NCBI GenBank assembly: GCA_014871385.1
Contig: CM026424.1
Coordinates: 12,619,115-12,683,114, forward strand
DNA: 64,000 nt
Reading direction: 5' to 3'
Source of the DNA: Ceratodon purpureus
Taxonomy: Eukaryota > Streptophyta > Bryopsida > Pseudoditrichales > Ditrichaceae
The first letter of the stretch is position 1, and every line of letters begins with the position of its first letter. Made by a program: the position numbers and the translations under genes. The notes beneath the pieces are model-generated. The model searched no databases and had not been told where the DNA came from. It saw only the letters and a list, made by a program, of their open reading frames with translations. Shown piece after piece: positions 1 to 64,000 of the stretch.

Positions 1-105
1 GCTCCATCTACCCCCTGTAACAGCTGACGATCGTACATCTACTACCCCTTTGCAGAACCCCCCACGACATGAATCAGACACCATAACATGGGCATGCAAA
101 TACTA

Positions 106-119
106 GAGAGAGAGAGAGA
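106..119. repeat. (AG)n microsatellite
   Basis: A short run of alternating A and G lies in what would be the first intron of the left-edge gene. Confidence 0.8.
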
Positions 120-141
120 ACTATAATAAATGGCAACCCAC

Positions 142-363
142 CTGCACTCCGCCGTTCCCATTACATTGCGTGACAACAGGGGCGTAAACAACAGGATCCG
201 CCGGAACTGCAACCTTCACACTGAAACCTCCTCCAGCTCTCTGTTGTTGCGTCGGAACCACTGGAGTCTTCTTCTCCGGCGTTGGCTGCTTCTCACTCCT
301 CTCCTCCTTCTTGCTGTGACCATGCGAAAAACCACCAAAAATCTTCCGAAAGATCCCGGCCAT
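142..363 (-). CDS. first coding exon of an unrecognised plant protein gene (partial, runs off left edge)
   Basis: A minus-strand open frame starts with ATG at 363 (MAGIFRKIFGGF...) and stays open for 74 codons to a good splice donor (GTGGGT) directly below 142, ending ...GGVQ in phase 0. The peptide has a short hydrophobic-basic start, a Lys/Glu/Pro-rich stretch (residues 15-38) and then an ordered-looking GGGFSVKVAVPADPVVYAPV segment, which reads more like real protein than chance translation. The DNA upstream on the minus strand (364-900) has the strongly G+T-rich look of a plant 5'-UTR or promoter. No family could be assigned. The remaining exons must lie to the left of the window. Moderately sure it is a real exon. 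Confidence 0.55.
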
Positions 364-900
364 CTCTCCTCCCTATCCTACAAACCCTCAAATTAAAAAA
401 GCCAGCAACAACCACAACAAAACCTCCCTTCCAAACCCCTCTCCCCTACCCTCACCCCCCTTTTAAAAAAAAACAAAAAAAAAATCCAACTCACCACAAA
501 TCCTACACCAATCCAAAAACCAACAACGATTCTCCAACAACCAAAAACCACCACCAACTCTACACCATACTCCACCAAACTCCCCAAACTCCCTAAAATC
601 CCTCAACACCACAAAATGCACCCCCCAAAAAATCCACAAAATTCCAACACACACAAAGATTCAACCCTGGAAACCCTAATTCTCACACCCCCTACTTCCC
701 CCCGATCTACCGAAAAACCCAACAACACGAAAGCATCCTAAAACCCTGGAAACCCACTGGAAACCCACTCCCACCCCCAAAACTCCCACCTTGGGGGAGC
801 AAAATCCTCACCCTCCCAACCCAGGTGTACGAGAAAAAAAAATCACCAAAACAACAAAACATAACCAAAAAAACCAAAAAAAAAAAAAACCAGGACAGAA
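364..900 (-). promoter_or_regulatory. probable 5'-UTR / upstream region of the minus-strand gene, extreme strand skew
   Basis: For about 500 bases the plus strand is almost free of G and consists of C and A (runs of CCC, AAA and CCA), so the minus strand is G+T-rich. There is no coding signal. Its position directly upstream of the minus-strand ATG at 363 suggests leader or promoter sequence. Confidence 0.35.
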
Positions 901-2876
901 TTGGTGCCTCTAAATGACTGTGATGTGCATTAACTTAACTTATGGAAGCTGATGTTGGTTTCAGCAATGGTATGACATGACAAAGACTACCTGCAGATGA
1001 GCCAGAGGAAGGACAATGCAAGGGCAAGGACAGGGGCATGGACATGTGCCTCTCTCTCTCTCTCTCCCTCTCTGCAAGCAAACAAAGCAAAGCAAAGCAC
1101 TCAAACAAACAGACAGAGTGTGTTTGGTTTTGAGTGTCTTCAGAGAAGTGAAGGATGCTTCTGTGTTACCTAGAATTGTTAGTGGGGGTGAAATGAGTGA
1201 GTGGTGTAGATTTCGGCGGTGGGATCTAGGAGTGTGGGTTTTGGGGGAGTGGTGGGATTAGGAGTGGGGTTGGGTTGGGGTTGGGTTGGGTTCACACGGA
1301 GGGGGATCATTTGGGTTGTTGATGTTGTATGATTGCCACCCTGGCAGTGGGGTTGGGGGCTGTTGAATAGTGTGATTGTCGTAGTGTATGATGCGATGCT
1401 GCCACGGTGGATGGACGATGATTGGGAGTTTGGGGGTGGGATTGGGCACAGCCTGGGCAATTTTTTGTTTTTTTATTTTTTTATTTTTTTTTCAAGTTTT
1501 GAGTATGAGGGTTTTGGATGAATGGGGATGATCTGGCATAACGGTAGAGCGTGAGGCGGTGCGGTTGAGGGGCGCTAATATTGGTGGGTTATCAGCCCAA
1601 AATTGTCACATTACCAACGTCCAATAGTCTCTCTGAGGTGTGGGTTTGGGTTTTGATGATTCTACAAAAGGTTCAGATAAATATGGTGGTTTTGGGTTAT
1701 AGTGATGTGGATTAGCTTATTGGCTAGGTTCACACCAGTCCTTTTACGTGGCTGTAAGGTAGAAATACCATAAACGGTGAAAATGAGGAAGAGATTTGCA
1801 TATGAGAAATGGGTGTATTTTTTTGAGATTTTTTACACATATTGAGACGAAGAAATCTTGATGAGGCGAAGTGGTTTCATATTTCTTTGTCTAGTAAATA
1901 ATTTCCTACAATTTTTTAAAGTGTAAAGTAAATTTGACCCCCTTATGCTGCCATAGACTCTTCTAAAACTGACATCATGCTCACCTTGAGTTGGCTACTT
2001 TACACACCTTAAGTTGATATTTCTAGACCAATCAAGTTGTGACAAATATTCCTTGATTTCAGTGCATGAGGTGCGGTTTCAGGTAGTGCAGGCCACCACA
2101 AAGCACAAGTCTTCGATATGGTAATTGGGGGGCTCTACCTTAGCAAGAGTAACAATGGAAATGTTTTCATAACCATTTCACTAAAAAATTCATCTAAAAC
2201 ATTTGATTTTTTATCCTAACATGAAACTTTTCATCCATTTTTTTGTGCATCCATTTTTTGGTGCACGTGCCAAAAACTTAGATTAATGAAGGAAAAAAAT
2301 GGTACCTACCATTCCTTGGAATATTCTGTATGAATTTATTTTGGAAGCTAGTTCACATGGATTGATTGAAAGTGATAAGTACAAGTTGTAATAAGTTACA
2401 ATTATGAAATCAAAAGAATCAAAAAATCAAAATCTAATATTGTAAGAAACTAGCTAAGTGGAGTGAAATTGTAACTCTTTGAAGAAACTCTTATTTCTGA
2501 CATGCAAAACTCCTTACATTGGACACCAAGTAGTTCAAAGCTAGCAAACATTTACAAAATTGTATAATTATTGTAGTATCATAGTAGGTTCATCCAACAA
2601 TGATTCTAAAAATTCAAATCGTAAAAATTAGAAAATTATGAAGATAGAAAATGAAAATAGCACAATTTTTTTTTACAAAATATTGCAAAAACAAGTTTAA
2701 GGTCATTTTTACTAATTTCTTGCTAAAAAACAAAAATTAAAAAATCCAATTTTTGAGAGGCAAATTTGCTTTCTCCAAAAAAAAATTTAAAAAAATAAAA
2801 ATAATTGTTCGACAGGTGGCAAACCTCCTATGGTGTGATAGTTTAGAGTGCACCAACAATCAATAATGGAACGCAC
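901..2876. other. no gene seen; (CT)n and G-rich tracts, then AT-rich DNA
   Basis: A (CT)n tract lies at about 1049-1072. A G-rich stretch at 1,258-1,300 is built of GGGGTT and GGGTT words, with further GGG words to about 1,450. After 1,600 the sequence is AT-rich with no sustained coding frame, conserved motif or RNA gene that I could recognise. Confidence 0.6.
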
Positions 2877-3453
2877 TTAATCCCTAAACGTCCTCACCTA
2901 TGTCTAATTTAGGTACTTTTGCAAAGATGCATTATAAAATGCAATTAATATAAATATTTAGAACTTTATGTATGAATAAAAGTTATACATTTTGAATTTT
3001 AGATTCTATCTATACGGTTAGATCTATGACTGCTATCACTAATCTTTATTTATAAATTTTCAAACATAAAATAAAAAATTAGTTTGTAATTCATTTACAA
3101 ATAAGATATTGACAATAAGTGGATGAAATTTGTTGTGATGGATTATAATGTAGTACTTTAGGTGTAGTGATTTTTGAAGATTTTTTGGATGCATGATTTT
3201 ATGAGTTTATTTTTTCAAGAACACTTTTAGACTAAAATCTTCAAAATTTTGGATGAAACACTGCAACACAAAATGAAGCTTAATTTCTTCAAAAATTGTT
3301 TCCTTTTTTATCAGATGACACATACAAGAAGCTAACTTCCCATAGAAAATTCAAGAAAAAAATCACACCACAAAAAGTACATGACGGATGAAAAAATGCG
3401 GATGGAATTGGTACATCAGCCCAAAATGGCCTGCTTGGGCAGTTAGGGGTTAA
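2877..3453. mobile_element. TTAA-flanked piggyBac-like non-autonomous element (candidate)
   Basis: TTAA at 2877-2880 is followed by TCCCTAAACGTCC. The other end reads GGGCAGTTAGGGG and is followed by TTAA at 3450-3453. The inverted termini agree at about 9 of 13 positions and carry the C-rich tip and TTAA target site seen in better copies later in this window. The body of about 569 bp has no transposase frame. This is one of the weaker members. Confidence 0.45.
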
Positions 3454-4127
3454 CACAATTGCAAGGAGATTTGGTTTGCCAACCTTGGGCATTTGTTCCT
3501 TCAAAATTCAGCATTGAGCTTAAAAAAAGTAAAAGTAACAGACGGGAAGGAGTTACATTACATTCTGTTTTTTATCCAAAAGTATTGAAAGTTTGTCATA
3601 TTGCCTTGTCAGCACCAACATCTGACAGACCCCGCTTTTACTTTGACCTCTATGTCTGATGAGTGTTTCCAATGGAGTGTGCAACTTCCAATCACTCTTG
3701 GATAAGTGATGACAGTTTTTGAGTTGAAGGAACTACTACAAACTATGAGCAAGGATGCAATCATGCAAGGAGGATGTGTTGGGGACTTTCCGCCATCGAT
3801 AGAAATGTATGTAGTAAGTAACTGAGTATTCATGTGTGTATCAAGTTGATTGCAGACGAGCATGGTCGAGGTGGTCAACATTCTTCCACGTATCCAAACC
3901 ACATGAGTCTTGTGTTGGACTTGCGTTGGAGTTCCTTGACGGAGAATTTATTTCTCAAGATTGAATCATGGAAGACTTGTACATGATGACAGAATGATGA
4001 ACATTCTTGAAGGAATAGAGCAGAAGTTTATCAAATGCCTTGCTAGTGCAAAGGACCACAAGTCCCACAATGGAGGAATGCTGTGATGTTTCTGAATGAT
4101 GGAAAATGGGTTCTTTGCATGAAATCT
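3454..4127. other. no gene recognised between two TTAA elements
   Basis: Mixed-composition sequence with short open frames on both strands, none longer than about 100 codons and none recognisable. It may be older unique DNA into which the flanking elements inserted. Confidence 0.4.
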
Positions 4128-4798
4128 TTAACCCTTTACTGCCTAGGTGACCACTGAGTGGTCAATGCAACGTGGGAGATGCAAATAGGTGGGAATCTAT
4201 GAAGAATTGGAACTTTAATCGTGATGTTCAGATTTGCATATACATATTTAAACACCTTTTACATTTTTTTTAATCAATTTGGAGTTGTGCTGCCATTAAA
4301 ATATCTATGAACAAAAAGTCTTGTAAACACTTCAAATACTTGAAAATATATTAAAAAAAAACTTACAAATACAACACATGTACCATGCAATATTTCTTAT
4401 GTATGGAAGTTTGTTATCTTTTTAAATGTTTTTGGATTGTGTTCTCTTCTGTATCTTCCATTGTTATATGTGATTTAATCTTGACTAATGTACCCAAATT
4501 TTTCAATTTTCAAGGTACAAAAATTTGTACTAAAATGTGTATGGATAAGTCACTTTCACTTATAAAATTCACAATAATTATATGTGAGTCTATTCTTGAA
4601 ATGGAAAACTATAACGAAGTGGTGTTGATATAGGGCATTGTTGAACTTCTATACTTATAATTTCAAAATTTTAACTTTAAAATCACACTTCCCAAAATCT
4701 CATTTTTGAATGTACATTATATGGTTGAAATACATACTATAGTTTTCTAATTCCACCATTGGATGAATATCTAATTTTAACAAAATGTGTGCTCTTAA
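4128..4798 (-). mobile_element. piggyBac-like TTAA element with subterminal palindrome
   Basis: TTAA at 4128-4131 is followed by CCCTTTACTGCC and then the palindrome-like GTGACCACTGAGTGGTC. The interior (for example AAGTCACTTTCACTT near 4,549) matches the reverse complement of the element at 52,298-52,993, so it is the same family in opposite orientation. The far end is placed at the TTAA at 4795-4798, where the match runs out. CCCTTT tips with a hairpin beside a TTAA target are the hallmark of piggyBac-superfamily MITEs. No transposase is encoded. Confidence 0.65.
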
Positions 4799-6900
4799 TT
4801 AAAAATAGAATTGAACAATTAATTTCTAATTTAGTCTATTCTGTTAGTCTCAATCTTGATGGAAAAATGAGTTGAAATCAAGTGCTCTCAATTATAATAC
4901 TTTTAGCAATAAATGATTAGTTTCAATAAATGGCAACAACTTGATTCCAATTCGTTTTATACCTAGGGCAAGTTTAAATCAAAGACTTTACATGTTAACA
5001 TGCGCATCACCACCTAATGCAAATGCCACGGGCCAAAAAGGGCTTTGTGTGCCCCCCTCTCCCCCCAAAAAACAAATAAAAATAAAAATAAAAATCCATT
5101 TATATATTAAGTAATATCCTATTCATCGACAACAATAATGTAGAGGTACTATCCTTAAAATAAAAGAGTTATAAGTTAGTTGTGTTCAAAATTTTTGATG
5201 TACAAATCCAAAAAGAAAGGTCACTAATGATACTAAAGTCCAAAATAATCCATTGAAAAAAATTTAAAATTCTTTGTTATTTAATCTACACCAATGTGTT
5301 TAAACTTAGACTTAAAAAATGATCTTTGAACTATGGTTGATTCTTGATACAAAATATGGTATTTAAAAGTTTTATGAAACACTTGTTGTGAAAAGGTCAC
5401 TACATCCTTGTAAAATAAAATATATGCAATATGACATAAAATGGCTCTTTAACTTTAAACCAAGGCTTAAAAGATAAATGTAAATTGGTTAAAAAAGACA
5501 AGTGTTGGTTGGTGGAGCAATTCTATATCATGGATTTTGTACCTTCACTATACTTAAAGCAAACACCTTAAATGAAGTTCATGTCTTCGTCTTTCTTAAC
5601 TGCCAAAGACTTAACGATCCTATAAAACAAGACATAGATAAATTTCAAAACCTATAAAGTTGAAAATAGTGGATAATTTTTGCAAAAAAAGACTATTAAA
5701 AAAAAGAGAATATTTAATTAAAACTAGTAGTATGTAGTAGACTTTCTTTGTATTGAATTGTACGATACATGAAGAATTTTTACAAATTAATATTTAAGAA
5801 CTTATTTACAATCTATTCCTTTGGTCATTTTTTTGAAAACAAAGAAAACAATCAAGGTAATGATGGGTTAAAGGCAAAGTGCAGATGTTCAAACATCACC
5901 AAACTTTTAATCTTAGAATCATGTCTTCTTCTTCCTTCTATAAGTTTAACATGATCAAAATACAAAGCCTAATATTTGATAAACATTATACTAAAATTGT
6001 TTCACTCACCTCTGAAGACTTATAGAGCATAGTAGTAGATTTGCGTATTGTTAAACAGATAGACATATATAGATACACACATATTTTTGGTAAACTAAGA
6101 TTTCTTTTTCAAATAGTTAATTTCTTTATTTTTTTGTTTTGAAGATAGCATAAATTGACCTAAAATAGCTAAATATCAGTAATAATATTTTAATTTTAGG
6201 ATTATTTATGAGCAAAAAATTTATTTCATTACAACACCGGATTTCTATTAAACGTGTACTTAGCCAAGTACATTTTTTTGCAAGGATTAATTTTTAATAT
6301 TCAATTGATAATATTATAACACATTACGTGTTTTTGTTTACAAGATTTTATTATTCAACGTAATTCAACCCAATGGAAATCATCAAGAACATGGAGCTTG
6401 ATATAATTTAATTGAACATCAAATTTATATCTGAAAAGAGTTAAGGAATTTTTTATTTTAGCTTGCAAGAACAAATCACAAAAATGTGATAATTGTGATA
6501 TAATAAACGTAGAAGTTGATTTATGAAGTATTTTTATTTGTAAAAATAAAGTGTAGAAATCTAATTCTAGTATCATAGAAGTAATACATGATTGTCAAAT
6601 TCACATAAATGCAATATATTCAAAAAAGTCAATAATACTCATTAAAAAATGACATGTATAATTTATAGATGATAAAAAGTATCACATTTCAAACAAAACC
6701 AATCTATAATTGTAACAAGAATTGTCTTCAATGTATTACACATCCATAAATCTAATGCTATGGAGACTCTGTAAAACCTAGCTCCAAAGAATAATTATCC
6801 TTATTAACTATCAATGCATTCTCTCCGACATGGTCCCCTTTAACTACAAAATTATTAATCTCAATTAATTTGTTGTCATTGAAACCAACAAACTAGATCT
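4799..6900. other. AT-rich intergenic DNA
   Basis: There is no coding frame of note and no recognised repeat ends. A short C-rich patch lies at 5,048-5,070. Nothing else could be supported. Confidence 0.5.
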
Positions 6901-6959
6901 ACCATCTTCTTGATTTTCTCCTTTGGCGCGGACTTCAACAAATGGTAACCAAGGTATAG

Positions 6960-9900
6960 TCTTCCTAATAATAACTTAAACATTTTTTTTTTCTTCACTT
7001 GAAAGTTGATGATGAACTCCCTTATTAATACTTCTTTTGTGTTTGTTTGTTGATGATGAACTTTCTTCATCACTCTCTTTGAAATTAGAAAAATTGTCTT
7101 CATCGAGTGATTCACTTTCTTTATCCAACAAAAAACAGACTTTGATTAGAATTGGCTCTTGAACTTTATCAACAAAACTTCCTTCCACTTCTCAAGCCAA
7201 AGATGCATTTTCACATTTCCCTCTGTAAGAATGAGTTGTTGAACTCTTCCACTCACATTTTTTATCACGTGAAAGAATCCTTCCTTAATTATCACCCAAT
7301 TTGTCCAATAAAAGTGACTAATAAAAGCTTCAATAACTGCTGGACAACAAGCCTTCCAAAATTTAAAGCAAATATTCCATCCATGTGTTGGCTCAATATA
7401 ATAAAAAAGATAATTTTGCTTGTCTTTAGCAAAATTATCTTCTAAAAATGATTTAAGAGGATGGCGCAGAACAATAATATATTGTTAAAGTGGAGAAAAT
7501 TTGGCAAAAGCTTTTGGTCCATCTATGACAACCAAATAATATTCTCTGATTGTAAACCAAAGATATATGTTCGAACCTGAACATGATATTCTGCAATATT
7601 ATCCAAACACATCAAATTCTTGATGTGTTCTACATTCTCTACAACTGGTAGCATGAAAATCTCATTCCATCTTTGGACTTCTCCCATCAATAACTTGATC
7701 TTATCAAGTACCAAAGAGTACTTTTTCTTCAACCGACAACTACCTTCAGATCCATATCGACAATTGAACACCTACAATGCACTTCTTTCCAATGGACCTT
7801 CATTGATTTTTAAAGCCTCAAACCACCTCGTGAAACTAGAATATGATGGTCGATCACATCACGAGGAATCAAATAAATTTGTTTGCTTTGTTTGCCCTAC
7901 GTAGTTTGATGATTGATATGACTCCTGTGCTTTTGAAAGTCAAGACCTTCTGGAATGTTCTTAGCAGAATAATCTAATGCATCTTTGCCTCCAAACTTCT
8001 CTACGTGTATTAATAGCCAATGTATGTTTTTACCAAGTGAATTTTTGTGACCATCTTTCAACCATTTGAATACATTTTCAATGCCAACTGAAGTTTTGCT
8101 ACTACACGCCAATGTTGTAATGATTTTCCATCTTCTCCGCGTGCAAAATAATTTTCTTGCTCTGTATCTAAAGAATTCACCGTTGCCATTTTACAAAACA
8201 TGATGTTTTCATTTGTGGTTCAACTTTGAAGATGTAGGAGTCAGCCAATAAACAACTTGGACAGTCTACTTGAGGTTTTTGGCTTTTTTACACTATGGAT
8301 TGTTGGAACTTCAAGCTTTGTAAGTTGTTGCTTCTTCCACTTGAAAGTAAGTCCGTTAAGATAGACATCACACATAGCCTTTAATGCTTCCCAACAAATA
8401 TCTAGAAGTGTAACTACAAAATTTGGTTCTCATATCTTTGTAGGAGGTCTCACCTACACCCAACCGTTGGCTTATAATTGCTGGCAATCAACGCAAAAAA
8501 TCTTTTTTTTTGTCATCATCTACATTAGAGTGACCAAGAGTATCACACAATAATCTTACTTTTTGCAACATTTCACCTATAGTGCTATGGTAATTCTTCT
8601 TTGTTGTAATGTCATTCAATCTTGTTAATGAAAATAAATACGTAATATCATAATCATAAAGAACAAGCTTTGTAGGCCGTCTTGAAAATATACTATCATA
8701 ATGCTCCTTTAAAAGCGATTGAGATGCAAATTCACGTTTTGCCAAAATACTACAAACATATACAATATGTTGTCCATTCAGCTCGTCAAATATAATGCTG
8801 CTTTTAAAAATGATTGTCTTTTCAGCTCAAACTTTTTTTTGATCATTTCCTTTAAGCATTTTAAAAATGATTGTTTTGGATTTATTTTTTCCTTTAAAAT
8901 GAGTTTTTCTTTTAACAATGCCATTGGGGTCCTTGTAATACATTGGACGTAAAGTTATCCAATTATTTTCCACCAATTATCTTAATCGTAATACATTATC
9001 AACTTTTTCCACAATCTTTACATTGAAGATGCGTTGGTTAATAAATCCATCTGTTGGAGCTCTCACATGATCAATGTTAACCATAAAAAAGAAATCTCTT
9101 TAAAAATATACTTTTTATCAATTTCATCTTGAGATAAAAATCCAATAATTCCTTTGCAATAGACTTCTTAGTATTCTTCTCCGAGCAAACAAGTTTTTTT
9201 CCTTTTCTTTTAGAAATAGCTAAAGACGGTTTTTGAGTAGATTCGACAAGATCATCAACTATAACTTCAAAATGTGAATTTCCTCTACGAAGTTCTCCAA
9301 ATTCAAATGGAGCAGGACCTTGAGGAGGTGATTGATTCTGAACTTGTAAATCCTCATTTTGAGAATGGTCATCTAGAGATAAGAGTGCTCCGTACCATTT
9401 TTTGTCTGATGTTGGACCATCTGACTTTTCCAAACCTACAATATTGGGATTCTCTCCAGCTGAGGCAAAACGCTTATGAACATCCATAAATTTAGTCAAC
9501 TCGAAGTGCTCTTGTTCACTCAAACTAATGTATACATTCAACATATAAGTACAAAGATTTCGCCTTGCGTCTTTCAACTTTGCCCACCATTTCCATGCTT
9601 TGGGTAGACTTGTAATTTCATGCCAACCAAACCATTCAAACTTCCAATGATATTAGAAGTTTTCAGAACAAAAAAGTAACTCCGGTTGCTGCATTTGGTA
9701 TAACAAAAATCTCGCAACAACCTTCTTTCCTTGTAAAAGATGGAGCAAATGTTTTTTGAACAAAAGCTTCTTCTTTCCATATCTTTGAATATAAAACTTT
9801 CTCTTCTTCCCACGAACAAGGAGTAATTAAATTTAGAATAACGCGTTTGTCATCCCGTATAAGATACCATCGATAATCATCAAAAGCATCCGAAGACTTC

Positions 9901-10031
9901 AGAGCCTTTGACATTTTTTGCAAATTCTTTTTCTCGTGGCGGTGGCATTGCATATTTGCCTCATAAATCCTAAAAAAAACTACTAAACAAAAGCTATTCA
10001 TATATTTCAGGAGCAAAGAAGTGTAGCACAT
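6960..10031 (-). pseudogene. broken coding-like block of unknown family, probably an old mobile or foreign element
   Basis: Minus-strand pieces between 10,031 and 6,960 read like protein rather than noise: a basic-aromatic piece (9,663-10,031), a 166-residue piece with ...EQEHFELTKFMDVHKRFASA... (9,077-9,577), a piece with ...TKLVLYDYDITYLFSL... (8,488-8,745), a piece with ...EKFGGKDALDYSAKNIPEG... (7,897-8,112) and an acidic serine-rich tail (6,976-7,188). All lie on one strand in a plausible order, as expected for one long decayed gene. It is broken in many places. I could not match it to a transposase, viral or host family. Confidence 0.4.
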
Positions 10032-10519
10032 GCCTCACCCCTACAACAAACCACAAAATTGAAACTTAAAAGCATTATTGGTGTCCCACATGCCGCACCT
10101 CTACAAATAACCATATGGTTGAAAACAAATAACATAGAATCTATGAGTATATAACATCTGCCTCATTCAAGCATACTTTATATAAAAAATTATAGTAATA
10201 ATTAGAAAGGAATGGAAAAGAGAGGAGTAGTTATTGCGATGCAGAAAGAAGAGATGATAAAATAGAAATCGTAATGATTTTACTATCACGTACTTAGGGT
10301 TGCCGTATAGATGAAAGTCTTGTGGTACGAGTTTGTAAGTCTTGTGCTGATTTTCTAATTAAAAACTCTAATACTAGAGCAATGCAGATATACTATTGTG
10401 GTATAAAAGTTGATTGCCGCACCCATGTACAATCTGTGCGCCAAAATTTAGCAGTACAAATTATGAGAAGGCAACGTTACTAAGCTTATACAAGTAGTAG
10501 CAACTCCTTTATGCAAGAC

Positions 10520-10600
10520 CAACTTCTACATCTAACAAAAGCAACTTCTACATCTAACAAAAGCAACTTCTACATGCAATGAAAGCAACTTCTACTCTAA
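10520..10600. repeat. 22-bp tandem repeat, about 3.7 copies
   Basis: The unit CAACTTCTACATCTAACAAA plus AG repeats head to tail from 10520. The last copies are diverged (ATGCAATGAAAG, then truncation at ACTCTAAAAC). Confidence 0.85.
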
Positions 10601-11363
10601 AACCTAGTTAAAACAAGACTACCGTGGAGGATGTTGGCTTGTGAGAACTTAATGTGGCGGAAAAGAGCGTCGCGGCGGAGTGAGGTGGTGCGGAGAAGAG
10701 AGGCGGTGCGATGAAGAAGAGAAGGGTTCGTCGACAAAGAAAGTTGCGACGGGTTCCACAATGTGGGAACCTTAATGTAAAAGGTAAGTTGATGAAACGC
10801 GTCGAAGTCAAAAGGGTCAGAGAACATTTTGTTTGTATTTTAAAAATACAATTAATTATTTTTATTTATTTTATTATTTATTTTCTTTTCTTTTCAACTT
10901 GTGATGTTGTAACTGAAGGTATTGGGCAATGTGGAAAAGAATCCAATCGATTAAAGGTTAAAAGAATAATGATCAAATTTTGTAAACAAGTTATCAAATT
11001 TTGTAAACTTATAACAAATACAAGCCATTAAGGATTCAAAGAATAAAATATAGTCTTTTAAATTCTCTATATATAGACCATTTCTAAAATTTTGGGTGGT
11101 GATTTTAAATCAATAATTGAAATGATGACATAGATAGTCATATTCAAATCCACATTGAAGATGACAAAAAAAGATTAAGCTAAGATTAAAGCACCTTAAC
11201 TTGCCTCAATTAGAAATGTGGTACTGTGGGCATCAATATAACTTTGAATGAAACCATGAATGTATTAGCAAATTGGAGACAAAATGTTGGGACTTGGAAT
11301 CAACATTTTGGACAAGAAGAGTAATTTTACACAAAATTTTGAAGTGAAGTTGTTGTAGGCACC
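10601..11363. other. no gene recognised
   Basis: Plus-strand open frames up to 106 codons exist (10,711-11,031), but they start in a low-complexity Arg/Lys-rich stretch and run into AT-rich DNA. There is no recognisable motif. Confidence 0.4.
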
Positions 11364-11584
11364 CATTAGGTGCAAAACGGGGTCTGGAAAAGGCCGTGTA
11401 AGCGGCACGTGAGAGAAAAAAATGGCCGCTGCCCGCGTGCTTTTTGACATGGCACTGGCTGTGCCACCGTGGCGCCACCACCCGCCACGGGGGCTCGAAC
11501 CAATGACCTCCCCGCGAGGCGTGTGGAGGGTACAAGCTACTGTGGTAGGCTGACACCATCTGCCCACTTGGGACCAAACCCCGA
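11364..11584 (-). mobile_element. tRNA-like SINE candidate
   Basis: Read on the minus strand, this GC-rich 220-bp block contains GGTTCGAGCCC (11,491-11,501), a perfect match to the RNA polymerase III B-box consensus. About 60 bases upstream is TGGGCAGATGG, close to an A-box. The block ends in a 40-bp segment (11,364-11,403) that recurs inverted at 12,466-12,505. Box spacing and GC-richness in an AT-rich neighbourhood fit a tRNA-derived SINE. No clear poly(A) tail is seen on this copy. Confidence 0.5.
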
Positions 11585-12323
11585 GGGGGGGAAGCACAAT
11601 AAAGTGTACCACAAAAGTGCTTAGCTCATTGCCAATTTCAGCCATTGTTGTAAACACTAAGAAAAGTGACATATAATTTGATGATATGTTGGAAGGGGCT
11701 TTGGGTATAGAAAATAGACTTGGTCATCTTGAGTCTATGAAATTTTGGAACCGATATGTGCCTTTTACGAAGCTTTACGAGTCATGGCAAGTGATCCAAA
11801 GTGAATGCAATCATTTGAAGAAGTGGACAAAAAAGAGTGCACAAATGTTAGAAATCACTTTTGACTGCGCTGTACCCTCCGATTGTGAATTGCGGTTTCA
11901 AAAATGGGCCTAAGCAATTCCTTTGGAAGTTTGTACAGCCGAAAAGTTTCGTTGGGACGTTTTCAGGGAGCTGTTTTCGACGAAACTTTTTGTGAGGTTT
12001 TTTTCACCGAACATTGTTTTTTAAATTGGAAAAAACATCCTCTAAAGACAATAGAGGGCCCCAAATGAAGAAATTAAGACTTTGGAAAAGTTCATTTTCA
12101 TGATTTAGAACTAGCGGTCAAATTAAGTTTCAATTGAAGATGTTTTTTTTATGGAGATGCCTGTAAGATACCTTGTGACACCTTGAAAAGTGACTAAAAT
12201 GCTCAAAAACTACACCAAAATGCTCAAAATCAGCTTTGAGCAATAAAAAACAGCACACTTCATATTCACTTCCTAGTGATCACATGTTGCACTTTGTGGT
12301 ACACTTTATTGTGCTCTCCCCCC
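11585..12323. mobile_element. foldback MITE, copy 1 (GGGGGGAAGC family)
   Basis: The left end reads GGGGGGGAAGCACAATAAAG, continuing TGTACCACAAAAGTGC. The right end is its inverse, ending in CTTTATTGTGCTCTCCCCCC at 12,323, so the terminal inverted repeats exceed 30 bp. The interior shares a block around 12,010-12,090 (GAACATTG, GAGGGCCCC) with the second copy at 55,734-56,473, in opposite orientation. The length of 739 bp with no open frame fits a non-autonomous DNA element. A short GAG repeat flanks both sides, which may be the target duplication. Confidence 0.75.
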
Positions 12324-12544
12324 GAGACAAGTCATTCATGTCACAACTATTATTCCTCGGAGGATTGTTCACAGTGCGTCACGCAGTTCTGTGCGGGCAG
12401 CAACTCTGGCACCCGCTGCCAGCGACAGTGCGGGGGACAGCAGGGGGTTCACCTAGAAAGGGCAGGCTTACACGGCCTTTTCCAGACCCCGTTTTGCACC
12501 TAATGTATTCAAAATTGTAGACTTACCAAAAAAAAAAAAAAAAA
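12324..12544 (+). mobile_element. second SINE-like unit with poly(A) tail
   Basis: A GC-rich block on the plus strand abuts the MITE's right end. Its 3' part (12,466-12,505) is the perfect inverted match of 11,364-11,403. After a short spacer it ends in a run of about 18 A (12,528-12,545), as expected of a retroposed SINE. The 5' half differs from the first unit, so it may be a different subfamily or a rearranged copy. Confidence 0.45.
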
Positions 12545-12545
12545 G

Positions 12546-13257
12546 AGCTAAGGAAATATTAGACAAAACCTATCAATGCATTCATCTTAATATTGGTTCC
12601 ATCTCATTAATTTTAGTGAAGTTTTGGTCAAGTTCAGGTTCACTCCCAATCATATTGAGGTGAAATTATAGGGAGCAAGAATGGGCCGTTGGCAAGTTAA
12701 GGTGCTTCTACCTTAGTCTCCCAAGGGTCTGGTGGGTTTGGTGCAAATGAAGCACCTTTTCCTTCTTCACCCAAAGCATGTGGGGAGTCTACACTCACAA
12801 GGCTAAAGGATGGCACCTTCACGTGATCTGCATTTGGAAGGCATTGATCTGCAATTTCAAACCATTGTTTTCATCTGTCTTCTTGTTGTAAAACCTACTG
12901 ATGTTGTATTGTTCTAGTGCAAGAAGGCATTGTTGATATTTCTTGTACACATACATGAATTTGAAAGCAACTCATGCTGTGAACCCTCATGTCAAGCTTA
13001 ATGTGGCTGCTACACTGCAACGGTTATTTTGAGACATAGGTATGTACCTCAGAAGAATGATTGGGAAGACATGTGAACTGCATGACCTGTAAATTCATGA
13101 ATGGAAAATCACAACTGCCAAGATGCAGGTAACACCTACAAGTATTTTGACTAGACGTTATGTTTCTCTCCACTTGTTCTTCAAATTCCCTTGCTTCCAG
13201 GTTCAACTCGGACTATATTTTTTGCTCACAGGAAGTTACAGGGTGTGTCAAGTCAGA
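12546..13257. other. upstream region of the S1/P1 nuclease gene
   Basis: No independent gene is seen. Lower-complexity AT-rich DNA gives way to mixed sequence. It presumably contains the promoter and 5'-UTR of the nuclease gene starting at 13,258. No TATA box could be assigned with confidence. Confidence 0.4.
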
Positions 13258-15910
13258 ATGATGGCGGCATGGATAATGGCCACTGCAATTGGAGTCATTG
13301 TGTTGCTGCTCCAGTTTCATGTCAAACAAGCAGTGGCCTGGGGAGCTGCAGGCCACCTCATCACTTGTCTTATTGCTGAGGTAAACCTATGAAAGTGTGA
13401 GTTTGTTCAATTGGGAGATATAAGTTCCAACAAATTGTGTTTGAGCAACAAGGTCAAAATGCTGAATTCTCTGCTGACAAGTTTTCTTGTGTGATACACA
13501 TGGTGGAAGCCGCTACTGTATGAGCCAGCTGAAAATGCCATAGCCAAACTGCTCCCCGAATCAGCTAATGGGAATTTAGCCAGCTTGTGCAATTGGCCAG
13601 ATGAGGTGCGCTGGATGTCCAAGTACAAATGGACACGGGAACTCCACTGGGTTAATACTCCAGATCAGGATTGCAAATATGACTACAATAGTAAGGCTCT
13701 AGAAATTCAAAGCACTTTGCATACTTCCCCTTTATAATTTCCAAATTAAGGTGTTCGATCAGATGAAATCAGTCAAACTTAGCCAGAAACTGTCGTTCCA
13801 TTACTTGTTATTCGATTTTGCTGTGCTTTTAAGCCCATGTATTTTCTTCCTTGGCAGGGGATTGCCATGACTCCTTGGGAAGAAAAGATGTATGCGTTGC
13901 AGGGGCAATCAACAAGTTTACCCAGCAGTTGTCAGATTACACCAAAAACCACACCACAAAAAACCGTATGATTTTCTTCCTTTAGGCTGCATACTTCAAT
14001 GACTTGATAGGTTATAACTATTTTGGTTCTGCATAAGAAGTCATCCGGCCCACAATTCGCTTACAAACAGAGCTCAAGACCATGCTTGTCGCTTATGGAA
14101 AGCAGAAGCATTTCACCCAACTTTAGGTTTCATATTATATGTATTCCAGTACTATGTGTTCACTGATCCTTTCAGCTGAACTTGTTTTAAAATGGCAGAA
14201 AACACGACTGAGGCTCTATTGTTCCTTGCCCACTTTGTGGGTGACATTCACCAGGTACTTGCATTGTGATTGCATTGTAATCACAGGCAGCACATGTACA
14301 GATATCTCATTACCTCCTCTCAGTACAAATATGTATCTACCGTTGAGTAGGAAAAAATGGTAGCAAACTGGTGTGTTCATTTCTAAGCACTTGCCATTCC
14401 AGTATCACTCATTCCTTGTTTCTGTCTCTTAAAGTTACAGAATTGTCACAGGGCATTCATGAGGGAACTCATGAAACCCGAAATTGACAATAAGCCAACA
14501 AAAAATAACAGTATCTCTGGATTGACAATGTAGAATGTTTAATGGCAGCCGTTGCACGCTGGCTTTCGATCAGATGGAGGAGGCAACAATGTCAGCGTCC
14601 ATTGGTATAGGAGGAAAACTAACCTGCACAATGTGTGTACTGCACAACCCCAGTCTTAACTTGAAATGGACTCAAACTCAGTCTTCTCATGGAAATGGAA
14701 AATAGAGGGAGCTGTTGATTAGTTTTGTTGAATGTCGTGTAGAAAAATTCAGCAGACTTGAGATTCTCAACTCTCATGCTAAAACAATAATCATGCACTT
14801 GCATTTGAACTTTGTATGACCTGGGTTGAGATTGGATGATGTTGTGTACCAGGTGTGGGATACTGAGTTTGTGGAGAAGGCTCTGAAAGAAAAGTTCAAC
14901 TCAGATCCAACAGTCATGGCTGATAGCATACTCAACAATATCACAGTAAGCCAATTCACGTGTACTTTTCCATGCCATACTAATCAGGGTTAGGGTATAG
15001 TGATCACTGTTACAATAGGAGAAGTCCCTTCACTTCATACGACAGAGCCCTCTGCAGATGTGCCTTGCTCAGTACACTTCCCAGAATCAGTTTGTAAGTT
15101 CATGTTTGCAAATGCAGGACCAATGGGCAAGTGAGGTTGATTCTTGGGGTCTTTGCCGCAACAACAAACTTGCCTGTCCTGACACGTAAGTTCACTCGCC
15201 AGAAACCCGAAAGCTGCTACCTCATTTGACTTGGGTGAAATGATAACATTCAAGAGTTTCACAGACAATATTAGAAGCTGGGATTATTAATACAGTTAGT
15301 CCAAGCACAGCAATCTCCCATTCAGAATATTTTATTTTTAAAAAACCATTGAAATAACATGTACACTACACACCACTAGAGAGATTGAAGATTTACCGAC
15401 CATGAGTTTCTACAAAATGAGAAATGAGTGTGAAACTTATCTGACATGTGCAGATATGCAACTGAGGGAATAAATCTGGCCTGTAGGTGGGCATACAAGG
15501 GTGCTACTCCTGGAACTACACTAGGTGGTAAGGCAACCGAAACTCATCGCGTCTAGATAGACTCAAATTGGCTGATTCAAGCAACTTACTGCACACAACC
15601 CACATGATTCACAGGGAATGGTCTCTTCAATGCTAGTGCCTTCTCTGGTTTCCTATAATCCTGATTCCTTACCCATATTTGAACCTTTTTTTTTCCCCTC
15701 CTTATTGATGAAAAGTATGACATTGCTTATGCTATTGTGTTTTCTATTGCAGATTCATACTATATATCAAGGTTTCCCATAGTTGAAAGGAGCTTGGCGA
15801 AAGGAGGCGTAAGGCTTGCAGCAATTCTGAATGGCATCTTCGATCCCGATGCCCCACAACGCAGTCCAGTACTTCTGACCCCGAAAGGTCGTCACATGAA
15901 CACCCCGTAG
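13258..15910 (+). CDS. S1/P1-type (bifunctional) nuclease, complete, 9 exons
   Basis: Exons 13258-13380, 13510-13690, 13858-13965, 14199-14254, 14549-14632, 14853-14945, 15118-15185, 15454-15527 and 15753-15910 join in frame (945 nt, 314 aa) with GT-AG introns throughout. Residues 1-27 are a signal peptide; the mature protein should begin at Trp28 (WGAAGH). The nine residues that bind the three zinc ions in P1/S1 nucleases appear present: W28 and H33, the Asp of NWPDEVRW, the His of ELHWVNTP, H/D/H in AHFVGDIHQ, and H/D in NLHNVWD. Conserved Cys residues and DCHDSLGRKD match the plant family, whose members run to about 290-310 aa. Such enzymes cut single-stranded DNA and RNA and mismatches in the secretory pathway or vacuole, often in senescence or cell death. 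The first of two adjacent ATGs (13258, 13261) was chosen; the choice barely matters. Confidence 0.93.
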
Positions 15911-16129
15911 ATGCCAGAATGACTTCCATCAGAAATTGAGTATGTCAATATGGCACAGGGCAATTTGCCAATTGGTGAGGTTGAGAAAGCAAAACTGATC
16001 CTCACTTCATCAGATAAAGAGTATGCCTTTCCTGAAGTGTTGGAGCAGCATTGCCGTCATGCAGGTCAACCAACGGGACCGTCTGAAAAATATATCACTG
16101 TACAATGTTAACAGATTGAAAATGGATGA

Positions 16130-16135
16130 AATAAA
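16130..16135 (+). promoter_or_regulatory. AATAAA polyadenylation signal of the nuclease gene
   Basis: A canonical AATAAA lies 220 bases after the nuclease stop codon, in AT-rich sequence typical of a 3'-UTR. Confidence 0.5.
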
Positions 16136-17350
16136 GTATTAGCACTGATCAATTTTTCACGTTTCAAGAGGGAAAATATACATTGATGCAAGATCCTAAA
16201 TACCTATTCAAGGAAGTGATTAAAAGATACACGAAAGTTGACTAGGAATCATGAAGGCGAACTGGGTGAGAACTAAAATTAACCAATATCCTATAATATG
16301 CTTATGCGTTAAAATGACACAGGCTCGAAGGAAATTTATCAAAGATCAGATAATCATGTAAATCCATGACACCATCGTAGAGTGGATGCCAATATTCTTA
16401 GTATGTTGCTCAGTCTACCTCAGGCACCGCAAAATGACAGAAAACCCAGCAGGCAGCGTTCTCTTGTAAGCCTGCAGAAAAAAGAAAATCAAGTCTAAAT
16501 CCAACCCAAAATACCAGACAAGAGCTACACCCCTTACACAAAATAATCACAACCCCCGCTTAAAAATGTATTCATCAAAATCTTCAAAACACTATTTCTG
16601 AAACCATCAAACAACTGTACTGAACAACCAACACAATTACAAGTCTAACAACCGTACCATAGACATGCAGTACAAATCCTCGACCACATTACCTGCGGGA
16701 CACGAAAACCGTACTCTCAATGTACCAATTGCAGATTGTGGCGAACGTGCAACATTGGTCTATTCCAACTCCCGAGGAGCACGGAAGAGCTCCAGATCAG
16801 GAATATTCAACAGTTGAGGAACAAATTACTGAATAGTCCAAAACAACAACTCATCCTCAACATGTTTGAAGCTCCCGGAACAAAAAGACCAGCTGTATAA
16901 TATCATCACTCGATCGACACCTCCAAGGTCGTCACCCGGGTCGTCAATCTCCAGCAGTTACCTGGAAATCAGAATCACCAGCTGCGTCCCCTGATGGCGG
17001 GGCTCAATGCGCTCTCCGAACCAACCGATATCAGATCACCACTGCGTCTCTAAAAGCACCAGAAAAGACGTACAGAAAAGAAATGACGTACCAGAAGGCC
17101 CGCGAGAAGGATGGAAACGAAACTGCAGCGGCAGACACAGCGGAGTGAAACGGAGCAGACAAGTGCACTTGTCAGTGATCGGATGCGCCGTGATCCGGGT
17201 GGCGATGATGCTGATGCATGCAGTCGATGGCGATGCTGTGAGAATTGGATCCGAGAGGAGATGGTGCAATTGCGAAGGGGAGCCTACATGCATGTGGAGA
17301 TTGATTATTACGTGACGCTGCGCGTGCATGCATGCATGCAGAATCTTCGT
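16136..17350. other. no gene recognised; GC-richer patch near 16.9-17.4 kb
   Basis: Overlapping open frames of about 100 codons on both strands at 17,007-17,459 reflect raised GC content rather than a clear gene. A run of CATGCATGCATGC lies at about 17,327-17,339. At 17,351 a TTAACCCTTC end is followed by a palindrome (TGCCAGAATCTGGCA); it looks like one end of a TTAA element whose partner I could not place. Confidence 0.4.
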
Positions 17351-17354
17351 TTAA

Positions 17355-19841
17355 CCCTTCTGAATGCCAGAATCTGGCATCCTCTCTCATTCTCATTCTC
17401 GGATGATTTTCATCCATATCTTGTTGGGAATGGTTTTTGGTGTTAAGAGGGCACTTCATAATATTATAATTGAATTATTGTTCAAAAGATATTGAATAGG
17501 GTTTATTACATAATTGAATAGGAAGTTTTGGAGCTCTTAGCCCCTGGGATTTTTGCCAGATTTTGTGTAAAGGAGGGCTAATCAGGGGGCTAACGCACAT
17601 TGTGTCAGCTCCCGCTAATGTCTCAAAAACTTCCTATGTTATAATATGTTATGGGTTTTCTATTTTTTTTAAGTTGTTATTTGATTTAGAACATGAAAAT
17701 GGCCTTTAAGGGATGTGCAATAGACAAAGAAAATGAAGTTCACAACTCCATGTTCTTTTTTGATTTAGATTTTTGAACATTTCTTAACTTTGAGTATTTT
17801 TTAGCAATTAAAGTTTAGAAACTTCTTGTTGTGAAGAAGTTTTCTAAGAAATATAGATGATTATTGTCTACCATGATGTTCTTGATTGTAATTCATACCT
17901 TTTGTAAAAATATTTGAGCTCCGTAGTGTGTTGTTTAAGTAATATGGTTTTTTATTTCTAATCCTTTTAAAAATTTATTTTTTTAAATTATTATCAAATT
18001 TGTTGAAAATTCTTTCAAATTCTGAAAAAATAATTTATTTCATTTGGTAAATGGAAAATGATGGATTTTTGTCTCATTCACATTGATGAAACTGAAGTTC
18101 CAACATAAAATTTGACTTCATAGGTCACCAATTCCTTTTTTTAAGAATCAAATTACTAATTTTGGTGCCGATTTTTATACCGTAACACCATAGCAAGTTT
18201 GTCACCTTGCAAATGAATATTTATTAATGTTTTTTGAAAAAATAAGGTTTGCTTTTCAAAAACTGAGTTTATCAATTTTGTTTTTCAACAAAAAATTTAG
18301 TGAAAATATCCTTAAGCGGCTTAGAAATAAAGAATATAGATAAAACTAATTTATTTTATTTTTGTTTTTTTGCTTTTATAAATTTTATATTTTTATATAA
18401 TTTTATTTTTAGAATTGTTTTTGGATGAACTTGCTATAGTACTACAGTACACATGACAATTTGGATTTGCTCTCAACCAATGCATTCTATCAGGTTACAT
18501 ATACAATAGAGAACCTAGTACCATGGCTTTCCACATTCTATGCTTCCATCAGGTATTTGAAGAAAAATTCTGTATGACTAAATTTGAATTTTGTCTTTTT
18601 CTTTAATGATATAATTTAAAAAATCAGATTTTGAATTATTATTTTGAAGCAAAGTATTGAATACATTATTAGACTAAAAATACTTTTATTTAACTTTTTG
18701 TATTAAATCTAATGGAAATATATCATAGACATTTGTTTTTGAGTTATTTATCATTAAATAAACAAAAGAATTCTACATCTAATAGAATTATACTCTATTT
18801 TCTTAATATTAATAAGTATTTGTTTAGATTTTTTACCATTTTCAGCACTATAGATATTGGTGTACAATAAACATTAAAGCCACCATCTTGTTGTAGTATT
18901 GGATTTCTCACTCTAATGCCACTTATCATATGATTTTATAATATGTTCTTCAAGTTTGTGATTAATTTGGCTCAAACTTGACGGCAATCAATATGCTCCA
19001 AAATGAATAATTATGGTTAGTAACTTAATATTAATCCTTGCATGATTAATCAACCAAATATGGTCGATGAGTTGTTGTTATTCCATAACTGAACAAGATC
19101 GGTGAAGAGCAAAATTGTAGGGAACAATAGCCGGAAAGAAATGTATGCTTGATTTATTGCACAAAATAGAGATGCATTTGGACTCCAAATGCACCTACTA
19201 CAGCTAACTATATCTGGCAATGAATTTCTCAAAATGCTAAAAAATGCTTAAAATGCAATGCTCATGGTGTTGTTGGATAGATCTTCAAAGTCTTCACAAC
19301 ATCTACTCCATGTGTTTTTTCCGAGTCTAAATAGTTTGGTCGCTGATTCTTGAAGAATGCACAAAGGTCATGTATACGTTGTGGATTACGCCCGACTTGG
19401 AAGACCATAATACCCTGGTTCATACAGTAAATCTCACACATATTTGGCCACTAGCATGTATACTAAGGGGGCTACATATTTATACGAGTGGATCTCATTT
19501 TTGACCATTGATTTATTTATTGCACTAAAAAATACATTCAGGCCCCTCAAAGAACATTGATTTCCAAATACAAAAGTAGTCATGAAAGGGTTAACATTGG
19601 ATTGTAAAAAATTGTCAATTACATTTTATACTTTATAATTAAAATTTAATTTTGATAATTTTATCTAATGTGTAGCTAAATCATTTGGAGAAACGAAGAA
19701 AGAAATATAGTACTAGAATTGATAGTTCTTATTTTCTTTTTATTAAAATTAGATAATTATAAATCCATCTAGCATTAGACAAAATCAAATATTTTAATTT
19801 AATTCGTAAAAGATCCACATTTTAGGCGAGTTTAGAGACTT
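17355..19841. other. AT-rich intergenic DNA
   Basis: There is no sustained coding frame. The sequence is AT-rich with homopolymer A/T runs. A lone TTAA-type end in the opposite sense (ATGAAAGGG then TTAA) lies at 19,591-19,594, perhaps the far end of the element starting at 17,351, but the inverted-repeat match is too poor to call. Confidence 0.4.
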
Positions 19842-20700
19842 TTAACCCCTAGTAAGCTGAGACCATTTCTCACCAAAAACACTCCAAAAACTATCATCTC
19901 AAAACCAAAAATAAAATTGCTTTTGCATCTCTAACCGTAGGATTTGACTTAAGATTCATAAAAGATTACGCACTACAAGTTTCAATAAATTTGACTAAGT
20001 GGATTAGAAGATTATAGAGTTTGAAGTACAAAACATTGTCCTTTCTTATCCTTTCATAAAAAACAAGATTAGCTCACTTTGACTTCTCTTTGAATAAATT
20101 TTTTGCACTATGCATGTTGGAGGTTTTGTACTAAAATGATGTACATGATGTTAGTAAATTGTGCACCAAATTAACACAGGTTCATTTTATTGTCAATACT
20201 CATCATATTTTTTTGATAAATCATTTTTTGTTAGAATACAAATCCATGCAGTCAAAACAAAGGTTTCTGTGTATTCTTGAAGTAACAAAAAAAAAGAAAA
20301 AAATCTTTGTCTTTCATGTGATAAAGAATTTTATTTTTTTATGCTCGACCAAAAAACATGATAAGACTTTGGCTCCTTATAGAATGAATTTTTTCCACAG
20401 TATAAGAATTTGTTTTTGATAATCTCAAAAACAATCATATTAGTTACTTGCATTAGAAATCCCAAAGGTAGTTGAAAGGTGTATCAAAATTTTGGAGCTG
20501 CCCGAGAAGTAGTAAAAACGGCTTTGGGCACCATAATTTTTTTTTCAAAGTCTACTGCAAAAAATTATACTCTCGCAAAGCTCTTGTAATTCCTTACGTC
20601 TAAAACTTTTTTCAAAAACTCACATCCAAAATTGACATCGTAGGAACCTATCCGAAATTTCAAAGAGCCTGTGTTAGGACTTTGGCTCTTTAGGAATTAA
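19842..20700. mobile_element. TTAA-flanked piggyBac-like element (candidate)
   Basis: TTAA at 19842-19845 is followed by CCCCTAGTAAGC. At the far end GGCTCTTTAGGA precedes TTAA at 20697-20700. The ends match imperfectly as inverted repeats, but the tip and target fit the family. The body of about 850 bp encodes no transposase. Confidence 0.4.
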
Positions 20701-21523
20701 ACAACCAATATAAGATACAAATTAGATCTATGATTATTGTCATAAATAGTTTTGTATAAAATTCTTATTTTAAATTGATTTTTAAAAAACTAAATATTTT
20801 TTATATTAACAACCATAGATTGTATATATGCCTTTTAGTTAGAGTAAACTATTTCTGTATTGATTGCCAAGACAAACAAATAAATTTATTATAAATTTAT
20901 ATACTTCAATTATTATTACATTCACTTACCAACGTATTTTTGCATCGAATATGGTAGTTGTAAGTTTTAAAAATTTAAATAGAATAACAATATGAGATTT
21001 AAATTTATTTTTCAGTTTTTCAAAATTTTATATTAAGAAAAATAAATTATGAATATATTTTAAAATATGCATTATTTCAACACATGTAAATAATCATATA
21101 AAATACATATAAATTATGAAAATATTGATATATATAATTTAGCTTTAGTATGGATGCTTAATATTGTATTAAACGTGTATGGGCAAAACACTTGTGTGTA
21201 TTTGAATTCCAATGGTACATAAGTACCACAGCCAACCTTGGCATCAAGCATTTTCATGCTTCTTTACCTACAATGCGATTTCAAATCCACGCATCTTAAT
21301 GCACGTAAAATTCATAATGTTTTGTTTTTTTAATTTTGCTTTTGATTTTGATTTTATTTACTTTTTATTATTATATATATCTTTATGCAACTAAGTTTAG
21401 CAACATACTTACACACTGAAATTCTACATTTACTAATGTTCATTGAGATCATTATTGCTCAATTGATCAAAATGTCCATAAATGCCAATTTGAATTGACG
21501 ATTGATTTGGTTTTGCATAAACA
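20701..21523. other. AT-rich intergenic DNA
   Basis: No gene, repeat ends or RNA motif recognised. Confidence 0.5.
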
Positions 21524-21527
21524 TTGG

Positions 21528-21530
<3 letters not shown>

Positions 21531-21569
<39 letters not shown>
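21531..21569 (+). repeat. 39-base uninterrupted poly(G) tract
   Basis: Thirty-nine consecutive G residues, with one A and four more G just upstream (21,526-21,530). It is exceptionally long for genomic DNA and should be unstable in replication and sequencing. Confidence 0.95.
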
Positions 21570-21573
<4 letters not shown>

Positions 21574-21949
21574 CATGGCCATCTAGTTGAGATTTGAGAC
21601 CGCACATGGAGGTCCAGTTGAAGTGGGAGAAAAACACTCAATGTGGTCCCCCCACCACGGTTGAAAAATACACTACAAAATTCAATGGTGCTCCTCTTTA
21701 CCATTGAGTGAAGTTTTCGGCTCATGCCTACGGAAAATTTGATGATTCTTCTTGTGTGCTTACAAAAAAAGCTCCCATATTTTTCATAATCCATAATTCA
21801 AATTTTTATGTCTTGTAATTTGTCAACAATTGTGATTTCATGGCAGAGCAAGTGCAGTGGTAGCTTGGTAAATCATAGTAAATAGAGCAAAGTGTCACAT
21901 AATTTGTGTGCCACCCACTGACTAGGCAAATGCCCATTCTACAGTATGT

Positions 21950-22030
21950 CCAGTATATAGTATGGATCATACAGTATACACTATGAATCATACATGATAC
22001 AGTATGGATCATACAACATACAATATGTCC
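21950..22030. repeat. imperfect repeats of an AGTATGGATCATAC-type unit
   Basis: The words GTATGGATCATAC, GTATACACTATGAATCATAC and GTATGGATCATAC follow one another, each partly palindromic. Confidence 0.75.
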
Positions 22031-22584
22031 AAGCAAGCCCTCGTGCTGTATAATTGAGTAGATTAACACTGAATTTGTTTGAACTTGGAACTGTCCATCT
22101 TTTCGGAAAATGTCTTTTTTCGAAAACAGAAAAGAGAAAAATATGGAAGAATTTGATGACCTATTATTTTTTGATTTTTTTTAAAAATGTAGGTTTTTTA
22201 TATAATTGAATGAAAATTTGTCTAGTTAACAAGGATGAAGATGTTGACAATAAAGGAATGAGTTTTTGGATTCACATTTAACGCAAACACTAGGTACAAT
22301 TGCAAATACAATGAAAAAGAAATAAAAAAAATGATGAATAATTTTTTAATTTTAATAAGCGTTTCAAGGATTGTACAAGCTGACATTTAAAATGATCTCC
22401 AAATATTCAAAAATTGTGTTCTCCTTTGTTTTTTAATAAAAAAATTGGAAGGATATTATTTTTTCTCAATAAAATCCAAATACTCCAATCCAATCTAACA
22501 TGAACTAGTATATGTTCTAATAGCCCAATTTAGGTCTAGGTAAATCAACCTAGTCTCAATATTGTAGTTTATATTGCAATAATA

Positions 22585-22930
22585 AAATTGGTGTTAAAAG
22601 AATCTAATTTGTGTGAAAACAATCTAATTTGTGTCAAAACAATCTAATTTGTGTCAAAATATTCTAATTTGTTTTAAAGTAATCAAATTTATGTCACAAT
22701 AATTAAAGCTATGTAAAAATATTTTAATTTATGTTGATAATTTAGAATATGCCAAATAATAGAATTTGATTCAAAATCATCAAATTTATATAAAATAATA
22801 TAATCTTTGTCTCAATAATCCAATTTGTGTAAATAATAATTCAATTATGTCTTTGATAATATAATCACTGAAATAATAATCCAATTCTTTAAAATAATCC
22901 AATTCATAAAAAATAGAATAATTTGTATTT
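22585..22930. repeat. degenerate ~20-bp tandem repeat
   Basis: The unit AATCTAATTTGTGTCAAAAC is clearest in four copies at about 22,592-22,675. Diverged copies (AATT...TTTATGT...) continue to about 22,930. Confidence 0.8.
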
Positions 22931-23394
22931 GAAAATTTTAAATTTTAAAAATCAATTCAATTTGTTTTGAATTTATTATTATATTCCGAAATAATCTATT
23001 ACATGCCAAATTATAACAATGAAATCTTGTTTATTTGAAGGAGGCTTTTGAATAATTTATTCAATCAAGTACAAATTCAAAAATAAGATAGCTTAGGTTC
23101 ATACATTAACTAATAATTGCAATAAAATAATTTTTATGAATAAAAGGTTTAAATGGGCATTGATGGATCATGAATTGTCATCCATCACTATATTTTCAAC
23201 TGGTTATCGAGTGCGGCCTACAATTGGAAAATTTTCAAATTCTGGTTGAAAAATTTCAACTGGATAGATTAAAGTGAATTGCATGAGCGGCCTACAGTTC
23301 AGTTAAAATCTTTCAATCCAGGATTGAGAATCTCAACTGGCCAAGTCCATTTCAACTGAATTGGGCTCCCTGTGGGCCCCCCCTCTCCTTGTTG

Positions 23395-24170
23395 ATGTGA
23401 TGTCAAAAGATTGTTTCTTAGGCTGATTAGCAAACATGACATGAAAACATTGTCAATATTATAAAATTTGCTACAACACCATGATTTGATCTCAACTTAG
23501 GTTCCTATTTCATAATTTTACAACATTAATCATGCTTAGTGCACATATGTATTTATACCACCTCACCACATGTTACAAGCGCAAAACATAAACATTGTAC
23601 TCTTGTAGTGTGATTTAGGAGATTAACAATTTTTGTAGATTTGGTAAAAAAAAATGCGATAAAGAAACCATTCCGTTGTTTAAGGATGCTATGCACAATT
23701 AAATTCTTTAGTAGAAGAGCTCATTGATCTGCTGCTTTATTAAATGAAGCAATATTTAACCCCTAATGGCCATGGCATCCATTTTTTGGATGATTTTTGG
23801 GATACATTCAACTTAACTTTTGCATATAATGTCCATTTTCAATGAAAATTTGAAGAACTCCCCTCATGATGTCTAGTTTATGTGGTAAATATTTGAGATC
23901 AATCCAAGATGTACTGAATTTTTGGGAATCATTTCTGAATTTTTGGGAATCATTTCTAAACACATATCTAAATTTCTGGACAATTTTTGTGCATTTTGAT
24001 GGCTGCAACTTTTGGGGGCTTTTTCGTCCTTCATCCAATGTTCTCTATCAATACACATTGTTGGAATAGATTGCCCTCTGAAGTATATATGGTAAAATTC
24101 CAGTGACGACCTAAGTCGGAACTAGTTTAGCATGGCTAGGATGGTCGTTCGTCGACAAGACAGTTTTTTT
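23395..24170. other. no gene seen; lone TTAA-type end and a 21-bp duplication
   Basis: TTAA at 23,756-23,759 is followed by CCCCTAATGGCC, a lone piggyBac-like tip whose partner was not found. A 21-bp unit (GAATTTTTGGGAATCATTTC) is duplicated near 23,916-23,957. Confidence 0.4.
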
Positions 24171-24175
24171 GTCAC

Positions 24176-24232
24176 CCACAACAGTTCCATTTCGTCACCA
24201 CGACAATTCCATTTCGTCACCTCGACAATTCC
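24176..24232. repeat. ~24-bp tandem repeat, about 2.5 copies
   Basis: The unit ACAATTCCATTTCGTCACC plus A/T and CG repeats head to tail just left of the gene-fragment mosaic. Confidence 0.75.
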
Positions 24233-24354
24233 AACATTTCCAACCCCGTTTCCCGATCGTGTCCCCGCGTTGCCATGACGTTCCCATTGCACAACACTCA
24301 TGACCGTGGCTTTGAAGTGGGCGGCAGTTTCATATGCGGGGAGCGACATATCCT

Positions 24355-24465
24355 TTGCAATCCTTGTGGGATATAAACCATCATTTAGTCGTTGCAATCC
24401 TTGTGGGATATAAACCATCATTTAGTCGTTGCAATCCTTGTGGGATATAAACCATCATTCAGTCG
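24355..24465. repeat. 37-bp tandem repeat, three copies, each with TATAAA
   Basis: A 37-bp unit containing GGGATATAAACCATCATT occurs three times nearly perfectly (starts at 24355, 24392 and 24429). It sits 66 bases upstream of the first exon-like fragment of the mosaic and brings three TATAAA motifs. Confidence 0.9.
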
Positions 24466-24531
24466 AAGCAGGGTGTAAGGAGTAACTCTGCTTGTCTTTG
24501 TCCTCGAAGGGGCGGGAGTAACGCCGTGCTA

Positions 24532-24729
24532 ATGGCGTCGGAGGAGGATAATGTAATCGAGTACAAGAGCTACTTCTGGATCGTGTTGGATTACGCGCAG
24601 TTTCAAGGGAAGGGGGAGACCAAGGAGGGCGCGCTCCGGCGGGTCAGCCGGTTGTTGCATTACGCGCTTGGGTCGATGGTTTTGAAGAACGAGACCATAC
24701 CCGCACCCTTGGCTGGGGCGGAATTGCAG
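24532..24729 (+). pseudogene. exon-like segment X1, copy a (unknown protein, isolated first exon)
   Basis: ATG at 24532 opens 66 codons (MASEEDNVIEYKSYFWIVLD...) ending at a GT donor. It is GC-rich and looks like a real first coding exon, but no following exon of the same protein could be found. A second copy lies 1.6 kb downstream. The encoded family was not recognised. It could belong to the Rab-GAP fragment that follows, but nothing in the peptide shows this. Confidence 0.5.
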
Positions 24730-25215
24730 GTGACGCTTAAGGCTTTGTGCTGTGTTGGGGGATTTTTAGGGGTGGTGATTTTTGTTTGTTTTTTTGGTTG
24801 TTGTTGTTGCATTTGGTGGGGGACGACATGGGGTTTCGGTTTTATGAAGGTAGAAGAGAGTTTCTGGGTTAGGTTTAGAAGTATTGGAAGCTCAGATGGG
24901 AGCTTCTGCATGATGGATCGAACTGATGTTTGGAAGACAAGAATTATGCCCTTTTTGGTGAACTTTTTTTTGATTCTGGTCATTTACTGCAACTTACGTG
25001 CACTTAGCTTGAATTTTCTGTGATTCAAATAATGGTTCTCGCATGAATGCGCAAATAACATTCATAACAGCATATGAGGATTTCTCGCATTTGATTTTGA
25101 ACCTGGACTGGCCATTTTACATTCCGTTGAGTTGATTCTTGCACTGCCGATTCAACAATGTAGCTGTTTTAAGCCTGGTCGATGTTGTTTTGTAAGTTAG
25201 GTTTTGCTCATGCAA

Positions 25216-25314
25216 GGAGTTTACGTGGGTTGACAGAGGGAATTCGTTGAAGGAGCCCGCATCCAAAATAAACAAGTGTTTGCTCCGCGTCATTGATGGA
25301 CTATCCACAAGGCT
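25216..25314 (+). pseudogene. decayed exon, possible TBC Rab-GAP fragment
   Basis: The frame reading ...NSLKEPASKINKCLLRVIDG... ends at a GTGAGT donor (25,315) and resembles the segment just before the TBC domain of TBC1D13-like proteins (LKEP..., then a Leu-rich stretch and D/G-G-I/L). Taken alone it is weak. Support comes from the clearer TBC piece at 25,538. Confidence 0.35.
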
Positions 25315-25537
25315 GTGAGTGCGGGCATGTTCATGTTGCCCACCAAGTCCCAGTTCCTGGAAAAATTGCATGATTGAAGGTAACTTCTAGTACTCTTCTT
25401 AATCTGGAATCGCAGTTTTGGAACCAGGTGAAGAATATTTTTTGGCTTACATGAGCCTGTAATTTCCATAGGAGTAGCTTATTAGCTCTATTAGCTTCCA
25501 CTTACGAGAACCTTTTATCAATGTGCACTTGTGACAG

Positions 25538-25677
25538 CGTGCTGTGTGGAACGTGTTAGTAGGTCCTACTTGGCTTTCTGCCAAAGAATAGAGACGAGTG
25601 GGCAACGGAGCTGAAGAAGAAGCGCGCTACATATTCTGTTTTCCGGGAGGAGATGATAATTAATCCTGTAAGTTCTT
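25538..25677 (+). pseudogene. fragment of a TBC-domain Rab GTPase-activating protein gene
   Basis: After the acceptor GTGACAG, the first frame reads RAVWNVL. After 10 extra bases a second frame reads LGFLPKNRDEWATELKKKRA then TYSVFREEMIINP to a GTAAGT donor. This matches the start of the TBC domain of TBC1D13-type proteins (R-x-x-W-K-x-L-L-G-Y/F-L-P, then the Trp-x-x-x-L-x-x-K-R motif and REMI-x-x-P). The catalytic Arg and Gln fingers lie further downstream in the domain and are absent here. The 10-base interruption shifts frame, and the rest of the domain is missing. TBC proteins switch off Rab GTPases in vesicle traffic; this copy cannot. Confidence 0.6.
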
Positions 25678-26116
25678 TCGTTGCTCTAACTTCTCTTATG
25701 ATGAGCCTGTGAAATCCGTAATTGTCATGAGTACGAGCTGTTTGAAGCTGGAAGCCATATTGAATGATAAGGATTCTTTCCTCACTCTACTTGAGGGCAT
25801 AATCAATTGTAAGCGCAGCTAAATACCAAGTATTCCCCCTGTCCACGCATGGACTTGAGTTTTCTGAAGACTCGTTTCTTCTCTTTATGCAGCGCCAATC
25901 TCCTGTTATCGTATTTAACTGTGACGCACTTTGATTTTGTAAGCGCTTGATGGGGACTATGGTCTATGGAACTGTTGCATTTATGAAGGGATCTTGCGCA
26001 GCTCTGTGCTAGAGTGTAAGTAGAGGCAGTTCCTTCACCACCGGCATTGAATTTGTTTTCTAGTTGCAGTCGGAAGTGACAAGAAACGCCGTAACGGCGG
26101 GAGTAACGCCGTGCTA

Positions 26117-26314
26117 GTGGCATCGAAGGAGGATAATATAAACGAGTACAAGAGCTACTTCTGGATCGTGTTGGATTACCCGCAGTTTCAAGGGAAGGGG
26201 GAGACCAAGGAGGGCGCGCTGCGGCATGTCGGCCGGTTGTTGCATTACGCGCTCGGGTCGATGGTTTTGAAGAACGCGACCATACCCGCACCCTCGGCTG
26301 GGGCAGAATTGGAG
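26117..26314 (+). pseudogene. exon-like segment X1, copy b (start codon lost)
   Basis: A direct copy of 24,532-24,729 with the same 66-codon frame (ASKEDNINEYKSYFWIVLD...) and the same donor site. The ATG has become GTG. By my count about 15 bases differ over 198, most of them changing the amino acid, which suggests little purifying selection since duplication. The duplicated block begins about 20 bases upstream of the start codon. Confidence 0.55.
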
Positions 26315-26743
26315 GTGACGGTTTAGGCTTTGTGCTGCATTGGGGGGGATTTTTGGGGGTGGTGAATTTGATTTGTTGTTTTTGTTCTGCAAGGGGACGC
26401 TCAAGGTCATTCATTGAGTTGTAGACTGAGTGTATGGTTTGGTGCTCTTCTTGCATTGTGGAACGCATCATGGCTCGTATGTGTGTATTTTTCCTCATCT
26501 TCAATTGTGACGACCTGGGAGCAATTGCTTGTAGCTACTTGCTTTGGATTATTGGAGGATCGGACGCTGCCCATGAGATTCATTATTTCTTTCATGCAAC
26601 TAAACTGATTTCTAGGCATTTAGGATTTCTCAGTTCTCTTTTGAAAGCTGTACACCGCAACATTATTCAGCGATTGGTTTTAGGTTTCGCGAAGAGACAA
26701 GCTGTGTCGCCATTTCACATTCTCATTTACTGCTTTTTGTTTT

Positions 26744-26835
26744 GCGTCGTTGGAAGGAATTCTTTATTGCAAACCCCATTTCGACCAGCTATTCAAGATG
26801 ACGGGGAGCTTCAAGAAGAGCTTCGAGTCAGCAGG
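26744..26835 (+). pseudogene. LIM-domain protein fragment: second half of LIM1
   Basis: The frame reads ASLEGILYCKPHFDQLFKMT then GSFKKSFESAG and ends at a GTGAGC donor. It is almost identical in pattern to the end of the first LIM domain of plant two-LIM proteins (LYCKPHFDQLFK-x-T-G-S-F), which bundle actin filaments. The first half of the domain, with its CxxC and HxxC zinc ligands, is missing upstream, and the acceptor region is eroded. Confidence 0.75.
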
Positions 26836-27429
26836 GTGAGCGCAACTAGGCTCATTACCTCTTTGGATTGATTAGTACGTCATCTAAGGTTTCAACGCTA
26901 TGCCATGTATTGTTTCATCTTCTCTGTTTTCTCATGTGTCAACACTAAGGACTATACTTGTGGTTTGTAAGAAAACCATCGTGGATTGGAGTTAATAATT
27001 ATGCTTAATCTGTACGTTCTGATTGAGCAGGTGTTCTAAACATCAGGCAACCTAGCTCCAAGAGGTTTAGGTCTCCCTCTTTCTACTCTTCTTTTTCATA
27101 TCTGTATCCAGCTTTGGTAGCCTGGTAATTCATGCAAAAGTCGATGAATACGATCAGCTTATCATGTGATGGCCCTTGTGAGGCTCAAGTTGACATGGAG
27201 TTGAGAGAGGCACTGCGTCATGTCAAAGTCGAAGGAGGATTGCTGAGACCATGTGCATTGAGTTCATATATTATAACATCTAATATCATGTATGCTATCC
27301 GAGTTTTCCTTGTGTTTCGAGAGTATACAAACAGAATGTAGTTTCTATTCAGTTGAAAGCATCATGATACCTAGTATCGTTGGTTGTTGATTTTAGTCTA
27401 GGCCTTGGATATTGGAGAGCAAGACAACC

Positions 27430-27700
27430 TCCACAAGGACAAATCTGTTGTTTGCTGGAACACAAGAAAAGTTGTTGACAGACAACTGTGGAGGATCTAC
27501 CGTATCACAAGACCTGCTTCAAATTAATTGCGCAACGGAGCTGCACCATCAGCCTCTCCAACTACGCATCTTTAGAAGAAAGATTATATTGCAAACATCA
27601 TCACGCTCAGCTCTTCAAGGAGACGAGGAACTACAGCCAGCTCACTAGGACGCCTGCCTTAAAGTCAACCACCAGCAATGCAAGTGCACTAATTTCTTGT
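27430..27700 (+). pseudogene. LIM-domain protein fragment: linker and damaged LIM2
   Basis: The piece begins with FAGTQEK, the usual linker before LIM2, then loses the CxxC finger entirely and resumes as VEDLPYHKTCFK...CTISLSNYASLE then RLYCKHHHAQLFKE and NYSQLTRTPALKS. In intact plant LIMs the order is GTQEKC-x-x-C-x-K-TVYP then YHK-x-CFKC. Here the first two Cys and the Cys after CFK are gone, so zinc binding is lost. With the LIM1 piece at 26,744 it forms one decayed gene in the same orientation. Confidence 0.75.
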
Positions 27701-27818
27701 TCTCCCAATCATGTCTTCGTCTTCGGGGAGTTCCTCTTCTACCAATGTTGATCTTTTTTGCATTCCTGTTTAGTTTAGTGTGAGCAATTTGTCTGACTGT
27801 TCTATTGTGATTCCGCAG

Positions 27819-28025
27819 ATTCTTCACCTCCTAGGTAACGAGGGGCCCAAAACTGCAGACCCGAGCAAGTACATCCGCTATATTTACAAGCGTGTTATAC
27901 TGGAGAATGCAACTGTGTGTGCAAGCGCTTTCAGTGCTTTGGCAAAATTCAGAGTAGTAGTTGAGAGTTTGAGGCCACGAATTCTTGTATTGTTGTGAAG
28001 ATGTTTGTTCAACAATGATGACGAG
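27819..28025 (+). pseudogene. coatomer gamma subunit (gamma-COP) fragment, exon a
   Basis: Between a CAG acceptor and a GTAACC donor the frame reads [20 protein letters not shown] then [20 protein letters not shown] and LAKF, unmistakably the gamma-COP trunk (EGPKT[17 protein letters not shown] is highly conserved). An in-frame TGA replaces the Lys/Arg before RCLFNNDDE, so it cannot encode the full protein. Gamma-COP is part of the COPI coat for Golgi-to-ER vesicles. Confidence 0.85.
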
Positions 28026-28361
28026 GTAACCATATGGATATTGATTTTATGAACCAACTGAGTGTGCAATTTTCTACATGATGCTGCAAAGGTGCCAGCT
28101 GTATTCAAAAGAGGGATGGACGATTACCATTATTCACATAAGGTTAACAATGTAGTCAGTTCCAAGTGACAGTAGTTGTTACAGTTCTTCTAAGGTAGCT
28201 TCCATTTCATGTTTATGTGGATGCAAGTTTGTCTTGAAGAACACTACCATTTCCTTGAAATAGTTTACAGTCAATGCTGTCTGCATTGTGGGCATTCAAA
28301 GTCAGCATAAATGCAGGTGAAAATTGGTATTCTAAGAGGTATACTGGAACTTGGTTGGCAG

Positions 28362-28488
28362 GTGCAGGATAGAGCTATTCTCTATCTAAGCGTCCTTACA
28401 GATGAACCATCGTCTATCAAAGAGAATGCATTGATTCAGGGTTTAGACGTGCCCCCTAGAAAACCTAGAAGCAAGCTTACAAGCCTAC
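28362..28488 (+). pseudogene. gamma-COP fragment, next exon
   Basis: After the acceptor TTGGCAG the frame reads VQDRAILYLSVLTDE...IKENALIQGLDVP, continuing the V-R-DRA-T-L/F-YL motif that directly follows DDE in gamma-COP, and it ends at a GTGAGT donor. The intron between the two pieces (336 bp) is kept, so this is a genomic rather than a processed copy. No flanking gamma-COP exons follow. Confidence 0.8.
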
Positions 28489-28755
28489 GTGAGTGCTTTT
28501 AGCATCAACCCTCGTTGAATTTCATCTTGGATCTTCTCACATCATTTAGTCCAGTTCATGTGCCTAAGACTAGCTTTTTGTTCTTGCATCACTGGATAGG
28601 AATATTTGAGGAATATTTTTGATCTCGATACATGTGCTTGAGATATGAGCCTTTGTTGTCCCAATAAACAATTCTAACCATAGTGATATTGTAAGAAATG
28701 TCTACACATGTGGCACTTTTATTCTTTGCAGCTGATGAACTCGTATTGTGAACCA

Positions 28756-28951
28756 GGTGGAAGGAGGTGAAACTTCCCCAGATGCACATGTGGATGCTCA
28801 AACACCATCCAAGGGTAACCCCATGAAACGCATCAATTCCAGCACCGATTTGACGATATGCCTCTTTCAGGAACTATGTGATGCATTTGAGTCTGACCAG
28901 TTTGACGTCAATCTCGGTGATGATGTATCCGGTCTTCTATCAAGAGGAGTG
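28756..28951 (+). pseudogene. exon-like segment X2, unknown protein
   Basis: Between the acceptor AACCAG and a GTATGG donor the frame is open and well composed (...INSSTDLTICLFQELCDAFE...DDVSGLLSRG). It is not gamma-COP, LIM or TBC as far as I can tell. It is probably a captured exon of another gene or a divergent downstream exon of one of the neighbours. Confidence 0.4.
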
Positions 28952-28959
28952 GTATGGGT

Positions 28960-31100
28960 CATTTTTTGAGTGCTTAAATGCGTGATCCTACATTTTGCAG
29001 CAGACTGAAGACCAGCACTCTATTTACCAAACGTTGGCACCATGCAATGCTAAGGAGCACCATTCCCTTACAGATTAATGGCTCTAATTTTTGTGTTTAT
29101 CTTTTATCCTGTGCCTTTTCGTCTCTAGCATATAGACAGACTTATCATAAGGCGGGGAGAAAATTTTGGGTATTTCCAAGCTTTTGAATGATTTAAGGCA
29201 ATCTTTTGCGTCGTTGGGATGTGTTGATGTTTGCAACTGTCAAACTAGTTCCTGACCTCATGTATCGTACTTCGATTGATGCATAATTGTACAAAGCTTA
29301 GGATCGGTGAGTCACTCCCAGGGAGTAGATGTCTTGACATAGGAATAACACTGGAAAGTGTTCTGATCACTGCACCGATCTGAAACATCGGTTTCCACTT
29401 GTGACATTGAGACTATGAAACAACTTTGACAACATCCTTTTATTGATTACTTTAAAGGGCACTTTGATGTCCATTTTGTAATTCATATGTGTCCATTGTT
29501 TTGATGGGAAGTTTGGATCTTGTTTCTCTCTCCTTAAATATGTTGGGTGTTCTCTATTCTCGTATAGATTGAGGAGAAAAATAGAAAAATAGTTCTCTAC
29601 TATTCCAAATTTTCATGCACAATCATATCTTGCACAATTTTAGAAATTGTTACAGTGCTCAAAGTGACGGGAATGGCTATGGTGATTGAGAAACCCTAAA
29701 TTATGCAAAGATTCAAGTATATGTCCGCAATGTTCAACAAAACCCTATCACTCCTAGGATAATCAATGTTCAACAAAACCTGGTAGGATGATCAAATGTA
29801 TCAGATATCAATCGTCACTGGTAATATGAAGAGTAGTGAAGCCCTAGTTTTCATGTCAGTCCAATTTGTAAAGAATGTTCGGAAGTTATTTTAGGGCATG
29901 TGTTTCTTCTGGAGACTTTCTACTTCTTGGGCCAAGTGGATCACTTTTAGAGCTACTTTCTGACATACTAAGGCCATTTTAAGGCACGTCAAATTTTTTC
30001 AAGATCCTTTTTGGTACTAATGTGTTTAAGTGGTGATTTCAAACAACCTTGTAGTTAATTCTTTTTCATATGAGTGGTTTTGAAAACAAATTATACCTTT
30101 AGTGTGTTGATAAGAAAATTTTAGTATCCTTTTTAAAGAATAAAACATTACAATCTTGCAACATGTGTGGCCAAATGAATCCGAATTTGATCCACATCAT
30201 TTATAACATGTATACTACAAAATTGCATGATTGAGATTTCTATATATTGCTGCAATTCATACCTATGGTGCATAAAAAACAATTATATTTTTTCATTGAA
30301 AAATGTCATGGACCTATAGGGATTAAAGAGACAAAGATTGGTAGTATTTAACATATTTTTGCTATTATTTTATTATTTACAGCTTTCTTCTAAGATATTT
30401 TCCAATATATATATATATGTATATGATTTTCAAATTTTGCTATGATTTTCAAATTTTCCATATTTATAAAAAAAACATGAATACAAATTAGAATATACAT
30501 TGTGCAAAGGTATACATAAATACTTAAAATGCACCTTATTTATTTACATATAAATAAATTTTCTAAGAATTATTTAGAATGTACCAGTATAAGACCTGAA
30601 ATTGAAACTTTGTAATATACTACTTTCCCAGTCAATTTTATAGAACAGAACGGAGTTTCTCCCAAAGTCACGCCCAATAAAACAGAATGATATAAATTAT
30701 AAATATCACTAATACTCCATCAACATCAGGGTCACCAAATGCGAGGCGTAGTTTAAAAAAAGTGTGAATGGAGGCAAACAGTGGTGTTGGAAGAGGCACA
30801 ACGAATACAATGACATCCGGAAGTGCAGAAAAGGGAGGAAGGATAGATTCGAGAGACGGACCCACCCAGGACAACGCAGTGACGACGACTCAGGAGCACT
30901 GTGTATCACTGATCATGGCGGAGACCCAAATCTGCCATAAAAGGACACGGCACACGCATGAAGCTTCTGTTGCAAACTAAAATTGCAACATTGGCAACCG
31001 AGGCCGACTCATGGCGGATTCGCTTCATCATCTCCGAGGAAATAACCAGCGTTGAGGCAGGGAAGGTGAACAAAACAAGAGTACGAGCCGCAGAGGCTGC
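28960..31100. other. no gene recognised; AT-rich after 29.5 kb
   Basis: 28,960-29,500 continues with mixed sequence that may be further eroded exons or introns of the mosaic, though nothing is recognisable. 29,500-30,700 is AT-rich with an (AT)n run near 30,403-30,425. Short open frames at 30,768-31,149 have no recognisable features. Confidence 0.4.
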
Positions 31101-31834
31101 AAAGAGCGTAAGCTTTAAGCCTGTGGAGTGTTTTGGACGACGACCGTGAGGTTTGCAGCCTAGGGTTTCGTATTCTGTGTTGGGGGAGGGACTACAAGCG
31201 CACGCATGTTAAGCTTCGGCAGTGCTGGGGATCGTCATGCAGGTGGTGCGGTCCCGGCGCAGAGTTTGCACCCTAGGGTTTCTTGTGGTTGGCTCACCTC
31301 TGGCTGTTTGTGTGCCCAGCTCTTGTGCCTGCTCCGGAGCCCGCGTGCGCAGGAATCCTCGGACTCGATCGAGGGGCAGCAGGTTGCATGTGCGTTGTTA
31401 GGGTTTCGGGGCTCGACCGGGTTTCATCAAGAACGGGCGAAACCCTAGCGACCACGTGCGGAGAGGGCCAGGTGCGGGCGCGGTGGTGATTGCCGATGCG
31501 GATTGGGGAGCTCGTGCTGGGACGGGACGGGGCATCGGGTCGCTGGTGTGGAGGTGTGGTGGTTGGACTGGGAGGGTGGGTGTGATTGCGTCCGGTGGAG
31601 ACGCGGGCGTGTTGGCTGGGGTGTGGACGATCAGGGTCAGGAATTTGGGAGCAGGGCGAGGAGTGTTGCAGGCATAGGTTGAGGGGGACGAGAGTTTGGG
31701 TTCTTTGGGGCGGGAGGGATTGGGCGGGGATTGGCAGGGGCGAGGAGGGATTGTTCGGTCCGGTCGAGGCCGCGAGGACCTTCGTTTTGTGCATTGGGAG
31801 TGCATGAAGCGAGAATGTTAAAAGAAGGTAAGAG
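31101..31834 (+). promoter_or_regulatory. GC-rich promoter / 5'-UTR of PIE1 with four telo-box motifs
   Basis: GC content rises abruptly near 31.1 kb. TAGGGTTT occurs at 31161-31168, 31274-31281 and 31399-31406, and its inverse AAACCCTA at 31440-31447: four telo-boxes in about 290 bases. In plants, telo-boxes near transcription starts are associated with growth-related and translation genes and can recruit TRB proteins and Polycomb complexes. A five-codon upstream ORF (ATGAAG...TAA) lies just before the chosen start. No TATA box is evident. Confidence 0.55.
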
Positions 31835-34800
31835 ATGCAACAGACTTCGTCAAAGCAACTGAAATGCTATGGGAGGCGAAACCGCGCGAGGCCCGAGCCT
31901 ACTAGCCTGGAATCCGGCCTCGCGGAGGCCAGGGATGTGAGCGGGGCGACTGTGTCGGAAGAGGCTGTGCCTGTGCCCGTGACTGCAGCAACCGCAACGA
32001 GCGTGCAGGTCGGGGTGGTCGCGCAGGCGAAGGCGCCGCAACAACATGCAGGCAGGGGGAGGCCCAGGAAGGTCGTGGGGGCGCCCAAGCCGGGGGAGAA
32101 AGCGCCCGGCGATGTGGCCAGCAAGAAGGTACCGGCAACAAGAAGCTCGGTTGGCAGGCCCGGGGCGCCCGACGCCCGGGAGGCTGCGAGGGATCCGACC
32201 CCCGTGGAGGAGTCGGGCGCGGAGGGGCCGTCCTTGAAGGTTGCGGGGCAGGCCCAGGTCCAGGACAGAGTGCCGGTGCGGGTGCGGATCGTGGGTCCGT
32301 TCAGCAATGGGGGCTCCAAGCATGGCCGGGGCAAGAGCTTTGGCTCCGCGTCGCCTGGCTCTCAGAAGACGAGGGGCCAGATTGCCAGACAGGAAGCCCA
32401 GCGAGCTGCAGGCGTGGAGGTGGGCGACGGCGCCCCGGGAGCCGTGGGGCGGAGCGAAGCGCAGGCGGGGCCAGTGGGCTCCGGGAGGGGAATGGAGGGA
32501 AATGCAGGTGCTGAGCGGAGGGATGCAGGGCAGCAGGTCACGGGCGCGGGGCCGGATGTTGGCGAGCGGGGAGTGGGTGCAAAGCAGCCTCGCGAGAGGA
32601 GGGAGGCCGGGCACGGGGCGATTGGGGAGATGGACGCGAGGCAGGGTGCAATTGAGGCCAGGGTGGGTGCAATGTCTCATCGCGAGGGGAGTGATGCAGC
32701 GGAGCAGGCCGTGGACAGGAGCGAGGAGGGGCTGCATCCCGTGATCGAGAAGCGAGTGGGCGGAAAGTCTCAGCGTGAGAGGACAGATGCAGGGGCGGAG
32801 GCCGTCGGGAGGAGGGACGGGGCGCAGTCGATCGCGGAGAAGAGAGTGGGTGGGAAGTCTCACCGCGAGAGGAGGGACGGGGGAAACGCAGGTCAGGACC
32901 GGGAGGCTTTGGCTGCTGCGCAGAGCACGTTGGCATCTCGTCGGCGGCTGCTGGCCCTGCAGAAGCGCCAGCGCGAGGACGCGGTGCTCGCCAAAGCCGA
33001 CGAGGTTGTGCTGAAGCACGAGGTGCGAACTCTTTTCATGAGCTCCGATTGCATTGTGACTGGTCTTGGTCGACCCCGCACGTAGAGAGTGGAAGTTTGT
33101 CGATGTGTGTGATGAGTAATGCTCGGAGGTGACGCCTTTCTTGTGCAAGCCGCACTATTTCGGAAACGTGGAGTGTGTCCTAGTACATGTTGTCTGAGTT
33201 GTGGTACCGCCCCAGGCGGTGCTGACGATGATCTGCATCGGGCGGCACCTCTTCACCGTTCGAGATGGTGGACGGTAATGCCCGTGTTGTGGACTGCGCG
33301 ACCTACAGGGTGTGTATGAGTCAGGTGTTGAGCGGTGAATTATGGTCGGAAGCGAGGCATGAGGGTGTTTGACGAGGGGCTGTAGGACCATTTCGAGTGA
33401 AGCGAATGGTCGTGGTGGTGCAGTGGCATCAGGCACGTTGCTGAGGCATAGTTTGGGATGATCGTATCGCCCGAGGGTGGAGGTGGTTGGAGTGGTGGGA
33501 AGGGGCTGACGTCTGTGTCGTGTATGCAGTACTTGGAGGCGAATAGGGACAAGAGGGGGCTGCCGAAGAGCAAGGAGCCAGCGCGACACAAGACGCACTG
33601 GGATTTCGTGCTGGAGGAAATGGCGTGGCTGGCCAAGGTGGGGAAATCGCTTGCTCGCGGATGTTTGTTCTGGTTTCGTTTTCGGTTCAAGTAGTGCCTT
33701 TCATCCTTGTTGTGCGAGGATGGTACGTTGCGGGATGGCGTTTTGTGGTCCCATGAGCCGTTCTGTTGGAGTGCTTGAGTGTCTAAGCTTTTCCAACGCG
33801 AGGATGTCCTATGTGACTTGGAGCCGATGGCCAGGCCCGGGGGGTAAAGTGGGTTTTACGAAGATGTCGTGGGTGGTGATGGCAGGATTTTGAGAGGGAG
33901 CGGAAATGGAAGTTGAGCCAGGCCAAGAAGGTGGCCTTGCGTGTGAACAGAAGCAAGCTGGACGTGGTAGCGAAGGAGAACCGGCGATTGAAGGTGGGTT
34001 GATTCTTCCGTTGACCTTGGCGGTGGAGTGTTGATGAATGTGCGGTATTTGTGTGGATTGCATGTGATGCTGGAGGAACATATAGCAGTGGATCCATGAA
34101 TGAATGAGGGCATTGGGACGGTGGTGGTCGACCAGGAAGAGGAGCAGCGAATGCGGAGAGTGGCGAGTAACATCGCGAAAGACGTGAAGAAGTTCTGGCT
34201 AAAAGTCGACAAGCTGGTAAGGGAGTCTAGCCTGCAAGCTGGGTCGGGATACTAGCACATGGGGTCAGATCGGTTAGACGTGTGTGCGTAGTGTTCGTCG
34301 GAGGCTGAGAGGTGATTGCGTTCGGCCTCTCGTGTTCACAGAGTGGAGGAGTGGACTGCGTGGGGTTGGTCGGTTGTGGAGGGTAGGGATGGGTGATTTG
34401 TGAATGCTGTAGTGTAGCCATGAGTGCGTTAAGTATGGGCCAAGTATGGGCCGATTCGTGCCTAAGCACCGTATACAGAGAGAATCAGAGCACACTCCTG
34501 GAGTCGTGGGCGTTGCTAGGGGTGAGGAGTTCGTTCCCTGAATCGTGGATCCGTGGTGACTGGACAGGTATCGTACAAGCAGCAATTACTGGTGGAGGAA
34601 AGGAAGAAGAAGGCGCTTGATAAGCACCTGGATTTCCTGTTGGGGCAGACAGAAAGGTAAGGGTGCTGCGAATGGGCATACGAATTCCGATGTTTTGTGA
34701 ATCGAGTGTTGGTCATGTGGTTTTGGAGGTCGTGTTGGTGCAGTGGCCTGGGCACAGTCTGTGATCTGCTTTTAGTGGTCGGCAGCATAGTAGAGTGGGC

Positions 34801-37800
34801 GATAGACGGACGCCACCTGAATCCAGGGGTGGCAATTCCCAGGCAGCGGTGCCAGTGATGAGACATCGTAAGAGGACGGGGAGGTTTTACGTTTGCAAGT
34901 GCTGGTACGCCGATTCTGGGGATGGTGCAAGTGCGTGATTGGATTCATGTGAGGTTGTGTTCCTGGACTGTTTGGCGCAGGTATTCGACGATGTTGGCTG
35001 AAAACCTTGCGGATGTCATACCTGCACATGAGCCCCAGAGCGTTGTGCCATTGTCTCTAGTGGGGAAGGATGGTTCCGGTGGTGATGGAAGAGTGCCGGG
35101 AGCAGCGTCGGAACCCGTCGATGGTGGGAAAGGCGATGAGTTGGAAGGGGCCGTGAGGATGGAGATCGAGGGGGATGGTGATGGCGACTTTACGGTGGAG
35201 GACGAGGCGGAACAAGTAAGCAATGGGTCGATTTTCGTTTCCTTGTCCACGACTGTCAAAATGCATGGCCAGATGCTTGGGTTTGGGATCAAATTGGTGA
35301 GAGTGTTGCCAATGCCGTGATCGGAACCGTGAGTCTGACGCGCATTATCTTGGCATGCTCAGGAGGACGACGAAGGCACATTGGAAGCGGATGAAGCATT
35401 GATAACAGAAGAGGAAAGGAAGGAGGAGCTGAGTGCACTGCAAAGGGAGAGCGAGCTTCCGCTGGAAGATCTTCTGAACGCGTACAAACTGATGAGAGGT
35501 TGGTCTTCGTCGTGGCTTGTCGCAGAGGTTTTTCGGTCGCACAGGACGAGGTCCTTGAGCGTGGTGTAGTGGATAGGACGGGGAAGGTCAGCTTGATTTT
35601 GTCCCTGCTTTCGAATAGCATGTTGTCGGAAGCATGGTGCCTGTCTGGGTTGTGAAGGCCGCGGCGGGTTTTAGCAGTGGGCCTGGAACTCTGTGTCCGT
35701 TAACGGGTGCTAGATGGACGTGAGAGAAGGAGGCCTTTTCTAGAGGTTCGTCTTAGGGAGTAGGATACCATGCGTTGGAAGTGGTTACTGGATCGTGGTA
35801 GACAAACCTGGCTGGCAGGTGGAGGAGCGGGAGAGGAGTCTGAATTGGAGTGGATTGTTTGGATGATTTTGCAGGAGAGTCTGGGAGCGAGGTGGAGGAT
35901 GAGGAGGAGGATGACAGTGGGGAAACAGACGAGGATGACGGCAGCGTCGAGGGGGAGGAGGCATCGGAGGATGGCACTGGTGCGGCTAGCGGGGAAGCGG
36001 TGGTTACCGATGAGTCGAAGAGAAGCGCCGTCTTTGCTTCAGAAGGGGCCGGTGCGGGTTCATCGTACGCGAGAGGGCTTGAACAGCAGGAGTCATTGGA
36101 GGGAGGTCTGGGTTCTAGCGGTGGCGGGCACGGTGGTAAGACTGGTACAGTTCCCTGTGCGAGAGCCCGAGGCCCTTTCACAGAGAGAGGCCCAAGCGAG
36201 GTCGCCGGAAACTTGACGAAGCTCGTGGTTGAGCTGACCGATGGAAGTTTGGAACCCGATGGTGGGTCGTCAGGCGAGGTGAACAGCCCGAAGCGTTTGA
36301 TTGAGCGAACCGGGGTGTTGCAGGTATGTACTCCCGCGTAGTAGCGATCAGCTGTAGGATCGGTCTGGGATTTGGTGTAAGTGCACGGCTTGGACCCCAG
36401 GGTTTGACTGTGTTGTGTTGGCGTATTGAGTGGTCGGACCAGGAAGCTGGGCGGGGTTTACCAAAGCGAGAATAGTCGCTGGAAGGCTGTGTGATAGACA
36501 TGAAGCCAGTATGCGGGCGTGCATGTCACAGTTATCCCACATAGCTACTGGCTAAATACAGTTTGATTGATGTGGGACGTGTGTTGTGCAGGATGACAAG
36601 GAGTACATCCCGGCAGCAGGGAATGACGAGGTAAGGTTACGAGAGCATTCTGTAGGGTCAGGTCTTCTGTTGCAGGTGAAGCATTATGTGCGCTTTCCAT
36701 GCAGGTTGGGTGCAGTGGTATACGAGTTAAGACGCGAGTGGAGTTGTGAGTGCTGTGCAAGGACGAGTGGTCGTGTTTCTGTTTTAAGGGGTGCCCTGGT
36801 GTGCAAAGCTGGTGTGTCCGGTTTGTTGTGATGGTGTTGTTGCATTTGGAGGTATTCCTGGAAGCGTCTGTGTCTGGACTTTGGTAGCTCTGTCTGTCTC
36901 CGCGGATGCACAGGAGCTGAGTTCGCAGGCCGTGGTGCACACGGGCTGTTGTGGTCCAGAGGATGAAGTGGGTCTATGTGGCGGAGCATGTGAGGTTCGA
37001 AGTGCAAGCTGATGGTTGGGTACGTGTTGGCACAGGATGACGATGAGAGGACTCTGGAGGAAGAGGACCGAATCGCCGAGGAGGAGGGTGACGAGAACGC
37101 GAACGAGGTGAGTGATGCTGTGTGTTGTGGTTGTGGTGGCCGCCGAGTCTGAGGTGTTGGTAAGAGCATTGGGTTTATATGCGGCGGTAGGCGGTCGGTA
37201 ACTGGCAGGCATGAGATAGTTGGTGGGGTTTGGCCGTACCGGCATGGGTTGCTTGTTATGTGGGAGGCACTGGGTTGATCCTTGGTCGTGTGGTGGTGAT
37301 GGTGGTGTTGTAGATCGATGAACTGATGCTGGAGAGCGAAATGCCGTTGGAAGAGCTGTTGGCGAAGTACAGATCTGTAAGTGATGCCGAGCGGCTGTTG
37401 TGCTTCGTTCGCTGTTTCAAGATTTGCACGTGATATGTAGTATTGGGTGTCGAGAGGGGTGCTGGAGCGGTAGAATGGCGATGCCATCAGAAAGAGCGTC
37501 GCGGATGCCTGTCCGGATCAGTGCAAAGCCCAGTGACAGTGATGTTCGGGGTTGTTGGACTTGAGAGGCTATGAAGCGGCGTGGTGGCTTGGCCGTGTCC
37601 AATGTACTAGAGCTTGATCATTGTTTGCAGGACACGATCTGGTCGGAAAGGCCGCCATGATTTGAGAGGAGGTGCCGTATCTGGTGTTTCGCGAGGAGTG
37701 ATGGTATTCGAGATGTTGGTGAGTGCAGTGCGTAGCGTAGTTGGAGTGTGGGACGCGATGTGGTGATGGCGCTGATGTAGTGATGTGTTGTGGGCAGGAT

Positions 37801-40800
37801 GTGAACGATGAGGGAGAAGATAGTGACGAGTTTTCAGTGGATCGGCGGGATCGGACCAGTGAAGCCGGCACGAGTGGGAGTAGTAGCGAGGAGGATGATG
37901 TGGACGGGGAAGCGGATGACTTTTCGGACGCAAGGGAGAGGATGGGGGAACCGAGCACAAGCGGGCGGGAGCGAGAGCCCGTGTTGTTGAGCGGAGCGGG
38001 TATCTCTCGGGTGATAAACACGGTGGAGGTGAAGCGAGAGATCGTGGAGACAAGATTGGTGAGCAAGCCCGTGGGAGCGTCTGAGAAGGTGTGCCTTGTA
38101 GAGAATAGTGGGTGGATGATATTTGAGGGAGAGGAGTGGTGCTCGTGGCTGTGATGTTGTAGGGGTGGTTAAAGAGGTGGCCCTTGTAGAGGGGTCGATG
38201 GCCTCGCGTAGCCTTCAGTATGCACTCGGATTTTGGGGAATGCGGAGTTCGTGGCGATCTGCCTAGACCGCCATGATTCGGGTGGCTACTGTCCTTGGTT
38301 GTGGAAAATGTGAGGGGTTTCCGGTCCAGTCCGCTGATGGTGTGTGGGTGGACGGTGCTGTGCAATGTGGCAGATGGACGTGCAGGGGAAGGTGTTGTAT
38401 TCCGAGGCCCACAATACTGGGAGGAACGGGTTCTCGGGAGCAGGGTCTTCGAAGAGTGGGGCGTCGTCGACATCGCTGCTGCTGGGAGGGGGCGGTGAGG
38501 TGGATGCCGAGACAGCTGCAGCTGTTGCAAAGGTGAGCGAGGCCGCGAGGCGGCGAGGCGATCGTATGATGAGGAGGTCAGCGAATGCAAGTGGAGGCGG
38601 CGAGGTTGGCAGCAAGTCAGAGGTGGGGACGATTCTGGGAACGGGAGGGGCAAAGGGGAGGCGAGCAGGTGATGGGAGTCTCTCCCCGCGGGGCGTGTCT
38701 CTTGCAGTAGAAGGTGATCCGAGTAGACATCCAGCAGATGCGGCGAGATTCGACAGCATGGCGGCGAACGGAGGTGTGGGAGGCGAGTCGGAGAATGTGG
38801 GTGACGGAGCGTTGGTGGAGTCTGACGTGGGCACGGAGGGCAAAGCAGAGGACGGGTTGGACGTGATCCGTGGGTTGGGTCCCGGTGAAGGTGGGAGTGC
38901 AGATGTGGCGGGCGCAGAAGCGGAGAACGTGGAGGTGGGGGAGGAGAAGAACAGCGAGGAGAGGCTGGCCGACTTTGCTGCGGCCGCTCAGTCAGCGCAA
39001 CCCACGGGGTACACATTCTCGACGACGAAAGTGAAGACGAAGCTGCCGTTTCTGCTGAAGCACTCGCTGCGGGAGTACCAGCACATCGGGCTGGATTGGC
39101 TGGTGACGATGTACGAGAAGCGGCTGAACGGGATCCTGGCAGACGAGATGGGGCTGGGGAAGACGATCATGACGATCGCACTGCTGGCGCACCTGGCGTG
39201 CGAGAAAGGCATATGGGGTCCGCATCTGATCGTGGTGCCGACGAGCGTGATGTTGAACTGGGAGACGGAGTTCATGAAATGGTGCCCGGCGTTCAAGATA
39301 CTGACGTACTTCGGGAGCGCCAAGGAAAGGAAGGTGAAGCGACAGGGATGGTCGAGAGCGAACTCGTTCCACGTGTGCATCACGACGTACCGGCTGGTGA
39401 TACAGGACGCGAAGGCATTCAAGCGGAAGAAGTGGAAGTACCTGATACTGGACGAGGCGCATCTGATCAAGAACTGGAAGTCGCAGAGATGGCAGACGCT
39501 GCTGAACTTCAACTCGAAGCGGCGGATCCTTCTGACGGGGACTCCTCTGCAGAACGATCTGATGGAGCTGTGGTCTCTCATGCACTTCCTGATGCCTCAC
39601 GTGTTCCAGTCTCATCAGGAGTTCCGCGACTGGTTTTCGAATCCGATAACGGGGATGGTGGAGGGCGAGGACCAGGTATTGACGCGGGCGTGTTGGGTTG
39701 TGGAGCATAGTGGGGATGTTGGGGGTGGGGGGCACTGATTGCGTGTGTGAGTAAGGATGGGATCTGAGCGTGTGATTGTTTCCAGGTGAACAAGGAGCTG
39801 GTGGATCGGTTGCACAACGTGCTGCGGCCTTTCCTGCTGCGACGGTTGAAGAAGGACGTGGAGAAGCAGCTGCCGGGGAAGTTCGAGCACGTGATACGAT
39901 GCCGTCTGTCGAAGCGGCAGCGGAATCTGTACGAGGACTTCATGGCGAGCTCGGACACGCAGGCGACTCTGTCGAGCGGCAACTTTCTGGGCCTGATCAA
40001 CGTGCTGATGCAGCTGCGGAAGGTGTGCAATCATCCGGACCTGTTCGAGGGTCGGCCGATCGTCTCTTCGTTCGACATGCCGGGCATGGAGGTGCATCTG
40101 AGCTCTGCGGCGTGCTCGGCGATGTGTAGGAGCCCGTTGGAAGGGGTGGACATGGAGACGCTGAACCTGCAGTTCAGTGGGCTGAGCGGGGCGATGAGCA
40201 ATTGGGAGGCAGAGGAGGTGGCGACGATAAAGACTCCGGGTCCGGTGATCGTGGAACTGGCGAGCACGGGCGTGGACACGTGGGAGCAGCATCAGTCGAA
40301 GCACAAGCCGAGCAGGGAGGTTCGGAGCGTGATGGAGGAGATCCATTCGGTGCTGAGGGGGGAGAGGGAGAGGCGGAGGCGAGAGAGGGTGGTGGCACTG
40401 TGGATGGTGAACGAGTTGCGGTGCGGGCGGCAGCCGGTGTACGGGGCGGACTTTCTGAAGAGCGTGGAGGTGCTGCATCCGGTGCACGACGTGCACAGGG
40501 TGGAGGGCAATCCGAGGCGGTACCTGGAGTTCTCGAGCATCGTGTCGGAGATGGTGCAGCTGCCTCTGACGCGGTGCGAACGCGTGATGGATGTGGTGAC
40601 CTCGTTCATGTTCGCGATTCCGGCCGCCCGGGCGCCGCTTCCCGTGGCTTGGTGCAGCCACGCGATAGGTGGGGGGCCGGCGTTGAGGCAGTCGATCTCG
40701 GAGGAGGTGCTGCAAGAGGCGAGCAGCATGCTGGTGCCTCTTCGGCCGGTGGTGGTGAGACGGCAGCTGTTCTTCCCCGATCGGAGGCTGCTGCAGTTCG

Positions 40801-43800
40801 ACTGCGGGAAGCTGCAGGAGCTGGCGGTGCTACTCCGGAGGCTGAAGTCGGAGGGGCACAGGGCGCTGATCTTCACGCAGATGACGAAGATGCTGGACGT
40901 GTTGGAGTCGTTCATCAACCTGTACGGGTACACGTACATGCGGCTGGACGGGTCGACGAAGCCAGAGCAGCGGCAGATTCTGATGCAGCGGTTCAACACG
41001 AATCCGAAGATATTTCTGTTCATTCTGTCGACGCGGAGCGGGGGCGTGGGGATCAACCTGGTGGGCGCGGACACGGTGATCTTCTACGACAGCGATTGGA
41101 ATCCAGCGATGGACTTGCAAGCCCAGGATAGGTGTCACCGGATCGGGCAGACCCGAGAGGTGCACATATACCGGCTGATCAGCGAGAGCACGATCGAGGA
41201 GAACATCCTGAAGAAGGCGAATCAGAAGCGGATCCTGGACGATCTGGTGATCCAGAGCGGGAGCTACAACACGGACTTCTTCAAGAAGTTGGACCCGATG
41301 GAGCTGTTCTCCGGGCTGAAGGGGGTGAAGGTGGGTGGATCCGCGGGCAAGGGTTCTGGAGCGACGGGCGGGGCGGGTTCCGGCGGTGGGACCCCGGACG
41401 CGGCGTCGGCGAAGGCGTTCGAACAGAAGGAGCTGTCGAATGCGGAAGTGGAAGCCGCGCTGAAGAATGCGGAAGACGAGGCAGACTACATGGCGATGAA
41501 GCGAGTGGAGCAGGAAGAGGCCGCGGAGCATCAAGAGTTCACGGAGGAGGTGTTCGCCGGAAACTTGGACGACGAAGATCTGGCGGACGACTTGGACGAG
41601 AACGGGAGAAGCGGAAGGCCTCCGAGCGACGTTGCGGTGGCGGGCGGTCCTGCAGCAGGGGGGGAGAGAGTCGCGGAAGAGGGTGGGGCGGTGGTGGGAA
41701 CAGAGGAGCTACCCTTTGGGGAGTCTTCGATTCTGGCCACCGAGGCAGACGAGGAGATGGACATGCTCGCGGACGTGCGGCAGATGGCAGCTGCGGCAGC
41801 AGCATCCGGACGAGGGAGCGGATCGTTCGAGGACCAGCTGCGTCCAGTGGAGCGGTATGCCATGCGATTCTTGGAGCTATGGGACCCCCGGGTGGATAAC
41901 TTGGCCGTGGTAGCACAGGTACTGTGTGGGGCGTTCAGAGACCTGGTGACTGCAGTCTGGGGTGTGTGTGGAAGTGCATAGATTGGTGGGGTTGTAGGTC
42001 CTCGATGTGTGTGTCGGCTCGGGTTTGTGTCGGGACTTGGAGTTATTTGGGGGTGGTGAAATGCATGACGACATGGTAAGGTGTGCGAGGCAAGTGGATT
42101 GGGGCTGTTTTGGCATTGCACATGTTGCTGCAGATTAGTTGGTGAGCATTTCCGATGATGCCCTGACGAAGGGGTGTAGGAAGAACAACATAGTTACAGC
42201 GTGCAGTGCAGTTCAGTGCCGGTGTGAATTGGATGAATAGTTGGAGTCGCAGGCGACCGTATCGTGCGTTGCTGGATTGATCCGTGGATTCGCACTGGAA
42301 GAGCATTGGGATCGCAGTTGTCTGAGATGTATGCGTGGTGAATGCAGGTGGCATTCGAGGAGAAGGAGTGGGAACTGGATCAACTAGAGAAGCTGAAGGA
42401 GGAGCAGGAAGCAGAGATTGACGAGGACAATGAGCCTTTGTTTTACGAAAGTACGTGTTGAGCGTTTCTTTCTGCAATTTGAAGTTGTGTGAGTGGGAGG
42501 TGAGAGTTTGTTGACGAGGGGTAGGACGATGCGGGTGCGTGGTTGAGCTCAGAGCGGAGAAGTTGTGTGCTGAGAGCTTGGAGCTTTCTGTTTGTTTGTG
42601 TGTTACGTTGTCGTGATGCAAATGCTGGAGGGACAGGCCTGTTGTTTTGTGATCTGTGGTCTGTGGTGGGCGAGTTGCATGGTCGTTCTGTGCGTGAGCA
42701 ATTCCGGGATTGCGTGGTTGTGCGGTCGAGTTGGCAGTGGTGCTCATCGGTAGGATAGGATTGTTTCGCGGTTGTTGTGGATTGAAGCATGGGGAGGGGC
42801 GTGTGGAATGACCGTGCTTGTCTTGAATGTATTGCAGCTTGGGACACAGCATTAGCTGATGAGGCGTATCGCCAGCAAGTCGATATCCTCGCTCAGCAAC
42901 AGGTTTGCACTGCACCGCACTGCAACTTTGGGAGGCTGGTTTGGATGCTTTCAGAAAGTTCAGCAAGGGTTGGTGTTTTTGTGTGTATCATTGTACCATG
43001 GAATGGTTGGTCGGGGGAGGCTGGTCTCTCATCGTTCGTAGTAGGCGAGATACATCGGATTATGTTTTGGGAGTGATAGAAGTTGATGCAGCCGAGTGGC
43101 TCTGAGGCCGTCTGTGTTGAGCAGGAACAGAAGCAGTTGGAATGGGAAGCAATGGAGGAAGAGATGCGTGATGCCGACAGGTGAGTTTCCCTTTCAAGCT
43201 GGTCATGTATGAGATGCAGTATTCGTGGGATGGAGGGTGCTCTGAGTATTAGTGTGTGGTGGAGTCGAGGAATAGAGACGGCGGCTCTGGCATAGAAGTG
43301 TGTGGTGGCTGTCGTGGTCGTCTGGGATGGTGTGGCACTGGGTTGTAGAGTTTTGATGGGGGTGAAGGTCGTATTTGATGATGACGTTCGATGGTGTGTG
43401 GATGAGCTGGAGCAGGGCCCTGGCTGAAGCTGCGGCGACGGTGAGAGGTGCTGAGAACTTCACGCTGAAGTCGAAGGGGAAGAAGAAGTCGAAGAAGGCG
43501 AAGTTCAAATCTCTGGCGGAGGGCTCTCTGGTGTCCGATACGGAGGATAACTCCGTGGGAGAGGATTACCACGCGGAAGCGGGCGGCGACCCTTCGTACG
43601 GGGATGAGCAGTCGGAGATGATGCATCTGCCTCATCGGAGCCTGTCTCAGAGAAAGCGAAAGGCACCGAAGTTACTGGAGGAAGAGATGTCGGCGGACAA
43701 GCAATCGAAGAAGGTGAAGAAGGATCAGTCGGTGAGGGAGAAAGGAACGGGCGCGGACAAGGTTGTTTCTGAACTGGTGGTCCAATGGTGTGTGTGTAGA

Positions 43801-46800
43801 GGGAGTTGGGGGTAGGAGTATGGTACAAGTATTGGAAGCGTGCAGAGTTGCAGGTTTGCGAGGCGTAGGTGGTGTAGGTTTGCATGAGCGTGGGTGAAGC
43901 AGCATGCGTTGAGGCGCACGCGCATTGGGGTGGGGCATCCTCCATGGGTGCGGCACTGACTTGTTTTGGAAACGATTTGTGCGTGTTTTGCAGGGCAAGG
44001 GGAGGGCGCGGACGTTCGAGGACAGCTTGTTCAGAACAATCTTCGGCATTTCCAGCGACCATAAACAGTCGGGTGGCGGGCGGCAGGATGGCGATGGGAC
44101 GGGAGGCGGGTCGTCGAGCGGTGGCGGGCATGGCGGTGGTGCGAGCAGCGGGAAGGAGAAGTTGGGGAAACTGTCGATCTCAGGAACGGTGGCGAAGAAG
44201 GGACCGCTGGTGATGCTGGAGAAGGAACGGAAGAAGGATAGTGTGAGGTCCGTGGAGCAGCTCCCCCCTGCGTCACCGTGGACGCACGGCGAGGATGCTG
44301 TGCTGTGCGCGGTGGTGCACGAGTACGGAGGGAACTGGCACCTGGCGAGCGATGCACTGGCAGGGGGACCCGACGGTGGTGTGTACAGAGGGCGACACCG
44401 TCATCCGATTCACTGCAGGGAGCGGTTCCGGCAGCTGCTGGCTCAGAATGTGGCCGCAGCGAGCGGGGATCCAACCAGCGAGAAGAGTGCACAGAACGCG
44501 GCGACGAATGCGCAGCTGAGAGTGACAGAGGTAGGCATGGGTGACGTGGGGATGGCGTTGATCGTGCAGCATGTGGGAGGGGCATGAGGATTGTGGCGAG
44601 GGTGAGAGTGGCTGATCGTGATTGAGTTGGGTGTTTCAGGAACACACGAAGCGGCTACTGGACGCAGTGTTGCAGCTGCCAGAGCAGGAGCTTCTCCTGC
44701 AGCGGCATTTTGTGGCCGCGTTGGCGGCAGTACAGAATTGGGCGAAGGTGGGTCCGCAGCTTGAGTCGGAGAGGGTGGGCGGAGGAGGTGCTGCGGACTC
44801 GCCGTGCGGCGGGCGCACCTTCATCTCGCTGAAGAGTCTGGTGAAGCCGCAGGCGGCGGCGAGCAAGATTGGGGGCGGGAAGTTGTCCCCTCGTGAAGTG
44901 TCGGCGGCCTTGGTGCAGGCAGAAAGAGAGAACAAATCTGTGAGTAATCAAGCCACGGTGAAGCCGCATGCGAAGGGGCTGGTTCCGAAGCATGCGGGCG
45001 TGGCGGGGGAGAACGAGGGCTTCAGCGTGGCGCAGTTCCTGGTTGGGTCTCCCGTGCAGGGCGAGTCCGGCGCAGGCGAGGGCGGGAGTGGTTTGCAGGC
45101 ACAAAGCGTGGCTTCGGCGGTGACCCTGGAGGATTTGCTGGGGTTCACTCCACCGTCGCCTGCCGCTGGTGTGAGTGTGAAGGCCGTGCGGCATCTGGCA
45201 GAAATGTTGGTGGGGAATCGGTTCAGGTGGGTATATCCTCTCTCTTTCGCCTTTGCATGTTAGCGACATCGTGGGAATCTGGTAGTGGACCCAGGGATGT
45301 GGTGGTAGGTTGGGCGTAGGGATTGGTATCCGGAGAAAATGTGGAGGATGCATGGTCGGGTTCCACAGGTGGCAGGAGGTGCAGAGTGTGCTTGATGCGT
45401 GGAGTTGACTTGGCCTGTTGTGCCGGTAGGCGTGGATGGTGATGCTGTTGTGCGTTCTGACGGGGTGGCATGGTGCCGACAATCGCAGGTTTGCCTCGAA
45501 GATCGGGTGGGACGGAGCCATCCGCGACTGGGCCGCGGCCGGGGGCTCTGGCACAGGCGTGTTGGGGCTCCACATTCCTTCCAAGGGGAGAGGAGTTCCG
45601 AAGAAGAGGCCCGCCGGCGACCCAAGCAGACCCCCGAAAGCAAAAGCAGCGAAGACGTCGAAGTCGGACGCGAAGAAGGGGCCTGCGGACGCGACGGGCG
45701 AGGAGGCAGGTCCTCCATCGGGAGCGAACGGACAGGATTCGAGTGTCCCTGGAGGGCGAGACGCAGAGTCGAACGGGAAGGGGGCGGTGGCGGGAGCAGA
45801 GTGGGTTCGAAAGGCCGGCGTTAAGAAGCCGAAGAAGAAGGCTCCGAATTCCGCAGCGTCGACGTCACCACCCGGTTCGGGCGGATTGGACCTGAACGTC
45901 CAGCAGCCCGGCAGCCCGGCTCGGGGTGAGCGCTCTTCCAAGAGTGGGAAGAAGGGCAGCCCCGGAGTCAGAACACCGGGAGCTCCTAAGCCGGGGCAGA
46001 GGACGGAGAAGAAGGAGAAGTCGGTGAAGAAGGTGGCATCGCAATCCGGGCAGGCCACTGATTCTGAGGCAGGGTCTGGCCGTCGAGCGGGGTCGGGCAA
46101 CCCAGCGTCGGTGGGCAGAGACCTGAACGGCGGGAGCAGCAGAGAGGGTTCTTTGGGAGCAAGGGGAATAGATCTGAACGGGTCCAGCGACGACGACGTG
46201 ACGATCGTGGGGGTGTCACCCGGCAACCGATTCGATGGATTTGAGTCCCCTGTGGCAGCCCCAGCTCGGAAGCCGAAGATATATCGACATGCGACGAAGA
46301 GGTCGGAGGCGGCGGGGTCAGCGGAGCCAAACCTGGCGGAGTACGGAGGGGACGTGGAGGAGCTGGGGTTCCCAGCGTTGAGGTCGAGCGGAGCGGGTTT
46401 TGGAGCCCTCCACGGCGAGGATTCGAGCTTAGCATCACACCTGATGAGCAGGCTGTCGGGGTCTTCAGGTCCGGACCTACTGTCGTTGGGCGTCCCCGAG
46501 CAACTGCACTGGCCTCCCGCAGCTGGCGCGTGGCCTCCCGTTCCGTCTCTGAATGATCTGGACTTCAGCGCAGAGCTGCCGTCGCTGCCGTTTTCGGAGG
46601 GCAAGCAGAGGCCGTCGGGGGCGGGGTCACCGGTGAGGGGCTCTCCTCCGGGGCGGGAAGCAGGGCGAAGCGTGGGAAGGGGTTCGTCCCCGAGCTTGGC
46701 GCGTTCGCAAACGTCGGGGCGGTCGTCGAGAGCGGGCCACGTGCAGGAGAACGGCGGGCAGGGGCCAGCATGGATGTTGGAGAGACAACCCCGAGGCGCT

Positions 46801-47178
46801 CCCAGCAGCGAGAGGCAGGGAGCGGGTCGAAGCAGTGTAGCCGGCGGAAGCGATCTTTCGAGAGCTGTGCTGCGTCTGGGTCCGTCAAGCCCCGTTCGAG
46901 GTGCATCGGTGTCCGGTGCTTCGGCGTCGCAGCAGCATCATCAGCGGCCCCATGCGTCGCCGGGTCGCAGCATGGCGGGGGCGTCGCTGTCCGGCAGGCG
47001 AACCCCTTCGCTGGGTCCGCAGATGTACCAGCCTGGAGCATTTCCAGATCGAGCATCGGGGCCAGAGTCGCCAGTGGACACGGGGCTGGCGCTGTCTCTG
47101 GGATCGGGCGCGCACAAGAAACAGGCGGGTCCGAGAGCAGCACGGGATGTGCAGCCACACCCGTCGTCAGGTCGGTAG
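31835..47178 (+). CDS. PIE1: PIE1, SWR1-complex Swi2/Snf2-family ATPase, complete, 21 exons
   Basis: Exons: 31835-33022, 33530-33637, 33886-33993, 34136-34216, 34568-34656, 34981-35215, 35363-35498, 35875-36323, 36592-36630, 37036-37107, 37314-37376, 37798-38058, 38386-39675, 39786-41918, 42348-42450, 42838-42902, 43125-43180, 43416-43761, 43994-44530, 44640-45226, 45489-47178. They join in frame (9636 nt, 3211 aa). PIE1 is the catalytic ATPase of SWR1, which exchanges H2A for H2A.Z in nucleosomes. Domains: AT-hook RGRPRK (74-79); HSA (about 397-500, KTHWDFVLEEMAWLAK); acidic linkers; split ATPase with Walker A DEMGLGKT (Lys1202), DEAH (1299-1302), TGTPLQND and RCHRIGQTR (about 1822); SANT (about 2368-2428, WTHGEDAVLCAVVHEYG). 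Sequence around the motor is near identical to Arabidopsis PIE1, which is about 2,055 aa; the extra length lies in the N-terminal exon and in Gly/Ser-rich C-terminal exons. The start codon is the least certain point. Confidence 0.93.
32510..32890 (+). repeat. in-frame tandem repeats in PIE1 exon 1
   Basis: About three to four diverged units of roughly 32 residues carry the core EKRVGGKSHRERRDGG or variants (EARVGAMSHREGSDAA, EKRVGGKSQRERTDAG). The repeat sits in the low-complexity N-terminal extension ahead of the HSA domain. The units differ from one another but keep the frame. Confidence 0.75.
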
Positions 47179-47945
47179 GGTGAGAGAGGGGCCGGGCGGG
47201 CCGTTGTATTTTTGGTGAGAGGCGGAGTGGCGATGGGTGGTGCAGTGAGTGGGGTGCATGGTGCATAAATTTTCCGGGAGTAGCGAAATTTTGGGCCGGA
47301 AGGCCCGTGTAGGAATACGTGAAGATACTGAGCAGTGCTCGTGTTAATTCTTTCTCTTTTCTCTTTTTTCTTTCAAATGAATTCCATTTTCGATTCATAT
47401 GGTGGGTCGCGGAATTGCTTTCGTGGATCATGGATTGCGGGCAGTGCGTGGTGACACACTGTAGTGGTTGTTTTGTGTGGCTGGCGCGTGAATGGCGAAG
47501 TGTAGGGGTGTGTGAGTTGTGGGTGTCGATGTTTGATTATGCAACGTGAAGTTGCTCACACCTTTTTGGGGGGGTGGGGATTGAAAGAGCATGGAACGAA
47601 TACTGACTTGTAGGAGTGATACAGAGGAGAAGCTGATGTAGGCTTATATATGCCAAGTGAGTAGTGTGCATTTGTCTTGTTCGTATTTTATGACAGACGC
47701 GATTGTTTCCGTTGCACTCATGATTCTGACTGTGACTCTTTGTGTCAGTTTTAGTTGCGAAGTCCTGTCTCAGCAGGTGCGGAATCCCCGAACCGGGTAT
47801 GGCTTTTGGAAATGCCGCAGATGATTTTACCTTATTTTGAGGGTTTGCAGTTGGGTCGAATTGTTCACGTTCTCTTTTGTCCGTTCGTCCGTTCCGAGTT
47901 TCGGATTCTGGTTATGGTCCTTGACACCTGAAGGTGCTCAAGCCT
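47179..47945 (+). other. PIE1 3'-UTR and downstream DNA
   Basis: GC content falls back within about 500 bases of the stop codon. No AATAAA is found close by. There is no other gene. Confidence 0.5.
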
Positions 47946-49540
47946 TCAACCCCTAATGTCGAATGCACTCAAAATTGCAGAAAACCCTCAAAATTGCCCT
48001 CTTTAAATGCAAGGTGCAAAGTTTTAATTTTTGATGTATTTTTGAATATGCAACTATAAGATCTTGTACCTAACTTGTATGTGCATATGTATGTCAAATC
48101 TTAAATTCAAATTCCTTATCAATTGTGAGATCGTAATGTTTAAAGATGGAAAAAAAGTTTTTTTGATTGTTGGGAAAAGGATAACTAGTATTTTGAGGGC
48201 CAAACAAACCATTTTTGGTAGAAAATTTGATATGAGGCTCTTCAAATACTTGTTTTTGGGTTGGTTAGGAACATGCGTTTGCAATTTTTACCCTCATATG
48301 ACCTATAAAACCTATAGAAATGAAATGCTTGATTATTCATATAGAAATTCAACTACAAAGGCCATTCTTTGACAATAAAAAAGGCATGGGAAGAGTGATT
48401 GGATTGAAAATCCTAACAGTGAGATCATGCCTTAACCCCTAAATGCCTAAACGACCAAAAATTGGTTGTTCTCATTCTTTCAAGTTCCATAACTGTCATC
48501 CAAATGACAACTTTTCATCCATTTTTTTTTCATGTTGTAAAGTTGAGAGATATCTATCTAACCTCATAATGAATCCTCAAAATGATAATTTCTTGAATTT
48601 TGGTGCCTCCCTAAAGTCCAAAATATCAATACTGTGTGTGTATTTTAAAATTTCTTAAAATAGATAGCTGGAACACAATTTGGACTATTGGGATGATCTT
48701 TTTGGCATTTGAGGTAAACTAATGAAATGTAGCTTAACAAATATGTTTTCCGGTCCAATTTAAAATTTTGAAAAATACCTAAAACTAAGTGATTTATAGC
48801 TGGTATAAGATGAAGGGGTATAGTAGTGGCTACTTCTTGATTTTCCACGGTTTTAGGTTTTTTCATCATAGTTTTGAATTAAAACATAACTTCTGAGCAT
48901 TGTAACTAAAATAAAGTTCTTGGTTGTCATATGCATCTCTGGTAAATATTTTGTAATTTTTTAGTATAACCTATATTTGATATGAATTTTCTTTGTTTGT
49001 TTTGATTTGAAAAAATATATTAATTATATAATGAAACCAATAATTTTGATAAAATCATTGCTTGTAGATAACATGTGTATCTTACTAAGAAAAATTAAAA
49101 ATTAATGTTTTACATCATTTACAGTAGCAAAATAGAGCATCCAAAGTCAAAGTCTATTTCCGTGGTCATAGGTTCAGGCATTTGGGGGTTAAAACCTTAT
49201 TTACTTGAAGAAAAAAAAAAACTTGATGAAAAGGAAAATTTCAATTTTTGGTGAATTTTTAAAGTTTTTGTAATTTAATTGATTTTGGGCTGTAGTTTAT
49301 GAGAATAAATGAGCATATACCGTAGTTTGTGCAGTTTTGGGCAGATTTCAAATAGTGTTTTTGAACTTTGACTGGGAAATTCTCCTAAAGTATGAAGCAT
49401 GAGATGACTTTTTGGAAAGGTATGGAAAACCTCTACTATTTGCCAAAAATAGCAACTTCATTTGATCTGAATTTTGTAACTGCAAGCCTGATCGGACCGA
49501 AATCAACCCTGATTGGGTTGATTTCAACATTAGGAGTTAA
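47946..49540. mobile_element. TTAA-type element carrying another TTAA element inside it
   Basis: The left end is TCAA (47946-47949, a one-base variant of TTAA) followed by CCCCTAATGTCGAA. The right end is TTCAACATTAGGAG followed by TTAA (49537-49540). About 15 of 17 terminal bases match when inverted. The element at 48,432-49,192 is nested in it. Without the insert it is about 0.83 kb and has no transposase. Confidence 0.55.
48432..49192. mobile_element. TTAA-flanked piggyBac-like element, nested
   Basis: TTAA (48432-48435) is followed by CCCCTAAATGCC, with GGCATTTGGGGG before TTAA (49189-49192). Terminal repeats match at 11 of 12 positions. The body is 753 bp, AT-rich and non-coding. Confidence 0.75.
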
Positions 49541-49570
49541 CTAATTTTCTCCACCTATATCTATTCTTCC

Positions 49571-51720
49571 GTACCTTCATCCTTCTTTGAATATGCGTTT
49601 CCTCAAATCGACAATCTCATTCTCCTTACAAATTTTTGTGCACGATTTCTTTTGGAGTGGTGTGAATTGGTGTGAATCTTAAAGCACTTGAGTTCCTAGA
49701 AGTTCACCGTTCAAAAGGAACTCAACACATTCTAGCTCACCGTTTGATTGGGCTACTTGGAATCACTCTCAATAATGACCCTTAACCCTTTAGGGTGTTT
49801 CTTGATAAATTACTGTTTTATTGAGACTATTAATAGTATCCAACTGTATGAATGTAAGCATAGCTTAATGCAACAAGTGTTAATTAAATCTTGGTAAGAT
49901 CGGACCTTTGGATTGGAAGATTATAATGTCTTTGATATGTATAATGTACACTTAAAATGGAGATTTTGGAGGTGTGTAACTTCAAGGATAAATAGAATTT
50001 GGGTTAAATGTTCAAAATTAAAAGTAAAGATGTCTAGTAATGGCCTCTATCAGCACCTCTTCATTACGATCTTTCATGTCGATGAACACACTTATACATA
50101 ATTATTATAGATTTTATAAGTGAGAGTGACTTATCCGTGTATGGTTTAGGATATAATTATATAATAAAATAAGAAAGGAGTTGATACATTGATCAAGAGC
50201 AAAATATATACACTCCTAGAATACGAACAAGAGATTACAATCCAAAAAAAAATTCCAAGATTACAAACTTGCAAACACAAGAAATAGCACATAGTACATG
50301 TGTCATTTTTACTACATAGTACATGTATCATGTTTGTGAGTATTTACAGTATTTTGACAATGTGACAATGTTTTGGTGTTTTATACATAGGTATTTGTAT
50401 AGCTAAGAAAGTCAGATTTCAAATTTTCTTTTTGGATCATCTAAAAAATCAAAAGTTGCACATCTAAACTTCAGAAGTTGAATTGAAATGGTTCACAGAT
50501 TTTTCAACATTTCATTTTCTAGTGATCCACTGATCATTTTCTAAGTGGTCACTTAAGTACTAAAAGATTAACTCCGCGAGTGTCGAGATTTCTGGCGATT
50601 GACCACCACAAAGTAACCAATGTCTCGTGGATGGTATTCATCCAAATTCCATGACATATTACAAAAATTCTATGGTTAGCTCTGTGTGCATGTTGAATTT
50701 ATAGGCAGGGATGATAAGTGATTTTTTGTGTTTAATTTCATAGTGAAATGATCATTCATAAAAATTCCTGAAATTTTAGTTTGAAAATTGTCCATCAAAT
50801 TTTTTGGATTAAAGGGATCAAAAGATTAGTAGCCTTATGACATAATTATTCATCATCCAAATCTCACTGTCTATAGAAAAGCAATCCACCAAATTTGACA
50901 TTTAAGCAATTAACACCTTGATGTTTATATAAATTGGTGTATTTAATAAATTATAAATTATGTATTTGTCTATAATGATTGTTCAAATAGCTTGGCTTTA
51001 TCCATTTTTTTATATTAAATTAATGTGGACAAATTGAACTTGGTGTCTTAATGAAGGTGTCCTATTGATTATGACAATGACTATACAGAAACACAAAAGA
51101 ATACTCTACGTCGACAGTAGGTTTGTTCACCCTTGAATGATTTTTTTCTAAAATTTAACTTTTCTAAGATTTGTCTTTCTAAAATTAAACTTTTCATTTT
51201 TTTTCCAAAAACAATTATTCAAAAATGCCTTAGATGGATCAAAAATAGAGAAATGTCACTCAGTATAAATTCTCATATTTTGTTTTTCCATCCTTAAATT
51301 TTTGTTTTTATTTTATTTTAGAATAGTTTATAATTAAACCTGTTATTAATATACAGTACATCTTACGTTTTTTATTAAACATGATTGCAAATCTAAAATT
51401 TCAATTTCAATTTCTATGTGACTTATTATGAAATGGATTTTGTGAGAATCTGAATGCCTTATTATAATGGCAGATTTAAAAATGAATTCTTAAGACTTGC
51501 ATAAAGATGCCAAAAGGTATTGGCTTTGTAGGTTTGCAATTCTATATTTCTTATTAAATCACCCAAAAGATATATTGTTATTGATGGTTGATGGTTTTCT
51601 TGATGCAAATATTTTGCAACATTGCTCAATTACCTCCACGATTTTATGTACAAGTAACTGAGACAATTGTCTTTGGAAATGTGTAAGAACAACCTCAATG
51701 TTCAATTGAATATATTTTCT
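49571..51720 (+). repeat. tandem duplication, copy A
   Basis: Starts at CCTTCATCCTTCTTTG and runs to GTTCAATTGAATATATTT. The same series of landmarks recurs in order in copy B (51,721-57,160), head to tail. Without its single TTAA insertion it is about 1.36 kb. It is AT-rich, without a coding frame. Confidence 0.8.
49782..50571. mobile_element. piggyBac-like TTAA element in duplication copy A
   Basis: TTAA at both ends (49782-49785 and 50568-50571) with a body of 782 bp. The interior (for example AATCTTGGTAAGATCGGACC) is shared with the element at 52,298-52,993. Copy B has the unoccupied site GACCCTTCACGCCGCGAG at 51,908-51,925, which proves the insertion and its borders. Confidence 0.8.
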
Positions 51721-52297
51721 GTGCCTTCATCCTTCTTTGGGTATCGGTTTCCTCAAATCGACAATCACATTTTCCTTACGAATTTTTGTGAACGATTTAT
51801 ATTGGAGTGGTGTGAATTGGTGTGAATCTCAGAAGTTAACCATTTGAATGGAACAGCATACTCCAGCTCACCGTTTAATTTGGCTACTTGGAATCACTCT
51901 GAATAGTGACCCTTCACGCCGCGAGTGTCTAAATTTAGGGAGATTGACCACCATAATGTCTAGATTTAGGGCGATTTATGGCATTCATTCATTGTCCAAA
52001 ATATATTATAGAAATTTTATAGTTGTTAGCTTTGTGTACGTGTTATTTTTTAAGGCTAAGATGAGATCTTAATTGTTCATGCTTTATTTCATGGTCAAAT
52101 GATTCAAAGAGAATTCTTAAAATTTTAGTTTGAAAAGAATCCATCATAACTACCCATCAAAAGTTTTGGATTAAGAGATTAAAGGTATAAAATGATTAGT
52201 TGCTTTATGTCATTATTATTTGTCATTATTATTCATCATTTAACTAACATCTTACAAATCTCACTATCTATAGGAAAGGAATCCATCACATTTGGCA

Positions 52298-52993
52298 TTA
52301 ACCCTTTGGTGCCCAGAGAAATCTTGGTAAGATCGGACCGTTGGATTATAAGATTATAATATGTATTTGATCAATAATGCACACTTAATATGGATTATAA
52401 GATTTTTTGAGGTGTGTGACTTCAGTCTTCAAGGTTAATTAGAATTTGGGTTAAATTTTCAAAATTAGAAGTGAAGAGGTTAAACAATGGCCTATATCGA
52501 CACCTCTTCATTGCAATCTTTCATGTCAAGAACACACTCATACATAATTATCGTAGATTTTACAAGTGAAAGTGACTTATCTAAGTATGGTTCTAGACAA
52601 ATTTTATATGTTAAAATAAGAAACCAGTTGGTACATTGATCAAGATCCGAATATATACAGTAGTACTAGAACATGAACAAGAGAACACAATCCCAAACAA
52701 ATATTCAAGATAACAAACTTGCAAATACAAGAAATACCACATAGTACATGTATTGTATTTGTAAGTATTTGCTATTTTTTGAGGTATTTGAAGTATTTTG
52801 GTGTTTTGTACATAGGTATTTTGAATAGCTAAGAAAGTCAGATTTTAAACTTTCTTTTTGCATCATGTACAAAATCAAAAAATGCACATGTGAACTTCAC
52901 AAGTCGAAGTGAGATAGTTCATAGATTTTTCAGCGTTTCATTTTCTAGTGATTCAGTGACCACTTTGTGGTCACGTTGGCACTAAATGGTTAA
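52298..52993. mobile_element. piggyBac-like TTAA element with hairpin subterminus
   Basis: TTAA (52298-52301), CCCTTTGGTGCC ... GGCACTAAATGG, TTAA (52990-52993). Terminal repeats match at 10 of 12 positions. Near the right end is the palindrome GTGACCACTTTGTGGTCAC. The body is 688 bp without an open frame. It is related to the copies at 4,128 and 49,782. Confidence 0.85.
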
Positions 52994-53280
52994 ACAACAT
53001 ATTCATCAATTTGGAAATTTTCATGGTTCCAAGTGACATCATTTTTACATGAGTTATAGTATTTTTTCCAAATATATGAAGTGTATATTTTTTATGTAAT
53101 TTTTGGATGTTATTATAATTATACATTAAATATTTTTGCAAAGTTTGAACACAAAAACATGAATAAAATTATATCGGTCCTAGGAATAATATAAGAAAAA
53201 TTTGAGTGGTTCCAAAATTGGATTAAATTTCCAATTTAAAGAATATGGTGTTCTTATAACAATTAAGACTTTCATTAAAA
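52994..53280. mobile_element. small insertion flanked by TTAAACAA-like repeats
   Basis: This block is absent from duplication copy A. TTAAACAA lies at its left edge and TTAAAACAA at its right edge (about 53,275), which could be a target duplication of about 8 bp. Its own ends are not characterised. Confidence 0.35.
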
Positions 53281-53420
53281 CAATTAGCACTTTGATACTT
53301 ATATAGATTGCTATAATTATTAAATTAAAGTCCCACTATATGAACTATAATGGTTGTTCAAATAGCTTGACTTCAATTTATTTATTAGATTAACATTGTA
53401 GACAAATTGAACTCAATGCC

Positions 53421-54297
53421 TTACTCCCTGATTATCCTTAAAACCCAAAATGGTTTTTGCAATTTCAGGCAGCCTAGATGGGGATGTTAAAAGTAATATT
53501 TTTTTCAAGTTTTTTATTGGGTGCTCTGTTTATGGTAAGGTTTTTTTCAAGATTTTACTCGGTGCTCTGTTTATGGTAAGGTCTATGTAGTAAAAATTTT
53601 GGAGCCAAATTTAAATTTTAGAAGAATTTCATTACTAAATCAATATTGAAATTTCATAGTGACCCAAGTCAAAAAGCTGTCAAATTTTACAAGGGCAGCC
53701 TCCAAAACTTACAAAGACAAGCTTCAAAGTTTTTAGTAATTTTTGTCGAAATTCGAGATTTTTGAATTTTTTAAAAATTGTTTTTCTGAAAATCACAAAT
53801 TTATAAAAGTACCTACTCACCGTTCATTTTTTCCTTAGCTCACAAATTGTTTAGGTAATGCATGTTTTACCATTTTGTCAATTTTATACCTTTGTATAGA
53901 AAATAATTTGCATAAAGGTCTAAAAAGCGTTTTGAGTCCCTAAAATTTTGCATGAGCATACCTAATCTAGTTAGCTACATGGAAAAAAATATGGCCGGAA
54001 TGTTTGAGGTAACAATCTTCAAGTCTCCCTTCGCACCGTGGAAGCAATGCCTCTCAAGCAATTATGCTCAAAAAAACTTTTGCACAAACTTTGAATGTTA
54101 CGATCTTGAAAAGAATAATCATCTAAAGGTCAGTTTTTGGAACTAGAACTACAAATAGGCTTAGATTCAAGATCTTCTGGTTGAAAGTCTTTAAATTTTT
54201 TTTAAAAATTGTTTATACCCTTGGAAGTGCATAGAGGTAAATAATCGCAGTTTTGAGGTTTCAAGCTTCCAAAAACACAAGGAAAATTAGGGGTTAA
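53421..54297. mobile_element. TTAA-type element inserted in duplication copy B
   Basis: The left end TTACTCCCTGATTATCC and the inverse of the right end (TTAACCCCTAATTTTCC) match at about 12 of 17 positions, and TTAA closes it at 54294-54297. Copy A shows the uninterrupted site GTCTTAATGAAGGTGTC near 51,045. Confidence 0.65.
53499..53585. repeat. 43-bp tandem duplication
   Basis: A unit containing GGTGCTCTGTTTATGGTAAG occurs twice in tandem inside the TTAA element at 53,421. Confidence 0.85.
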
Positions 54298-55058
54298 TGA
54301 AGGTGTCTGAATGAATACGGCAGTACATGAACTTAAAAGAATATTGTAGGTTGATAGCATGTTTGATCACCTGGAACAAATGTTTTATGTTTGGAAATAA
54401 TTTTTTGGCATAATTAGATTTTTTTCTCAAAAATTTATTATTTACGTTTATTGTTCCGCCCAAAAAATGAATAAAAATAGCCTTATATTGATTAAAAATA
54501 AAAAAATAGAACATGAATAATTTCTCATATTTTTGTTTTTTGATCCTTAAAATTTCAAATTTTTTTGTTTTATTTTTTAGATTTATTTGTAAATGAAACT
54601 CTTATTGACGTTCACTATAACTTAAGTTTATTATTAAAAATGATTGTTAATAGAAAAAGTCAAAACGCCATCTCTAAGTGAATTGTAGTGAAATGTATTC
54701 TGTGAGAATTTGAATGGCTTTTTACAATAGGAGATTTAAAAATGGAACTCTTAACCCCAAAAGGCCCTTGAGACCCGATTCGGGCCGCAGCCCTATTGGG
54801 CAGGCTATTCTAAGGTTTCATAATTTTATTATTTTCTGAAATTTTTACTATGTATAGCTCTCAACACAAGCTTTCCAATGGCGCAAATTTCAAAGCATTT
54901 GGAGTTATGATGCAAAAGATATGAATTTAGAAGAATCTGTCTCAAATTTGGGCAGCCAATAACCAATGAAAATCTCCCATTTTCTGCCCAAGTTGCCTAT
55001 CATTCAATAGGGCAGAAAGTGACAAGACAAATTTTCAAAGGCATGGTTGTTCACAGGA

Positions 55059-55295
55059 CCTCCCCGTCCGATGTGCCATACGGTCCGCTCGTCCGTCCGT
55101 TAAGGATCAAGGAAGGTCCGTTTGATCGAGACTTAGGGTTGACCGTTCCAATCTTGCATATATTGAAGATATATACCTATTGATTTTTTCTAGGGGACCG
55201 CTATGTCCGATAAATGTCGGGGACCGACAGGTCCGTCCGTCCGAAGTGCCGTCTGGTTTTCATATTTGGCCCATGTCCGTCCGTTATGACAACCC
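55059..55295. repeat. GTCCGTCCG-rich block
   Basis: Repeated GTCCGTCCG and close variants on both flanks of a 100-bp AT-rich middle, ending GTCCGTCCGTTATGACAACC. It may be the two ends of a further small element inserted in the TTAA element. A similar GTCCGTTCGTCCG word occurs at 47,878. Confidence 0.5.
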
Positions 55296-55733
55296 TCTTC
55301 AAAGGGTGGGCACTTGCAAAATGATGGGTCCAATATTTTTACACCCATACATATTTTTGACGGTTTTCATCCAAGAAAATTTTCATCTAACTAACTATTT
55401 CCATCTAAAGAAGTTGCTGATTTTTTTCATCCAAATGACAACTATCATCCAAAGTTTAGTTTTCATTCAATTATATATATTTTTCATCCACATACAATTT
55501 TCATCCACTCCAAAATTTTTATCCATTACCTATGATGTGGCAAAGGGTACATCCACATGACCCCCTTTTACCAAAATTGCACTTTCAAAAAGAAATGAAA
55601 TATACAATTACACTTCAAAAAATTCTAGAAATTTGAGATCTACTCCGATTGCATTGAAATTGTTTTTGGTTCTTTTCTTCTTTGACTTCAACATATTTAC
55701 CGTTCAGATTTTCAATTGGACATTTTTAGATCA

Positions 55734-56473
55734 GGGGGGAAGCATGATAAAGTGTACAACAAAGTGACCGATGTGACCAAATGGAAGTGATTATGAAGTG
55801 TGCTGTTTTTCAAAGCTCAAATCTGATTCTGAGCATTTTGGTGTGGTTTTTGAGTGTTTTAGTCACTTTTTAAGGTGTCACAAGGTATCTTATATACATC
55901 TTCAGGAAGAAAGTATCTTCAATTGAAACTTAATTTGACCACTAGTTCTAAATCATGACAATGAACTTTTTCAATGTCTTCATTTCTTCATTTGGGGCCC
56001 TCTATTGACTTTAGAGGATGTTTTTTCCAATTTAAAAAACAATGTTCGGTGAAGAAAAAGTAACAAAAACTATCGCTGAAGTGACCCTATTTAAAAACAT
56101 CCTTGCCATACTTTTGGAATCCTAAATCAAACAATGAGTATATGAATTGCCTATTTTAGAATACCTCTTAAACATACAAAGAGCCCCACTTCATCAAAAG
56201 TGGTTTTTAGATAGTTTTTGATACTTTTGTAGCCACTTTTTCAAATATTTGCATCCACTTTGCTTGGGTTTGAAGCCCTCATACAATAACTTTAAAGTGT
56301 CTACTTAGCACGAAACTTTTCCGAGTTGTACAAAAACAAGTTGAGAATCTATATTAGCAAAAAAAATTGACTTCAATTACATCTTTCCATCACTTTTGTG
56401 CAGTTTTTGCAAAAGGGCTGAAATTGACAAATAGATAAGCACTTTTTCTGTACACTTTATCATGCTTCCCCCC
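55734..56473. mobile_element. foldback MITE, copy 2 (GGGGGGAAGC family)
   Basis: Terminal inverted repeats GGGGGGAAGCATGATAAAG plus TGTAC are perfect at both ends over at least 24 bases. ATCA flanks both sides (55,730-55,733 and 56,474-56,477), a 4-bp target duplication. The length is 740 bp, almost equal to copy 1 at 11,585, with the shared interior in opposite orientation. No open frame. Confidence 0.9.
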
Positions 56474-57160
56474 ATCACCCTTTAAGTAGTTTTAATTTTG
56501 AAGAATGTAACTTAGTAAGACAATTTCAGCACACCCCCTTTCACAAAATCAAGGATGTTTTTGCCTTTCCAAGGTCGTATGAGGCTCAAACTTTGTGTGC
56601 TTATACCTAACGTCCATACCTAAATGGATTGATGATCCTCCATTTATCAAATGTGTTTGCAAAGTATAGTTTTTGGGCATCAAGACTTAGGTATACTCAC
56701 GGGGCAGTGTCAAAAAAATTTTTTACAGTGACTTCAAATGTTACAATCTCAAAATTTATACGGTGGATTGTCTTCAGAATTGGTATACACCTTTTTGAAT
56801 AAGGAAGGTACAAGATCATACGGTTAAATATTCAATATTGAGTCTAAATTTAGAAAACAATAGAATTCTATCAATAGTGATATGTTTTTGGTAGTTCTAG
56901 CTTCAAAAACATCAATGGCCTTTAGGGGTTAAGATGCAAAAATGTAGTAGCTTTATAAGTTTGCAAATATTGTTTTTTGCTTTAAATCATCCAAAAAGAA
57001 ATTATACAGTTATTGATACTTCATGATTTTGTTGATGTAGGGCAGATGCAAATATTTTGGAGCATTGTTCCATTACCTTCTCAATTTTATGTACCAATAG
57101 CTGAGATGATTGTCTTTGCAAATGTATAAGAACAACCTGAATGTTCAATTGAATATATTT

Positions 57161-57686
57161 GACTCCAAAATTTGCTAGACTTATGCAGCAATTTTTTTTT
57201 GCAATTCCTAAAGATTTATTATTTATAATTCAAGTTTTAGAAATTTAGATGTTTAGATGCGTCCTTGTTAGATTGGTTTGAAATTCTAAATAATAAAAAA
57301 AAATGTAACCAATGTTTATACTAAATACTAAAGACTTGTTTTTTTGCTGCTAACTAATAAGATGTGCCCTTTCAAAAGGATGTTTATATCATTAAAGAAA
57401 ATCTAAGAAAATCTGGAATTTTGTGCTAAAGGATATATAAAATAATACCATAGAAATGATAGTCTTAGAGAATGTGCATGCAATACTTTTGAGACGCTAA
57501 TAAATCATAATTCAAGTGGTTTACCGTTTGACCATTTAAGGATGCCTTGCAAGGTCATCTGCATACAAAATACCAAAAACCTACATGTGGGAAGATAAAA
57601 GGTAATAATTTGGAAATAATATGAGTATAGTGAAAATTAACAAAAGATGCTTTAGAGACATTCTGGGAATATTTTTAATGAAATAA
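57161..57686. other. AT-rich intergenic DNA
   Basis: No feature recognised. Confidence 0.5.
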
Positions 57687-58610
57687 TCACAAATTTGTAT
57701 ACTGTAGATAAACTATCAGAAGTACACATAAGTGCCTATCAGAAGTTCGTCTGCTTCGCAGACCATCCAAAAATTCTAAATTTTTTCTTCCACTGTTCGA
57801 CGTTGTGGGCACACCTGAAATATGGTCGGTTTTCAGCACCCTTCCCTTATACTGTTTGAATAACAACTTCAAAGTGCTCCCTTCGCACAAACAGTTTTGG
57901 AGACTTGGAGTTGTTGATGACTCATGAGCAAGGTAGATATCTATATTATCAAGAAGAATTACCTCATCACCTCTTTTCATTCCTAACAAAATTGTTGTAC
58001 ATGGGGTTTCTGTCTATCGATGGGGTTGAAACTTGAAACTGATATCAAGATAAGCGCTGTCTTTCTTCATTTTCTTGTCGTCCAGGCTCCCATTGATATT
58101 TGAAATGAGCTTTGGAGGTCCTTAAATTGGTGCCCATTTGAGGTATCTACCTGTTTGGAACTTCGTCGAGGTGCTGTTCCAGTGATCGGGGCAAGCGATG
58201 AGACATGAATCAGCTGTGAATGATAAACTAGGATCAGATCGCCGGTCCGGATCGATTCTAGAAGGACGATACGCGCGTAATTCGAACTTTCAGCAGGTTG
58301 ATCCGGCCACTTCCCGCTTACTGAAGTGGGGCTAAAACCCGCGGAATACAGCCCTACGGGAGGAGAAATCATGACTCGTCCGTCCCCACAAACTTATTGA
58401 ATGGATGTCATCCACAGTTTGGTTGAGAAATGATGATCGACGTGAGAATTCACACACACCAGCTTGCATTACAGTCTGAAGTGACCACCGTGACAGGCGA
58501 CGTCGTCTCACACTGTGAATCCTAAGCTTCAGCGCTCTCATGATATTTTCCTTGCCCTGCTCCTGAACCAAGAAGTCAAGTTGACTAATAATTGCTGAGA
58601 TGGATGACAA
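57687..58610 (-). pseudogene. decayed minus-strand coding-like region of unknown family
   Basis: Three minus-strand frames follow one another: 58,610-58,332 (SSISAIISQLDFLVQEQGKE...), 58,372-58,067 (...VAGKWPD-like then ESSNYARIVLLESIRTGDLI...) and 57,989-57,687 (GDEVILLDNIDIYLAHESS...CLCEGSTLKLLFKQYKGRVL). The composition looks like a host protein in exons, but I could not name the family and cannot rule out that it is still partly functional. The upstream two thirds recur inverted at 59,708-60,330 in more damaged form. Confidence 0.4.
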
Positions 58611-58772
58611 GGCTGAAAGTACTCATCTATTTACTCGGTTTGGTTTCGTGTCCAGGCTGCATGTTTTCTAGAACTGCCACGAGTATGTTTTCTGGTACTA
58701 CCATCAGTTTGATGTTTACGTTGCATGTTGTAGTTTGCAGTGTCCATGTTTAAACCTTTGGTGAAAACTGAC
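58150..58772 (-). repeat. inverted repeat, left arm (~0.62 kb)
   Basis: Matches the reverse complement of 59,708-60,330 over its whole length with many small differences. Landmarks include GCTGAGATGGATGACAAGG, CATTCAATAAGTTTGTGGGG (inverse) and the AAGTGGCCGGATCAACCTGC-type block. Confidence 0.8.
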
Positions 58773-58936
58773 ATCGCAAACGTCGAAGTGGTCATGGAGA
58801 GCGGGCAACGACCACGAGGATGGCGGGCAGGCACCAGCATGGATGATGGAAAGGCAACCCAGAGGCGCTTTGAGCAGCGAGAACCGGGTCGAAGCATTGT
58901 GGAAGGCGAGGTTTCGAGAGCTGTGGGTCTGAAGGC
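58772..58936 (+). pseudogene. fragment of the PIE1 last exon (from ~46,703-46,882)
   Basis: Shared words in the same order and orientation as PIE1 exon 21 include CGCAAACGTCG, GAGAGCGGGC, GGCGGGCAGG, CCAGCATGGATG, GAGGCGCT, CAGCGAGA, GGGTCGAAGCA and TTTCGAGAGCTGTG. Several small gaps break the reading frame, so no part of the PIE1 protein is encoded. The piece sits exactly in the spacer of the inverted repeat, suggesting it was picked up by whatever formed that structure. Confidence 0.8.
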
Positions 58937-58939
58937 GTG

Positions 58940-59707
58940 AACTACAATGATTTATTGTCCATCCGTATGTAGGACAAATAAAAAGAACCCACGACACGTA
59001 GCAAAATTTGCATCTAGTGCAACACTATGCCATCTTAATTTTTTTGCATTTTTATTTTTGGATTTTATGCCTAATTGAATAATACATAAAACCATACTTA
59101 AATCATTCTTATTATATTGGAATGTTTTGACATATTATCAATATGATATCTTGGTGTCAAATTTCAATCATCTTGGTTTCAAATTCAAAACATAATATTT
59201 AATCATCTTCAAATAATATTAGATTCATATATAAATCATTTTTCAATATTGACCACAGTGATTTCTTTTGTTTCAGATAATTAAATTTGGTCTATTATTT
59301 TTGGTTAGCACTTTAAGTTTGAGAAATAGAGAAATTAAGAAACACATAAACATCTCAAAGTCTTTTTCCATTTTTAGTATTCAATGATAATCTACAATAA
59401 CCAGTAGTTGATTTGAAAAAGAACATTAAAAAGCACATGGATTTCAACACTAGTTAGTAGTCATAGAAAAACCTAGACTTATGACCAAAATATTTAATGG
59501 TCATGATGCATAATATCATCACATTCTCATTGGCTGAGGTAATCTAAAAAATAAAATTGTGTACTTGTGAATTTGTACATTCAAATTTTGCACTTGTTTA
59601 CACTGAGGCTCCCAGAAGGACCTGTTCTATGATTTGCACATGGGAGGATGGTACAGTACATAGACTTGCTCTTACAAGCTTAACCCTTCAGACAACCATG
59701 ACTGTAG
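58940..59707. other. AT-rich spacer between the inverted repeat arms
   Basis: AT-rich and non-coding. A TTAACCCTTC word at 59,681 resembles a lone TTAA-element tip. Confidence 0.4.
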
Positions 59708-60330
59708 TTACATTGAATTTGAATTGTCCACCAAGGTTAAAATATGGACACTTCAAATTACAACTTGCAGTCTTGCAGACTAGAAGACGTACTGAGTAAA
59801 TAGTTGAGTACTTCTACCCTTGTCATCCATCTCAGCAATTATTAGTCAACTTGACTTCTTGGTTCCGGAGCGAGGGCAGTAGCACCTCAGGAGCTGAAGC
59901 TTAGGGTCGACACTAGGAGGTGGTCCACAGACTGACTCATGAGGCGACGTCGCCTGCCATAGTGGTCACTAATTCAAGTGCAATGCAAGCTGGTGTGCAT
60001 TTCAAATCTCACGTCGATCATCATTTCTCCACCAAACTGTGAAGAACATCCATTGAATAAGTCTGTGGGGACTGATGAGTCATGATTTCTCCTCCCGTAT
60101 TCCACAGGATGCAGCCGCACATCGGGTCGACGTCATACCTCAGTGAGCGGGAAGTGGCCGGATGGACCTGCTGAAAGTTCGAATTACGCACGTATTTTCC
60201 TTCTGGAATCGATCTGGACCGGCGATCTGATTGTTGTGTATCATTCACAGCTGATTCCCCTCTCATGCCTTGCTCGGATCATTGGAATATAAGCACCTGA
60301 GTTTGGCCGAAGCTCCGAACTAGCAGATGC
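59708..60330 (+). repeat. inverted repeat, right arm (~0.62 kb)
   Basis: Inverse partner of 58,150-58,772. Read on the plus strand it carries the same broken coding-like frame (SSISAIISQLDFLVPE..., then SRRSSFLHQTV..., then the AESSNYAR-like block). Confidence 0.8.
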
Positions 60331-62100
60331 CGTTGGCCTTCTGATGGGCACTTACACCACTAGACCACAATTCAAGCTCATTTTAATTTTCAGTGGGAGC
60401 ATTCTTGTGATGGTACGTAATAGTTTCCCTGGTTTAGAGGGTGTTATTATCAACTGCCTGTTATTAATATCAACTGCGAGGATGTTATTATTATCTGTCT
60501 CTGTTTAATATAGTGGGTGTTTCTTTGGATGCTTCTTCAGATAGTTGGTAGATTGTAAGAATTTGTAATATGGTTACCTCTTTAGATGAGGTGCTGGTTG
60601 AGATTTTGATTCATGGTTTTATGTGTATCATTGTATGGCAGACACTCCATATTGTTTTAAAATGAAAATCGCTTAACAAGCCTGATTTTTGAGTGCAGCA
60701 ATCCAAAATTATCCGTACTGTCTGATTTCATTTTGAAGTACATATGTGTATTGACATTGAAACTGCCAGAATAAGCTACTCCAATTGTGTTACACATGAA
60801 TTGCGATAAATCTGCTGTGGCCTCTGGTCAGTCCGGTGCTTTTTCTTTGCATTGGGGCAGCGGACTTAGAATTCATCAAAATTAATTGATCATTATCTCA
60901 GTGGCATTCCTTTGATGTTGTCTCATACAAAATATAGCCATGGATTGATCTCAAGCTGGAAACTAAAGCATAGTCCTACTTTTGACACACGCATCATCCT
61001 TTTGCCCTAGATATGGTTTTCTCCTGTCTCTTGAACAGCTCATTCATATCTCCGTATTTTCTTGGTCGAATCGTTGAAAAATAATTTGAATTTTGGATAG
61101 CCGGTTCCAGTCTGCAACTGCTGTGGCGGTGTAGAGATAGGGAGCTAGGCGGGCTCAGGATGCACTTGGAAGCTACAATAACACATAGACAGCGAATACC
61201 TACTGTAGTATCTCCTAGTAGCCTAGTAGCTCCTAGTCTATTGCCAACCAATAGAGCTAGGTCCTGCTTGAAAAACAACATTTGCAACATCGTGCACTAA
61301 ATGATGCAGCAGCCTACAACTGCATGAAGCCGTATCACCCACCGAATGAAGCATGAATTACTAATAAGTGGTTCGTACATATACTAATCAATAATTGGTT
61401 TGTACACTAATTACTCCAATATATAAAATTAACATAGTAAGAGTGTGTTGCAATTATCACAAACTAGAAGTCAGAACAAGAGCACGTGTATCTAATTTGT
61501 TGAATGTAGCAAACAGTGTGCTTTCTCAAATATTAGGATTTTACCCTCAATTTACAAACTTCCTTGAGAAGGAGATTCAACCATACATTTCTATTTAAAT
61601 TGGTCTATTAAATTTATCATAAAATTACAACATTAAACTAGTTCTCTAAACAACATCTCCATATTCATTCCCTTAACATCAAGTTTCACCCATAGTTTAG
61701 TAGGTTTCATAACCCACTCTAATAATCTTGATTATCGTTCCCAGGATTCAAGATTTTATTATGCTGCAAACACATAAGAAAACTCCAATTTACATGAGTA
61801 ACAAAATAGGTTCGAAGCTAAAAACATTATTTACTCAATTGCAAAATGGATGTGTTGTCGAAGTCTCAATGATAACAGATCGTAGCATGCTCCGGATTCC
61901 ATATCCAGGATATCCCAGACCTTGTACCACATTCCGATTCTCCAAGATTTCCATGAGAATTGGCTCTGAGATTGATAGCGTTCAAAGTTTCACAAATCAT
62001 TGCAACGATGCAATCCATCGTCAAGGACGTGCCACATTGCGACCTCCTAATTCGTCCAAATGCATAACTTGGAATTGAACTTGCTGTGAAGTATTCGAGT
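60331..62100. other. no gene recognised
   Basis: Mixed to AT-rich DNA. Open frames up to 116 codons (61,728-62,078 plus, 60,994-61,290 minus) lack any recognisable motif. Confidence 0.4.
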
Positions 62101-63310
62101 GAGTTGGGGGGCGTAGGTAAGCACCCATGAATGATGAGGGGTGGGATCAGGTCCAAATCCGGCCATTTAGTGACGCCAATCATGAATTGCTCTGGAGAAA
62201 ACTAATCCATCCGTCTTCGCGCCTCCTACGAAGCTCAATGAGGCTAGTAGGCTAGCTGCCCAGTTGAGGGCGTCGTGGCAGGTCCTCCCCAGTCTCGACG
62301 GTACGGTCACGCCAACTGTGGGCTGTTTACAGAGGCCCGCCCTGGCTCCGGCCTCCATTTCTCATGCTTGCTAAACCCCATTCCCCCCCGAGATCAACGT
62401 TTCCTGAAAGTTCACCTCCCCTCACCGCACTCCACCCCATCGCAACCACCAGCACCTCCTCGCTCATTCACAGTCCTGATCTCAAGCGCCCAGCCCACGC
62501 AGAAACAGAGAAGAAACTAACACGTACAGAGCCGCGGAGCCGCGGGGCGCCACCCAAGCTGCGGGAGCTGGCGATCGATCGATCGAGGCACACGACGAGT
62601 CACGACCATCCTCACCTGTCCGTCACCAGGCTCAGGGCGCATCTGAAGAGGAGGAAGCAGCAATCCGCTGCCTCGTGAGGAGCCGAGGACCTGTGCCCTC
62701 ACCACGCACCCACCCACCCACCTCTCCCCCCTCTCGCCCAGGCTGGGCCCCTCAGGTATCGCTGCTGACACAAGGTCATACTCTTCCGTTTTTCTAGACA
62801 CGACATTGTCCTCTGCCGCGCGGTAGCCGGTAGGCATCCTTCAGGGGGTGGTGGTCGCGGAAGTCGGGCTTTTCAGCCCCGAACCTCTCCTCCCACCCGC
62901 TCGCATTGTGGCGGCACGCAATGACCGTTTCTTCGACTGGACAAGCTTCGAGCGTCCCATGTTTGTTAGTTTCACTGTGAGAGTCGCGGGCTCGAGGGCA
63001 AGCTATCGTGTATACCCGCTAAATGTGATCGTAGCATAGTGCATTCCCCTGCGGAAGAAATCAGAACGTGCGTTGAGGGTAGAACTGCTGCGGTCAATCC
63101 GCACAACCGGGCTCACAGAGGGAATTGTCGTATCTCTCTCTCTCTTCCTCGATACTTAGTTACGCTGCGGCGACCAGGCTCCCTTCCCATGCCGTGAACT
63201 CCGGCAAACCTTGGCACTGTCCAAGGACGACGTGCTGTAGTCTGCCACCAACAGTTTGGTATTTGAACAGTATTCCCGGATTTTCCTTAACAATGTGCCT
63301 CCCCCTTTCT
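62101..63310. other. GC-rich stretch, possible promoter or leader of a gene to the right
   Basis: GC content rises from about 62.1 kb. Features are a GATCGATCGATCG palindromic run (about 62,573-62,585), CACCCACCCACCCACC (about 62,704) and a (TC)n tract near 63,135. Overlapping short frames on both strands show no clear protein. Confidence 0.35.
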
Positions 63311-63320
63311 GGACATGATG

Positions 63321-63453
63321 CAGGAACCAGGTGAACATAGCGGTTTCCAAGCAGGAGCGCGCGGTCGAGCCGAGGCTGACACCCTTCGGAAGGCCATCAA
63401 GCTGCTGGAGCGAGGACGTTGCGAGCCTGATTCTGGCATTTCCCCCCATCAGG
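63321..63453 (+). other. possible exon, unknown product
   Basis: Acceptor GATGCAG and donor GTACTC bound a piece open in the frame EPGEHSGFQAGARGRAEADT then LRKAIKLLERGRCEPDSG. A following piece at 63,662-63,717 (acceptor CGCAG, donor GTATGT) continues in phase as VTDPQKSREDLGNIAIAI. A second frame is also open, and no family is recognised, so a non-coding transcript is equally possible. Confidence 0.3.
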
Positions 63454-63717
63454 TACTCCACTTATTAAGACTTAACATTTTGCGTAAGCTGGAGAAAGGT
63501 CATCGGTACTCTTCACCATCGAAGCCTGGATCACCTGTTTTGGCGCTCGAGACGTGTCCCTGGAACGGTGGAAAGTGGTGCGACGAATCAACGCATCTAA
63601 AAGGGTAATCCTCTAGGAACTCGCACAACCGGGCTGACAACGCAACGTGCAATTTTCCGCAGGTTACCGACCCGCAAAAGTCCAGGGAAGACCTAGGCAA
63701 CATCGCCATCGCCATCA

Positions 63718-64000
63718 GGTATGTGTATTGCACCGATTGAAACGGTGATAAATGTCGGGTTTTGAAATTTTTGTTTTCGAACAGAACTCATCCAAGCTCC
63801 CCAAAAGAAAATTCCTTATTAGCTGACTCTACAGCCCATATTACAAGGTATTTACTAACTTTCGAAATTTCCACATTGTGTAGGGACTCTGCTGAGTGAG
63901 CCCCCAAGCCTGCAACTCCAAGTTGGCATTGTACTATCATAGCCATACTCTCCTCATGGCTCAGCGACCGTGCAAAGACCCGACTCTCTTCCATCTCAAC
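63718..64000. other. right edge, nothing supported
   Basis: No feature seen beyond short frames. Confidence 0.4.

Follow-up and report, generated by a model that had tools for sequence, protein, structure and literature searches.

Layout of the locus and its surroundings

The window analysed here is the whole stretch of 64,000 nucleotides, in which positions 49559-57160 hold a head-to-tail duplication with a unit of about 1.4 kb once its inserts are left out. A BLAST search of this region against the window, in which TTAA words were not considered, yielded five collinear blocks shared by copy A and copy B (Table 1), a layout with which both ungapped repeats and a global alignment agree, and after removal of the inserts the copies are 82.0% identical over 1273 gap-free columns. 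The tandem duplication of about 1.4 kb described in an earlier inspection of the letters alone (hereafter the sequence-only reading) is thus real, and in the alignment of the two copies that it had proposed, the insert gaps fall at TTAA-type words. At the junction, a short word of TATAT type is common to the start of copy A and the end of copy B, which would fit a duplication of the microhomology type. Five TTAA elements (E0 to E4, including the element N1 nested in E4) together occupy 61% of positions 48432-57160; for E0, located just upstream of copy A, an empty counterpart is absent from the window.

Upstream, 38338-47175 contains a GC-rich gene for a helicase of the SWR1/SRCAP type, with a Myb-like domain downstream and a strong G-skew on the + strand. 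Using Pfam, the ORFs at 38-42 kb were assigned to an SNF2 helicase and a Myb-like domain was found further on; of the solved structures, those of SRCAP and SWR1 come nearest to the second of these ORFs. The gene would be plant PIE1, and the reading of the host as a member of the green lineage rests on its PIE1-like features. The noncoding stretch downstream of the gene would have been duplicated in tandem long ago. Elsewhere, the minus strand of 7146-10034 carries a run of protein-like ORF fragments, perhaps a decayed gene; five minus-strand fragments from there, together with 9080-9652, gave no Pfam match.

Table 1. Coordinates of the duplicated copies, the elements and repeats in and beside them, and the BLAST blocks shared by the copies (copy A / copy B).
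Feature	Position	Strand	Target words (left; right)	Empty site in other copy	Remarks
Copy A	49559..51717	+			about 1365 bp without E1
Copy B	51710..57160	+			about 1416 bp without inserts
E0	48432..49192	+			761 bp; fifth TTAA element; near-perfect TIR
E1	49782..50571	+	TTAA 49782-49785; TTAA 50568-50571	TTCA 51913-51916 (+), copy B	790 bp including both TTAA; copy A; E2 family
E2	52298..52993	+	TTAA 52298-52301; TTAA 52990-52993	TTAA 50902-50905 (+), copy A, facing E2+N2	696 bp; copy B; ends CCCTTTGGTGCC / CCATTTAGTGCC
N2	52993..53252	+			inverted-repeat element of about 260 bp abutting E2
E3	53421..54297	+	TTAC 53421-53424; TTAA 54294-54297	TTAA 51048-51051 (+), copy A	877 bp; copy B; left target now TTAC
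E4	54751..56932	+	TTAA 54751-54754; TTAA 56929-56932	TTAA 51490-51493 (+), copy A	2182 bp including nested N1; copy B
N1	55734..56473	+			inverted-repeat element of 740 bp inside E4
M in copy A	51104..51358	+			approximate borders; TIR P 0.18, not significant
M in copy B	54348..54617	+			matches 18185-18462 (+) and 2557-2836 (-); TIR P 0.97
A/B block 1	49559-49786 / 51710-51917				BLAST
A/B block 2	50568-50902 / 51913-52299				BLAST
A/B block 3	50899-51040 / 53273-53413				BLAST
A/B block 4	51048-51493 / 54294-54754				BLAST
A/B block 5	51504-51717 / 56931-57160				BLAST

Occupied and empty target sites

Copy A has E1 and copy B has E2, E3 and E4, four TTAA-bounded elements that the copies do not share. 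Each stands at TTAA-like words, and at the counterpart position the other copy has one single, unoccupied target word (TTAA three times, TTCA once), which fixes the borders of the element, in agreement with the sequence-only reading. That reading took TTAA as the target every time, with one base changed at one site; TTAA is indeed found at 10 of the 12 target words and the empty site of E1 reads TTCA, but the left word of E3 (TTAC) is also one base off, giving 2 of 12. About 10% of the region's positions have a TTAA no more than 3 nt away.

The use of paralogous empty sites as a test is well established under the name RESites (Related to Empty Sites), credited to Le et al. in PMC2213677, so the view that such a record is rarely so complete is not borne out. 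As in the RESites described there, a paralogous empty site here documents past mobility and fixes borders; the difference is that four sites occur here, reciprocally, in one tandem duplication. Both the types of element at this locus and the type of evidence that records them so clearly are already known; what the locus offers is borders and targets with an internal control, in one place, for three TTAA families (E1/E2, E3 and E4), which is useful for annotating the host genome.

A fourth site, at 52,298, had been listed as occupied in copy B only, and the TTAA element E2 is indeed confined to that copy, but the site is composite, with N2 adjoining E2 in such a way that the first base of N2 is the last target base of E2. 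The TIR of N2 is imperfect, with 24 of 28 bases matching (P 0.001 in the unanchored test, the lowest value it can give). For the bases after E2 that only copy B has, a join after the second of two 21-base repeats scores 77 vs 61 at the end of N2, so that N2 probably has a small duplication next to it. At the empty site of E4, copy A carries 12 adjoining bases that are absent from copy B; they may stem from a local duplication in A or have been lost from B. These 12 bases had escaped the sequence-only reading, as had N2 beside E2, the TTAC of E3, N1 within E4 and E0 upstream.

No TTAA element common to both copies was seen by BLAST or in the global A/B alignments. A shared insertion had been named as grounds for rejecting the original description, and while none was seen among TTAA elements, the alignment places the older repeat M at the same position in both copies. 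At least one older insertion is thus probably shared by the copies, as anything preceding the duplication would be. M in copy B is the only one of the two to match the relatives at 2.6 and 18.2 kb directly, M in copy A having no direct BLAST match to them at an E-value of 1e-4; in the unanchored TIR test, the relative at 2.6 kb was unsupported and that at 18.2 kb gave P 0.031.

Identity of the elements

We infer that E1 to E4 are nonautonomous, MITE-like elements of the piggyBac type. Elements of this superfamily are described as having TTAA duplications and TIRs of 12-19 bp with CC[C/T]T (PMC2872659, PMC10175614). The TTAA target site duplication expected of a nonautonomous piggyBac-type element is present here, and short terminal inverted repeats are found at E0, E2, E3 and E4, those of E1 being not significant. 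We scored the identity between the two ends of each element over the 16 nt beside the target word, taking as background every ordered pair of TTAA sites that the window contains (127,449, the elements' own pairs included). Matches reached 14/16 for both E0 and E4 (fraction of TTAA pairs as good, 6e-5 in each case), 12/16 for E3 (5e-4), 11/16 for E2 (2e-3) and only 7/16 for E1 (0.16, not significant). In the unanchored TIR test, E4 (at the floor, P 0.001) and E2 (P 0.010) stand out, E3 (P 0.11) and E1 (P 0.47) are not significant, and a third copy of the E1/E2 family, at 4128-4802, is without support; one end of this third copy reads TTAACCCTTTACTGCC and its far end is unrecognisable (2/16). 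E1 is assigned to the TTAA elements because it is homologous to E2 and has an empty site.

All 10 ends of E0 to E4 begin with CC or TC; seven of them begin with CCC, and the others with TCT, CCA and TCC. The strict CC[C/T]T motif is found at two of the 10 (E1 left and E2 left). An end consensus, CCCYWWWNKGCC, was matched at 10 or more of 12 positions by 13 of 714 TTAA-adjacent ends, 40 Markov controls giving a mean of 1.5 and a maximum of 4, an enrichment that is partly circular in that 8 of the 13 matching ends come from E0 to E4. Similar termini were also observed at other candidate elements bounded by TTAA, or at single ends, at 2877-3453 (weak, 9/16), 4128-4802, 19031-19594 (12/16), 23756 and 30323.

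Sola3 is a superfamily with TTAA duplications, and the assignment of the elements to Sola3, to Kolobok or to an undescribed superfamily of this kind draws on the failure to recover a transposase from 12 element ORFs and on the scarcity of the strict CCYT motif (2 of 10 ends). We consider it unlikely, given that the 10 ends starting with CC or TC do not resemble those of Kolobok, and do resemble those of coral piggyBac/TTAA MITEs. Kolobok elements have a TTAA target and ends of the form 5'-RR..YY-3' (PMC9587614); they and T2-MITEs thus share the target word with the elements studied here, but their ends start with RR (PMC6004289, PMC9587614), a form absent from E0 to E4. Among the coral families, ends include CCCTTTCACTGCCA and CCCCTCAGTGTCCG, much like the ends of E2 and of E0/E4, and one family starts with CCCC (PMC2872659). 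The coral CMITEs also have TTAA duplications, short inverted ends of CCC type and no coding capacity, and an empty-site allele was shown for them (PMC2872659); they differ in size (about 100 bp vs 0.7-2.2 kb here), and no autonomous partner was found here. From their TTAA target and CCC-type ends, the elements fit the piggyBac type best, and better than Kolobok. A 3 bp target duplication as in PIF/Harbinger (Tourist-like) elements was not found, E1, E2 and E4 being flanked by the full TTAA on both sides and the empty copy having TTAA or TTCA once; a 3 bp reading would presumably require A-initial elements with lopsided ends.

Under the piggyBac-type assignment, a transposase encoded elsewhere would cut at TTAA, duplicate it and move E1 to E4. 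The 12 element ORFs searched, which cover a minority of the reading frames, gave 0 Pfam matches, and no transposase model was among the Pfam matches of 28 selected ORFs of the window, which were searched in place of a six-frame scan. Rfam (at the gathering threshold) and ARAGORN returned 0 matches, as did an exact scan of viral and prokaryotic contigs with one 28-base stretch, where little was expected.

If the host belongs to the green lineage, the locus concerns a class left unnamed, in the text available, by a survey of plant MITEs in 207 genomes, which reports five superfamilies and 'one special group' and whose main text has neither 'piggyBac' nor 'TTAA' (PMC12550479). In a plant MITE review, a term search gave 0 instances each of piggyBac, TTAA and 'empty site' (PMC12595863). 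TTAA/piggyBac elements are nonetheless not new to plants or algae: a table for a fern genome has 1230 PiggyBac entries (PMC6890710), PiggyBac families are present in a haptophyte (PMC5963040), and piggyBac is stated to have been isolated from plants (PMC10813416). Two papers that name both 'piggyBac' and 'Chara braunii' deal with other subjects, judging by titles.

Timing of the insertions

We give a probability of roughly 0.75 to the reading that a noncoding locus was duplicated and that E1 to E4 are nonautonomous piggyBac-type elements, most or all of which were inserted after the duplication; four insertions make up the shortest history. The sequence-only reading dated every insertion after the duplication and proposed comparing the divergence of the copies with that within each element family, a comparison that the window allows for E1/E2 but not for E3 and E4. 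E1 and E2 are 86% identical over 644 aligned columns. Across five gap settings, K2P distances were 0.157-0.204 between E1 and E2 and 0.193-0.246 between copies A and B, so that E1-E2 divergence is below copy divergence in all five settings, clearly in four (bootstrap P 0.006, 0.003, 0.003, 0.033 and 0.059; without M, 0.020, 0.018, 0.022, 0.048 and 0.189). The A/B blocks are uneven (K 0.14-0.33), pointing to uneven rates or to the alignment. If both E1 and E2 had already been present before the locus was duplicated, they would be expected to differ from each other at least as much as the copies do; since they differ less, E1 or E2 or both probably arrived after the duplication, a date for which these distances are moderate evidence. 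For E0, E3 and E4, BLAST found no further copy in the window, which rules out dating by divergence, so that for E3 and E4 an insertion after the duplication is argued from parsimony.

Excision by piggyBac is precise (PMC4625184), and an empty TTAA by itself therefore cannot separate a site that was never occupied from one that was vacated, which makes the dating of every insertion after the duplication too strong. An element could accordingly have been present before the duplication and then lost from one copy; in the sharpest form, E1 and E2 would descend from one ancestral element that moved in copy B from the first site to the second, or in copy A from the second to the first. The distance between E1 and E2 (K 0.158) is smaller than the distance of either from the third copy (0.279 for E1 and 0.230 for E2), which favours a common origin at the locus. 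This history requires more events, however, and a hop predicts that E1 and E2 differ as much as the copies do, whereas the observed value is lower in all five settings, if in one of them only at P 0.059; the left end of E1 is moreover about 83 bases longer than that of E2 (100 vs 17 bases outside the shared part), which argues against a single hopped element. We judge loss by excision quite unlikely, and give slightly less weight still to the fuller picture, in which a single piggyBac-type element made a short-range hop, recorded by E1 and E2, within a duplicated locus of a green-lineage genome whose small transposons current plant MITE catalogues would leave unclassed. It is highly improbable that one copy lost the unshared segments by deletion, for although any single gap can be read both ways, the gaps stop at the target word, E2, E3 and E4 have inverted ends inside them, and other parts of the window hold further copies of the E1/E2 family and of N1.

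With insertion after the duplication as the preferred reading, the layers would run from M to the duplication, then to E1 in copy A and E2, N2, E3 and E4 in copy B (E2 and N2 in either order), and lastly to N1 within E4. N1 has a relative in inverted orientation at 11583-12323, matching in the two end parts only and enclosed by a 40 bp identical inverted repeat at 11364-12505. This inverted repeat also encloses a stretch that may resemble a B box of tRNA type, and the interval is possibly a SINE-like or composite repeat. The interior of E4 is rich in CCGTCCG at 55050-55300, where another nested insertion may possibly lie.
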